From positions 1-50,056 of the forward strand of contig WHSO01000018.1 in NCBI GenBank assembly GCA_009380075.1: DNA of 50,056 bases. Direction: 5' to 3'. The notes below the pieces were generated by a model. The model had not been told where the DNA came from and did not search any database. It was given only the letters and a program-made list of their open reading frames with translations. The translations under genes and the position numbers were made by a program. Positions 1 through 50,056 of this stretch are shown here, in pieces (position 1 is the first letter of the stretch; the number at the start of each line of letters is the position of its first letter). The DNA comes from Alphaproteobacteria bacterium (GTDB lineage Bacteria > Pseudomonadota > Alphaproteobacteria > SMXQ01).

Positions 1-1
1 C

Positions 2-1084
2 ACCGATACCGTCGACCATCCGCGCTGGCGCGCCGCCTACCTGCGGGAGATGGAAGCGATGGCGCCGCGGCTCGCGGGGCGCGTGCCCGCCAGCCTGTTC
101 TTCGGCGGCGGCACGCCGTCGCTGATGGCGCCGGAAACCGTCGCCGCCGTCATCGACTGGGCACGGACCCTGTGGCCGGACGGGTGGCGGGCGGGCGGTC
201 CGGAGATCACGCTGGAGGCCAACCCGACCTCCATCGAGGCAACCAAGTTCGCCGTTTTCCGCGATGCCGGGGTCAATCGCGTCTCGGTCGGCATCCAGGC
301 GCTCGACGACGACGCGCTGCGCTTCCTCGGCCGTGAGCATTCGGCCGCCGAGGCCCTGGACGCGCTCGCCGTCGCGCGGGCGACGTTTTCTAGCGTCAAT
401 GCCGACATGATCTACGCCCGGCCCGGACAGGACACCGCGGAGTGGCGGGCGGAGCTCCGGCGCCTTACCGGACAGGGCCTCGGCCATGTGTCGCTCTATC
501 AGCTCACGATCGAGCGCGGCACACCGTTCTTCGGCCTGTACAACAAGGGCGCGTTCGCCCTGCCCGACGACGAGACCGCGGCGGCGCTGTACGAGGAAAC
601 CGGCGCGGTGCTCGCGGCGGAGGGGCTCGCGCCCTACGAGGTGTCGAACTACGCGCGGCCCGGCGAGGAATGCCGCCACAACCTGATCTACTGGCGCTAT
701 GGCGACTACCTCGGCATCGGGCCGGGGGCGCACGGCCGTATTCCCGACGCCGCCGGCCGTCCGGCCGCCACCGTCAACGCGCGGCGGCCCGCGGACTGGC
801 TCGAACGGGTCGAGGCCTCGGGGACGGGACTCACCGGGGAAACGCCGCTCGATCCGCGCGCGCGGCTCGAGGAAATGGTGATGATGGGCCTGCGCCTGGT
901 CGACGGCTTCGGCGAGGACGACATCGCGCGCATCGGTGCCGGCAGCATCGACCGCGCCTTCGATCCGGCGCGACTTGCACGCCTCGCCGCGGGCGGATTC
1001 ATCGCGCGCGAGGGCACGCGCCTCCGCGTCACCGGCGAGGGCCGGATGCGGCTCGATGCCGTCCTCGCCGAGCTCCTGGCCTGA
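2..1084 (+). CDS. hemW: HemW-like radical SAM heme chaperone, 5' end outside the window
   Basis: The reading frame is open from base 2, so the true start and the radical-SAM CxxxCxxC iron-sulfur motif lie upstream of the window. What is visible matches the rest of the oxygen-independent coproporphyrinogen oxidase-like family: FFGGGTPSL, the ITLEANPTSIE strand, GVNRVSVGIQALDD, the SLYQLTIERGTPF segment, YEVSNYARPGEECRHNLIYW and GIGPGAHGR. HemW proteins carry heme rather than oxidise coproporphyrinogen. The ELLA C-terminus and the wHTH-like tail after residue 270 are normal for the family. The gene converges on the lipoprotein gene with only 11 bases between the stops. HemW rather than HemN is inferred from neighbours (rsmI, yraN, gshB) typical of alphaproteobacterial hemW loci. 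Confidence 0.93.
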   Translation, partial: TDTVDHPRWRAAYLREMEAMAPRLAGRVPASLFFGGGTPSLMAPETVAAVIDWARTLWPDGWRAGGPEITLEANPTSIEATKFAVFRDAGVNRVSVGIQALDDDALRFLGREHSAAEALDALAVARATFSSVNADMIYARPGQDTAEWRAELRRLTGQGLGHVSLYQLTIERGTPFFGLYNKGAFALPDDETAAALYEETGAVLAAEGLAPYEVSNYARPGEECRHNLIYWRYGDYLGIGPGAHGRIPDAAGRPAATVNARRPADWLERVEASGTGLTGETPLDPRARLEEMVMMGLRLVDGFGEDDIARIGAGSIDRAFDPARLARLAAGGFIAREGTRLRVTGEGRMRLDAVLAELLA

Positions 1085-1095
1085 GCGCCAGAGGG

Positions 1096-2532
1096 TCAGT
1101 TGCCGGGCGCGCCGAAGGACGTCGGCGCCGGGCTCACCACGACGAAGCGGCGGTTCCGCACCTCCATCACCGCGAGGGCGCGTTCGACGAGGCCCGAGGG
1201 CAGCGGCCGGAAGATGCCGTCGACGCCGGCAAACCCGCTGGCCGCCGTCAGCGCGTCGACGGTGACGACCGATGGCGACGCAGGCGGCGGCAAACGGCCC
1301 CCGGCGGCCATCCGCGAAGCGGCACCCCGGCGCCGCACCAGCACCGCGGCAAGGGCGGTCGCATCGTAGGCGAGCGCGGCGATCCGGGACGGCGCCTCGC
1401 CATAGGTCTTGTTGTAGATGTCCTCGAAGGCGCGGCGCGCAGCGGGAGGCGCCGCTGGAAACCAGGCGCCGACCAGCGACGGTTCCGTTGCGACCGACGG
1501 ATCGTCCCATTGCGTGGTCCCAAGCATGCGGACCTTGCGCGGGTCGATGTCGTAGAACGCCAGCAAGGGCGCGATGGCATGGAGCGCGGCGCCGCCTTCG
1601 GGAATCAGCACTGCGTCGAAATCCACGTCGCCGAGGGTGTCGAGGTGCTGCAACTGCTTGAGCGCCTGCAACGACCCTGGATCGGTCTTGCCTTCGTATT
1701 TCTGCCGTTCCTCAAGCAGCAACCTGTGGCGGGCGTCGTAATTGGCGAGGCGGCGGATGATCGGGGTCAGCGTCTGCGTGTCGGCAACCGGATAGCGCAC
1801 GATATCGGCGAGGCCGACGCCGGTGGCCGCGGCGGTCGCGCGCAGGGTCTCCTCTACCCGGTCGCCGTAGGTGCCGTCGGGCAGGATCGCGGCGATGCGG
1901 CGGATGCCGCGCGAGGCGGCGAAAGCGGTGATGCGGCCGATCTGCGTTTCCGGCGTGAAGCCCATGACATAGACGCCGTTGCCGGCGACGGAGCGGTCGT
2001 TGGAGAACGACACCATTTGCACGCCCGCCTCGCGCGCCAGCGGCGTCGCCGCGGCGACGGCGGCGGAAAAGACGGGACCGAGGATGAGGTTCGCGCCGTC
2101 GTCGAGCGCGGTTCGCACCGCCGCCACGGCGCCGTCCGGGGTGCCGCGGGTGTCCACCGGCAACAGGGCGAAGGAATCGTCGGCGAGCGAGAACAGCGCA
2201 ATCTGCGCCGCGTTCAGCAGCGCCTGGCCGAGCCCCGCCTGCGGCCCCGACAGCGGTAGCAGGATCGCGACCTTGGTAATGGGCGCGGCTTCGGGCCGCG
2301 GCGTCAAGGGAACGGTCGGCAGTCCTCCGGGAACGGCCGCACCCTCCGGCGTGGTCACCGTCGGCGGCGCCTCCCTGGGAAGAGCGGCGACATCGGGCGC
2401 CGGTGGCGAAGGCTCTTGCCTGCTCCCGAACACGTCCATACCCTCGCAGGCGGCGAGCGGCAGAAGGGCGGCCGTGATCAGCAGCGGCAGACACCATCGG
2501 CGCAAGGCACGCGTGTATCGGGCAATGGGCAC
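1096..2532 (-). CDS. Penicillin-binding protein activator-like lipoprotein (LpoA/periplasmic-binding fold)
   Basis: The 478-residue product begins with a basic stretch, a hydrophobic core (LPLLITAALLPLAAC) and a lipobox ending at Cys29, so it should be a lipid-anchored envelope protein. A Pro-rich linker (about 40-85) leads into a type I periplasmic-binding fold: VAILLPLSGPQAGLGQALLNAAQ, LILGPVFSAAVAAA, VSFSNDRSVAGNGVYVMGF and AILPDGTYGDRV. Alphaproteobacterial proteins of this layout are annotated as penicillin-binding protein activators by likeness to LpoA, which stimulates PBP1A, but the E. coli N-terminal TPR domain is absent here, so the PBP target is inferred. It is divergent from rsmI, as in many alphaproteobacteria. 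A branched-chain amino-acid-binding role is less likely because no permease genes are nearby. Confidence 0.88.
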   Translation of the reverse strand: MPIARYTRALRRWCLPLLITAALLPLAACEGMDVFGSRQEPSPPAPDVAALPREAPPTVTTPEGAAVPGGLPTVPLTPRPEAAPITKVAILLPLSGPQAGLGQALLNAAQIALFSLADDSFALLPVDTRGTPDGAVAAVRTALDDGANLILGPVFSAAVAAATPLAREAGVQMVSFSNDRSVAGNGVYVMGFTPETQIGRITAFAASRGIRRIAAILPDGTYGDRVEETLRATAAATGVGLADIVRYPVADTQTLTPIIRRLANYDARHRLLLEERQKYEGKTDPGSLQALKQLQHLDTLGDVDFDAVLIPEGGAALHAIAPLLAFYDIDPRKVRMLGTTQWDDPSVATEPSLVGAWFPAAPPAARRAFEDIYNKTYGEAPSRIAALAYDATALAAVLVRRRGAASRMAAGGRLPPPASPSVVTVDALTAASGFAGVDGIFRPLPSGLVERALAVMEVRNRRFVVVSPAPTSFGAPGN

Positions 2533-2681
2533 GGGACGACCCTTGAACAGTGAGACCCTGGTGCGGCGCGGGTGCGGGGCGCCGCGGCGGCACGAACGCC
2601 ACCGTCATCATGCGCGACAGGGTAGTCGCGCTGCTCCGACAAGTAAACCGCGCGCCGGAAACGGCGAAACGGGTAACGAAA

Positions 2682-3557
2682 ATGAAACCATCCGCCGATG
2701 ACGGCACGCCCCTGGCGCCGGGGCTTTATCTTGTCGCAACACCCATCGGTAATCTTGGCGACATGTCCCTGCGCGCACTGTCGGTGCTCCGCCGTGCCGA
2801 CGTGATCGCCTGCGAGGACAGCCGCGTGACGCGTAAGCTGCTGTCCGCCTACGGCATCGCCACGCCGCTGACGCCCTATCACGACCACAACGCCGCCCGC
2901 GCGCGTCCCGGTCTGATCCGCCGCATGCGCGACGGCGCGGCGGCGGCGCTGGTGTCCGACGCCGGCATGCCGCTCGTATCGGACCCCGGGTACAAGCTGG
3001 TCACAGCGGCCCGGGACGCGGGGATCGCCGTCACGGCAGTTCCCGGACCCTCGGCCGCCGTGACCGCGCTGGTCCTGTCGGGCCTGCCCTGCGACGCCTT
3101 TTTCTTCGCCGGATTCGCCCCGCCGCGAAGCGCGGCGCGCAAGCGGGCGCTGGCGGCGCTGGCGGCGGTGCCCGGGAGCCTCGTCTTTTACGAATCGGCG
3201 CAGCGCCTGCCCGATTTCCTCGCCGACGCGGCGGAGGTGCTGGGCAGCCGGCCCGCCGCCGTCTGCCGTGAGCTCACCAAGCTGCACGAGGAGGTCGCGC
3301 GCGATACCCTCAAGGCGCTGGCGGCGCGGTACCGCGCCGAAGGACCACCCAGAGGGGAGATCGTCGTCGTCGTCGCCCCGCCCGGTGCCGGCGACGCCGA
3401 AGCGACGGAGGGACGGCTCGATGCCGCCCTCGGCGAGGCCCTGGCCCGCCAGACCCTGCGCGACGCCGTCGACGCGGTGGCGGCCGAGACCGGCCTTCCC
3501 CGTCGCCGCGTGTACGCCCGCGCCCTCGAGCTGGGCGGCCGGGCCAAGGACCGATGA
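2682..3557 (+). CDS. rsmI: 16S rRNA (cytidine-1402-2'-O)-methyltransferase RsmI
   Basis: RsmI methylates the ribose of C1402 in the ribosomal decoding centre using S-adenosylmethionine. The SAM-binding tetrapyrrole-methylase fold is recognisable from LYLVATPIGNLGDMSLRAL near the start, IACEDSRVTRKLL, the YHDHN motif, VSDAGMPLVSDPGYKLV, VPGPSAAVTALVLSGLP and FYESAQRLPDFL. I chose the ATG at 2682 because homology starts a few residues later; the frame stays open upstream to an earlier ATG at 2610 and to 2550. The product is 291 residues, the family's usual length. The stop overlaps the yraN start in an ATGA junction, so the two are translationally coupled, and the gene diverges from the lipoprotein gene. 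Confidence 0.96.
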   Translation: MKPSADDGTPLAPGLYLVATPIGNLGDMSLRALSVLRRADVIACEDSRVTRKLLSAYGIATPLTPYHDHNAARARPGLIRRMRDGAAAALVSDAGMPLVSDPGYKLVTAARDAGIAVTAVPGPSAAVTALVLSGLPCDAFFFAGFAPPRSAARKRALAALAAVPGSLVFYESAQRLPDFLADAAEVLGSRPAAVCRELTKLHEEVARDTLKALAARYRAEGPPRGEIVVVVAPPGAGDAEATEGRLDAALGEALARQTLRDAVDAVAAETGLPRRRVYARALELGGRAKDR

Positions 3558-3922
3558 CCGCGCCCGGCGCCGGCCGGCGGCGGACGCTGCGCCGCGGCGC
3601 CCGTGCCGAGGCCGCGGCGGCGCTCTGGCTCCAACTGAAGGGGTACGGCATCGTCGCGCGGCGCTTTGCCTGCCGCACCGGCGAGATCGACCTGATCGCG
3701 CGCCGCGGTGCCGTCCTCGCCTTTGTCGAGGTGAAATTGCGCGATGACGCCGCCGCGGCGGCGGAGGCCATAACGGCCGGCAAGCGCGCCCGCATCGTCT
3801 CGGCCGCGCGCCACTGGCTCGCGGCGCATCCCGACGACGCCGGGCGCGCCTGTCGCTTCGACGCCGTCCTGATACGGCCGTGGCGGCCGCCGGTGCATAT
3901 CGAGGATGCGTGGCGGGTCTGA
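3554..3922 (+). CDS. yraN: YraN family protein (UPF0102, nuclease-like fold)
   Basis: The 122-residue product has the UPF0102 signature: RRGARAEAAAALWL near the start, the GYGIVARRFACRTGEIDLIARRG core and LAFVEVKLRDD, where E, D and the EVK triad resemble the PD-(D/E)xK nuclease active site. The biochemical role of the family is not settled; it is known as a neighbour of rsmI, and a Holliday-junction-resolvase-like fold is proposed. It starts inside the rsmI stop codon (ATGA overlap at 3554-3557), which fixes the start. There are about 90 bases to the next gene. Confidence 0.93.
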   Translation: MTAPGAGRRRTLRRGARAEAAAALWLQLKGYGIVARRFACRTGEIDLIARRGAVLAFVEVKLRDDAAAAAEAITAGKRARIVSAARHWLAAHPDDAGRACRFDAVLIRPWRPPVHIEDAWRV

Positions 3923-4014
3923 GTCCGTCCCGCGCGACACGGGTTCTGGACAAGACGTGCCGAGTTGAGTCTAATTGCCCCGTCCGTTCGTCGCCATTTG
4001 CGGAGGCCCGCCGT

Positions 4015-4653
4015 ATGACATCCCAATCTTCCGGAATCCGGAACCCCAAGGCCCGCGTGCGGGCGCGCGGGGTGATCGCCGCATGCGCCGCGGCGGCGCT
4101 GTTCGCACTCGGCGGTTGTGCCGGAGCGGTGGTCGGCGCCGGCGCCACGGCAGGGACGGCCGCGGTTCAGGAACGGGGACTCGACGGAGCGATCGTCGAT
4201 GCGCGTATCCAGGCGACGCTCAACAACGGCTGGCTGGAATACGACAAGAGCCTGTTTCCGCACCTGGCAAGCTCGGTCTACGAAGGCCGCGTGCTCCTGA
4301 CCGGCGTGGTCAAGACCGAGGATCAGCGCGGCGAGATCGTGCGCCAGGCCCATGTCATACGCGGCGTGCGCGAGGTCATTAACGAAATCCTCGTCGATCC
4401 CAGCGGCACAACCGGCACCTTTGCGCGCGACTCGTGGATATCGACTCAATTGCGGACGAAACTGCTGTTCGACCGGGATGTCCTTGCCATAAATTATTCG
4501 GTGGAGACGGTGCGACATACCGTCTACCTGTTCGGCATCGCGCAGGACAAGCAGGAGCTCGACCGCGTGATCAATTACGCCCGCAATACCGAATACGTTT
4601 CGCGCGTGGTGAATCACGTCCTGCTCAAGACCGACCCGAGGCGGCGTGCATGA
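4015..4653 (+). CDS. BON-domain lipoprotein (OsmY/DolP-like)
   Basis: The start at 4015 has a GGAG ribosome-binding site at about 4002-4005. The product has a basic N-terminus, a hydrophobic stretch and a lipobox LGGC around residue 27, followed by a Gly/Ala-rich linker, so it is probably anchored in the outer membrane. Two BON domains follow: LDGAIVDARIQATLNNGW...VYEGRVLLTGVVKTEDQR...VREVINEI, then SWISTQLRTKLLF...YSVETVRHTVYLFGIAQDKQELDRVINYAR. BON domains bind phospholipid and help maintain the outer membrane, as in DolP. The stop overlaps the next gene in an ATGA junction. It differs from periplasmic OsmY by the lipid anchor and is closer to DolP, though orthology is inferred. Confidence 0.92.
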   Translation: MTSQSSGIRNPKARVRARGVIAACAAAALFALGGCAGAVVGAGATAGTAAVQERGLDGAIVDARIQATLNNGWLEYDKSLFPHLASSVYEGRVLLTGVVKTEDQRGEIVRQAHVIRGVREVINEILVDPSGTTGTFARDSWISTQLRTKLLFDRDVLAINYSVETVRHTVYLFGIAQDKQELDRVINYARNTEYVSRVVNHVLLKTDPRRRA

Positions 4654-5513
4654 GCGGCAGCGCTGAAAGGGCCGAGACCGGCACGCCGGCGGACGACGCA
4701 ACGGCGTTGCTGCGGGGAATCGGCCAGGCACCGTCGGCTCCGTTCGATATCGCCGAGGCGGCGCTGGCACTGGCCGCCCTCGACCGGCCGCAGGTGGCGC
4801 TCGACCGTTACCGGCTCCATCTCGCCGATATCGCGAGGACCGTCACCGAGGCGGCGGAGGACGGCAACTACACCGCCGCGGGCCGGGTTACGATGCTGAC
4901 CGCCGTCCTGCATCGGCGGGAGGGCTACCGCGGCGACGCGGACACATACGACGACCTGCAGAACGCCAACCTGATGCGGGTGATCGACCGGCGTCGCGGC
5001 CTGCCGGTGGCGCTCGGCATCCTCTACCTGCACGCCGCCCGCGCGCAGGGCTGGCGCGCACACGGGCTGGCGTTTCCCGGGCACTTCCTCATCGCCCTCG
5101 ACGCCGGGACCCAACGGATGGTGCTCGATCCGTTCTCGGGAAAGCCGGTGGCGGGCGCGAGCGCGCTGCGCGTGCTGCTCAAGTCCGTCGTCGGCGCGGG
5201 CGCGGAGCTGACGCCCGATTGCTACACCATCCTCGACGACCGGCGGGTGCTGCTGCGCCTTCTCAACAACATCAAGACCAGGCTCGCCGCCCAGGGCCAG
5301 TTCCGCAAGGCGGTGGCGGTGACCGAGAGGATGCTGCTGATCGTGCCCGAGGAAACCTCGCTGTATCGCGAGCTCGGCGTCTTCCATGCCGAGGCCGGCA
5401 ACCTCAAGGCCGCGATCGAGGCGCTCGACACCTTCGTCGCCACCACCCGCGATGAAGAGGCCCGTCACATCGCCGCGGCGCTGGCACAGAAGATCGCGGC
5501 GCGGCTGAACTGA
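4650..5513 (+). CDS. SirB1 family protein (transglutaminase-like with TPR tail)
   Basis: The 287-residue product carries the SirB1/transglutaminase-like core: YDDLQNANLMRVIDRRRGLPVALGILYLHAARAQGWRAHGLAFPGHFLIAL, with the His of PGHF in the usual place. A TPR-like C-terminal part contains VLLRLLNNIKTRLAAQGQFRKAVAVTERMLLIVPEE and LYRELGVFHAEAGNLKAAIEALDTFV. The residue at the position of the transglutaminase Cys appears to be replaced (RGLPVAL), as is normal in this family, so enzymatic activity is doubtful. Its ATG overlaps the stop of the BON gene, suggesting co-translation. The frame is open further upstream (to 4434), but that part lies inside the BON gene and is not needed. Confidence 0.9.
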   Translation: MSGSAERAETGTPADDATALLRGIGQAPSAPFDIAEAALALAALDRPQVALDRYRLHLADIARTVTEAAEDGNYTAAGRVTMLTAVLHRREGYRGDADTYDDLQNANLMRVIDRRRGLPVALGILYLHAARAQGWRAHGLAFPGHFLIALDAGTQRMVLDPFSGKPVAGASALRVLLKSVVGAGAELTPDCYTILDDRRVLLRLLNNIKTRLAAQGQFRKAVAVTERMLLIVPEETSLYRELGVFHAEAGNLKAAIEALDTFVATTRDEEARHIAAALAQKIAARLN

Positions 5514-5594
5514 CGCATTTTGCGCCGTCCGCACGGCGGCCATGTTAGGCTGCACCGTGAAAAATCCGTCCGGTAGTCCTTTCCCTGGAGACCC

Positions 5595-6560
5595 ATGTCG
5601 CTCGCCGTCGCCTTTCAGATGGACCCGCTCGAGCGGATCGACCCGAATGCGGATTCGACCTTCATGCTGGCGCTCGAGGCGATCAAGCGCCGGCACGCGC
5701 TCTATCACTACCTGCCGCAGAACCTGTCGCTGACCCAGGGGCGCGTCACCGCGCGGGCGCGACCCTTCACGGTGAGCCGCGACGGGGCACAACCATTTAC
5801 CGTCGGCGCGGAGGAGGTCATCGATCTCGCCGCCCTCGACGTGGTGCTGATGCGCCAGGACCCGCCCTTCGACATGGCCTACATCACCGCGACGCATCTT
5901 CTGGAGCACGTCCATCCCGACACCCTGGTGGTCAACGACCCGGTGCGGGTGCGCAACGCACCGGAGAAGCTGTTCGTCACCCATTTCGCCGAACTGATGC
6001 CGCCGACGCTGATCTCGTCGGACCGTGCGTCGATCCTCGAGTTCCGCGACAAGCATCGCGACATCATCGTCAAGCCTCTGTTCGGCAACGGCGGCGCCGG
6101 CGTCTTCCACATCGGGGCCGGGGACGAGAACCTGAACGCGCTGCTGGAGCTGTTCACCCAGCTCTACCGCGAGCCCGTGGTGGTGCAGAAATACCTGCCC
6201 GAGGTGCGCAAGGGCGACAAGCGCATCATCCTGATCGAGGGCGAGGCGGTGGGCGCGATCAACCGCGTTCCCGCGGCGGGCGAGGCGCGGGCCAATCTTC
6301 ATGTCGGCGGGCGGGCGGAGAAATCGGGCCTGACCTCGCGCGAGCGCGACATCTGCGCGTCGATCGGGCCGACCCTGCGCGACCACGGCCTCGTCTTCGT
6401 CGGAATCGACGTGATCGGCGACTACATGACCGAGATCAACGTCACCTCGCCCACCGGCATCCAGGAGATCAACCGCTTCGACGGCACCAGTCTCGAGGCC
6501 GGCATCTGGGATGCGATCGAGGCCCGCGTCGCCGAGGCGCATCCGCGGCGAATCCGATGA
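5595..6560 (+). CDS. gshB: Glutathione synthetase
   Basis: GshB joins gamma-glutamylcysteine and glycine with ATP to make glutathione. The 321-residue length is standard. The N-terminal prokaryotic GSH-S domain begins at [32 protein letters not shown]-grasp elements follow, with [15 protein letters not shown] (glycine-rich loop), [42 protein letters not shown] and the Mg-binding end [19 protein letters not shown]. The start codon is preceded by a GGAG-like sequence near 5586. It probably belongs to the run of genes starting at rsmI, 81 bases behind the SirB1-like gene. The stop overlaps a small basic ORF. Confidence 0.97.
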
Positions 6561-6745
6561 CCTTGCCGCGGATCCCGCGGCGATCGGGGAGTCCGGAAAC
6601 GCGCACGCCCCGGGCCCCGCCGCCAGAGGCGCCGTCGCGCCATCGCTACCGGCGGAGCGTGGGATTCCACCGTCCCTATACCTGGATCCGCATCGTGCTG
6701 CGCGTGGTGCGCGGTCTGTTGCGGCTGCGGCGGGGCCGCTTCTGA
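6557..6745 (+). CDS. Small Arg-rich hypothetical protein
   Basis: The ATG overlaps the gshB stop in an ATGA junction, the same coupling used by the genes upstream. The 62-residue product is Pro/Arg-rich in its first half and ends in an amphipathic basic segment ([18 protein letters not shown]). Third codon positions are strongly G/C, as expected for a coding frame here, but the overlapping frame is also open because of the base composition. I recognise no family. It could be a real small membrane-associated or nucleic-acid-binding protein, or simply an open frame. Confidence 0.4.
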
Positions 6746-6867
6746 CGGCGCGAATATACCGGCAATTCAATTGCTTCGAGGGAGGCCGCGGAATCCGGGC
6801 GGTCATTCGTGCCTGTCATGCTAGCCTTGCGTCTTGTCGGTCCATGCCACGGGGAGCAACGACCGTC

Positions 6868-7260
6868 ATGACATGGCGCACCGGATTTGCCGTCGTCGCG
6901 CTGGCCCTGTTTGCGCTGGGCACGGCCGGCACCGGTGTGTCCCCCGCCGGGACGTTGGTGCCCGGTGCGGCGGCATCCGGACCAACCGACGGCGCGCCCG
7001 ACGCCCTTTCACGCATCTCACGCATCGACCCGTTCGGCCCCGCCGCGGTCACCAACGGTGCGAAGCCGGCCGGCGCGTTCCGGGTCGGCCCCGGCAACGC
7101 CTTCGCCAGCGAAGACAGCGCCGGCGATGACGGCCCCGGTGCGGCCGGCACCGCGACAATCCCGCGCGACCGGTCGTTCACGGCCATTTACGACGAAGAC
7201 CAGGCCTTCGCCGCGCGCTCCTTCCTGGTCCCTCCCGCAACAGGCCCGCCCGCCGCCTGA
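6868..7260 (+). CDS. Secreted Ala/Gly-rich hypothetical protein
   Basis: The ATG at 6868 has a GGGGAG ribosome-binding site at 6851-6856. The first 25 residues look like a Sec signal peptide (MTWRTGFAVVALALFALGTAG), with possible cleavage near the Gly/Thr-rich stretch. The mature part is low-complexity Ala, Gly, Pro and Asp with a more ordered end (DRSFTAIYDEDQAFAARSFLVPP). I recognise no family. It stands alone about 120 bases after the previous ORF. An in-frame ATG at 6844 is possible but poorly spaced for ribosome binding. Confidence 0.5.
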   Translation: MTWRTGFAVVALALFALGTAGTGVSPAGTLVPGAAASGPTDGAPDALSRISRIDPFGPAAVTNGAKPAGAFRVGPGNAFASEDSAGDDGPGAAGTATIPRDRSFTAIYDEDQAFAARSFLVPPATGPPAA

Positions 7261-7368
7261 TCCCGGCAACGGACAGATCCATCAATATCGCGCCCCGAGG
7301 CGCCGCCGCCGCGCGAATGCCGTCGCGGGGGCCGCGCCACCGGTGCGATCCGAAGAAGGAATGCGAAC

Positions 7369-7500
7369 ATGAGTTCGACAAACGAGCCCGGCACGGACGC
7401 GCGGGTCAAGCATCACCCGCCCTCGCGGCCGGGCATCAAGTTCGTCCTCTGCGTCATCGCCGTAGCCATCGCCGTGGCGGTGCTCATCCTGCGCAACTGA
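7369..7500 (+). CDS. 43-residue single-pass membrane protein
   Basis: This short gene reads M-SSTNEPGTDARVKHHPPS, a basic RPGIK junction, then a hydrophobic helix (FVLCVIAVAIAVAVLILRN) that ends the protein. A purine-rich AAGAAGGA ribosome-binding site ends 8 bases before the ATG. The layout, a short polar cytoplasmic head and one C-terminal membrane helix, is that of many bacterial small membrane proteins, which usually act by binding a larger membrane partner. I do not recognise the family. It sits alone between the secreted protein and the VOC gene. Confidence 0.65.
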   Translation: MSSTNEPGTDARVKHHPPSRPGIKFVLCVIAVAIAVAVLILRN

Positions 7501-7675
7501 CCGATGGGCCGGTGGCGGCGGCAGGTATCCGCCGCCGCCGGTCCCACGCGCCGGCGACAGCCGCCCGCAAGCGCATATCCCCTTAGGCACCCCCTCGCTC
7601 GACTCGTTCCGGTGCCGCCGGTAGGATCACCGGCTTCGGGCATGGAACGGCGGTCACCGCGGCGAAGGAGGGACC

Positions 7676-8152
7676 ATGGCAATGAAAGTTACCCAGCATC
7701 TCTGGTTCGAGAAAGACATGGAGGCCGCCATCGGCTTCTACACGTCTCTCATTCCCGAGTCGTCGGTCCATTGGGTCTCGGCGGTGCCCGCCGACAATCC
7801 CAGCGGGCCCGCGGGCAGCGTCCGGATCGCCGCCTTCACGCTCGGCGACCAACGCTACATGGCGATCGAGGCGGGCCCCCTCGATCCGTTCAACCACAGC
7901 TTCTCGATCATGGTCGAATGCGACACCCAGGCAGAGATCGACCGCCTGTGGGACGCGCTGAAGGAAGGCGGCGCGACGGAGCAGTGCGGCTGGCTGCGGG
8001 ACCGCTGGGGACTAAGCTGGCAAATCGCACCCAAGCGGCTCGGCGAGCTCATGACCGGTCCCGATCACAACAAGGCCAGGCGGGTCACAGAGGCAATGCT
8101 CAAGATGGTCAAGCTCGACATCGCCGCCCTGGAAGCGGCGGCACGGGACTGA
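7676..8152 (+). CDS. VOC family protein (PhnB / 3-demethylubiquinone methyltransferase-like)
   Basis: The 158-residue product has the glyoxalase/bleomycin-resistance (VOC) fold in the PhnB-like subgroup: VTQHLWFEKDMEAAIGFYTSLIPES, FTLGDQRYMAIEAGP, FNHSFSIMVECDTQAEIDRLWDALKEGG, QCGWLRDRWGLSWQIAPKRL and a C-terminal MLKMVKLDIAALEAA. Members bind a metal and a small substrate, but PhnB-like proteins have no settled reaction. The likely start is the ATG at 7676, with a GGAGGGACC ribosome-binding site just before it; the ATG at 7682 is an alternative. Confidence 0.9.
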   Translation: MAMKVTQHLWFEKDMEAAIGFYTSLIPESSVHWVSAVPADNPSGPAGSVRIAAFTLGDQRYMAIEAGPLDPFNHSFSIMVECDTQAEIDRLWDALKEGGATEQCGWLRDRWGLSWQIAPKRLGELMTGPDHNKARRVTEAMLKMVKLDIAALEAAARD

Positions 8153-8243
8153 ACGGGTCCGGGCTGAAACGGGCCGTCCGGCGGCGGGGCTACTCGGAAA
8201 ATTCCGCGAGCACGTGAGCATGTGAAAGAGGAAGCGGGGGGAC

Positions 8244-9173
8244 ATGGTCGCGCGCATCAACACGGTCGCCTTCCAGGGCATCGACGTGGTCGACGTGGAC
8301 GTGCAGGTGCAGATCGCGCCGGGCCTGCCCGCCTTTGCCGTCGTCGGCCTGCCCGACAAGGCGGTGGGCGAATCCCGCGAGCGGGTGCGCGGCGCGCTCA
8401 ACGCGCTGGGCCTGGCGCTGCCGCCCAAGCGCATCACCGTCAACCTCGCGCCCGCCGACCTCGCCAAGGAAGGCAGCCATTTCGACCTCCCCATCGCGCT
8501 CGGCCTGCTCGCCGCCATGGACGTGCTGCCGGCCGAGGAATTGGCGGGCTTCGCCGCCCTGGGCGAGCTGGCGCTGGACGGGCGCATCAGCCCGGTGTCC
8601 GGCGTGCTGCCCGCCGCCATCCACGCCCACGGGCACGAGCGCGGCCTCGTCTGTCCCGCCGCCTGCGGCGGCGAGGCAGCCTGGGTCAAGGGGCTGGAGG
8701 TGCTGGCGGCGCCGTCGCTGATGGAGCTGGTCAACCATTTCAGGGGCGCCCAGGTGATCGCGGCACCCGAGCCCCGGATCGAACCCGACGCGCCGGCGCT
8801 CCTCGACCTCGCCGACATCAAGGGCCAGGAGACCGCCAAGCGGGCGCTGGAGATCGCCGCCGCCGGCGGCCACAACCTGCTGATGGTGGGCCCGCCGGGC
8901 GCCGGCAAGTCGATGCTGGCGAGCCGCCTGCCCGGCCTCCTGCCGCCCCTCGACGCGGCCGAGGCGCTGGAAGTGTCGATGATCCACAGCCTCGCCGGGA
9001 CGCTGTCGGACGGCGCGCTCCTGCGCCGGCGGCCGTTCCGCGACCCGCATCATTCGGCCTCGCTGCCGGCGCTGATCGGCGGCGGCCCGCGCGCCCGGCC
9101 GGGCGAAGTGTCGCTCGCGCATCTCGGCGTCCTGTTCCTCGACGAGCTGCCCGAATTCGCCGGCATTAGGTAG
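8244..9173 (+). pseudogene. comM: comM/yifB 5' part, interrupted by IS1595-family element
   Basis: ComM/YifB is a hexameric AAA+ helicase that drives branch migration during natural transformation. This part holds the N-terminal fold (FQGIDVVDVDVQVQIAPGLPAFAVVGLPDKAVGESRERV), the Walker A loop GPPGAGKSMLASRLPGLLPPL and the start of Walker B, VLFLDELPEFA. The host sequence stops at 9160, where the element begins; the last four codons (GIR-stop) come from the element. Removing 9161-12601 rejoins the frame as ELPEFARATLDALRQPLE and gives a 504-residue protein, the normal length. A GGGGGGAC ribosome-binding region precedes the ATG. The helicase must be inactive as it stands. Confidence 0.95.
9153..9160 (+). 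repeat. Target-site duplication, left copy (GAATTCGC)
   Basis: The 8-bp GAATTCGC before the element is repeated exactly at 12594-12601 after it. Eight bases is the known duplication length of the IS1595 family. The other possible phasings (GAATTCGCC) would leave the two inverted repeats out of register by one base. Confidence 0.93.
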
Positions 9174-9185
9174 CAAACGCACCTA
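9161..9185 (+). repeat. Left terminal inverted repeat of the IS1595 element
   Basis: It begins CGGCATTAGGTAGCAAACGC and pairs with 12569-12593, whose complement begins CGATATTAGGTAGCAAACGC. The two arms are 25 bp with mismatches only at positions 3 and 4. Confidence 0.95.
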
Positions 9186-9252
9186 GCCCTTGCAAATGCC
9201 TTCCCCGCTCCCTACCTCCTGAAAAATGTGAATTTTGATATCGGAGGTTATC

Positions 9253-9614
9253 ATGGCTGCGGACACGCTTGATTTGCTTCGCGACGCAATCCGTCATCGT
9301 CGCCAATTGGTGTTTTCCTATGACGGTTACCCCCGTGAGGCCTGCGCACATGCCCTTGGGACCAAGAAGGGCGAATGGCATGTATTCGTTTGGCAATTTG
9401 GGGGTAATTCGTCTCACGGATTGAACCCTGCGGGCCAGAACTGGCGGGCATGGAAGTGGACCGCATCGACGGCCTATCCGTCAGGGACGGTGAATGGCAT
9501 CGTGGCTGGACGAAGGGCCTCAAACCCAGCAGCTGCATCGAGGTCATAGACACTGTGGTGGACCCGGCATTTGCCGCCGAAAACCAGCAAACTTCTCCCG
9601 AGCATACTCGGTAG
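9253..9614 (+). pseudogene. WYL-like domain protein, frameshifted
   Basis: A GGAGG ribosome-binding site at 9243-9247 precedes the ATG at 9253. The product starts LDLLRDAIRHRRQLVFSYDG, then AHALGTKKGEWHVFVWQFGG and GLNPAGQNWR, which resembles the WYL-type ligand-sensing fold seen in short stand-alone proteins. After NWR at about 9447 the annotated frame degenerates, whereas the frame one base over continues sensibly from 9450 as MEVDRIDGLSVRDGEWHRG, then WTKGLKPSSCIEVIDTVVD, to a stop at 9612-9614. One base appears to be missing at about 9447-9449. The cause may be a true mutation in a passenger gene or a base-calling error. Confidence 0.75.
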
Positions 9615-9807
9615 CTCTCTGTTCCGCCGAAGGGCCGGAAAATACAGTTTCCAGCATGGCGCCGTCCGAATCGACGGCCCAAACGATCCACTGTTCGCGA
9701 TTTTCGGAGGACTGGTAGAGTTCGGCAACTGCCGGGATTCTGACGATTTCCCCGGTTTCCCCTAGCAGGGAAATGGCCTCGAAACACTCTTGAATAGATT
9801 TGGACAT
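9544..9807 (-). CDS. 87-residue hypothetical protein in the IS1595 element
   Basis: The frame starts at an ATG at 9807 behind a GGAG sequence 8-12 bases upstream. The product, with EAISLLGETGEIVRIPAVAELY, REQWIVWAVDSDGAMLETVF and QRATEYAREKFAGFRR, reads like a small alpha/beta cytoplasmic protein with a basic C-terminus. I recognise no family. Its 3' end overlaps the end of the WYL-like pseudogene by about 70 bases in the convergent direction. The ribosome-binding site lies inside a long hairpin (9809-9855), so translation may be blocked on read-through transcripts. Confidence 0.6.
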   Translation of the reverse strand: MSKSIQECFEAISLLGETGEIVRIPAVAELYQSSENREQWIVWAVDSDGAMLETVFSGPSAEQRATEYAREKFAGFRRQMPGPPQCL

Positions 9808-9808
9808 G

Positions 9809-9855
9809 GCGAAACGTCTCCGGTAGAATCATTCCTACCGGGAACGCCGTTTCGC
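9809..9855 (-). promoter_or_regulatory. Long nested hairpin covering the ribosome-binding site of the 87-aa ORF
   Basis: An outer 8-bp arm (GCGAAACG at 9809-9816 with CGTTTCGC at 9848-9855) and an inner 7-bp arm (CCGGTAG at 9820-9826 with CTACCGG at 9835-9841) form one nested structure directly upstream of the start at 9807. Read on the minus strand, the GGAG ribosome-binding site falls in the stem. It could sequester translation starts or act as a terminator for transcripts from the transposase operon. Which of these applies is inference. Confidence 0.6.
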
Positions 9856-9939
9856 ATCGGCCGTATCCCAAATCTATTCGACGAATCGGGCGGCAACCCT
9901 TTTCGTCCTCACCTTTATAGCATGAAATGGAGCCAGATA

Positions 9940-9955
9940 CCGCCCCCTTGGGCGG
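9940..9955 (-). terminator. Possible hairpin terminator after the transposase operon
   Basis: CCGCCC (9940-9945) pairs with GGGCGG (9950-9955) around a four-base loop, just past the stop of the 150-residue partner gene at 9963. There is no clean T-run, only a T-containing stretch on the minus strand, so termination may be weak. Confidence 0.35.
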
Positions 9956-9962
9956 CTGCTCC

Positions 9963-10415
9963 CTATTGTTTTGCTCGGTCGGGGGGCACTATTTCCCACC
10001 GCTTATACTCTCCGGTGTAGGGCACTTCGCGGACGATGCCCCTCCGTTTCAGCTTGAACAGGCAGGCTCCCACGCGCTTGCGGATCACGATAACGGCGCG
10101 GGTATCGTTTTGATTGAGCCCCCGCCCTTCCATCACCTTGTAGGCGATTTCCAGCGTTGTAGCGGGCTCCTTGGCTTGCCGTAGGTACGCCAGCACGAAC
10201 CGCTGCATTTCGCCCTTGAACGCGCCCATGCGTGGTGGGTAGGGCTTCGACTTCGTAAGCGTTGCGTCGCATGTCGGGTCAATGATCCTGATGGCGTTGT
10301 CGATGTAATCCAAATTGGCAATCAGGTCATTCAGGGTCCGGTGCGTGTGTTCGATCTCCCCCGCGATCTCCGCCCGCTTGCGGAGTAATCCCGTCAAGAC
10401 GTGTTCGTTTTTCAT
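9963..10415 (-). CDS. IS1595-associated accessory protein, 150 residues
   Basis: Its ATG overlaps the stop of the transposase gene in an ATGA junction, so it is translated with the transposase. The N-terminal 50 residues (LLRKRAEIAGEIEHTHRTLN and onward) look like a coiled coil; the C-terminal part (FVLAYLRQAKEPATTLEIAY, VIVIRKRVGACLFKLKRRG, then YTGEYKRWEIV) has the pattern of a winged helix-turn-helix. Proteins of this layout accompany ISXO2-type transposases in other genomes, as far as I know without a proven role. A function as a DNA-binding transposition helper or repressor is inference. Confidence 0.82.
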   Translation of the reverse strand: MKNEHVLTGLLRKRAEIAGEIEHTHRTLNDLIANLDYIDNAIRIIDPTCDATLTKSKPYPPRMGAFKGEMQRFVLAYLRQAKEPATTLEIAYKVMEGRGLNQNDTRAVIVIRKRVGACLFKLKRRGIVREVPYTGEYKRWEIVPPDRAKQ

Positions 10416-11374
10416 ATTGCCTTCCTTTGCCAGTAGCCTTTCCAGTTTTCCGAAACGGGGTGCGCCAGTGCGGCCCTAGCCGCCAGCGTGTACAGCGTTC
10501 CATTGGCCTTGCGCCGGTTGTCCTCGCGCCACGCCATTTCGCGGGCGTACTGATACAAATACCGGCCGCTGATCTTGTGGTGCGTACCGATTTCCGCACG
10601 GCGCAGACGGGAGAAATAGCTTTCGGCCTGATTAGTGCAGGCGTCCTCATCCCGATAGGCAACGCTGTGATTGATGCGCTTGGCTTCGTAACGGGAGTGC
10701 AGGGCATCCCAGCATGACGCCTCATCGGCATAGATCGTGCTGCCCGGCTGGACGCGCTCAATGATGGTGCTAAGGGCTTCGTCCTCACCATCGAACACGA
10801 ACGGCAGGGCGCGGCCTTTGCGCTCGCGCATGATGACCACGGCCTTGCGCTTGCCGTTCTGGTTTTCTTTTAGGCGACGATCAATGCGGTCCTCTTTCCG
10901 GTTCTCCGGTTTGATGTAGCCACCGAAAAACGCGCCATCGACTTCGACTTCGCCGTGCAATTTGCGGTCCTGCATTTCGGCGCCCATCGCCTCGCGCAGC
11001 TTGTGGGCCAGCACAAAGGCCGTCTTGTATTGCACATCCAAATCGCGGGAGAGTTGCAGGGCCGAAACGCCCTTGGCACCATTGACGAAGATGGCGATGG
11101 CGGCCAGAAGATCCCTGACCGAGAGTTTGCGGCTGGCGAAGATGGTCCCGGTGGTGACGCTGAATTGCGAGCCACAGCCCTTGCACTTGAAGATTTTGCG
11201 AGCGCGGTATTCATAGACCGTCACACAGCCGCAGCGGGGGCAGTAGGGCTCGCCGCCGTTATCGGCCCAGCGGATCGCCTTGAAGGCGTCATAGGCTTCC
11301 GCGTCGGAAAGCCGCATGACTTTGGCGAGGCTAAGGGTGCGGGCTTTGGCGGAAAGGAGGAAGTGCTGGGCCAT
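10412..11374 (-). CDS. IS1595 family (ISXO2-like) transposase
   Basis: The 320-residue protein has the family's two-part layout. The N-terminal zinc ribbon has CPRC at residues 45-48 and CKGC at 64-67, followed by a helix-turn-helix-like region (LSVRDLLAAIAIFVNGAKGV). The ISXO2-type RNase H-like catalytic domain has the first Asp in VEVDGAFFGGY (about D146), the second in STIYADEAS (about D217) and the TNQAESYFSRLRRA motif (N248/E251). It acts on the 25-bp ends at 9161 and 12593. The start at 11374 has a GGAAAGGAGG-like purine run nearby, inside the coding start. All key residues are present, so the element may still be mobile. Confidence 0.95.
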   Translation of the reverse strand: MAQHFLLSAKARTLSLAKVMRLSDAEAYDAFKAIRWADNGGEPYCPRCGCVTVYEYRARKIFKCKGCGSQFSVTTGTIFASRKLSVRDLLAAIAIFVNGAKGVSALQLSRDLDVQYKTAFVLAHKLREAMGAEMQDRKLHGEVEVDGAFFGGYIKPENRKEDRIDRRLKENQNGKRKAVVIMRERKGRALPFVFDGEDEALSTIIERVQPGSTIYADEASCWDALHSRYEAKRINHSVAYRDEDACTNQAESYFSRLRRAEIGTHHKISGRYLYQYAREMAWREDNRRKANGTLYTLAARAALAHPVSENWKGYWQRKAI

Positions 11375-11379
11375 TTGTT

Positions 11380-11460
11380 ATCACCATATTCGATGTCTAT
11401 GTACCGAATATAGTGATATCAGGTATCGTTGTCAATGGTGTTTATATCGAATATGATGAT
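11380..11460. promoter_or_regulatory. Three 13-bp operator-like repeats in the divergent promoter region
   Basis: Between the transposase start (11374) and the DUF6471 start (11487) lie three copies of CGAATAT(A/G)(A/G)TGAT: 11380-11392 in inverted orientation, 11405-11417 and 11448-11460 in direct orientation. The two direct copies begin 43 bases apart, about four helical turns. They are well placed to control both the transposase and passenger promoters. Which protein binds them (DUF6471 product, 150-residue partner or another) cannot be seen. Confidence 0.7.
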
Positions 11461-11486
11461 AGAAACACCAATTCCAGAGGTATGCG

Positions 11487-11711
11487 ATGCCTGATAAGGA
11501 GTGGCAGGACAAGGTTAAGGGGATACTCAAGGCCGAATTGAAACGGCGGAACGTCAGCTACAAGCAGCTAGCGGATCGACTAGAGGCCTTGGGCGTTCAT
11601 GAGTCGGAGCGGAACATAAATAATAAAATTAGCCGTGGGGGGTTTACTGCGGTATTTTTTGTTCAATCGTTAATAGCAATTGGCGCTACAAAAGTCGATC
11701 TATCCGATTGA
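11487..11711 (+). CDS. DUF6471 domain-containing protein
   Basis: The 74-residue protein shows the DUF6471 pattern: WQDKVKGILKAELKRRNVSY, LADRLEALGV, then SERNINNKISRGGFTAVFFV and a final QSLIAIGA. The arrangement of helices resembles a small helix-turn-helix (XRE-like) DNA-binding fold, but the family has no assigned function that I know. An AGAGG ribosome-binding site ends 6 bases before the ATG. It is the first gene of the rightward passenger group, immediately downstream of the three operator-like repeats, so autoregulation is a reasonable inference. Confidence 0.85.
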   Translation: MPDKEWQDKVKGILKAELKRRNVSYKQLADRLEALGVHESERNINNKISRGGFTAVFFVQSLIAIGATKVDLSD

Positions 11712-11775
11712 AAAGACTTGTATTTGGCAATTCATATCCTATATTGAAGAAGTGTTCTGGCTTGGAGGGCAGCCC

Positions 11776-12225
11776 ATGGCTGTAACGGCGCTTTCAGCGG
11801 CACGTTCGCTTTGCCAGATGCGTGATTGGTCGGTGTCGAATCTTGCGTTGCAAAAGATTCTCTACATCGCCCACATGATTCATCTCGGCAGGACCAGCGG
11901 TCAGCCGCTTCTTCGTGAAAATTTTGAAGCCTGGGATTATGGACCTGTAGTCCCAGAATTGTATCGTCGCGCCCGTGGCTTCGGTAGCGGGCCGGTTCGC
12001 AACGTGTTTCATTGGGAGCCGGAGGCCGGCCGCGGCACTATGGAATATGACGTGCTGCGTGAGGCTTCAAATGCCACCAATGGCATGACTCCGGGTCGGC
12101 TAGTGGCTATCACGCATTGGCCGAAAGGAGCATGGTACAGATGCTACAAGGCCGGTCAGCGCGGCATCGTCATTCCTAACCAATTGATCCTTGACGAATA
12201 CAATGCAAGGGCCACAGCCACCTGA
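11776..12225 (+). CDS. Panacea (SocA/DUF4065-like) domain protein, putative antitoxin PanA
   Basis: The ATG at 11776 has a GGAGG ribosome-binding site at 11764-11768. The 149-residue product shows the Panacea/SocA-like pattern: TALSAARSLCQMRDWSVSNL, then ALQKILYIAHMIHLGRTSG, NFEAWDYGPVVPELYRRARG and a C-terminal WPKGAWYRCYKAG. Panacea domains are promiscuous antitoxin modules that neutralise many unrelated toxins encoded beside them; SocA of Caulobacter is a related antitoxin that also acts as a proteolytic adaptor. The gene overlaps the next one by 23 bases, typical of toxin-antitoxin pairs. The frame extends upstream to 11680 but without a matching ribosome-binding site. Confidence 0.88.
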   Translation: MAVTALSAARSLCQMRDWSVSNLALQKILYIAHMIHLGRTSGQPLLRENFEAWDYGPVVPELYRRARGFGSGPVRNVFHWEPEAGRGTMEYDVLREASNATNGMTPGRLVAITHWPKGAWYRCYKAGQRGIVIPNQLILDEYNARATAT

Positions 12226-12562
12226 TTCTGCAGCAGCGGAGAATGCCGACGATATAGAAGGCATTCTCGCTGCTGACGGTGAGCCTGATGCCAAGGATCA
12301 AACTATTGCGAATCTTGAAGGCGAAATCGCCGCGATCACGAACAAGTTATATGAAGAACGCTTCATCTGGATTCTCGTCGCCATCGTTCTGATCGACATA
12401 TACGTCTTTTCTGAAATGAACAACTGGGCTGCGCCGCTCGTGATCGGCTTCCTTGAGGTTATCGGGATAGTCGTCATGGCAGACCGCTGCGGTGTCGATA
12501 CGGTAGCGCCCCTAATAGATCGACTTACCGGCTTTCTCCGTAGGGCAACACGAAGCGATTAA
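12203..12562 (+). CDS. Two-helix membrane protein partnered with the Panacea gene, putative toxin
   Basis: The gene begins inside the Panacea gene (ATG at 12203, with a TTG at 12191 as an alternative). The 119-residue product has an acidic disordered head (1-30), a short coiled-coil-like stretch (31-51), a first membrane helix (about 54-70, FIWILVAIVLIDIYVF), a tight NNWAAP turn and a second helix (about 76-93), then an amphipathic tail (VDTVAPLIDRLTGFLRRA). I recall similar ERF-W-I...NW-P two-helix proteins beside Panacea genes elsewhere. Membrane-acting toxins are known Panacea partners, but toxicity here is inference. It is the last gene before the right end of the transposon. Confidence 0.75.
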   Translation: MQGPQPPDSAAAENADDIEGILAADGEPDAKDQTIANLEGEIAAITNKLYEERFIWILVAIVLIDIYVFSEMNNWAAPLVIGFLEVIGIVVMADRCGVDTVAPLIDRLTGFLRRATRSD

Positions 12563-12568
12563 TTGGCA

Positions 12569-12593
12569 TAGGTGCGTTTGCTACCTAATATCG
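12569..12593 (-). repeat. Right terminal inverted repeat of the IS1595 element
   Basis: It reads TAGGTGCGTTTGCTACCTAA then TATCG, and complements 9161-9185 at 23 of 25 positions. Confidence 0.95.
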
Positions 12594-12601
12594 GAATTCG
12601 C
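12594..12601 (+). repeat. Target-site duplication, right copy (GAATTCGC)
   Basis: An exact second copy of 9153-9160. It restores the comM frame (GAA TTC GCC CGC) as the host sequence resumes. Confidence 0.93.
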
Positions 12602-13166
12602 CCGCGCCACGCTGGACGCCCTGCGCCAGCCGCTGGAATCGGGCCGCGCCGTCGTCGCCCGGGTGCAGGCGCACGTCACCTGGCCGGCGCGCTTACAACT
12701 GGTCGCCGCCATGAACCCGTGCCGCTGCGGCTACCTCGGCGATGCGGCGCTGGCCTGCAACCGCGCACCGCGCTGCGCTGCCGACTACCAAGGCCGGATC
12801 TCCGGCCCGTTGTTCGACCGCATCGACCTGCATGTCGACGTGCCGGCGGTGGCGGCCGCCGACCTGTCGCTGCCGCCGCCGGCCGAGGGCACGCGCGCGG
12901 TGGCGGCCCGGGTGGCGGCGGCGCGCCGCCTCCAGACCGAACGCTTCCGGGACATGGGCCTGCCGATCCGCACCAATGCCGAGGCCGACGGCGCCGCGCT
13001 GGAAGAGATCGCCGCCCCCGACGCGGCGGGCCGCGCGCTGCTGACCCAGGCGGCGGAGAAGATGCGCCTCACCGCGCGCGGCTATCACCGGTGCCTGCGC
13101 GTCGCGCGCACCCTCGCCGACCTCGACGGCGGCGGGGCCGTCACCCGCACGCATATCGCCGAGGCG

Positions 13167-13191
13167 GTCAGCTACCGTAGGGTGATGACGG
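13167..13191 (+). repeat. Left direct repeat (attL-like) at the comM 3' end
   Basis: Starts GTCAGCTACCG and ends GGGTGATGACGG, matching 14739-14763 at 23 of 25 positions; only the central TA/CC differs. The site also has imperfect dyad symmetry (GTCA...TGAC), as tyrosine-recombinase core sites do. Confidence 0.8.
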
Positions 13192-13228
13192 CAGTCTAAA
13201 TAGTACAAAGTTCTATAATTATTGAAAA

Positions 13229-13250
13229 ATATTATTATAAGCAATAATAT
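13229..13250. promoter_or_regulatory. AT-only hairpin upstream of the dCTP deaminase gene
   Basis: ATATTATT (13229-13236) pairs with AATAATAT (13243-13250) around a six-base loop in the 90-base AT-rich leader. It may end comM transcription or lie in the promoter region of the next gene. The leader is too short for a typical avcI RNA gene and I do not see one. Confidence 0.35.
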
Positions 13251-13288
13251 AGTTTGAATACTAAAAAGCACCAGCTAGGGAAGCAAGC

Positions 13289-14515
13289 ATGGTCGGAGAT
13301 ACCCACGATACCCTTACTGTCAATCAAGAAGACCCACTCACTCCCATACATGGGCCTGAAATATTCATTGGCCTCGTTGGCCCCTCTGGGACCGATTTAG
13401 ATTTGTTGAGCTCACATCTTTCCAAAACTCTGAAGAATTTTGATTACAAATGTCACGTCATTACGGTTAGCGATATCATTAAAGAACTTCGTAAATTTTC
13501 AAATATCCCAGATAAACCTGAAGACGCGCGTATAACAAAACTGATCAAGGCAGGCACAGAGATCAAAGAAACGGTCGGACGAGGAGACATTTTAGCGTTA
13601 CTGAGTATCGCCAAAATTCGAGAACTGAGATTTGCCCAATTGGGCGAGGAGAAGCCCTACAAGCCCTTGAGCAAGGTTGCATACATTTTTCGCTCGTTAA
13701 AAAATCCACAAGAAGTTCAAACCCTCAGAGAAATATACGGTCGGCCTTTCTATTTGATATCCGCATATAGTCCACGCGATAAACGAGTTGAAAATCTCAC
13801 AAAACGTATCGCGGATTCTCACAATAGCAGCAGCCTTACAAAATATCGCGAAGCTGCAGAAAACATAACTGTCACGGATGAATTAGAAGAGGGCAAGAAG
13901 CACGGGCAAAATGTTTCGGGCGCATTTCCAATTGCCGATTTTTTTGTAAACGTTTCCAGAATCAATGATGTTAAGAATCAGGTCGAACGAATAATAAAAA
14001 TCTTATTCGGCTTTCCTTTCGAGACTCCTCAAAAAGACGAAATGGGGATGTATCTGGCGTGGTCCAGCTCTCTCCGCTCCTCTGACCTCTCTCGTCAGGT
14101 CGGTGCCGTCATTATGTCTGATGATGGAGAAGTACTGAGCACGGGTTGTAATGACGTTCCGAAATTTGGAGGCGGTCAATACTGGCCAGATGACACGAAC
14201 GATGAACGTGATTTCCAGAAAGGCTCTGACAGCAACGCCATATACAAAAATCGTATCATCAAAGAGATTGTTGATTTGCTCTATAACGAAGGAGCGTTTG
14301 ATAAGAAATTTGGCTCATCTGCGGACAATGTGGCCAGTAGGATTCTCGGCCCGACTGGTCGATCGATATTCGGAGGCGCTCAGGTATTCAATCTAATTGA
14401 ATTTGGCAGAGCAGTTCATGCGGAAATGGCCGCTATCACAAATGCAGTTCGCCGCGGTGTGAGCCTGCAAAATTCGATTCTCTACTGCACAACATTTCCA
14501 TGCCATAATGGCTAA
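13289..14515 (+). CDS. Antiphage dCTP deaminase (AvcD-like), C-terminally truncated
   Basis: AvcD-type enzymes deplete dCTP during phage infection. The 408-residue product has an N-terminal P-loop kinase-like domain (IFIGLVGPSGTDLDLLSSHL, residues 26-45, the usual degenerate Walker A) and a C-terminal deoxycytidylate-deaminase domain with SSLRSSDLSRQVGAVIMSDD, GCNDVPKFGGGQYWP and the zinc-binding HAE at 377-379. The second zinc motif should read PCxxC, but here it ends PCHNG-stop at residue 408, losing the second Cys and the remaining C-terminal region; family members are usually over 500 residues. The truncated enzyme is probably inactive. Its end overlaps the next ORF by 8 bases. Codon use is AT-rich, unlike the host. 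Confidence 0.9.
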   Translation: MVGDTHDTLTVNQEDPLTPIHGPEIFIGLVGPSGTDLDLLSSHLSKTLKNFDYKCHVITVSDIIKELRKFSNIPDKPEDARITKLIKAGTEIKETVGRGDILALLSIAKIRELRFAQLGEEKPYKPLSKVAYIFRSLKNPQEVQTLREIYGRPFYLISAYSPRDKRVENLTKRIADSHNSSSLTKYREAAENITVTDELEEGKKHGQNVSGAFPIADFFVNVSRINDVKNQVERIIKILFGFPFETPQKDEMGMYLAWSSSLRSSDLSRQVGAVIMSDDGEVLSTGCNDVPKFGGGQYWPDDTNDERDFQKGSDSNAIYKNRIIKEIVDLLYNEGAFDKKFGSSADNVASRILGPTGRSIFGGAQVFNLIEFGRAVHAEMAAITNAVRRGVSLQNSILYCTTFPCHNG

Positions 14516-14705
14516 ACAAGGTTGGTTAGATCGACAGATTAAACTGGCTCAAAGAGATATCCAAAATATGCCTCCTCAATGGAAAGATGCGGTGAAGTTT
14601 GCCGGCTCAAATCCTCCAATATCATCATCTCTAGAGCCTCGGGGAAATTCCCACGGACGTGCTGTTAAAACAGGAAAAGTAGGCAATAAAAATAATTCCC
14701 GATAA
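14508..14705 (+). CDS. Small hypothetical protein after the dCTP deaminase gene
   Basis: The 65-residue product begins MAKQGWLDRQIKLAQRDIQN then MPPQWKDAVKFAG, an amphipathic helical stretch with W-P-W spacing that I have seen in short orphan proteins next to accessory genes, and ends in a low-complexity basic tail. No ribosome-binding site is visible; upstream bases are coding for the truncated deaminase. If a deletion removed the deaminase 3' end, it probably also removed this gene's normal leader. Function unknown. Confidence 0.5.
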   Translation: MAKQGWLDRQIKLAQRDIQNMPPQWKDAVKFAGSNPPISSSLEPRGNSHGRAVKTGKVGNKNNSR

Positions 14706-14738
14706 CAGATTCCTGGAGATTTTGGGTTCTCAAGAGTC

Positions 14739-14763
14739 GTCAGCTACCGCCGGGTGATGACGG
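14739..14763 (+). repeat. Right direct repeat (attR-like) with displaced comM end
   Basis: Reads GTCAGCTACCGCC then GGGTGATGACGG, and runs on as GGGGCGTAG, giving VSYRRVMTGA-stop in the comM frame. This is the original host 3' end, separated from its gene by the inserted segment. Confidence 0.8.
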
Positions 14764-14872
14764 GGGCGTAGTGCAGACTCCGCGCGATCGCACCACGCGT
14801 GATTCCCGCCCACGGAAATTTGCTGTAGTGTGCCGCCGTCGCAAACGTCGGCATCGGGGAGGTTCAGTCGTT

Positions 14873-15247
14873 ATGCTCGCGAGACTCTTTCTGCGTCATT
14901 CCGTCATCTACATTCTCATCGGCATCAGCCTCGGCATCTACATGGCGGCGAGCCACGATCACGGGCTCACGCCGGTGCACGCGCACCTCAACCTGCTCGG
15001 CTTCGTCGCCATGGCGATCTACGGATTCTTCTACCGGCTCTACCCGTCGGCGGAGAACGGCCCACTTGTCAAATGGCACTTCTGGATCGCCAACCTCGGC
15101 ATGGTCGCCCTGCTGATCGCGCTGACGGCGCTGCTGCTCGGCGTGGCGCAGGCGGAAATCTTTACCGCCATCTTCTCCTTCGTCGTGTTCGGCGGGATGA
15201 TCCTGTTCGCGATCATCGTCTTCCGCGCCACCGCGCAGAACGCCTGA
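14873..15247 (+). CDS. Small four-helix membrane protein (cytochrome oxidase subunit I-like family)
   Basis: The ATG at 14873 has GGGGAGG about 10 bases upstream. The 124-residue product has four predicted membrane helices (SVIYILIGISLGIYMAA, LLGFVAMAIYGFFYRL, FWIANLGMVALLIALTALLL, IFSFVVFGGMILFAIIVF) and a conserved-looking HDHGLTPVHAHLNLLG stretch whose histidines resemble a heme-binding site. Proteins of this size and pattern are annotated as cytochrome-c oxidase-like, though they are far smaller than the catalytic subunit and no partner subunits are near. The earlier in-frame start at 14771 overlaps the old comM end and is unlikely. Confidence 0.8.
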   Translation: MLARLFLRHSVIYILIGISLGIYMAASHDHGLTPVHAHLNLLGFVAMAIYGFFYRLYPSAENGPLVKWHFWIANLGMVALLIALTALLLGVAQAEIFTAIFSFVVFGGMILFAIIVFRATAQNA

Positions 15248-15266
15248 CGTTCGCGGCGTTCGGGAC

Positions 15267-15629
15267 CTAGCGCCGGCTCACCATCGGACCGACATAGGCG
15301 CCGCCGAGGATATGAACGTGGTAATGGGGGACTTCCTGTCCCCCGTTCTCCCCGGCGTTGGCGATGAGCCTGTAGCCCGATTCGGCGAGGCCGAGGTCGC
15401 GCGCGATCTTGCCGGCGGCGCGGGTGAGCGCCGCGATCTCCGCGTCCGTCGCGTTGGCCGAGAAATCGTCATGGGAAACATAGGCGCCCTTGGGGATCAC
15501 CAGCACATGCATCGGCGTCTTGGGCGCGATGTCGAAGAAGGCGAGGACATGGTCATCCTCGTAAACCTTCTTGCACGGGATGTCGCCGCGCAGAATCTTG
15601 GCGAAGATGTTGTCGGGATCGTAGGCCAT
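15267..15629 (-). CDS. hinT: HIT (histidine triad) nucleotide-binding protein, HinT-like
   Basis: The 120-residue product matches the HinT branch: NIFAKILRGDIPCKKVYEDD near the start, FFDIAPKTPMHVLVIPKGAY, GYRLIANAGENGGQEVPHYH and the catalytic HYHVHILGG triad. HinT enzymes hydrolyse purine phosphoramidates and related aminoacyl-adenylates in the cytoplasm. The ATG at 15629 has GGAGGAGC close upstream. It lies on the same strand as the his operon but is separated from hisE by the transporter gene and a repeat. In many alphaproteobacteria it directly follows hisE, so the transporter may have been inserted between them. Confidence 0.95.
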   Translation of the reverse strand: MAYDPDNIFAKILRGDIPCKKVYEDDHVLAFFDIAPKTPMHVLVIPKGAYVSHDDFSANATDAEIAALTRAAGKIARDLGLAESGYRLIANAGENGGQEVPHYHVHILGGAYVGPMVSRR

Positions 15630-15754
15630 GGGCTCCTCCCGCCGCGCGCGCCGGTGCGGCCGCTAGGGACGGCTTAGCAGATGGAGCGGATGCTGTCACG
15701 GCGCGGCGCGGGCGGCTCTGGACCGATGGCGGCCGAGGTCCTACCTTGCCCGCC

Positions 15755-16696
15755 ATGAGTAATCCTCCTTCTGCCGCTTCCGCCCAGCGTCCGCCCCTTT
15801 CCGCCATCCTGATCGGCACGCTGCCGCCGCTGTTCTGGTCCGGGAATTTCCTCGTCGCCCGCGTCATGGCCGGGACCATCCCGCCGATCCAGATGTCGTT
15901 CTGGCGCTGGGTGACGGCACTCGTCATTCTGGCACCCTTCGCCCTGCCCCTCGTTTCGGCGCATCGGGCCACGTTGCGGCGGGAGATGCCGTTCCTCGTC
16001 GTCCTCGGCGCGGTCGGGATCACGGCGTTCAACTGCTTCGTCTATGCCGCGCTGCATTACACTACCGTGGTCAACGCGGCACTGATCAATTCGCTGATGC
16101 CGGTGATCACCTTCCTGTTCGCGCTCGTCCTCCTGCGCGACCGTCCGGGCGCCCGGCAGATGGCAGGGGTGGCGATCGCGCTTGTCGGCGCCGCGGTCAT
16201 CATCGCCCGCGGCGATGTCGGTGCGCTCGCGTCGCTGGGATTCAACCGCGGCGACCTGCTGGTGCTGGCCGGGCTCACCTTCTGGGCGCTCTACACGGTG
16301 TTGATCCGCTGGCGGCGGACGGCGCTGCCGATGACGCTGTTCCTCGCCGTCACCATCTTCTTCGGTGTGCTGTTCCACCTGCCGTTCATCGCCTGGGAAT
16401 ACCCGCGCGCCGGCGCCATGCCGGTGACGATGGAGACGCTGGCGGCCATCGCCTTCTTCGCCGTGTTCCCGTCGGTGCTCGCCTATATCTTCTGGAATCG
16501 CACGGTGGCGGCGCTGGGGCCCGGGCGCACCGGCATGTTCATGTACCTGATGCCGGTGTTCAGTTCCGTGCTCGGCGTCGGCCTGCTGGGCGAGGCGTTC
16601 CACCTGTATCACGGCGCGGGGATCGCGCTGATCTTCGCCGGCATTACGCTGACCACCGGCTTCGGCGCCGCGCGCGCCGCAAACAAACCAGACTAA
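15755..16696 (+). CDS. DMT family transporter (EamA domains)
   Basis: The 313-residue membrane protein has the ten-helix, two-EamA-domain layout: PPLFWSGNFLVARVMAGTIP in the first helix, VNAALINSLMPVITFLFALV with DRPGARQMAGVAIALVGAAV closing domain 1, and a second half with GDLLVLAGLTFWALYTVLIR, FFAVFPSVLAYIFWNRTVAA and PVFSSVLGVGLLGEAFHLYH. Such carriers usually export amino acids or other metabolites; the substrate is not predictable. The ATG at 15755 is preferred; a TTG three codons earlier (15746) is possible. It sits alone on the plus strand between two minus-strand genes. Confidence 0.93.
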   Translation: MSNPPSAASAQRPPLSAILIGTLPPLFWSGNFLVARVMAGTIPPIQMSFWRWVTALVILAPFALPLVSAHRATLRREMPFLVVLGAVGITAFNCFVYAALHYTTVVNAALINSLMPVITFLFALVLLRDRPGARQMAGVAIALVGAAVIIARGDVGALASLGFNRGDLLVLAGLTFWALYTVLIRWRRTALPMTLFLAVTIFFGVLFHLPFIAWEYPRAGAMPVTMETLAAIAFFAVFPSVLAYIFWNRTVAALGPGRTGMFMYLMPVFSSVLGVGLLGEAFHLYHGAGIALIFAGITLTTGFGAARAANKPD

Positions 16697-16719
16697 TGCG
16701 GGTCACTCTAACGTTCTTA

Positions 16720-16843
16720 CGTCATGCCCCGGCCCTCGGGCCCGCGCAGAGCGCGGCCCAAGGACAAGCTTCACGTCCGGGGCATCGTCGTGCGAAGCAC
16801 GCATGCGCATGACGGATCGCCCGGATAAACCGGGCGATGACGA
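16720..16843. repeat. Dispersed double-hairpin repeat, copy A
   Basis: Starts CGTCATGCCCCGGCCCTCGG and ends GATCGCCCGGATAAACCGGGC followed by GATGACG in parts shared with copies B (25329), C (27677) and D (49046). The ends CGTCAT...ATGACG are inverted. It lies between the convergent transporter and hisE genes and could help end transcription. No ORF is present in 16697-16876. Confidence 0.85.
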
Positions 16844-16876
16844 ATCAATAAAGCGATTCAATCATTGGGGAACCTG

Positions 16877-17236
16877 CTAGCCCTTCTTCGGGCGCGCGGC
16901 TTTCTCGGCGATGCCCGACGTGCCCTCGCGCCGCGCGAGCTCGGCCCAGACGTCGTCGGGCGCGACACCGCTCTCCGCCCACAGCACCAGCAGGTGATAG
17001 ATCAGGTCGGCGCTTTCGCGGGTCAGCGCCACGGCGTCGCCCTTGAGACCTTCAATCGTCACCTCGATCGCCTCCTCGCCGACCTTGCGGCAGATCAGCT
17101 TCGCCCCACCGGCGAACAGCGACGCGGTATAGGACTGCGCCGCGTCGGCGCCCTGGCGCGAACGTATGGTGTCGAACAGGCGCGCAAGAACGTCTGCGGA
17201 CGCCTTCGAATCAGGGGGCTTGTCGGTCTCGGTCAT
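16877..17236 (-). CDS. hisE: Phosphoribosyl-ATP pyrophosphatase
   Basis: HisE performs the second step of histidine synthesis, converting phosphoribosyl-ATP to phosphoribosyl-AMP. The 119-residue product has the MazG-like all-alpha metal-binding motif: SYTASLFAGGAKLICRKVGE, then EAIEVTIEG, ESADLIYHLLVLWAESGV and a basic Lys tail. It is the last gene of the his operon, 28 bases after hisF. HisI is not in this window, so the two activities are on separate genes. Confidence 0.96.
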   Translation of the reverse strand: MTETDKPPDSKASADVLARLFDTIRSRQGADAAQSYTASLFAGGAKLICRKVGEEAIEVTIEGLKGDAVALTRESADLIYHLLVLWAESGVAPDDVWAELARREGTSGIAEKAARPKKG

Positions 17237-17264
17237 GGGCGAAGGGGTAGCAGATTGCGCGCCG

Positions 17265-18032
17265 TCAGGCGAGCCTGACGGGGATTCCGGCGGCGGCCAT
17301 ATGGGCCTTGACGTCGGCCACCGAAAAGGTGCCGAAGTGGAAGATCGAGGCGGCGAGCACCGCCGAGGCGTGGCCGTCGTGCACGCCTTCGACCAGGTGG
17401 TCCAGCGTGCCGACGCCGCCCGAGGCGATCACCGGCACGCGCACGGCGTCGGCCACCGCGCGAGTGAGCGCGCAGTCGAAGCCCGACTTGGTGCCGTCGC
17501 GGTCCATGGAGGTGAGCAGGATCTCGCCGGCCCCCCGCGCCACCATGCGCCGCGCCCAGTCGACCGCGTCGAGGCCCGTGGGCGTGCGCCCGCCGTGGGT
17601 GAAGATCTCCCACCGGTCGGGCGCCACCGCCTTGGCGTCGATGGCGACGACGATGCACTGGGCGCCAAACTTTTCCGCCGCCTCGCGCACGAAGTCGGGC
17701 CGGGCGACGGCGGCGGTGTTGATCGAGACCTTGTCGGCGCCGGCAAGCAGCAGCTTGCGGATGTCGTCCACCGTGCGCACGCCGCCGCCGACGGTGAGCG
17801 GCATGAAGCATTGCTCCGCCGTGCCGCGCACCACGTCGTAGAGCGTGTCGCGGTTCTCCGACGAGGCGGTGATGTCGAGAAAGCAGAGCTCGTCGGCGCC
17901 CGCCGCGTCATAGACGCGCGCCTGCTCGACCGGATCGCCGGCGTCGCGCAGGTCGACGAAGTTGACGCCCTTGACGACGCGACCGTCCTTGACGTCGAGG
18001 CAGGGAATGATGCGGACCTTGAGCACGCTCAT
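17265..18032 (-). CDS. hisF: Imidazole glycerol phosphate synthase, cyclase subunit
   Basis: HisF uses ammonia from HisH to form imidazole glycerol phosphate and AICAR. The 255-residue TIM barrel has [19 protein letters not shown] with the catalytic Asp at the end of strand 1, [57 protein letters not shown] with the second catalytic Asp, and [16 protein letters not shown]. The ATG at 18032 overlaps the hisA stop by four bases. The frame is open far upstream, but that is the base-composition shadow of hisA and hisH. Confidence 0.97.
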
Positions 18033-18775
18033 TTGCTCTTGTTCGCCGCGGGCGGATCGAGCAGCGCCAGCGCCTGCTTCGCGTCGATGCGCCCGTCGTA
18101 GAGCGCGCGGCCGACGATCACGCCTTCGATCCCCGAGTCCTCGACCTGCTTGAGCTCCTCCAGGTCCGAAAGCTGCGACACGCCGCCCGACGCGATCACC
18201 GGCGTCGTCAGGGCCCAGGCGAGGTCCGTCGTCTGGTCGATGTTGACGCCCATCATCGCGCCGTCGCGGCCGATGTCGGTATAGACGATGGCGGCGACGC
18301 CGGAGTCCTCGAACTTGAGCGCGAGGTCGAGCGCCTTGACCTTCGACGTCTTGGCCCAGCCGGCGACGGCGACGTAACCGTCGCGCGCGTCGATGCCGAC
18401 GACGATGCGCCCGGGGAAATCGCGGCAGGCCTGCTTGACGAGGTCGGGCTGCTCGAGCGCCACGGTGCCGAGGATGACGCGCTTTACCCCTTTCTCCAGC
18501 CACATGGAAATCGTCGCCAGGTCGCGGATGCCGCCGCCGAGCTGGGCCGGCATCGACACCGTATCGAGGATCGCCTCCACCGGCTTGTCGTTGACCGGGC
18601 GGCCCTCGATCGCGCCGTTGAGATCGACCAGGTGGAGCCAGCGGAACCCGGCGTCGGCAAAGGCCCGCGCCTGGGACGAGGGATCGGCGTTGTAGACGGT
18701 GGCCTTGCCCATGTCGCCCTGGAACAGGCGCACGCAGGCGCCGTCCTTGAGGTCGATGGCGGGGAACAGGATCAT
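18029..18775 (-). CDS. hisA: ProFAR isomerase HisA
   Basis: HisA isomerises N'-(5'-phosphoribosyl)-formimino-AICAR ribonucleotide in histidine synthesis. The 248-residue barrel reads [94 protein letters not shown] with the acidic catalytic residues in place, and [15 protein letters not shown]. It lies between hisH (21 bases) and hisF (4-base overlap). Confidence 0.97.
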
Positions 18776-18796
18776 GGTGGCGCGTCTCCCTCGGCC

Positions 18797-19423
18797 CTAC
18801 GGCCGCCAGGCGAGGAAATTGGCGATCAGGCCGAGGCCCACGGCCTGGCTCTTTTCCGGGTGGAACTGGGTGCCGACCATGTTGTCGCGCCCGACCACGG
18901 CGGCAACGGGCCCGCCGTAATCGACCTCGGCCAGCACGTCGGATTCGCGCGCCGGAATGAGGCGGTAGCCGTGCACGAAATAGACATGGGCGCCGGTGTC
19001 GATGCCAGCGAAAACCGGATGCGCCGGTGCCGTGAGGCGGAGGTCGTTCCAGCCCATGTGGGGCACCTTGACGCCGCCGCCGTCGATGGCCCGCACCTCG
19101 CCCTCGATCCAGCCGAGGCCCCGATGCACGCCGTGTTCGAGGCCGCGCGTCGCCATCAGCTGCATGCCGACGCAGATGCCGAGGAACGGCTTGCCCCGGG
19201 CGACGACGTTGTCCTCCAGCGCCTCGACCATGCCGGGCAGCGCGCGCAGTCCCGCGGCGCAATCGCCGAAGGCGCCGACGCCGGGCAGCACGATGCGGTC
19301 GGCGCGGGAAAGTGCATTGGCATCGCCGGTGACCTCGACCGTGCCACCGCCGGCAGCGCGCTCGAACGCCTTGGCGGCCGAGCGGAGATTGCCCGATCCG
19401 TAATCGACGATCACCGTGGTCAT
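18797..19423 (-). CDS. hisH: Imidazole glycerol phosphate synthase, glutaminase subunit
   Basis: HisH hydrolyses glutamine and channels ammonia to HisF. The 208-residue class I glutamine amidotransferase has [20 protein letters not shown], the oxyanion loop [10 protein letters not shown], the nucleophile in [11 protein letters not shown], the WNDL segment and the His/Glu pair in [13 protein letters not shown]. Its ATG overlaps the stop of the DUF2628 gene by four bases. Confidence 0.97.
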
Positions 19424-19845
19424 GTTGCGGGCTGCGGGTGCGCGGCAGGCGGAGCTTCAGCGAGGCGATCCGCCTCCAGCGCGGCGAGATCGAAGTAGCG
19501 GCGCAGCGCGCCGTCGCGGTCGGCGGCGGCGATCACCGCGGCCTCCTTCCAGCCCTTGCGCGCCAGATGCGCGCGCCACCAGTCGTTGGCCGAGCAGCCG
19601 ACATAGACGCCGATAGCCAGCGTCACCACCGTACTCGCGATCTCGTTTATGCCGATGGTGTCCAGTCCGGCGGCGGCGAGGCCGGTCAGCACCAGCACGG
19701 CGACACCGACGACCCACATGCCCTGGGCCAGCATCCACAGGCCGGAGAACAGGAAGGCCCACCAGTTGAAGCCTTCGCGGATCACCTCGGCCTCGCGCCT
19801 GCGCTGGGAGAACGGCGGCGGTAGATGGATGGTGTAGATACGCAT
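19420..19845 (-). CDS. DUF2628 membrane protein within the his operon
   Basis: The 141-residue protein has a soluble, basic N-terminus ([20 protein letters not shown]), then [20 protein letters not shown] leading into three or so membrane helices ([33 protein letters not shown]), the [16 protein letters not shown] motif and a cytoplasmic tail. The WAFLF-to-NDWW pattern is that of DUF2628, whose function is unknown. It sits between hisB and hisH and overlaps hisH by four bases, a placement repeated in other alphaproteobacteria, so it is co-transcribed with histidine genes. Confidence 0.92.
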
Positions 19846-19866
19846 TGCGCCTTCCTTCGCGCCCGG

Positions 19867-20472
19867 CTAGAGCGATCCCCCGAGGACGCCCTTGGTCGAG
19901 GGCACCGCGTCGGCCTTGCGCGGATCGACCTCGACCGCGAGGCGCAACGCCCGCGCCAGCCCCTTGAAGCAGGACTCGATGATGTGATGGGCGTTCTCGC
20001 CGTAGAGGTTCTCGACGTGCAGCGTCAGCCCCGCCGCCTGGGCGAAGGCCTTGAACCATTCCTTGAACAGCTCGGTATCCATCTCGCCCAGCTTCGGCAC
20101 TGGCAGCGTCACCTCATACACCAGGTAGGGCCGGTTGGAGGCGTCCAGCACCACGCGGGTGAGCGTTTCGTCCATGGGGATCATGGACTGGCCGTAGCGG
20201 GTAATCCCGGCGCGGTTGCCGAGCGCCCGGGAGACCGCCTCGCCCAGCGCGAGTCCGGTGTCCTCGGTGGTGTGGTGATTGTCGATATGGAGGTCGCCCT
20301 TGGCCTTCAGCGTCACGTCGATCAGGCTGTGGCGGGAGAGTTGTTCGAGCATGTGGTCGAGGAAGCCGATCCCGGTCGAGATGTCATAGGCCCCCGTCCC
20401 GTCGAGGTTGACCTCGACGGCGATGCTGGTTTCCTTGGTCTTGCGCTCGACCCGGCCGATACGGGCGGCCAT
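19867..20472 (-). CDS. hisB: Imidazoleglycerol-phosphate dehydratase
   Basis: HisB removes water from imidazoleglycerol phosphate. The 201-residue monofunctional form has both HHxxE-type metal sites: [20 protein letters not shown] and [19 protein letters not shown], with [20 protein letters not shown] before them and [17 protein letters not shown] at the end. It has no fused phosphatase domain, as is usual outside enterics. It is the first gene of this minus-strand operon and diverges from hslV across 188 bases, which must hold both promoters. Confidence 0.97.
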
Positions 20473-20660
20473 GGCGGTCTCTCCTCCGGCTGCGGGCGCG
20501 GACGGGCACCCGAAGAGCGCCTTTTAGCAGGAAGGGCCGCGGACGGGAAGGCGCTTGCCCCGCCTGGCCGGACCCCCGAAAAGCCCATATGGCGCTTGAT
20601 TGACCGCTTTCCATCCCCACATGGGATGCTATCTTGCCCTCCGCTTCCACGGATCCCGCC

Positions 20661-21212
20661 ATGACGAACCCCCCTTCCCAGGACTGGCACGGCACGACCA
20701 TCCTCTGCGTCCGCAAGGGCGCCCAAGTGGTGATCGCCGGCGACGGCCAGGTGTCGATGGGCCCGACCGTCATAAAATCCAACGCCCGCAAGGTCCGCAC
20801 CCTCAAGGGCGGCAAGGTCCTGGCCGGCTTCGCCGGCGCCACGGCGGACGCTTTCACCCTGTTCGAGCGCCTCGAGGCCAAGCTCGAGAAGCACGGCGAG
20901 CTAACCCGCGCCTGCGTCGAGCTGGCCAAGGACTGGCGCACCGACCGCTACCTGCGCCGGCTCGAGGCCATGCTGGCGGTCGCCGACGACAAGGTATCGC
21001 TGGTCGTCTCCGGCACCGGCGACGTGCTCGAGCCCGAGGACGGGCTGATCGCCATCGGATCGGGCGGCAATTACGCGCTCGCCGCCGCCCGGGCGCTGGC
21101 CGACCGCGACGACATGGACGCCGAGGCCATCGCGCGGCGCGCGCTCGAGATCGCCGCCGGCATCTGCGTCTATACCAACACCAACGTCACCCTCGAAAAG
21201 CTGGGCGCCTGA
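20661..21212 (+). CDS. hslV: ATP-dependent protease HslV (ClpQ), peptidase subunit
   Basis: HslV forms the double-hexamer peptidase core partnered with HslU. The catalytic N-terminal threonine is in [11 protein letters not shown] at the end of a short propeptide ([11 protein letters not shown]), and the sequence continues through [39 protein letters not shown] and [16 protein letters not shown] use the ATG at 20661; an earlier ATG (20634) would make an unusually long propeptide. It has one base before hslU and is thus one operon. Confidence 0.97.
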
Positions 21213-21213
21213 C

Positions 21214-22536
<1,323 letters not shown>

Positions 22537-22570
22537 ACGCGCGTGATATTTGAGTGATTGCAGCTACGCA

Positions 22571-22690
22571 TCAAGGGCTCGTAAAGCCTTTCAAATACAC
22601 ACGTAAGAGTTCTAGTCTTTCCTTGCCCTTTCCACGATACGTCCACCTCAAAAACTGTTCCCGCGTGATCAGATACCCTTGGGCAATGCG
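22571..22690 (-). other. Open continuation after the amber stop of the wHTH gene
   Basis: In the same frame as the regulator, 39 sense codons follow its TAG stop before a TGA at 22571-22573, reading RIAQGYLITREQFLRWTYRG then KGKERLELLRVYLKGFTSP. It has protein-like composition but no start codon of its own. It may be the rest of a longer gene cut by a nonsense change, a decayed neighbour, or chance. Confidence 0.35.
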
Positions 22691-23032
22691 CTAATTGCCA
22701 CGAACAATATCCTCTATCTGATCCTTGAGACGTTTACCCTTGGGAGTTAGCTCCCACACAAGGCGGCGCCTTTCGTTAGGATCTATATCGAACTTAAGGA
22801 ATCCTAGACCCTGTTTTGGACCGGCGTTGATGACGTAGAGCTTATCAGACAAAGCCTTTAGATTCCGATACGCGCTGGCGATAGACTGCCCTAAATCAGA
22901 CGCAACGCCTTCTCGCGTAGCTTTGCCTCTCTGCGCGACATACATAAATGTCGCTAGCCGTTGAACCGGCATGTTTTCATCGTGACTACGGACTACCTCC
23001 AACACCTTTGCTAATTTTTGGATTGGATACAT
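22691..23032 (-). CDS. MarR-like winged helix regulator in an AT-rich phage-like remnant
   Basis: The 113-residue product has a winged helix-turn-helix: MPVQRLATFMYVAQRGKATR, then EGVASDLGQSIASAYRNLKA and a wing (GLGFLKFDIDPNERRRLVWE, then LTPKGKRLKDQIEDI). The LTPKG wing end is typical of MarR-type proteins, and similar short forms occur in prophages. A GAGGGGAAAGG ribosome-binding site precedes the ATG at 23032. The surrounding 22540-23195 is far AT-richer than hslU and the XRE gene, so it was acquired. No target gene or integrase is left. Confidence 0.78.
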   Translation of the reverse strand: MYPIQKLAKVLEVVRSHDENMPVQRLATFMYVAQRGKATREGVASDLGQSIASAYRNLKALSDKLYVINAGPKQGLGFLKFDIDPNERRRLVWELTPKGKRLKDQIEDIVRGN

Positions 23033-23174
23033 CGCCTTTCCCCTCAGAGAACGGTAACCTTAGACGTAGTTCGGTGCGTCGCCAGTTAATTACTAGTCCA
23101 TTGCCCTCAATCTTTAACTGGCACTTGATGGGCCCCCACCCTTCTATCCTTATCCCTTCAAAAAACATCAGCAT
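22986..23174 (-). CDS. Small hypothetical protein upstream of the wHTH gene
   Basis: The 62-residue frame (MLMFFEGIRIEGWGPIKCQL, then KIEGNGLVINWRRTELRLRL and a polar tail) has alternating hydrophobic residues, like a small beta protein. It overlaps the regulator start by 47 bases, which weakens the case. There is no strong ribosome-binding site. It would be part of the same phage-like remnant. Confidence 0.35.
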   Translation of the reverse strand: MLMFFEGIRIEGWGPIKCQLKIEGNGLVINWRRTELRLRLPFSEGKGDVSNPKISKGVGGSP

Positions 23175-23197
23175 ATCGAGCGTGTCTCAGTTTCAAG

Positions 23198-23563
23198 CTA
23201 ACTCGTCTCCGGCGTCCCCTTCAGCAGCGCCAGCATCCGGCGCACCAGCGCCGGGTCGAGGTCGCGGATGCGTTCGCCGAGGAGATTGGCGAGCTCCGTC
23301 GCTTCGGGATCGAGCCCGGACGTATCGACGGTGACGCGCGGGTGGGAGAGCTGGGCCAGGCGCTCGAGCTCATCGGCGTCTTCCCAGATGCGGTGGAAGT
23401 ACTGGCAGATCTGGATCACCAGCACCGGCGACGGGCGGCCGCGCTTGCCGTGCTCCAGCGCCGAGAGATAGGCCGGCGAAAGCTGCAGGTCCGCCGCCAT
23501 CCGCTTCAGCGTGACGCCGCGCAGCGCGCGCAGTTCCCTGAGCTTGGCGCCGAACGGGGTCAC
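23198..23563 (-). CDS. XRE family helix-turn-helix regulator
   Basis: The 121-residue protein begins with a canonical XRE domain, VTPFGAKLRELRALRGVTLK then MAADLQLSPAYLSALEHGKR, followed by a helical tail (WEDADELERLAQLSHPRVTV, LDPALVRRMLALLKG). I use the GTG at 23563, which overlaps the Smr gene's stop (GTGA). Its placement after Smr and MltA genes is conserved in alphaproteobacteria, so it is vertical, not part of the neighbouring phage-like remnant. Its regulon is unknown. Confidence 0.9.
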   Translation of the reverse strand: MTPFGAKLRELRALRGVTLKRMAADLQLSPAYLSALEHGKRGRPSPVLVIQICQYFHRIWEDADELERLAQLSHPRVTVDTSGLDPEATELANLLGERIRDLDPALVRRMLALLKGTPETS

Positions 23564-24132
23564 CGGTCGCGCCGGCGGCGCAGATAGACGTAGAAGGCGC
23601 CGGCGCCGCCGTCCTTGGGCTGGGCCTCGGCGAAGGCGACGACGCCGGGGCGCAGCACCGCGTCGTTGAGCCAGTGGGGCAGTGCCGTGCGGATGACGCC
23701 GGTGCCGCGCCCGCGCACGCCCTTGCCGGTGATGACGAGGACGCAGCGCGCGCCGCGCTCGAGCTGGAAGGCGAGGAAGGCCAGCAGCTCGGTCCGCGCC
23801 TCGTCCCGGGTCATGCCGTGGAGGTCGATGCGCCCGTCGATGGAAAGCTGCCCGCGCCGCAGGCGGTTGAGGTTGCGCTTGTCGAGGCCCGGGGCGGTTC
23901 CCGCCGCAAGCGGCGCCGGCGGTGGCGGCGATAACGCGGCGCGGGACGCGGCGGTCGCGCGGGGGGACGCGGATTTCGATTTCGGCGCCGGCGGCGGCTC
24001 CGCCCTGCCCGTCCCGCTCGTGCGTGTCTTTACCGCTTCGCCGCGCCGGAGCGGCCGCACCTCGCGCGCGACGCGATTCCACAGCGCCGCATCGTCAGGA
24101 CCGGGAGGCTGCGGGGGTGTCTTCCTCGCCAT
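23560..24132 (-). CDS. Smr-domain protein (MutS2-like nuclease fold)
   Basis: The 190-residue product has a basic, Pro/Ala-rich N-terminal half (to about 85) and a C-terminal Smr domain: IDLHGMTRDEARTELLAFLA, then RCVLVITGKGVRGRGTGVIR and LPHWLNDAVLRPGVVAFAEA, ending GGAGAFYVYLRR. The DLHGM and TGKG motifs are the family's conserved core. Smr domains nick DNA or cleave RNA; stand-alone proteobacterial forms are not well assigned. It starts 6 bases after the mltA stop and couples to the XRE gene. Confidence 0.93.
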   Translation of the reverse strand: MARKTPPQPPGPDDAALWNRVAREVRPLRRGEAVKTRTSGTGRAEPPPAPKSKSASPRATAASRAALSPPPPAPLAAGTAPGLDKRNLNRLRRGQLSIDGRIDLHGMTRDEARTELLAFLAFQLERGARCVLVITGKGVRGRGTGVIRTALPHWLNDAVLRPGVVAFAEAQPKDGGAGAFYVYLRRRRDR

Positions 24133-24138
24133 GGGGTC

Positions 24139-25323
24139 TCACGTGGCCGGCGCGCGCGGCAGGACGCCCCGCGGCAGCAGGACCCAGCCGCGCCCGCGCA
24201 GCTTCATGCGCCCGGCGCGCTCCGCCGCCGCGGCGCCGGCACCGACGAAGACGTCGCCGCGCACCGCGCCGCGGATGGCACCCCCGGTGTCCTGGGCGAC
24301 CATCAGCGCCCGCACCGGGGCGAGCGCGCCGTCCGGGTCCTCGGCCGCAACATAGACCGGCACGCCGAGGGGCAGGAACTTGCGGTCGACCGCGAGCGAA
24401 CGGCCGGGGGTCAGGGGCACGCCCTCGGCGCCGATGGGGCCGTCGCCGTCGAGCTCGCGGAAGAAGACGTAAGCCGCGTTCTTCTCCATCACCGCGCGGG
24501 CCTGGTCCGGGTGACGGGAGAGCCAGGCGCGGATCGACTGCATGGAGACCTGTTCGAGGGGCAGCGCGCCCATGTCGGCGAGCACGCGGCCGATGGCGGT
24601 ATAGGGCCGCCCGTTCTTCGCCGCGAAGCCGACGCGCACGACGCTGCCGTCGTCGAGCGTCACGCGGCCCGATCCCTGGATCTCGAGGAAGAAGGCATCG
24701 ACCGGATCGTCGAGCCACAGGAGCTCCAGCCCCTGGCCGGCGAGCCCGCCCCTGGCGATGCGGCGGCGGTCGTCGTAAGGCACGAGGCGGCCGTCCGCCA
24801 CCCGGCCGGCGATGGTGCGGCCGCGGAATTCTTGTGCGAAGACGCCGAGGTCGGCCTCCACCAGGTCCGGCGGGCGGCGGTAGAGCGGCACGTTGTAGCG
24901 TTGGGTCCGCGTACGCGCGCCGCGGGCGGCGGCCTCGTAATAGCCGGTGAACAGGCCCTCGTCGCCGTCGGGACCGGAAAGCGCGAAGGCGCGGAAATGC
25001 CGCTCGACGAAGGCCCGCGCGGCGCGCGCATCGAGGCCGGCGCGGTCGAGACCGGCCAGCGCGGCACAGGGCGCGGCCCAGTCTTTTTCGAATCCGGCGA
25101 GCGCGAAGGGCCCGACGGCGCGGCCGGGGGGACGCGGTGCGCGGCGGGCGCAGGAGCGCGTGAGCGCGTCGAGGGCGGCGCGCGGATCGTCGCCGGACCA
25201 GCCCGGCAGATCGGCGAAGGTGGCGGGGGTGAGGGTTACGCGGTCGTCGGCCACACGCGGTGCGCAGGCGGACGCGACAAGCAGGAGAAGGAAAGTTAAT
25301 GCTAGAGCGCGTTGCCATAGCAT
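24139..25323 (-). CDS. mltA: Membrane-bound lytic murein transglycosylase A
   Basis: MltA cleaves peptidoglycan glycan strands to 1,6-anhydro products. The 394-residue product starts with a lipoprotein signal (LTFLLLLVASACAP, Cys about 20) and contains the MltA barrel: LFTGYYEAAARGARTRTQRY, VPYDDRRRI, FFLEIQGSGRVTLDDG and the 3D domain with PLGVPVYVAAEDP, MVAQDTGGAIRGAVRGDVFV and GAGAAAAERAGRM; the DTGGAI and D catalytic region are intact. The start is taken as the ATG at 25323. Repeat copy B begins only six bases upstream, so the leader is repeat DNA and no ribosome-binding site is visible. Confidence 0.93.
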   Translation of the reverse strand: MLWQRALALTFLLLLVASACAPRVADDRVTLTPATFADLPGWSGDDPRAALDALTRSCARRAPRPPGRAVGPFALAGFEKDWAAPCAALAGLDRAGLDARAARAFVERHFRAFALSGPDGDEGLFTGYYEAAARGARTRTQRYNVPLYRRPPDLVEADLGVFAQEFRGRTIAGRVADGRLVPYDDRRRIARGGLAGQGLELLWLDDPVDAFFLEIQGSGRVTLDDGSVVRVGFAAKNGRPYTAIGRVLADMGALPLEQVSMQSIRAWLSRHPDQARAVMEKNAAYVFFRELDGDGPIGAEGVPLTPGRSLAVDRKFLPLGVPVYVAAEDPDGALAPVRALMVAQDTGGAIRGAVRGDVFVGAGAAAAERAGRMKLRGRGWVLLPRGVLPRAPAT

Positions 25324-25328
25324 TGAAG

Positions 25329-25525
25329 CGTCATGCCCCGGCCCTCGGGCTCGCGCGAAGCGCTGCCCAAGGACACGCTTCACGTCCGGGGCATCTCTCG
25401 CCCCTCTTTCGTCCTGCCCCGCTTCATGCGGGGCATCCACCCGCCTTCGCGAAGCCCACTTCGGCGGGCGGAGGAAGATGGATCGCCCGGACGATCCCCC
25501 GATCAAGTCGGGGGAGGGCGATGAC
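25329..25525. repeat. Dispersed double-hairpin repeat, copy B
   Basis: Shares the CGTCATGCCCCGGCCCTCGG start and CACGTCCGGGGCAT with copies A and C, and has extra internal hairpins (CCCCGCTTCATGCGGGGCAT). It ends in GGGGGAGGGCGATGAC. It fills most of the 385-base stretch between the Tim44-like gene and mltA; the rest (25526-25708) shows nothing I can assign. Confidence 0.85.
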
Positions 25526-25708
25526 AACTCCATTAATTTTTCCAACCTTCGGGAAACATGCTCGAGGGCGAAACGCGAACGGGCGAACAAGCGAGGACGG
25601 CGCGGCGCGCAGGCGGCGGCGAAGGCAGCGAGCACCATCGCTACGGCGAAACGCACAGTGACGGAAGGGGACCTGGGGAAACGCAATCGACGTGTCGTCA
25701 GCGCGGCG

Positions 25709-26419
25709 TCATTCCGGCGTTTCGGTCGCGACCAGGGTCCAGTTGGGATCGGACGCGCGGGTGTTTCGTTCATAGCTCCAGATGTCCACCGCTTCGGTGA
25801 TGCGGTCGGGATCGCCGTCGACGACCTTGCCCTCGCGGTCGCGGGTCACGTTGATCTGTTCGGTCAGGTAGCGCACGGTGACACTGGCGTTGCGCCCGTT
25901 CATGCCGGCTTCGACCAGTTCGGCATCCTTGATCCGGACCAGGGTGGTGGCCAGCGTGTGGCCCTTTTCCTCGCGCGCCTTGATGGCGGTGGCAAAGCCC
26001 TCGAACACGTCCTTGGACAGGAGCGGCTTCAGCTTCTGCGCGTCGCCGGCGGCGAAGGCCATGACGATGTATTCGAATGCCGTCTTGGCCTTTTCCTGGA
26101 AGTCGCCCGCGTCGAAACGCGGATCGGCCAGCTTGATCTGGGTCAGGCCGGCGCCGAGCGGCGTATCGGCCGCGATCTCACGGCCATCCTTGCCGGGCAG
26201 GCGGATAATATTGTCGTTGTCGTTGCCCTCTTCCGCGGCGCCTTCGCCGGCGCCCGGGCTCCGCTGCGAAATCCGTTCGACGGTGCGCGGCAGCGGTTTG
26301 GCCGCATCGCGCTGCTCATGGCCGGTGCGCCGGCCGAGCACGCTGCGCAGCCGCAGGATGACGAACACCGCCACCAGGGCGAAAAAGATGATGTCGATGA
26401 ACTGGAAACCGCTACCCAT
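25709..26419 (-). CDS. Tim44/TimA family protein
   Basis: The 236-residue protein has one N-terminal membrane helix (FIDIIFFALVAVFVILRLRS), a basic and acidic low-complexity linker (about 25-85) and a C-terminal Tim44-like domain with FDAGDFQEKAKTAFEYIVMA, KPLLSKDVFEGFATAIKARE and ITEAVDIWSYERNTRASDPN. The family is the bacterial counterpart of mitochondrial Tim44 and is proposed to tie membrane proteins to chaperones or secretion. It diverges from fxsA and heads the mltA-smr-xre run, although a repeat lies between it and mltA. Confidence 0.93.
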   Translation of the reverse strand: MGSGFQFIDIIFFALVAVFVILRLRSVLGRRTGHEQRDAAKPLPRTVERISQRSPGAGEGAAEEGNDNDNIIRLPGKDGREIAADTPLGAGLTQIKLADPRFDAGDFQEKAKTAFEYIVMAFAAGDAQKLKPLLSKDVFEGFATAIKAREEKGHTLATTLVRIKDAELVEAGMNGRNASVTVRYLTEQINVTRDREGKVVDGDPDRITEAVDIWSYERNTRASDPNWTLVATETPE

Positions 26420-26580
26420 GGATATCCTTCGATCCGCGTGTGTCGTTCGGTCCGGCCGCGCGACCATCGCGGAAGATAGGGATTCTAGGGCCCAAAGTAT
26501 CAACGCCGGACCCCAAAATCCAGTGTCCGGGGGAAATTCCCCTAGACTTAGGCATCCCGGCACCCAATGTGAAGGGCATC

Positions 26581-27078
26581 ATGGCGCTAATCCTCCTGCT
26601 TGCCTTCATTATCGTCCCCATCGTCGAAATCGCCGTTATCATCGAGGTCGGCGGTGCCATCGGCGTGTGGCCCACGGTGGGCCTCGTGGTGCTGACCGCG
26701 GCGGCGGGCACCGCCATGGTCCGCGCCCAGGGCTTCCAGATCCTGGGCCGGGCGCAGGAAACCCTTGGCCACGGCCAGTTTCCGGCCGAAGAGCTGTTCG
26801 ACGGGCTGAGCCTTATGGTAGCGGGCATCCTGCTGCTGACGCCGGGATTCGTCACCGACACGCTGGGCCTCGCCCTGCTGATTCCGCCGCTGCGCCGCCG
26901 TCTGGCGGTCTGGGCGTGGCGGGCGCTGCTGCAGTCGAGCCACGTCCATGTCTCGGGCGCGTGGCGCGGGCCGGGGCCCGACCCCAGACCCGATGGTGGC
27001 ACGATCGAGGGTGAGTTCCGGGAAATTCCCCCCGAACGCATCGGCCCCGACGATCGCGACGGTCCGCGGCGCTCCTGA
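26581..27078 (+). CDS. fxsA: FxsA family membrane protein
   Basis: The 165-residue product has the FxsA pattern: short membrane segments ILLLAFIIVPIVEIAVIIEV, GLVVLTAAAGTAMVRAQGF, LMVAGILLLTPGFVTDTLGL and LLIPPLRRRLAVWAW, and an acidic, unconserved tail. E. coli FxsA is known for suppressing F-exclusion of phage T7; its normal role is unknown. It precedes secB by 93 bases, on the same strand, as in Caulobacter and relatives. The ATG at 26581 matches the family's start. Confidence 0.93.
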   Translation: MALILLLAFIIVPIVEIAVIIEVGGAIGVWPTVGLVVLTAAAGTAMVRAQGFQILGRAQETLGHGQFPAEELFDGLSLMVAGILLLTPGFVTDTLGLALLIPPLRRRLAVWAWRALLQSSHVHVSGAWRGPGPDPRPDGGTIEGEFREIPPERIGPDDRDGPRRS

Positions 27079-27171
27079 CGCCGCCCGCCCCCAACTTGCA
27101 CCCGCCGGGGATACGGGCTAAACAACCGGCGCCTGACAGGACCGCCGCAATCCGACACACGGGGACGCCCC

Positions 27172-27654
27172 ATGACCGACGACACCACAGTGCCCGAAAG
27201 CCCGGCCACGGGCGGCGGCGAGCCGACCGTCAACTGCCTGACCCAGTACGTCAAGGACCTGTCCTTCGAGAACCCCAACGCCGTGCGTTCCGCCACGGAA
27301 GAGGGCGGCGCGCCCGACGTCACCATGAACGTGCAGATTTCGGTCGCGCAGCTTCGCGCCAACATGTACGAGGTCACGCTGTCGGTCGACGGCAAGGCGG
27401 TCCGGGGCGACAAGCACCTGTTCATGGTGGAGATGGCCTATGCCGGCCTGTTCACCATCGAAAACATCCCTACGGAACATATCGAGCCGGTGCTCTACGT
27501 CCATTGCGCGACCCTGCTGTTCCCGTTCGCGCGGCAGATCATCGCCGACATCACCCGCAACGGCGGCTACCCGCCCCTCCTCCTCAACGCTGTGGATTTC
27601 AACCAGCTCTATCACGAACAGATGGCGGCGCGGCAGAACAGCGGCACGGCCTGA
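27172..27654 (+). CDS. secB: Protein-export chaperone SecB
   Basis: SecB keeps preproteins unfolded and hands them to SecA. The 160-residue protein has LTQYVKDLSFENPNAV, VTMNVQISVAQLRANMYEVT, KHLFMVEMAYAGLFTIENI, LYVHCATLLFPFARQIIADI and GGYPPLLLNAVDFNQLYHEQM, all SecB signatures, with a Gln/Ala-rich end. It is followed by repeat copy C and the convergent dnaQ. Confidence 0.97.
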   Translation: MTDDTTVPESPATGGGEPTVNCLTQYVKDLSFENPNAVRSATEEGGAPDVTMNVQISVAQLRANMYEVTLSVDGKAVRGDKHLFMVEMAYAGLFTIENIPTEHIEPVLYVHCATLLFPFARQIIADITRNGGYPPLLLNAVDFNQLYHEQMAARQNSGTA

Positions 27655-27676
27655 AGCGCCTCGCCACACCCTCAAG

Positions 27677-27833
27677 CGTCATGCCCCGGCCCTCGGGCCC
27701 GCGCGGAGCGCGGCCCAAGGACAAGCTTCACGTCCGGGGCATCCACCCGCCTTCGCGAAGCCCGCTTCGGCGGGGCGCAGGAAGGTAGATCGCCCGGTGA
27801 TCCCCCGACCAAGTCGGGGGAGGGCGATGACGA
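27677..27833. repeat. Dispersed double-hairpin repeat, copy C
   Basis: Starts CGTCATGCCCCGGCCCTCGG, includes GGACAAGCTTCACGTCCGGG and ends in GGGGGAGGGCGATGACGA. It lies between convergent secB and dnaQ, where it may help separate their transcripts. Confidence 0.85.
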
Positions 27834-27887
27834 GTCGTTGAGACTTAGGAACGTCTTTCCGGCATTCCGCGTAGCCCCGATGGTGCC

Positions 27888-28559
27888 TCACGCGTTCCAG
27901 ATCGGATCCTTGATGCGCGCGATGAAGGCGGCGTGGGCGGCGAGCTCGTCCGCGGCCGCTCCGTGGGGCCGGGGCGCGCGGCTTTCCCGTTCGCGCGTGG
28001 CCGCGGCGGCGGTGCCACCTGCCCCGGCGGCAAAGCCCAGCGCCGTCTGGCGGCCGCCCATCAGTTCCAGATAGACGTCGGCCAGCAGTTCCGCATCGAG
28101 AAGCGCGCCATGCACGGTGCGCGCCGAATTGTCGATGCCGAAGCGGCGGCACAGCGCGTCGAGGGAGGCCGGCGCGCCGGGAAACTTCTTGCGCGCCACC
28201 AGCACCGTGTCGACCACGGGATGGGAGCCGAGGTTATCGCGCCCGATGTTGCGCAACTCCCAGTTCAGGAACCTGAGATCGAACTCGGCATTGTGGATGA
28301 CGAAACCCGCATCGCCGATGAAATCGAGAAAGCGGTCCGCCTCCTCGGCGAAGGTCTTGTGGCCGGCGAGGAAGTCCTGCGACAGGCCGTGGACCTTGAA
28401 CGCCTCCTCGGGCATGTCGCGTTCGGGATTGAGGTAGGTCTGGTAGCTCTTGCCGGTGGGGATGCGGTTGACCAGCTCGATGCAGGCGATCTCCACCACC
28501 CGGTGACCGGCGGCGGGGTCGAGGCCCGTGGTCTCCGTGTCGAGGACGATTTCACGCAT
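27888..28559 (-). CDS. dnaQ: DNA polymerase III epsilon subunit (proofreading exonuclease)
   Basis: DnaQ is the 3'-5' exonuclease of the replicase core. The 223-residue product has the three DEDDh motifs: VLDTETTGLDPAAGHR (ExoI), FVIHNAEFDLRFLNWEL (ExoII) and HGALLDAELLADVYLEL (ExoIII), and a C-terminal tail that would bind the alpha subunit. Its start overlaps the coaE end by 8 bases. The dnaQ-coaE-aroE-maf order is the leftward arm of the alphaproteobacterial origin region. Confidence 0.96.
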   Translation of the reverse strand: MREIVLDTETTGLDPAAGHRVVEIACIELVNRIPTGKSYQTYLNPERDMPEEAFKVHGLSQDFLAGHKTFAEEADRFLDFIGDAGFVIHNAEFDLRFLNWELRNIGRDNLGSHPVVDTVLVARKKFPGAPASLDALCRRFGIDNSARTVHGALLDAELLADVYLELMGGRQTALGFAAGAGGTAAAATRERESRAPRPHGAAADELAAHAAFIARIKDPIWNA

Positions 28560-29175
28560 GCCGGTCCTCCCGATTCTCCTGCAGCATCTTCGCGACGATG
28601 GCGCGAAGGGCACGCCAAGTATGGCGGCGGCCGAGGCCGGTGGCGACGCAAAAATCTGCACGCGCCATTTTTTCGCTTTCGCGCATCTGGCGCGCGCGGA
28701 TCATGGCCAGGCGTTCGCGCGTCATGCCGGGCCGCGCGAGCACGCGGGATTCCTGCACGACGGGCGGCGCGGTGACGACGATCACCGCATCGCAGAGCGC
28801 TTCGGCCCCGGTTTCGAACATCAACGGAATCTCCAGCGCGCAGAGACGCCGCCCGGCGATCGCCTGGCGCCGGATGAAGGCGTGTTCCCGCGCCCGCACC
28901 AGGGGATGAAGGATCGCCTCGAGCCGTTCGAGCGCCGCGTCGCCGGCGAACACGGCACGCCCCAGCGCGGCGCGGGAGATGCCGCGGCCTTCGGCCGTTC
29001 CGGGAAAGGCGCGCGCCACGGCGGCGACGGCGGCCCCGCCCGGCGCCAGCAGCTCGTGCACGCAGGCGTCGGCCGAAAACACCGGAACGCCGAGCCGGAC
29101 CAGCATCGCCGCGGCGGTGGACTTGCCCATGCCGATCGAGCCGGTAAGCCCGAGGACACGCAGGCGCCCGGACAT
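28552..29175 (-). CDS. coaE: Dephospho-CoA kinase
   Basis: CoaE performs the last step of coenzyme A synthesis, adding the 3'-phosphate. The 207-residue kinase has the P-loop GLTGSIGMGKSTAAAML, then FSADACVHELL, HPLVRAREHAFIRRQ and EIPLMFETGAEALCDAVIVV and the lid MTRERLAMIRARQM. Start and stop overlap or abut dnaQ and aroE, so the four genes are one unit. Confidence 0.96.
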   Translation of the reverse strand: MSGRLRVLGLTGSIGMGKSTAAAMLVRLGVPVFSADACVHELLAPGGAAVAAVARAFPGTAEGRGISRAALGRAVFAGDAALERLEAILHPLVRAREHAFIRRQAIAGRRLCALEIPLMFETGAEALCDAVIVVTAPPVVQESRVLARPGMTRERLAMIRARQMRESEKMARADFCVATGLGRRHTWRALRAIVAKMLQENREDRHA

Positions 29176-30050
29176 CAGGGTGCGAGGCCGGCCGCGGCGG
29201 GCGGGACCGGCACCGGCGCCAGCACATGGGCGCGCAACTCGTCGGTCACCCGCGGGGTCGCGCCGAACCAGGCCTCGAACCCGGCGACCGCCTGATGCAG
29301 CAGCATGCCGAGCCCGTCCACCGTGCGGTGGCCGCGGGCCCGCGCCGCGGCGAGAAGCGGCGTCTCGAGCGGGGAATAAACGATGTCGAAAACCACCGCT
29401 TCGGCCGGAAGCCGGGCAAGGTCGAGATCGAGCGGCCTTTCACCGGCCATGCCCTGGGTGGTGGCATTGACGACGATGGCAGCACCGTCGAGGGCGCGCG
29501 CCCGGCCGGCCCAGCCGACGACACGGGCCGGCGGGCCGAGGGCGAGCGCCAGCTCCTCCGCCCGCGTGAGCGTGCGGTTGACGATGCGGATTTCGCGCGC
29601 CCCCATGTCGGCGAGTGCCACCGCCACCGCGCGCGCGGCACCGCCGGCGCCGACGATGACCGCCGCTCCGGCGGCGGCATCGAAGCCCGGCGCCGCTGAC
29701 CGCAGATGCGTGGTGAAGCCGTAGGCATCGGTGTTGGTGCCGGTAAGCGAACGGTCGGCGCCGACCACGATGGTGTTGACGGCGCCGATGCGGCGCGCGA
29801 CGTCGTCGACCCGGTCGACCGCCTTCAACGCGGCTTCCTTGTGCGGCACGGTGACATTGACGCCGCGAAAGCCGATCAGCGGCAGCATGCGCAGCGCCTG
29901 GCCGAAATGCTCCGGCGCCACCGGCAGGGGCACAAAGGCGCCGTCGATCCGGTGCAGGTCGAGCCAGTAATTGTGCAGACGCGGCGACAGGGAATGGCCG
30001 ACCGGCCAGCCCATGACACCGGCGAGGCGCGCCTTTCCGGTGATGGTCAT
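29175..30050 (-). CDS. aroE: Shikimate dehydrogenase
   Basis: AroE reduces 3-dehydroshikimate with NADPH. The 291-residue protein has [20 protein letters not shown] (substrate-binding Ser pair), [19 protein letters not shown] with the catalytic Lys, NTDAYGF, the nucleotide loop [20 protein letters not shown], then NATTQGM and [17 protein letters not shown]. It overlaps maf and coaE at its ends. Confidence 0.96.
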
Positions 30051-30676
30051 GACGGCACCGCCCCGTGTTCGCGCAGGAAGCCGAGGAGCGCCAGCAACGG
30101 CAGGCCGAGGATGGTGAAGAAATCGCCGTCGATGCGCGCGAACAGTTGCACGCCCATGCCTTCCAGCCGGTAGGCGCCGACGGAGGCGAGCGCATCGGCA
30201 CCTTCGTGGGCGAGGTAGTCCTCGATGAAGGAATCGGAGAACGAACGCATGGTCAGCTTCGGCGTATCCACATGGTGCCAGATGCGCTTGCCGTCGCGCA
30301 CCACCACGGCAGCGGTGGCAAGGCCGTGGGTCTTGCCGCGAAGGGCGCGCAGGCGGTTTTTGGCATGATCCATATCGGCGGGCTTGTCAAACCATTCACC
30401 GTCGCAGACCAGGATCTGGTCGGCACCAATGACGAGGGCACCCGGATACCGGGGCGCGACGCGCAGCGCCTTCATCTCCGCCAGTGCGACGGCCGCGTCG
30501 GTGGCGTCCACGCCTTCGGCGCGAAGGGCGCCTTTCACCGCGTCCTCGTCGACATGCGCCGGCGCGAGGACCGTCTTCACACCGGCGGCCTGAAGAAGCT
30601 GCGCCCGGGTTGGACTGGCCGATGCCAGGACAACCACGGACGATGACGTCGGTGCGGTGGGGATGGTCGGGATCAT
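30047..30676 (-). CDS. maf: Maf family nucleotide pyrophosphatase
   Basis: Maf proteins hydrolyse non-canonical or canonical nucleoside triphosphates to monophosphates. The 209-residue product has [19 protein letters not shown], where the more usual SPRR is [57 protein letters not shown] and [20 protein letters not shown] with [13 protein letters not shown]. The start at 30676 fits; the frame upstream to 30850 lies in the intergenic region. It is the promoter-proximal gene of the leftward arm, next to the candidate origin, and corresponds to the RP001-like gene beside the Rickettsia origin. Confidence 0.94.
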
Positions 30677-31102
30677 GGCAATGTCGCATTCGGCGGGGTG
30701 TGCACAAGCCCACGATAAACCGACATCGGCCGCCGACAAAGGGTGGACAAGACGCTGGTCATCCACAGGGGCCTCTATTCCATGACCAGTGACACGGATT
30801 CCATCTGTGCCTTTCCCGGCCGGGAAAAAACAGCGCCGTTTGCAATACAAACGGGGACAGTTTCAGGTGGCCGGTCTTATCCACCCGATTCACCTTTTCC
30901 GTGAATGGCACGCCGCCACCGTCTGCATCAAGCGGTACAGGTTTCCCGGCAACGGCCCACAGGAGAGACATTTGACCGGATCGGACCTATGGTACCGGCC
31001 GAACCTGTGCGCCTCCAGTAATCCCCGGCATTCAACCCCACAACTACCACTACAACCTTTTACATTAAGATTCTTAGTAATGAAGATAGAGGCCACGACG
31101 GA
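30677..31102. other. Candidate chromosomal replication origin (oriC) between maf and hemE
   Basis: A 426-base gene-free stretch lies between the divergent maf and hemE genes, the arrangement known at the origins of Caulobacter and Rickettsia. DnaA-box-like 9-mers: TCATCCACA at 30759-30767 and TTATCCACC at 30877-30885 each differ by one base from TTATCCACA; TGTGCACAA at 30699-30707 and GGTGGACAA at 30742-30750 (reverse strand) differ by two. The right end (31029-31090) is AT-rich with a near-palindrome centred at 31071, suited to duplex opening. Three GATTC (CcrM-type) sites lie at 30797, 30887 and 31069. Two parS sites are 10-12 kb away. It probably also holds the maf and hemE promoters. Confidence 0.65.
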
Positions 31103-32149
31103 GTGACCGGGCCGGTGACGAGCAAGCCGTTGATCGAGGCGCTCAAGGGCGAGACCATGGAAGTGCCGCCGGTCTGGCTGATGCGCCAGGCCGGGCGCTA
31201 TCTGCCGGAATACCGGGAGCTGCGGGCGCGGGCGCGCGACTTCCTCGATTTCTGCTACACGCCGGAGCTGGCGGTGAAGGCGACGTTGCAGCCTGTCCGC
31301 CGCTTCGCCATGGACGGGGCGATTATCTTCTCCGACATCCTGGTGGTCGCCGATGCGCTGGGACAGACCGTCGGCTTCGTCGACGGCAAGGGGCCGGTGC
31401 TCGAACCGCTCGACGGTGCCGCCGGGGTCGGGAGGTTGTCGCTGCAGGGGCTGCCGGAGCGTCTGGCGCCGGTGTACGCGGCGATCGCGGGCGTGCGGGG
31501 GGAGTTGCCGCCGGCGACGGCGCTGATCGGCTTCTGCGGTGCGCCATGGACGCTGGCGACCTACATGGTCGAGGGCGGATCGTCCCGCGATTTCGCCCGG
31601 ACCAAGGCCTGGGCCTATGGCGAGCCGGAGGGTTTTCGCGTTCTCATCGATCTTCTGGTCGAGGCGCTGGCGGCACACCTGATCGCCCAGGTGAAGGCTG
31701 GAGCCGAGGTGCTGCAAATCTTCGACAGCTGGGCGGGCGTGCTGCCGGATACGGCCTTCTGGGAATGGTCGATCAAGCCGATCCGGGCCATCGTCGAACG
31801 GGTCAACGCGTCCTGTCCGGGTGTCCCGGTCATCGGCTTTCCCAAGGGTGCAGGCATCCTGTACGAGCCTTTCGCCCGCGAAACCGGCATCGACGCCGTC
31901 TCCATCGACACCGCGGTGCCGTGCGACTGGGCCGCGCGCGCGCTTCAAACCACCATAACGGTGCAGGGAAACCTCGATCCGGTGATGCTGGTGACGGGCG
32001 GAACGGCACTCGAAGACGCAACCACCGCCATCTGCGCGCGCCTGCATCGGGGGCCTTTCGTCTTCAATCTCGGCCATGGCGTGCTGCCGCAGACGCCGCC
32101 GGACAACGTCCAACGCCTCGTCGACTGCATCCGGGGCCGGGTTCCGTGA
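31103..32149 (+). CDS. hemE: Uroporphyrinogen decarboxylase
   Basis: HemE decarboxylates uroporphyrinogen III to coproporphyrinogen III. The 348-residue barrel has PPVWLMRQAGRYLPEYRELR, FSDILVVADALG, GFCGAPWTLATYMVEGGSSR, FDSWAGVLP, IGFPKGAG, QGNLDPVMLV and FNLGHGVLPQTPPDNVQRLV. The start is a GTG at 31103 or one four codons later (31115); GAGG at 31088 favours the first. It begins the plus-strand arm of the origin region and couples to hemH by GTGA overlap. Confidence 0.97.
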   Translation: MTGPVTSKPLIEALKGETMEVPPVWLMRQAGRYLPEYRELRARARDFLDFCYTPELAVKATLQPVRRFAMDGAIIFSDILVVADALGQTVGFVDGKGPVLEPLDGAAGVGRLSLQGLPERLAPVYAAIAGVRGELPPATALIGFCGAPWTLATYMVEGGSSRDFARTKAWAYGEPEGFRVLIDLLVEALAAHLIAQVKAGAEVLQIFDSWAGVLPDTAFWEWSIKPIRAIVERVNASCPGVPVIGFPKGAGILYEPFARETGIDAVSIDTAVPCDWAARALQTTITVQGNLDPVMLVTGGTALEDATTAICARLHRGPFVFNLGHGVLPQTPPDNVQRLVDCIRGRVP

Positions 32150-33243
32150 GCCGTATCGCCGTCGTTCTGCTCAACCTCGGCGGGCCCGACAGCCTCGCAG
32201 CGGTGCAGCCGTTCCTGCAGAACCTGTTTTCCGATCCCGCCATCATCCGGGCACCGGCACCGGTACGCTGGTTTCTGGCGCGGCTGATCGCCCGCCGGCG
32301 CGCGCCCATCGCGCGTGCGATCTACGAAAAGATGGGTGGCCGCTCACCGATCCTGCCGGAGACCGAGGCGCAGGCGGCCGTCCTTGCGTCCGCTCTTGCC
32401 TCATCGGCACCCGAACACACCTGGCACGTGACCATCGCCATGCGCTACTGGCATCCCTTGGCCGCCGAGGCCGCGCATGAGGTTGCCACGTTCGCCCCGG
32501 ACCGGGTCGTGCTGCTGCCGCTCTACCCGCAGTACTCGACGACGACGACGGCCTCGTCGTTCGCCGACTGGTCCGCCGCTGCAGCGCGTGCTGGGATTGC
32601 GGTACCGACGTCGCGGGTGTGCTGCTATCCGCGGGACGGCGGCTTCATCGCCGCCGTGACCGACGCCGCGGCTGAAGGCCTCGCCCGGGCGCGGGCCGTG
32701 GCGCCGGGTGCGCCCATCCGCCTTCTGTTCTCCGCCCATGGCCTGCCCAAGCGAGTAATCGCGGCGGGGGACCCGTACCAGGCCCAGGTCGAGATGAGCG
32801 TCGCCGCTGTGCGCGATGCGCTTGCCCGCGGCGGGCATCTCGTGGATGTCGAGGTGGTGACGTGCTACCAGTCGCGGGTCGGACCGCTCGAATGGATCGG
32901 GCCCGCCACCGACGCCGAGATCGGCCGTGCGGGCCGGGCCGCCGCCGCCATCGTCGTCGTCCCCATCGCCTTCGTGTCGGAACATTCCGAGACTCTGGTC
33001 GAGCTCGACATCGAGTACCGCCATGTGGCCGAACGCGCGGGCGCAGCGGCCTATATCCGGGTGCCGGCGGTCGGGGTCGCGCCCGCCTTCATCGCCGGGT
33101 TGGCGCGCCTTGCTGTCGCCGCCTCATGCTGCGACAATGTCGTATCGGGTTCAGATAACCAAGGTATGTCAAGGACTTGTCCTGCCGGATTTGGCGGCTG
33201 TGGCGGCCCGGATATCGTTTCGATTGCGCAACAAACAGGCTGA
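32146..33243 (+). CDS. hemH: Ferrochelatase
   Basis: HemH inserts ferrous iron into protoporphyrin IX, the last step of heme synthesis. The 365-residue product has IAVVLLNLGGPDSLAAVQPF, YEKMGGRSPILPETEAQAAV, AMRYWHP, LLPLYPQYSTTTTASSFADW, LLFSAHGLPKRVIAAGDPY with the catalytic His, and FVSEHSETLVELDIEYRHVA. A Cys-rich C-terminal end (ASCCDN, then RTCPAGFGGCGG) resembles the iron-sulfur ligands known in some alphaproteobacterial ferrochelatases. The start is a GTG overlapping the hemE stop. It is 11 bases from hemJ. Confidence 0.96.
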   Translation: MSRIAVVLLNLGGPDSLAAVQPFLQNLFSDPAIIRAPAPVRWFLARLIARRRAPIARAIYEKMGGRSPILPETEAQAAVLASALASSAPEHTWHVTIAMRYWHPLAAEAAHEVATFAPDRVVLLPLYPQYSTTTTASSFADWSAAAARAGIAVPTSRVCCYPRDGGFIAAVTDAAAEGLARARAVAPGAPIRLLFSAHGLPKRVIAAGDPYQAQVEMSVAAVRDALARGGHLVDVEVVTCYQSRVGPLEWIGPATDAEIGRAGRAAAAIVVVPIAFVSEHSETLVELDIEYRHVAERAGAAAYIRVPAVGVAPAFIAGLARLAVAASCCDNVVSGSDNQGMSRTCPAGFGGCGGPDIVSIAQQTG

Positions 33244-33254
33244 CGGAGGCGACG

Positions 33255-33701
33255 ATGGCCGACACCCTGGTCACGCTCTACCCCTGGATCAAGGCGCTGC
33301 ACATCGTCGCGGTCATCGCCTGGATGGCGGGGCTTCTCTATCTGCCGCGGCTGTTCGTCTACCACGCCGACGCGCCGCCGGGGTCGGAGCGGTCGGACAT
33401 GCTCAAGACCATGGAGCGCCGGCTCCTGCGCGGGATCATGAACCCGGCGCTGATCGCGGTGTTCATCCTGGGCGGCCTGCTGGCGGCGACCCCGGGGGTG
33501 CTGGACGGAAAGATATGGTTCCACATCAAGCTGCTTCTGGTCCTGTGCCTGGCCGGCCTGCACATGGCGATGGCCGCCTGGCGCAAGGCCTTCGAGGCTG
33601 ACCGCAATACCCGGTCGGCGAGGTTTTTCCGGGTTCTGAACGAGGTTCCGACGGTGCTGATGATCGCCATCGTCGTGCTGGTGGTTGTAAGACCATTTTA
33701 A
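33255..33701 (+). CDS. hemJ: Protoporphyrinogen oxidase HemJ
   Basis: HemJ is the membrane protoporphyrinogen IX oxidase used by many bacteria that lack HemG and HemY. The 148-residue four-helix protein has LYPWIKALHIVAVIAWMAGL then LYLPRLFVYHA, with the conserved His and Arg; MERRLLRGIMNPALIAVFIL, WFHIKLLLVLCLAGLHM and FFRVLNEVPTVLMIAIVVLV follow. GGAGG at 33245-33249 sets the start at 33255. With hemE and hemH it puts three of the last heme-pathway steps in one operon (HemF or HemN lies elsewhere). Confidence 0.96.
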   Translation: MADTLVTLYPWIKALHIVAVIAWMAGLLYLPRLFVYHADAPPGSERSDMLKTMERRLLRGIMNPALIAVFILGGLLAATPGVLDGKIWFHIKLLLVLCLAGLHMAMAAWRKAFEADRNTRSARFFRVLNEVPTVLMIAIVVLVVVRPF

Positions 33702-33728
33702 CCGATATGATGCAGGCTGTTTCGTCAA

Positions 33729-33757
33729 TTGACTTGACCACGCCTTTTCGGTAAAGC
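33729..33757 (+). promoter_or_regulatory. Possible rho promoter
   Basis: TTGACT at 33729-33734 and TAAAGC at 33752-33757 are separated by 17 bases, near-consensus spacing for a housekeeping promoter, with about 170 bases of leader before the rho ATG. A long leader is common for rho, which is autoregulated. The boxes are only a sequence match. Confidence 0.4.
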
Positions 33758-33926
33758 AGACCTGTTCCCAACGTGACGCGCGGGCCGGCGCTATTTATCT
33801 CTCGGTCCGTTCCAGCCGTTTCCAATCCAAAAGCGACATCTCATCGCGGAAGCGGTCCGTCGATCCGGTTTACCCGCCGGCTCTCGCGCCTTCTCCCTCC
33901 TCTTCCATTGCTGAACAGTTCACGCC

Positions 33927-35180
33927 ATGAATCTTCAGGAACTCAAGCAGAAACCACCGGCCGACCTGCTCGCCTTCGCCGAGGAGCTGAGCATCGAGAA
34001 CGCCTCGACCCTGCGCAAGCAGGACATGATGTTCGCGATTCTCAAGGCACTGGCGGACAACGACACGCCGATCACCGGCACTGGCGTGCTGGAGACGCTG
34101 CAGGACGGATTCGGTTTCCTGCGTTCGCCGGAAGCGAATTACCTGCCCGGCCCCGACGATATCTACGTGTCGCCGAGCCAGGTGCGGCGCTTCGGACTGC
34201 GCACCGGTGATTCGGTCGAGGGACAGATTCGCGCGCCCAAGGACGGCGAGCGTTATTTCGCGCTGCTCAAGGTCAACAAGATCAACTTCGGCGAACCGGA
34301 CGACGTCCGCCATCGCATCAACTTCGACAACCTGACGCCGCTCTACCCCGACAAGCGCCTGAAGATGGAGACCGATCAGCCCGGCAAGGACATGACGAGC
34401 CGGATCATCGATCTCATCTGCCCGGTCGGAAAGGGCCAGCGCGCGCTGATCGTCGCGCCGCCGCGCACCGGCAAGACGATGATGCTGCAGAACATCGCCC
34501 ATTCGATTTCGCACAACCATCCCGAATGCTACCTGATCGTACTGCTGATCGACGAACGCCCCGAGGAAGTGACCGACATGGCGCGCACGGTGAATGGCGA
34601 GGTGGTGAGCTCCACCTTCGACGAGCCGGCGACGCGCCACGTCCAGGTCACGGAGATGGTGCTGGAGAAGGCGAAGCGCCTGGTCGAACACAAGCGCGAC
34701 GTGGTCATCCTGCTCGATTCGATCACCCGGCTGGCGCGCGCCTACAACACCGTCGTGCCGTCGTCGGGCAAGGTGCTCACCGGCGGCGTCGATGCCAATG
34801 CGCTGCAACGGCCGAAGCGGTTCTTCGGTGCCGCGCGCAACATCGAGGAAGGCGGCTCGCTCACCATCATCGCGACGGCGCTGGTCGACACCGGCTCACG
34901 CATGGACGAAGTGATCTTCGAGGAATTCAAGGGCACCGGTAACTCGGAAATCATCCTCGACCGCAAGCTCACCGACAAGCGCACCTTCCCGGGCATCGAC
35001 ATCACCAAGTCCGGCACGCGCAAGGAAGAACTGCTGGTGGATCAGGGCACGCTGTCGAAGATGTGGGTGCTGCGCCGCATCCTGATGCCGATGGGCGTCG
35101 TCGATTCGATGGAGTTCCTGATCGACAAGCTGAAGTCGTCGAAGACCAACGCCGATTTCTTCCAGCAGATGAATACCTGA
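33927..35180 (+). CDS. rho: Transcription termination factor Rho
   Basis: Rho is the hexameric RNA helicase that ends transcription. The 417-residue product has the N-terminal helical and cold-shock-like RNA-binding domains ([20 protein letters not shown], then [39 protein letters not shown]), and the RecA-like motor with Walker [41 protein letters not shown], the Q-loop [18 protein letters not shown] and the R-loop [19 protein letters not shown]. It ends FFQQMNT, followed within 30 bases by a strong hairpin terminator. Confidence 0.98.
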
Positions 35181-35208
35181 GATACTTCGCACGCGTGAAA
35201 ATGAAAAG

Positions 35209-35232
35209 CGGCGGGATATCCCCGCCGTTTTT
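35209..35232. terminator. Bidirectional intrinsic terminator after rho
   Basis: CGGCGGG (35209-35215), loop ATATC, CCCGCCG (35221-35227), then TTTTT. On the other strand the stem is followed by CTTTTCATTTTC. It serves the rho operon and the convergent oxidoreductase gene, which ends at 35248. Confidence 0.9.
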
Positions 35233-35247
35233 CATTCTGCGCCCCCG

Positions 35248-36222
35248 TCAGGGAATGAGGACCGTCGAGCCTGTCGTCTTGCGCGCCTCGAGATCGCGGT
35301 GGGCCTGGGCCACGTCCTTCAGCGCGTAGCGCTGGTTGATCTCGATCTTCACCGCGCCCGACGTGATGACGTTGAACAGGTCGTCGGCGGTTTCCTCGTA
35401 CTCCGCCCGCGTGGCGATGTAATGCGCCAGCGTTGGCCGGGTGAGGAAGAGGGATCCCTTTTGGCTCAATGTCAGGACCGAAAAGGGCGGGACCGGCCCC
35501 GACGCGTTGCCGAAGGACACCAGCATCCCGCGCGGCGCGAGACAATCGAGGGAGCCTTCCCAGGTATCCTTGCCGACCGCGTCGTAGACCACGGGCAGCT
35601 TCCTGCCGCCGGTGATGTCCTTGACCCTCTCGACGAAATTTTCGCGCGTATAAACGATGGCATGGTCGCAACCGTGCGCTCGGGCCAGCGCTGCTTTCTC
35701 GTCCGAGCCGACGGTGCCGATGACGGTGGCGCCCAGATGCTTGGCCCACTGGCAGGCGATCAGCCCGACGCCGCCGGCGGCGGCGTGGATCAGCACCGTG
35801 TCGCCCTTCTTGACCGGATAGGTGACGCGGACGAGATAGCGCGCCGTCATGCCCTTGAGCATGATGCCGGCCGCGGTTTCTTCGCTGATGCCGTCGGGCA
35901 GCGCGAGCAGCCGGTCGGCCGGAACGATTCGCGTTTCGGCATAGGCGCCGAGGAGGGAGCCGTAGCAAATGCGGTCGCCGGGTTTGACATTGGTGACGCC
36001 GTCGCCCACCGCCTCGACCGTGCCGGCACCCTCGACGCCAAGCGCATGGGGCAGCGACGGCAGTTTGTAGAGGCCGGAGCGGTGATAGGTGTCGATGTAA
36101 TTGAGGCCGACCGCGGCCTGGCGGATTCGTGCCTGGCCGGGGCCGGGGGCGCCTACGGTGATGTCGTCATACGCAAGGGCCTCCGGCCCCCCGTAGGCGT
36201 GGACGCGAACCGCCTTGACCAT
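35248..36222 (-). CDS. Quinone oxidoreductase (zinc-free MDR family)
   Basis: The 324-residue medium-chain reductase has HAYGGPEALAYDDITVGAPG, NYIDTYHRSGLYKLPSLPHA, LGVEGAGTVEAVGDGVTNVK, the NADPH loop TVLIHAAAGGVGLIACQWAK, and FGNASGPVPPFSV with LAHYIATRAEYEE near the end. It resembles QorA-type NADPH:quinone reductases, which lack the structural and catalytic zinc ligands of alcohol dehydrogenases. The physiological quinone or aldehyde substrate is not predictable. It sits between the rho terminator and the dienelactone-hydrolase gene on the same strand (13 bases), so these are likely co-transcribed. Confidence 0.94.
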   Translation of the reverse strand: MVKAVRVHAYGGPEALAYDDITVGAPGPGQARIRQAAVGLNYIDTYHRSGLYKLPSLPHALGVEGAGTVEAVGDGVTNVKPGDRICYGSLLGAYAETRIVPADRLLALPDGISEETAAGIMLKGMTARYLVRVTYPVKKGDTVLIHAAAGGVGLIACQWAKHLGATVIGTVGSDEKAALARAHGCDHAIVYTRENFVERVKDITGGRKLPVVYDAVGKDTWEGSLDCLAPRGMLVSFGNASGPVPPFSVLTLSQKGSLFLTRPTLAHYIATRAEYEETADDLFNVITSGAVKIEINQRYALKDVAQAHRDLEARKTTGSTVLIP

Positions 36223-36235
36223 GTGTGGTGACCTT

Positions 36236-36937
36236 TCAGCCGAGGTGCTGCTTGAAAAAGGCCGTGGTGCGATCGTTGGCCTGCTTCGCCGCCGCCTCGT
36301 TGTAGTTGGCGCCGCCCGCGCGGGCGAAGGCGTGATCGACACCGGGGTAGTTATGGGACGTGCAGAGCTTGTTGGTGGCGAGCGCATCCCTGATCTTTTT
36401 CTGGGATTCGGGCGGGCAGAAACCATCCCTTTCCGCGATGTGCAACATCAGTGGCTTCTTGATGTTGGGCACCTGGCCGAGATAGTCGTCGATCTGCACC
36501 GGGTAGTAGCCGACGGCGGCGTCGGAGTCGGTGAAGAACGATGACGCATAGGCAAGCGAGCCGCCGAGGCAATAACCCACCGTCCCCACCTTGCCGGTGC
36601 ATTCCTTCATGCCGCGGATATGGGTGATGGTCGCCTGGATGTCGCCGACGCCCTTGGCGAAATCGGGCAGGAACTTGTTCATCAACGCGAGCGCCTGGTC
36701 CCACTCGGCCTGGGACTTGTCGGTGATCTGCACCCCGGGCTCGATGCGCCAGAACAGGTCCGGGCAGGCGACGATATAACCCTGCCGCGCGTAACCGTTG
36801 GCAAGATCGCGCATGACCTGGTTCACGCCGAAGATTTCCTGGATCAGCACGAGACCAGCCGCGGGGGTCTTCGCCGGCATGGCGAGATAGGCCTGGAAGC
36901 TGCCGCCATCGGGTGCGGCGATGGTGATGTCGGGCAT
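36236..36937 (-). CDS. Dienelactone hydrolase family protein
   Basis: The 233-residue alpha/beta hydrolase has FQAYLAMPAKTPAAGLVLIQ, IFGVNQVMRDLANGYARQGY, the nucleophile elbow VGYCLGGSLAYASSFF with catalytic Cys instead of Ser, MLHIAERDGFCPPE (acid), and the His in YPGVDHAFARAGG. This is the DLH arrangement. The family also contains carboxymethylenebutenolidase-like enzymes of unknown substrate; no catechol-pathway genes are nearby, so the specific substrate is unassigned. Confidence 0.95.
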   Translation of the reverse strand: MPDITIAAPDGGSFQAYLAMPAKTPAAGLVLIQEIFGVNQVMRDLANGYARQGYIVACPDLFWRIEPGVQITDKSQAEWDQALALMNKFLPDFAKGVGDIQATITHIRGMKECTGKVGTVGYCLGGSLAYASSFFTDSDAAVGYYPVQIDDYLGQVPNIKKPLMLHIAERDGFCPPESQKKIRDALATNKLCTSHNYPGVDHAFARAGGANYNEAAAKQANDRTTAFFKQHLG

Positions 36938-36978
36938 GGATCGTCCTTTGCTCGTCGGTGGCGGGGTCGGCCCCTGTC

Positions 36979-37512
36979 TTAGCGGCTCATACCGGAGGCA
37001 TCAAGGGGGCCTTGATAGGCCCGTTCAAGATCGAGCAGGCGCTTCTTCGTCGCCAGCCCGCCGCGGCCGGAGTAACCGCTCAGCCGTCCATCGGCGCCGA
37101 CCACGCGGTGGCACGGGATGATGATCGGGATCGGATTGGCACCGCAGGCGCCACCCACCGCACGGGGCGAGGAATTGATCCGCCGCGCCAGCGCTCCATA
37201 AGTTTCCGTTTTCCCGGCCGGGATCTCGCTGATCGCCTGCCAGACGCTTTGCTGGAACGGGCTGCCTTCCGGTGCGAGCGGCAGGTGGAAGCGGTCGTGA
37301 CGGCCGTCGAAGAACGCCTCGAGCTGGGTTTGCGCCGCGGCGAGAAGCGGCGTCGGGCGCACGTTGCGGATGCGGTCACCCGCCGCCCAGACCAGCAGGG
37401 TGATGGCGCCCGCCTGCTCGAACAGGGTCAGCGCACCGACCGGGCTCGGAACCGTCAGGCGATAGACCGGCGCGGGCTCCGCGCGAACACCATCACGCCC
37501 GGGCAATGGCAT
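36979..37512 (-). CDS. ogt: Methylated-DNA--protein-cysteine methyltransferase
   Basis: The suicidal repair enzyme takes the alkyl group from O6-alkylguanine onto its own cysteine. The 177-residue product has [20 protein letters not shown], the HTH-like [39 protein letters not shown], and the active-site [21 protein letters not shown]. The start at 37512 overlaps the 3' end of the thioredoxin-domain gene by 20 bases; a GTG at about 37491 would avoid that overlap. Ogt is the stand-alone form without the Ada domain. Confidence 0.94.
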
Positions 37513-39526
37513 TGGTGAGCTCCGTCGCGTCGGTGAAGGGCAGGGAACAAACCTGCCGGGCGCAGACATAGGCGGTGGCGGTGCCGCCCGCCTGGGTCTT
37601 GCCCTGGGCCGGATGGCCCTTGGGCAGTTCGGCGCCCGGTGCCACCACCTGCAGCACCAGGTTGGGCTGTGCGGCGTGATGGGCGGCGACGATGAGAGCG
37701 TCGGTCGCCGCCTCACCGCGGCGGCCGACGATCACGACCTGGACCGCGCGGGCGAGGAAATCGGCGGCGTTGATCAGGGTGGCGAGGGGGAAGACGTTGC
37801 GTTCAAGCTCACCCGAAAAGGCGCGGATGGCCCACTCGGCCCTTTGCCGCCAGCGATCCTCGGCGGTCGTCGCAAAAAGCCGGGCGAAGGCCATGACCAT
37901 CAGGCCGTTGCCCGACGGCGTCGCGCCGTCATGGGCGTTGCGCGTCCGCACGATGAGGTCGGACGCATCCGACGCGGTAAGGAAATAGCCGCCGTTGGTA
38001 TCATCGGCATAATAACGGTCGAGGGTGGCGATCCACGACGTTGCCGATTCCAGCAGCCCGTCGTCGCCCGTTACTTCGTGCAGGACGAGGGCGGCGTTGA
38101 TCATGGCGGCGTAGTCGTCCAGCGTTGCCGGCCCACCCTGGCGTCCGGCGCGGTAGGAATGGACGAGCCGCGCCGAATCGGTGCCCGGCACCGCCATGCG
38201 GGTGCGCACGAAGTCGAAGGCGGCGAGCGCGGCGGCGGTCCAGTCGGCGCGCTCGAATGCCGCCCCCGCGCGCGCCAGCGCTACGATCATCAGGCCGTTC
38301 CAGTCGGCCAGGACCTTGTCGTCCCAACCCGGGCGCACGCGCGGCGCGCGGGCCGCGAGCAGGCGCTTGCGCGCCACGGCGAGACGGGTTTCGGTTTCGG
38401 GGTCCAGCGTTTCCGGATGGTCGATCCGGTTGAGGATGCATTTTCCTTCCCAGTTCCCGGTGGCGGTCACGTCGTAGAATTTCTTGAACAGGCGGGCGTC
38501 GTCATCGGTGCCGAGCACCTGATCGACCTCCGCTTCGGTCCACACATAGAAGCGGCCCTCCTCACCCTCGCTGTCGGCGTCCAGCGTCGCGGCGAGGCCG
38601 CCGCCCTCGGCGATCATTTCGGCCAGCACCCAGTCGGCGGTTTCGGTGATGCGCGCGGCGAAGAGGGGGTCGCCGGTGGCATTCAGCGCGAGCTGTAACG
38701 CGCCCAGGAGCTGGGCGTTGTCGTAGAGCATCTTTTCGAAATGAGGCACCAGCCACCGTGTGTCGGTGGAATAGCGGGCGTAGCCGCCGCGCAGGTGATC
38801 GTAGATTCCACCCTGGCTCATTTTCCGCAACGCGAAGACCACCGCCTCGGCAAAAGCGGGGTTGCCGGTTCGCAACCCGGCGCGGAAGACGAGGTCGAAC
38901 ACCGGCACGTGGGGGAATTTCGGCGCCGCCCCGATGCCGCCATTGGTCGAATCGAATTCCCCCAGCAGCCGCTGTGCCACCTGGTCGGCAATGGCTGCGG
39001 GAATGAGGTTACCGGGGGTGGCGTCGCTCATGCGGCCGAGCGCAGCGCGCATGGCTTCAGCGTTCTGGGTCACCTTGTCGTGTTCCTGGCGATAGACCTC
39101 GGCAACTCGCGCCAGCAGGGTACGAAAGCCGGGGCGGCCGTAGCGCGCCTCCGGCGGGAAATAAGTCCCGCCCCAGAACGGCGTGCCGTCGGGGGTCAGG
39201 AACATGGTCAGCGGCCAGCCGCCGTGCTCTCCCAGCAGCGCCAGCGCCGACTGGTAGATGGTGTCGATGTCGGGGCGCTCCTCCCGATCCACCTTGATCG
39301 AGACGAAGTTCTCGTTCATGGCCCGGGCGGTTTCCGGATCCTCGAAGCTCTCGTGGGCCATGACATGGCACCAGTGGCAGGCGGCGTAGCCGACCGACAG
39401 GAGGACCGGCTTGTTCTCCTTTCGTGCGCGTTCCAGCGCCGCCTCCCCCCATGCCATCCAGTGCACGGGATTTCGGGCGTGGCTGAGGAGGTAGGGGCTG
39501 GTTTCGCTGTCGAGTTCGTTGCGCAT
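37493..39526 (-). CDS. Thioredoxin-domain protein of the YyaL/DUF255 family
   Basis: The 677-residue protein begins [20 protein letters not shown] then [20 protein letters not shown], and carries the thioredoxin-like CHWC site in [20 protein letters not shown], with [20 protein letters not shown] following. Past about residue 180 lies a six-hairpin glycosidase-like (alpha/alpha) region: [40 protein letters not shown] and [20 protein letters not shown]. The biological role is unproven; the eukaryotic relative is SPATA20. The start is ATG 39526; the frame is open to 39910 through mnmE's opposite strand. Confidence 0.94.
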
Positions 39527-39677
39527 GGGGTATCGGGTTATGGTTCGTGATACGGCGGCAGGCTGGCGCGGGAACGGGGAACGGTGTAAGGCGGTATCGC
39601 CTTGGAGTCTGGGGCGTGGGAACGGCACGTACAACCCCAATTTGGTGATGGATTTGCCGTGGTGAAAGGACCGATGG

Positions 39678-41054
39678 GTGCCGCCTGACACGATTTTCGC
39701 CCTCGCCTCGGGACGGGGCGTGGCCGGGATCGCCATCTTCCGAATCTCCGGTCCGACCGCGGGCGCCGCCCTGGAATGCCTGGGCGTCGCCACGCCAAAG
39801 CCGCGGGTGGCGACGCGGGCGCGTCTATTTGCGCCGGACACCGGGCGCGGTGTCCGGCTGGTTCTCGACGATGCTTTGGTGTTGTGGTTTCCGGCCCCTG
39901 CGAGCTTCACCGGGGAGGACGTAGCGGAGCTCCACGTTCACGGCGGCCGAGCGGTGATCGACGCCGTGGCCCGTGCCCTCGGGGCCATGCCGGGACTGCG
40001 TCCGGCCGAGCCGGGGGAGTTCACCCGCCGCGGTTTCGAACACGGCAAGCTCGATCTCGCCCAGGCCGAAGGGCTCGCCGACCTTGTCGCGGCGGAGACC
40101 GAGGCGCAAAGGGTGCAGGCACTGGAGCAGTTCGACGGTGCGCTGAGCCGCCGGTTCGAAGCCTGGCGCGCGGCGCTGATCGCGATCCTGGCGCAGGTCG
40201 AGGCGGCGCTCGACTTCTCCGACGAAGATGTCCCGCCGGATATCGTGCGGGGCCAACTACCAGATTTAGTAGGTCTATCCGAAAGTATCTCACAATATCT
40301 TGAAAGCGAGCCGACCGGCGAAAAAGTCCGGGACGGTTTTCATGTCGCCATCCTCGGTGCACCCAATGTCGGTAAGTCCAGCTTGCTCAACGCCCTTGCC
40401 CGCCGCGACGTGGCAATTGTTTCGGAAACGAAAGGAACGACCCGGGACATCATCGAGGTATATATGGACCTGAAAGGGATTCCCGTCATCCTGGCCGATA
40501 CCGCGGGTTTGCGCGAGGCGGCAGAAGCGATCGAGGCCGAGGGCGTCCGCCGCGCCGAGGGTCGTGCAGCCGGAGCGGACCTGCGACTGACGGTTTTCGA
40601 CGCCCGCGACTGGCCAGAACGCGACGCGGCAACCGAGCGATTCGGCGGTGAAGGGTCGATTGCGGTGCTCAACAAGATCGACCTGCTCGATCGTAAGGAA
40701 CGCAACAAAGTCGATGTTGTTTTGCAATCGCAAAAAACTACTAGATATTGTGTTATCTCTGCGTTGACGGGTGAGGGCCTCAATCAGTTGCTCGCCGCGA
40801 TCCACGACAACCTTCGGCAGCGTCTGGATGCGCTTGGGCCCGCCCCGTTAACACGCGAGCGGCATCGCCAGGCGCTCGGCGACGCGGTAGAGGCGCTTCG
40901 GCGCGCGATCGAGGCCCCCGATCCTGTCGCCGCACCCGAGCTTCTCGCCGAAGACCTGCGCCTTGCGGCGCGCGCTTTGGGCCGGGTCGCCGGGCACGTC
41001 GACGTCGAGGACGTCCTGGACCGGATTTTCAGCCAATTCTGCATTGGCAAGTAG
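39678..41054 (+). CDS. mnmE: tRNA modification GTPase MnmE
   Basis: MnmE with MnmG makes the 5-carboxymethylaminomethyl group on wobble uridine of certain tRNAs. The 458-residue product has an N-terminal formyl-THF-binding part ([58 protein letters not shown]) and a GTPase domain with G1 [15 protein letters not shown]3 [12 protein letters not shown]4 NKIDLL, and the C-terminal catalytic CIGK. The start is a GTG at 39678. Part of the middle (about 40255-40310) uses AT-rich codons, as some GTPase linkers do. The parS site and mnmG follow. Confidence 0.97.
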
Positions 41055-41086
41055 GAGCAGACAGCGACCACGCCGGGATTGGCAGG

Positions 41087-41102
41087 TGTTTCACGTGAAA
41101 CA
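41087..41102. promoter_or_regulatory. parS centromere site 1 (TGTTTCACGTGAAACA)
   Basis: A perfect 16-bp palindrome between mnmE and mnmG, extended to 18 bp by G...C flanks. It matches the known ParB-binding consensus of many bacteria. The parAB genes are 2.6 kb downstream. Confidence 0.95.
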
Positions 41103-41152
41103 CTCGGCCCTTTCCCTTTGACAGCAAGGCGCGCGCGGGTAAAGTCTCGCCT

Positions 41153-43047
41153 ATGAATGATGGTTCCGTTCGATTCGACGTCATCGTCATCGGTGGCGGC
41201 CATGCCGGCTGCGAGGCCGCAGCTGCCGCAGCGCGCATGAGTGCCGCGACGCTTCTGGTCACGCACAAGGCGGCAACCATCGGCGAAATGTCCTGCAATC
41301 CGGCGATCGGCGGGTTGGGCAAGGGCCACTTGGTGCGGGAGATCGATGCCCTGGACGGGGTCATGGGCCGGGCCATCGACCGCGCTGGCATCCAGTTCCG
41401 CGTTCTTAACCGGTCCAAGGGCCCGGCTGTGCAGGGACCGCGCGCCCAAGCCGATCGCGAACTCTATCGCACCGCCATTCAGGACATCTTGGCCGGGCAG
41501 CCGGGGCTGGCCATCCGGGAAGGGGCGGTGGAGGACCTCCGCCTCGACGCCGGTGGCCGGGTATCCGGAGTGATCCTTGCGGATGGCACGGAAATCCGGG
41601 CCGGGGCCGTAATTCTCACCACTGGGACCTTTCTTTCCGGGATCATCCATATGGGCGAGGAACAAATTCCCGCCGGCCGGGTCGGGGAGGCGCCCGCCAT
41701 CGGCCTGTCGCGCACCCTTGCCCGCTTTGGCTTCGCCCTCGGGCGGCTCAAGACCGGAACGCCACCGCGCCTCGATGGCCGCACTATCGACTGGCAGGGC
41801 CTCGACCGCCAGCCCGGCGACGATCCGCCGGAGCCGTTCTCCTACATGACCACAGCCATCACCACGCCCCAGGTGGCCTGCCATATCACCGCCACGACGC
41901 AGGCGTCCCACGACCTGATCCGCGCCAACCTGCACCGGGCACCCATGTATTCCGGGCAAATCCAGAGTACCGGCCCACGTTATTGCCCGTCCATCGAGGA
42001 CAAGGTGGTGCGGTTCGCGGAACGGGCGCGGCACCAGATTTTCCTTGAGCCCGAAGGCCTCGACGATCCGACCGTCTACCCCAACGGCATTTCGACCTCG
42101 CTGCCCCGGGACGTGCAGATGGCGCTGCTCAAGACCATCCCGGGGCTGGAAAACGCGGTTATCCTGCGCCCAGGCTATGCCATCGAATACGACTACGTCG
42201 ACCCGCGGGAACTCGGCCAAGCCTCGAAACCCGCAGGATTCCTGGACTTTTCTTCGCCGGACAGATCAATGGGACCACCGGTTACGAAGAGGCCGCCGCC
42301 CAGGGCATCATCGCCGGGATCAACGCCGCGCTCCGTGCTGGTGGCACTCGATACCCTTTCGCCATCGACCGCGCCGGGGCTTATCTTGGGGTGCTGATCG
42401 ACGACCTCGTCACCCGCGGGGTGACCGAGCCCTACCGCATGTTTACCTCGCGCGCCGAGTACCGGCTCCTTCTTCGCGCCGACAATGCCGACCAGCGCCT
42501 GACACCGCTGGGGGCCGCCATCGGCTGCGTCGGGCCGGAGCGGAGGCGCGCCCATGATGCCAAGGCAGCCGCCCTGGATGTGGCCCGGACACTCCTGGAA
42601 GGGCTGTCGGCGGCACCGGCGGATATCGCCCGGGCGGGGGTGCGGGTCAGTGCCGACGGCACCCGGCGAAACGCCTGGCGCCTCCTGTCCCACGACCGGG
42701 TGTCGCTGGCGCAACTCTCGGGAATCTGGCCAGAAATCAAGGAAATCGAGCCGCGCCTGCGGCCCCAGATCGCGGCCGACGCCAAATACGCGGTCTATGT
42801 CGCCCGTCAGCAGGGGGATATCGACGCCCTGCGCCGGGATGAGGCCCTGCTGATCCCGGCAACCATCGACTACCGTGTGGTGGGCAGCCTATCCAACGAG
42901 CTGCGGGACAAGCTGGAGCGCGTCCGACCGAAGACCCTGGGCCACGCGGCCCGCATTCCCGGGATGACACCGGCCGCCCTGACCGCCCTTCTGGCGCATG
43001 TGCGCAAGCGCCATGGAACCGCCGCCGTCATCCGGCGCGCGGGCTGA
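41153..43047 (+). pseudogene. mnmG: mnmG (tRNA uridine 5-carboxymethylaminomethyl modification enzyme), apparent frameshift
   Basis: MnmG is the FAD-dependent partner of MnmE. The reading frame opens with [20 protein letters not shown] (FAD-binding GGGHAGCE), then [20 protein letters not shown] and [13 protein letters not shown], then goes off-frame. In the next frame the expected family sequence resumes at once as [20 protein letters not shown], then [20 protein letters not shown] and ends with the normal C-terminal helices. One base, probably a C in GGCCAAGCC at about 42215-42222, is missing. Restoring it gives 631 residues, the normal length. Since the gene is widely conserved, base-calling error is as likely as a true mutation. 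Confidence 0.85.
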
Positions 43048-43729
43048 GCGCGGGGACTTGGCTGCCCGCGATCCGGCGCCCCTGACCGCGGAGGAGTTCG
43101 CCGCGCAGACGAATGTTTCACGTGAAACATTGGCCCGACTTAAGATCTACGCGGCGCTTCTCGTTAAATTCCAGAAGGCCCTGAACTTGGTCGGCCCCGG
43201 TACGCTCGCGGATCCGTGGCGCCGGCATTTCCTCGATTCGGCCCAGCTCTTCCCGCTGATACCATCTTCGGCCCTGGATGGCGGGGAAGGCGCAATAATC
43301 CTCGACCTCGGCAGCGGCGCCGGCTTTCCGGGCGTGGTCCTGGCGCTGATGGGCGCGGGCGCGGGGACGACATTTCGCGTCCATCTGGTCGAAGCGGATA
43401 GCCGCAAGGCGACGTTCCTGAAGGAGGTCGCGCGCCGGACGGACTGCCCCGTGACCATTCACAATTTACGACTCGAGGCGATGGAGCCCTTTCCGGTGGA
43501 CGTCATTTGCGCCCGTGCCTTTGCCCCAATCGCCCGGATTCTGGGGGTTTCAGGCCATTTTCTGGCCCTTCCGGGACCTCGTCCCGTGCTGCTGCTGCTC
43601 AAGGGGCGGCGCGCGACGGAGGAATTGACCGCGGCCCGGAAAGGGTGGAAGATGCACGTTGAGATCACCCCCAGCATCACCGGCGCTGATGCCATGGTGC
43701 TCCGCCTCAGGGACATTGCCCGTGAATAG
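43013..43729 (+). CDS. rsmG: 16S rRNA (guanine-527-N7)-methyltransferase RsmG
   Basis: RsmG methylates G527 of 16S rRNA. The 238-residue product has TNVSRETLARLKIYAALLVK (written partly by an embedded parS), FQKALNLVGPGTL, RRHFLDSAQLFPLI, the SAM-binding loop ILDLGSGAGFPGVVLALMGA, HLVEADSRKATFLKEVARRT and ICARAFAPIARIL, although the usual helix after DLGSGAG is intact. I use the ATG at 43013, which overlaps the mnmG end by 35 bases; the earlier ATG at 42998 is possible. The stop overlaps parA by 8 bases. Confidence 0.95.
   Translation: MEPPPSSGARAERGDLAARDPAPLTAEEFAAQTNVSRETLARLKIYAALLVKFQKALNLVGPGTLADPWRRHFLDSAQLFPLIPSSALDGGEGAIILDLGSGAGFPGVVLALMGAGAGTTFRVHLVEADSRKATFLKEVARRTDCPVTIHNLRLEAMEPFPVDVICARAFAPIARILGVSGHFLALPGPRPVLLLLKGRRATEELTAARKGWKMHVEITPSITGADAMVLRLRDIARE
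43114..43129. promoter_or_regulatory. parS centromere site 2, inside rsmG
   Basis: A second perfect TGTTTCACGTGAAACA, extended to 18 bp by A...T flanks. It is read as Asn-Val-Ser-Arg-Glu-Thr in RsmG, the sequence that explains the NVSRET start common to alphaproteobacterial RsmG proteins. It lies about 600 bases before parA. Confidence 0.95.
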
Positions 43730-44576
43730 TTCTGTGATCGAAACGACGAAATTCCCGGATTCCCTCGACGAAACACGGGATTCCATCAAACCCGCGGAAA
43801 AACAGCGCCCGCGGGTTCTGATTATCGCCAACCAGAAAGGCGGGGTCGGAAAGACCACGACGGCCATCAACCTGGCCACGGCCCTGGCCGCGGTGGGATC
43901 GCGCGTCCTGGTGGTGGATCTCGATCCCCAGGGCAATGCCTCGACCGGGCTGGGGGTCGGCCAGGACCGCCGCGCAACGGGCACCTATGATCTCCTGATC
44001 GGGCGAATCTCCATCCATGAAGCGATCCAGACCACCGATGTGCCGCGCCTCGACCTGGTGCCGAGCACCGTCGAGCTCGCCGGGATCGAGCTCGAGCTGG
44101 TCAATATGGAGCGGCGGGAGTTCCGTCTTCGCGACGCCCTCGAACATGTCGCAACCAAATACGACTACGTCCTGGTGGACAGCCCGCCGTCGCTCAACCT
44201 TCTGACCCTCAACGGACTGGTGGCGGCCGACGCCGTCCTGGTGCCGCTGCAATGCGAGTTCTTCGCCCTCGAGGGCCTGACCCACCTGCTGCGCACCATC
44301 GAACGCGTCACCCGCAGCCTCAATCCCGATCTTGTACTACAAGGGGTTGTGTTGACCATGGCTGATATACGCAACAACTTGACAAATATGGTGGCTGCCG
44401 ACGTTCGCGACTTCCTCGGCGAAAAGGTCTACAGCACCGTCATTCCGCGCAATGTCCGGGTGTCCGAGGCGCCGTCCCACGGCAAGCCTGTGCTGCTCTA
44501 CGATTTCCGCTGCCCCGGATCGCAGGCCTATATCCAGCTGGCGCGTGAGGTTCTGCGCCGCGAGGCGGCGGTATGA
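43722..44576 (+). CDS. parA: Chromosome partitioning ATPase ParA
   Basis: ParA is the DNA-binding ATPase that moves ParB-parS complexes apart. The 284-residue Walker-type ATPase has the deviant P-loop IIANQKGGVGKTTTAINLAT, VLVVDLDPQGNASTGLGV, DYVLVDSPPSLNLLTLNGL and FALEGLTHLLRTIERV, ending with VIPRNVRVSEAPSHGKPVLL. The start is a GTG at 43722, overlapping the rsmG stop. It couples to parB by an ATGA overlap. Confidence 0.97.
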   Translation: MNSSVIETTKFPDSLDETRDSIKPAEKQRPRVLIIANQKGGVGKTTTAINLATALAAVGSRVLVVDLDPQGNASTGLGVGQDRRATGTYDLLIGRISIHEAIQTTDVPRLDLVPSTVELAGIELELVNMERREFRLRDALEHVATKYDYVLVDSPPSLNLLTLNGLVAADAVLVPLQCEFFALEGLTHLLRTIERVTRSLNPDLVLQGVVLTMADIRNNLTNMVAADVRDFLGEKVYSTVIPRNVRVSEAPSHGKPVLLYDFRCPGSQAYIQLAREVLRREAAV

Positions 44577-45529
44577 GCGACCAGGGCGGGCAGGGGCGGG
44601 AAAAACGCAACCTCGGACGCGGCCTGGCGGCTCTGTTCGGGGATGAAATGCAGGATTTCGCCGAGCTGGACCGCGTGCGCGCCTCGCGCAAGGTCCCCGT
44701 CGGCCAGTTGCGGCCCGGGCGCTTCCAGCCGCGCCGGCGTTTCGACCAGGAGGAACTCCAGTCCCTGGTCGATTCGGTGCGCCAGAAGGGGGTTCTGCAG
44801 CCCCTGCTGGTCCGGCGCGTCCCCGGGGAGGTCGACCAGTTCGAGATCATCGCCGGCGAGCGGCGCTGGCGTGCCGCCCAGCTGGCACAGATCCACGACG
44901 TCCCGGTGGTCATCAGCCCGCTGACCGACCAGGAGGCGCTCGAGGTCGCGCTGGTCGAGAACATCCAGCGGACGGACCTGACCCCCCTCGAGGAAGCCGA
45001 AGGCTTCCAGCGGCTGATCAGCGAATTCGCCCATACCCAGGATAATCTGGCGCGGGCCATCGGCAAGAGCCGGTCCCATGTCGCCAATATGCTGCGGCTG
45101 CTTAACCTGCCCGACCCGGTCAAGGCCATGCTCGATGACGGCCAGTTGACGGCCGGGCACGCCCGGGCGCTCCTGAACGCCAAGGATCCCGTCGCCATCG
45201 CCACGGAAGTGGTGGCGCGCGAGCTCAACGTCCGCGACACCGAGCGCCTGGTGCAGTCCGAGCGGCCGGCCAAGCCGCCCAAGGCAAGGGGGGAAACCCC
45301 GAAGCCGGCGGCCTCCATGGCCCCCAGCGCGGGGGAGACAGCCGAAAAGGACGCCGACACCCGGGCCCTGGAACGCGACCTGACGCTGCTGCTGGGCCTC
45401 AAGGTGGTCATCAGCCTCAAGGGCGAGGCCGGCGACGTCGCCATCCACTTCGAAACGCTGGAACAGCTCGACGACGTCCTGCGCCGGCTCAAGCGCGAGC
45501 CGCTCCTTGGCGCCGGCGGCGCGGTGTAG
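44573..45529 (+). CDS. parB: Chromosome partitioning protein ParB
   Basis: ParB binds parS, clamps DNA and uses CTP to spread. The 318-residue product has the N-terminal GRGLAALFGDE that contacts ParA, the CTP-binding region QPRRRFDQEELQSLVDSVRQ, FEIIAGERRWRAAQLAQI, QRTDLTPLEEAEGFQRLISE, the HTH GKSRSHVANMLRLLNLPDPV with LTAGHARALL, and a C-terminal dimerisation segment (ALERDLTLLLGLKVVISLKG). Its parS sites lie at 41087 and 43114. Confidence 0.97.
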   Translation: MSDQGGQGREKRNLGRGLAALFGDEMQDFAELDRVRASRKVPVGQLRPGRFQPRRRFDQEELQSLVDSVRQKGVLQPLLVRRVPGEVDQFEIIAGERRWRAAQLAQIHDVPVVISPLTDQEALEVALVENIQRTDLTPLEEAEGFQRLISEFAHTQDNLARAIGKSRSHVANMLRLLNLPDPVKAMLDDGQLTAGHARALLNAKDPVAIATEVVARELNVRDTERLVQSERPAKPPKARGETPKPAASMAPSAGETAEKDADTRALERDLTLLLGLKVVISLKGEAGDVAIHFETLEQLDDVLRRLKREPLLGAGGAV

Positions 45530-45546
45530 CTCCAAGAACCCCTGTC

Positions 45547-45573
45547 GGTGACCAACCCCGGCGGCCGGTCACC
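45547..45573. terminator. Possible hairpin between convergent parB and holA
   Basis: GGTGACC (45547-45553) pairs with GGTCACC (45567-45573) around 13 bases, between the parB stop at 45529 and the holA stop at 45586. No T-run follows, so intrinsic termination is uncertain. Confidence 0.35.
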
Positions 45574-45585
45574 CCGCCGCGCGGC

Positions 45586-46632
45586 TCACGCCCGCCGGGC
45601 GCGGCGTCCGGCCTGGGCAATCTGCATCAGGGTCCGCGCGCACAGGAGCTGATCGGGCATCCCCGTAGTCTTGCAGCCGACCTCCGCCTCCGACAGGAGC
45701 GCCAGGGCCGCCTCGACCTGGCCCACCGGCCAGGCGCGGGCCTGGGCGCGGAAGCGGTCGGCGACCTTGAAGAACGGCGGCGGCTTCAGCATCTTCATCG
45801 CGGCATCGATGGGGCTGCCTTCGGCCATGGCGCCGGTCACCTGATGCAGGCGCTGCATATGGCGCATGGCGGCACGAATCACGGTGATCGGGCTCTCGCC
45901 CTCGCGGAAGGCGCGCGCCAGCGCCGCCTCAAGCACCGTCATTTCGCCCCCCGTCGCGGCAAAAATGGCCTGTTCCAGGTCCATGGCCGAGGCGTCGCCG
46001 ACCACCGCCGCACAATCGTCGAGGCTGACTTCCGTCTTTCCGGCGCAGAACAGCGCCAGCTTGTCGATCTCGCTGCGGGTGACCCGCCGGTCGGATCCGA
46101 GGTGCTGGACGAGCCAGGCCAAGGCGTCGGCGCTGGGCCGGAGCCCGTGGCCGGCCAGGGTCTCGCGGATCACCTCGGCGAGGCCGCGGCCGTCGTCGAG
46201 GTAGCACGGCAGCGCCGCACCGCGCGCCGCGGCCTCCACGAGCTTGCGCAGCTTCGATCGGGGCCCGAGTTCGCCCGCCTCGGCGATCACCAGGGCGGGC
46301 GAGGGCGCATCCGAGGCGCCGAGGGTCTCCAGCACCGCGGCAAGTCCCTTGGCGTCGTCGTCGCCGGCGCCACGCAGGCGTACGACGCGGCGCCCGCCGC
46401 CGAAGGCCAGCGCTGCCGCCTCGTCCATCAGGCGCGCCGGGTCGGCCCGCAAGTCGGCGGCGGTCAGCTCGGTGACCAGAAAGGGATCGTCGGTTTTCCC
46501 CGCCACCGATCGGGTCAGCGTTTCCGCCCGTTCACGCACCAGTCCGCCGTCCGGCCCATAGACGAGGGCGATGATGACGTCCTCGCCGGGCTTGCGGACA
46601 AAACCATCTATGGCGCGGGGCGGGATCTTCAT
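45586..46632 (-). CDS. holA: DNA polymerase III delta subunit
   Basis: HolA opens the sliding clamp in the clamp-loader complex. The 348-residue product has the AAA+-like N-terminal part, MKIPPRAIDGFVRKPGEDVI then ALVYGPDGGLVRERAETLTR, with no functional P-loop, as in other delta subunits, LGSDRRVTRSEIDKLALFC, and the C-terminal collar region with FAATGGEMTVLEAALARAFR, HMQRLHQVTGAMAEG and PPPFFKVADRFRAQARAW. It heads toward parB and follows lptE and leuS on the minus strand. Confidence 0.95.
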   Translation of the reverse strand: MKIPPRAIDGFVRKPGEDVIIALVYGPDGGLVRERAETLTRSVAGKTDDPFLVTELTAADLRADPARLMDEAAALAFGGGRRVVRLRGAGDDDAKGLAAVLETLGASDAPSPALVIAEAGELGPRSKLRKLVEAAARGAALPCYLDDGRGLAEVIRETLAGHGLRPSADALAWLVQHLGSDRRVTRSEIDKLALFCAGKTEVSLDDCAAVVGDASAMDLEQAIFAATGGEMTVLEAALARAFREGESPITVIRAAMRHMQRLHQVTGAMAEGSPIDAAMKMLKPPPFFKVADRFRAQARAWPVGQVEAALALLSEAEVGCKTTGMPDQLLCARTLMQIAQAGRRARRA

Positions 46633-46654
46633 CGTGCCGAGATGTGCCGCAGGC

Positions 46655-47173
46655 TCAACCCGCGTCCTTGCGGTTGCGGAGGTAGATCGCGACCCGGGTC
46701 GAGATATTCTGCGCCAACGCTTCCGTCGCCCGGCGGATCGCATCCTGTTCGGCGGCGACGGTGGCGAACCGCGCCTCGAGGACGTTGTAGCTGATGTTCG
46801 ACACCGACCGCGCCTTGAACACTTCCTTGCCGCCCTGGACCTGGCGCAGCGACAGTTCGGCAGAGAACGTCAGGTTGACCCGCGTGGCGGTGCCGTCCTT
46901 GCGCACGCCGAGATTCTGGCTGGATTTGGTCAGGTTGATGTTGAGCGCATACAGCGTTTGGGTCCGGCGTCCGTCGGGGTTGAACCGCTGCATCAGAAAA
47001 TTGCGCAGCAACTGTCCCTCGCGGTCGGCCAGGTACGGCAGTTGCACCGTGTCGAGATCGGCGTCAGTGACGCCGCCGGCGGAGCGCCCATGCAGCGGCT
47101 GGAACCCGCAGGCGCCAAGCAACAGGCACAGAAGTGCCGCGGCGAAACGCCGCGTGACGTCAGGCGACAACAT
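46655..47173 (-). CDS. lptE: LPS-assembly lipoprotein LptE
   Basis: LptE plugs the LptD beta-barrel that inserts lipopolysaccharide in the outer membrane. The 172-residue product has a lipobox in [16 protein letters not shown] (Cys about 22), and the family pattern [20 protein letters not shown], then [20 protein letters not shown] and [20 protein letters not shown]. Its start overlaps the leuS stop by 14 bases. The leuS-lptE-holA order is the standard proteobacterial one. Confidence 0.94.
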
Positions 47174-49844
47174 TGACGATCCGGTTGGGCACGACGATCA
47201 CCTTCCGCGGCGGCTGGCCGGCCATGGCCGATTGCACTCCCGGCAGGGCAAGCGCCGCCTTCTCCACCGCTGCCTTGTCTGCATCCCGCGCCAGCTCGAT
47301 GGTGCCGCGCAGCTTGCCGTTGACCTGGACTGCGACCGTCACCGTCGCGTCGGCGACGAGCCGCGCGTCGGCCTCCGGCCACGGCAGGCTCACCAGCATA
47401 TCGCGATGGCCGAGCCGGGTCCAAAGCTCCTCGGCGATGTGAGGGATGGTCGGCGCCGCCAGCCGGACCAGGGCCTCGAGGCCTTCACGCCGCACCCAGT
47501 TGGTCGCCGGATCGTCGCCGTTGAGCTCGGCCAGGGCGTTGGTCAGCTCGCGCAGGCGCGCCACCATACGGTTGAAATGCAGCCGCTCGATATCGTCGGT
47601 GGCGTCGCGGATCGCCTTGTGGATGACGCGACGCGCGGCGAAGGCCGGGCCGCTGCCGCCCTCGGCCGCGACGGCCGCGGGCACATCGGTGCCGGGCGCC
47701 GGCAATTCGGATACCGCGTCCTCGACCAGCCGCCACAGGCGGCCGAGATAGCGCCAGGCCCCGTCGATGCCGGCATCGGTCCATTCGAGGTCGCGTTCCG
47801 GCGGGCTGTCCGACACGATGAACAGCCGCACCGTGTCGGCGCCGTAGGATTCGATGATCTGCTGCGGGTCGACGACGTTCTTCTTCGATTTGGACATCTT
47901 CTCCGAACGGCCGACCGTGACCGCGCTGCCGTCCGCGACCGTGACCGCCGCGCCCGCGGCATCGCGGCGCACTTCGTCGGGAAACAGCCACTTCCCGTCG
48001 CCGTCGCGGTAGGTCTCGTGGCACACCATGCCCTGGGTCAGCAACCCGTCGAACGGCTCGTCGAGGCCGATATAGCCGCACTGTTTCAGCGCCCGGGTGA
48101 AGAAACGCGAATAGAGCAGGTGCAGCACCGCGTGCTCGATGCCGCCGACGTACTGGTCCACCGGCATCCAGTAATCCACCGCGTCGCGCTCGAACGGCAC
48201 GTCGGCCCGGGGGGAGCAATAGCGCGCGAAATACCACGACGATTCGAAGAACGTGTCGAAGGTATCGGTCTCGCGCTCCGCGGCCTTGCCGCAGGCGGGG
48301 CACGGGACGTGCTTCCATGTCGGGTGGCGGGCCAGCGGATTGCCCGGTGCGTCGAAGCTCACATCGTCGGGCAGGCGCACCGGCAGATCCTTCTCCGGCA
48401 CCGGCTGCGGCCCGCAATCGGGGCAATGGATGATCGGAATCGGGCAGCCCCAGTAGCGCTGGCGCGACACGCCCCAGTCGCGCAGGCGATAGGTGATCTC
48501 GGCCTTGCCCTGGCCACCGGCCTCGAGGCGCCGGGCAGCTTCCGCCTTGGCCTCGGCGACGGGAAGCCCATCGAGGAAATCCGAATGCGCGAGGCGTCCG
48601 TCGCCGACAAAGGCTTCGCTGCCAATGGTGAAGGTCGCCGGGTCGTCGCCATCGGGGATGACAACGGGCCTCACCGGCAGGTCGTACTTGCGCGCGAAAT
48701 CGAGATCGCGCTGGTCGTGGGCAGGGCAGCCGAAGATGGCGCCGGTGCCGTATTCCATCAGCACGAAATTGGCGACATAGACCGGCAGGGTGCGGCCGTC
48801 GATGAACGGATGGGCGGCGACCAGCCCGGTCGGCACGCCCTTCTTTTCAGCTTTTTCGATCGCTTCCTCGGAGGTGCCGCGCGCGTTGCATTCGGCGATG
48901 AAGGCGGCGAGCCGCGCGTCCGTTCGCGCCAGCGCGTCGGCCAGCGGATGGTTGGGCGAGATGGCGACGAAAGCCGCGCCGAACAACGTATCGGGCCGCG
49001 TGGTGAAGACCTCGAGGCGATCCGAGATGCCCTGACCCATGACTTCGTCATGCCCCGGCTTGTCCGGGGCATCCACCCGCATGGATCGCCCGGATAAACC
49101 GGGCGATGACGAGTTTGCGGACTGGCTTGAATCGCGCTCCAGGCGGAAGCGCACCCGCGCCCCTTCGGAGCGGCCGATCCAGTTTTCCTGCATGATGCGG
49201 ACCCGGTCGGGCCAGTGCTCGAGCCCGGCTAGGTCGTTGCGCAGCTCCTCGGCGAAGGCGGTGATGCGCAGGAACCACTGCGACAGCTTGCGCTTTTCCA
49301 CCGGAGCGCCGGAGCGCCAGCCCTTGCCGTCGATCACTTGCTCGTTGGCCAGCACGGTCTGGTCGACGGGATCCCAGTTGACCCAGGATTCGCGCCGGTA
49401 GGCGAGCCCGGCCTTGAGAAAATCGAGGAACATCTTCTGCTCGTGCCGGTAATACTCCGGCTCGCAGGTCGTCACCTCGCGCGACCAGTCGATGCTGAGG
49501 CCCATGGACTGAAGCTGGCCGCGCATGTGGGCGATGTTCTGGTGGGTCCAGGTGGCGGGATGGACGCGGTTCTCGATCGCCGCGTTCTCGGCCGGCAGGC
49601 CGAAGGCGTCCCACCCCATGGGGTGCAGTACGTTGAAGCCGCGCGCCCGCTTGTAGCGGGCGATGACGTCACCCAGCGTATAGACCCGGACATGGCCGAC
49701 ATGGATATGCCCCGAAGGATAGGGAAACATTTCAAGGACATAGGCCTTGGGACCCATGAGCCCGGCGGGCGTGGCGAAGGCCCCGGCCTTGGCCCAGGCG
49801 GCCTGCCATTTGGATTCATTGGCCTTGAAATCGTATCGGGACAT
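47160..49844 (-). CDS. leuS: Leucyl-tRNA synthetase with a repeat-derived in-frame insertion
   Basis: LeuS charges tRNA-Leu and edits misacylated products. The 894-residue enzyme has the HIGH-type site in [40 protein letters not shown], the CP1 editing domain starting [16 protein letters not shown], a Zn finger (CPDC...CPAC), and [20 protein letters not shown], so all catalytic signatures are present. Between [10 protein letters not shown] and [10 protein letters not shown] an extra stretch (about residues 236-272) is present; residues about 245-266 are coded by repeat copy D and read [20 protein letters not shown] then HDEV. It sits at the entrance to CP1, a surface loop in relatives, so activity is likely kept. 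Confidence 0.96.
49046..49111. repeat. Dispersed double-hairpin repeat, copy D, inside leuS
   Basis: A minimal form: CGTCATGCCCCGG, loop CTTGT, CCGGGGCAT, spacer, ATCGCCCGG, loop ATAAA, CCGGGCGATGACG. The 66-base length is a multiple of three and the leuS minus-strand frame runs straight through. Confidence 0.88.
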
Positions 49845-49948
49845 GGGATTCGGGGCGATTAGGGTTGCTCGCGGCGGCTACGGCGCGCGCGGATTTTGGC
49901 CCGCAGGTGCGGGCTTCGCAAGGGATTTGGCCGGGCCTTTGGCCGCTT

Positions 49949-49968
49949 CGTCATCGCCCGGCTTGTCC
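49949..49968. repeat. Partial repeat copy E
   Basis: CGTCATCGCCCGGCTTGTCC is a hybrid of the two hairpin arms of the family. After it, CCCTCCCCC-ATCGA-GGGGGAGGG (around 50007-50027) forms another hairpin. The last 212 bases (49845-50056), upstream of leuS, contain no gene I can support. Confidence 0.5.
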
Positions 49969-50056
49969 CACGGCGGTCCGGTTAACGTCACCCCCACCCC
50001 GACCCTCCCCCATCGAGGGGGAGGGAGTCCCTCGGAATGAACAGGGCGTTCCCTCC

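Follow-up and report, generated by a model that had tools for sequence, protein, structure and literature searches.

A probable hemE-linked replication origin with a DnaA-trio-like repeat in an alphaproteobacterial genome

The maf-hemE gap and its gene neighborhood

The DNA analyzed here (the window) is a whole contig, C119, of 50,056 bases, from an assembly of 162 contigs and 3.54 Mb. The best named matches of its HemE protein are from alphaproteobacterial MAGs and Rhodospirillales-type species. In our genome collection, the order of the window comprises 11 genomes, which form one family (G000-G010, with G000 as the genome of the window) with five genera (g1-g5). Between maf and hemE there is a gap of 426 bp that contains no genes, as a previous sequence-only reading had stated, and the two flanking genes are divergent (Table 1). 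Transcription leads away from the gap from maf to dnaQ on the left and from hemE to rho on the right. On the left, maf is followed by aroE, coaE and dnaQ (identified by Pfam), with secB and Tim44-like ORFs (named from sequence) beyond them. On the right, hemE is followed by hemH, a hemJ-like ORF and rho, and then by mnmE, mnmG, rsmG, parA and parB; the names of hemH, the hemJ-like ORF and mnmG were likewise given from sequence. The parABS genes and sites lie 10-14 kb from the gap, and the same reading had correctly placed parS at 10-12 kb, where two exact 16-mers occur. The dnaA gene of this genome is on a separate contig, C24. An Rfam search of the window revealed no RNA.

Some details of the annotation are worth recording. 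Judged by the start of HemE in relatives, hemE may begin at the GTG at 31115 rather than at 31103; if this second GTG is the start, the gap may reach 31114. The mnmG (gidA)-like frame at 41153-43047 is split in two near 42391-42397 by a frameshift, which could be a real mutation or an assembly error. The GC content of positions 9000-16000 is 0.49-0.59, compared with about 0.66, and this segment is possibly acquired DNA.

Table 1. Features of the maf-hemE gap and its surroundings (window coordinates).
Feature	Position	Strand	Basis
maf (Maf-like protein), left border of gap	30047-30676	minus	PF02545, E 1e-45
Putative oriC region, intergenic, maf-hemE	30677-31102	strandless	gene calls; skew turns at homologous gaps of relatives (G005, G019)
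DnaA box TTGTGCACA, one mismatch	30699-30707	minus	sequence
DnaA box, two mismatches	30742		sequence
DnaA box TCATCCACA, one mismatch	30759-30767	plus	sequence; G001 has TTGTCCACA at a closely similar offset
DnaA box TTATCCACC (one mismatch), then half-box CGATTCACC, GATTC embedded	30877-30894	plus	sequence
Weak DnaA box TAATCCCCG, two mismatches	31019-31027	plus	sequence, family alignment
Six CNA triplets (CCA-CAA-CTA-CCA-CTA-CAA), DnaA-trio-like run	31038-31055	plus	sequence, family alignment
AT-rich stretch, CCTTTT at its start, TTAAGATTCTTA with GANTC site; probable unwinding region	31055-31090	strandless	sequence
hemE (uroporphyrinogen decarboxylase), right border of gap	31103-32149	plus	PF01208, E 1e-118
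parS, exact 16-mer TGTTTCACGTGAAACA	41087-41102	plus	sequence match
parS, exact 16-mer TGTTTCACGTGAAACA	43114-43129	plus	sequence match
parA	43659-44576	plus	Pfam
parB	44573-45529	plus	Pfam

DnaA boxes and base composition of the gap

The maf-hemE gap contains no perfect DnaA box relative to TTATNCACA. The sequence-only reading had described the boxes at 30759 and 30877 as near-perfect and had counted two weaker ones. The former are present, although neither is perfect and each has one mismatch to TTATNCACA; the latter correspond to TTGTGCACA at 30699 and the two-mismatch box at 30742. Over the whole window, the number of one-mismatch boxes is that expected by chance (7 found versus 7.4 expected), and three of the seven are inside the gap. 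This number, together with the flat GC skew of the window itself, would agree with a chance cluster of boxes in ordinary intergenic DNA and an origin unrelated to hemE. We consider this extremely improbable, considering the clustering and the positional conservation of the boxes. The three one-mismatch boxes fall within 187 bp, a cluster seen in none of 100 simulated windows, and P is 0.002 for the base composition of the gap itself. The hemE gap ranks first for DnaA boxes both in the 50 kb of the window (3 versus 1) and in 203 kb of G005, another member of the family (6 versus 3). Box clusters in intergenic gaps longer than 300 bp are characteristic of hemE-linked alphaproteobacterial origins, and the 426-bp gap with its three boxes fits this pattern.

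Counted from the hemE start, the minus-strand box at about -404 and the plus-strand boxes at about -345 and -226 have counterparts in several relatives. The minus-strand box is common among them, at a distance of about 399-412 bp ahead of hemE (G005, G003, G007, G009, G010 and G053), and the box with its half-box at 30877-30894 has the same offset and a similar layout in G001, G005 and G010. The weak box at 31019 is conserved too: much of the family has (T/C)AATCCCC there, and G005 has TTATCCCCA.

The GC content of the gap is 0.559, compared with 0.664 for the window. Its end next to hemE had been called AT-rich with a near-palindrome, and both descriptions proved accurate: 31055-31090 is 75% AT, a level reached by only 0.15% of the 36-mers in the window, and TTAAGATTCTTA is the near-palindrome. 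GATTC methylation sites had also been noted, and GANTC indeed occurs at 30797, 30887 and 31069 (three versus 1.0 expected). A scan of the gap for the CtrA site (TTAA-N7-TTAA) at up to two mismatches found none, and neither did a scan for IHF sites at up to one mismatch to WATCAANNNNTTR, although a diverged IHF site is possible.

GC skew turns at hemE in relatives of the window

The change of GC skew at the gap in the window itself, a single contig of a fragmented genome, has the right sign but does not reach significance (P = 0.37). The evidence from skew comes mostly from one family member (G005) and one complete relative (G019). In G005, a 203-kb contig (C3) carries dnaA at 15 kb and hemE at 114 kb. 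Along this contig, the cumulative GC skew declines steadily as far as position 114,536 and increases from there on. This minimum is no more than about 200 bp from where hemE starts (about 114,340-114,353), and dnaA is not at the turn. Skew is -0.062 on the left and +0.044 on the right, a change that none of 5000 permutations exceeded.

G019 is a complete 3.74-Mb chromosome of the class, in which we took 20 samples of skew. Values are positive over the first 1.5 Mb of the record and negative between 1.9 and 3.605 Mb. The skew turns at 3.605 Mb, where hemE lies (3,604,122-3,605,162), and the opposite turn falls between 1.5 and 1.9 Mb, about half a chromosome from hemE. Beyond hemE, between 3.605 and 3.66 Mb, values are close to zero or slightly positive; the turn is thus a sharp end of the negative arm and not a symmetric V. 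The dnaA gene of G019 is 136 kb from the turn. In all six family contigs tested, that of the window included, both GC skew and TA skew are higher on the right than on the left. The skew of another complete chromosome, G038, which was also sampled, is too weak to help.

The skew turns in G005 and G019 already contradict a chance cluster with an origin unrelated to hemE. They support the earlier reading of the gap as oriC, which had named a skew minimum far from this locus, or a richer box cluster beside dnaA, as evidence to the contrary. The minimum of G005 is at hemE, and C24 has no cluster near dnaA. We therefore conclude with high confidence that the maf-hemE gap, 30677-31102, is the chromosomal oriC, of the hemE-linked alphaproteobacterial type. 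An origin at hemE is well supported in the relatives, and for the window it is very probable by orthology. This locates the origin for an order that is represented here by 11 fragmented genomes.

Other clusters of DnaA boxes in the genome

Two other places were examined as origins and set aside. Around dnaA on C24, the only one-mismatch boxes are two that lie 15 kb away from the gene. The gap upstream of bioB (C72:17692-17742) has two perfect DnaA boxes 42 bp apart, and no repeat run accompanies them.

The comparison of box clusters that the sequence-only reading had proposed came out in favor of the hemE gap within the window, but a richer array was found on C112, upstream of sdhC (C112:4966-5026). 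There, two perfect boxes and one with one mismatch fall within 61 bp, which is better than the hemE gap. The layout is TGTGNATAA-N31-TTATCCACA-N3-TTATCCACA, an inverted box followed by direct boxes 40 and 52 bp on. The 40/12 spacing is identical in six family members, and G005 has a spacing variant. Allowing up to three mismatches, the pattern occurs in 20 of 385 genomes of the class (versus 0 for a reversed control), and in at least 11 of these 20 it is upstream of sdhC. If this array were the origin, the maf-hemE gap would be only a relic or a promoter. We regard this as very unlikely. Around sdhC in G005 (C16, sdhA at 4720-6507), skew is uniformly negative for 40 kb without a turn, and the sharp minimum is at hemE on C3 instead; therefore, the sdhC array is not the origin there. 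Similarly, C112 of the genome studied here shows no sharp skew turn at the array, and no CNA run (see below) adjoins it. The corresponding array of G038, at 704 kb, is far from both hemE (30 kb) and dnaA (84 kb).

The sdhC array could titrate DnaA or reload it, like datA or DARS of E. coli, or it could regulate sdh. The array also has extra CACA motifs at steps of about 11 bp, which suggest more weak boxes.

A conserved CNA repeat beside hemE

What is most strongly conserved in the family alignment is CAACTACCACTACAACCTTTT...TTAAGATTCTTA, beside hemE, rather than the boxes. This element has the form (CNA)n-CCTTTT-AT-rich-GATTC. Across relatives, the order is a DnaA box (often TTATCCACAGG), a short spacer, 4-6 CNA triplets, CCTTTT and AT-rich DNA. 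Among 110 regions upstream of hemE, 22 have at least four CNA triplets, compared with 0.7 expected and 10 for the next triplet class. At least five CNA triplets occur in 17 of the 110 (0.0 expected), and any other triplet class reaches at most 3. GANTC follows the run within 45 bases in 14 of 31 cases, versus 6.7 expected. Most Rhizobiales and Rhodobacterales loci yielded no CNA module near hemE; therefore, our claim is not class-wide.

The block might instead be a promoter or leader of hemE, with only the distal boxes belonging to oriC. In favor of this, the block is 13-65 bp upstream of where hemE starts, and in Alphaproteobacteria GANTC sites act in transcription control too. We consider this reading unlikely, because the block keeps its order behind a DnaA box, whereas its distance to hemE varies between lineages (about -65 in G000 and G005, -104 in G003, about -143 in G038 and about -265 in G025). 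In addition, no sigma-70-like promoter was found in 30600-31200, although that consensus may not fit alphaproteobacterial promoters. A terminator scan gave two weak terminator-like matches.

Comparison of the run with DnaA-trios

In Bacillus subtilis and other bacteria, the BUS comprises a DnaA box, a GC-rich spacer and DnaA-trios (PMC6669920, PMC8287927, PMC10721633). In the trios of B. subtilis the middle A is needed and C is tolerated; opening is impaired by T or G in this position, and Asn187 reads the middle adenine (PMC10721633). The authors of a BUS survey, who searched for at least three consecutive 3'-NAN-5' trios, suspected that there are DnaA-trios without the middle adenine (PMC8287927). 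In our literature search, which had partial coverage, DnaA-trios were mentioned together with alphaproteobacterial origins only in passing; the BUS survey included the class.

On the bottom strand, the run of the window reads 3'-GGT-GTT-GAT-GGT-GAT-GTT-5'. The orientation of these 3'-GNT-5' trios relative to the box matches that of the BUS. The box TAATCCCCG, with its two mismatches, is 10 bp from the run (the BUS limit is 16 bp), and in many relatives the box beside the run is perfect or near-perfect. Three consecutive 3'-NAN-5' trios do not occur in the window's run; two of its trios have a middle A, and they are not consecutive. No middle-A trios occur in the runs of G005, G009 and G010. 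In 12 loci outside the family, 30 of 56 triplets have T as the middle base of the top strand, which corresponds to the canonical A of the trio strand. In nine loci of the family, by comparison, this base is T in 12 of 46 triplets and A in 30. A Fisher test gave P = 0.008 for this difference, which is optimistic because neither triplets of one locus nor related loci are independent.

When DnaA of the window's genome was aligned to the B. subtilis BUS structure 8btg, it had Tyr at position 187, Leu at 193 and Lys at 202, and Ile190 and Glu228 were kept. Position 187 is Tyr, and once Phe, in 28 alphaproteobacterial DnaAs. Tyr187 is common to members with canonical runs and members with non-canonical runs. 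Thus, it may permit freedom of the middle base, but it does not by itself explain the shift in the family. The repeat, its conservation and the residue difference in DnaA are what the sequences show; DnaA would presumably bind the CNA run. Tentatively, and with less than even confidence, we suggest that many alphaproteobacterial hemE-side origins may be opened at a divergent trio, 3'-GNT-5', in which the middle base would be free and DnaA would read the flanking G and T, and that this would go with Tyr in place of Asn187. As the family run is mostly 3'-GTT-5', B. subtilis DnaA should open such a run poorly. The lineage offers natural, conserved candidates for trios without the middle adenine together with a matching DnaA difference, and the base-capture model of origin opening is directly testable in it.

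Probable loss of ppsR at the origin border

Alphaproteobacterial origins sit at hemE (PMC1914354). The sequence-only reading had stated that the Caulobacter and Rickettsia origins lie beside hemE, in agreement with this source, but it was wrong in taking the Rickettsia border gene RP001 for a maf-type gene. The published border gene of both is COG1806 (DUF299/ppsR), and other borders have been accepted, such as COG1253 in Wolbachia (PMC1914354). A COG1806 border is thus not strictly defining for a hemE-linked oriC.

We searched 61 genomes for ppsR with PF03618 and found it facing hemE in many members of the class. Three genomes of genus g4 (G004, G009 and G010) have ppsR and hemE facing each other on one contig; in G008 ppsR is on another contig than hemE, in a fragmented assembly. 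None of the seven genomes of g1, g2, g3 and g5, that of the window among them, has PF03618. Pyruvate phosphate dikinase is the usual partner of the ppsR regulator. It (TIGR01828) had no match over the cut-off in the same seven genomes, while in g4 it is full-length in G004, G008 and G010 and in pieces in G009. It seems more likely, then, that maf borders the gap because ppsR was lost in this lineage, and the simplest reading is that maf became the neighbor of the origin through a paired loss of ppsR and pyruvate phosphate dikinase. This corrects the identity of the border gene and gives a likely reason for it.

Outside the family, maf also directly faces hemE across an origin-like gap in G050 and G035, and COG1806/ppsR was found in neither genome. 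The pairing with the dikinase is not universal. G050 has kept pyruvate phosphate dikinase without ppsR, so that its ppsR loss is unpaired.

A possible course of initiation

The position of the gap, its conservation, the box clustering, the conserved repeat and the skew turn in relatives are observed, whereas DnaA binding, opening, strand choice and methylation control are steps that we infer. DnaA would bind four boxes, the spread ones at 30699, 30759 and 30877 plus the weak one at 31019, and a DnaA filament would extend from the boxes toward hemE. The filament would then engage one strand of the CNA run, presumably the bottom strand with its 3'-GNT-5' trios. The adjoining AT-rich stretch would be opened, and helicase would be loaded there for two divergent forks. 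With GANTC sites in both the tandem box and the AT-rich stretch, firing could be tied to methylation by CcrM. Segregation of the new origins would fall to ParB bound at the parS sites 10-12 kb away.

Comparison with known origins

The window resembles the BUS in having a DnaA box, albeit a weak one with two mismatches, a 10-bp spacer, a triplet repeat on the corresponding strand and then AT-rich DNA. It differs in that the trios of the window and its relatives are 3'-GNT-5' with a middle T, G or A, and in that the box adjoining the run is degenerate in the window's genus.

Compared with the origins of Caulobacter and Rickettsia, the gap is bordered by maf and not by COG1806/ppsR, since ppsR is absent from the genome. 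Our scans also found no CtrA or IHF consensus sites in it; CtrA sites in hemE-linked origins are variable, with zero in some Wolbachia and Ehrlichia (PMC1914354). In other respects it is like Cori of Caulobacter crescentus and the origins of Rickettsia and Wolbachia. They likewise have a gap beside hemE with several DnaA boxes and an AT-rich stretch, a skew turn (seen here in relatives) and an origin distant from dnaA.
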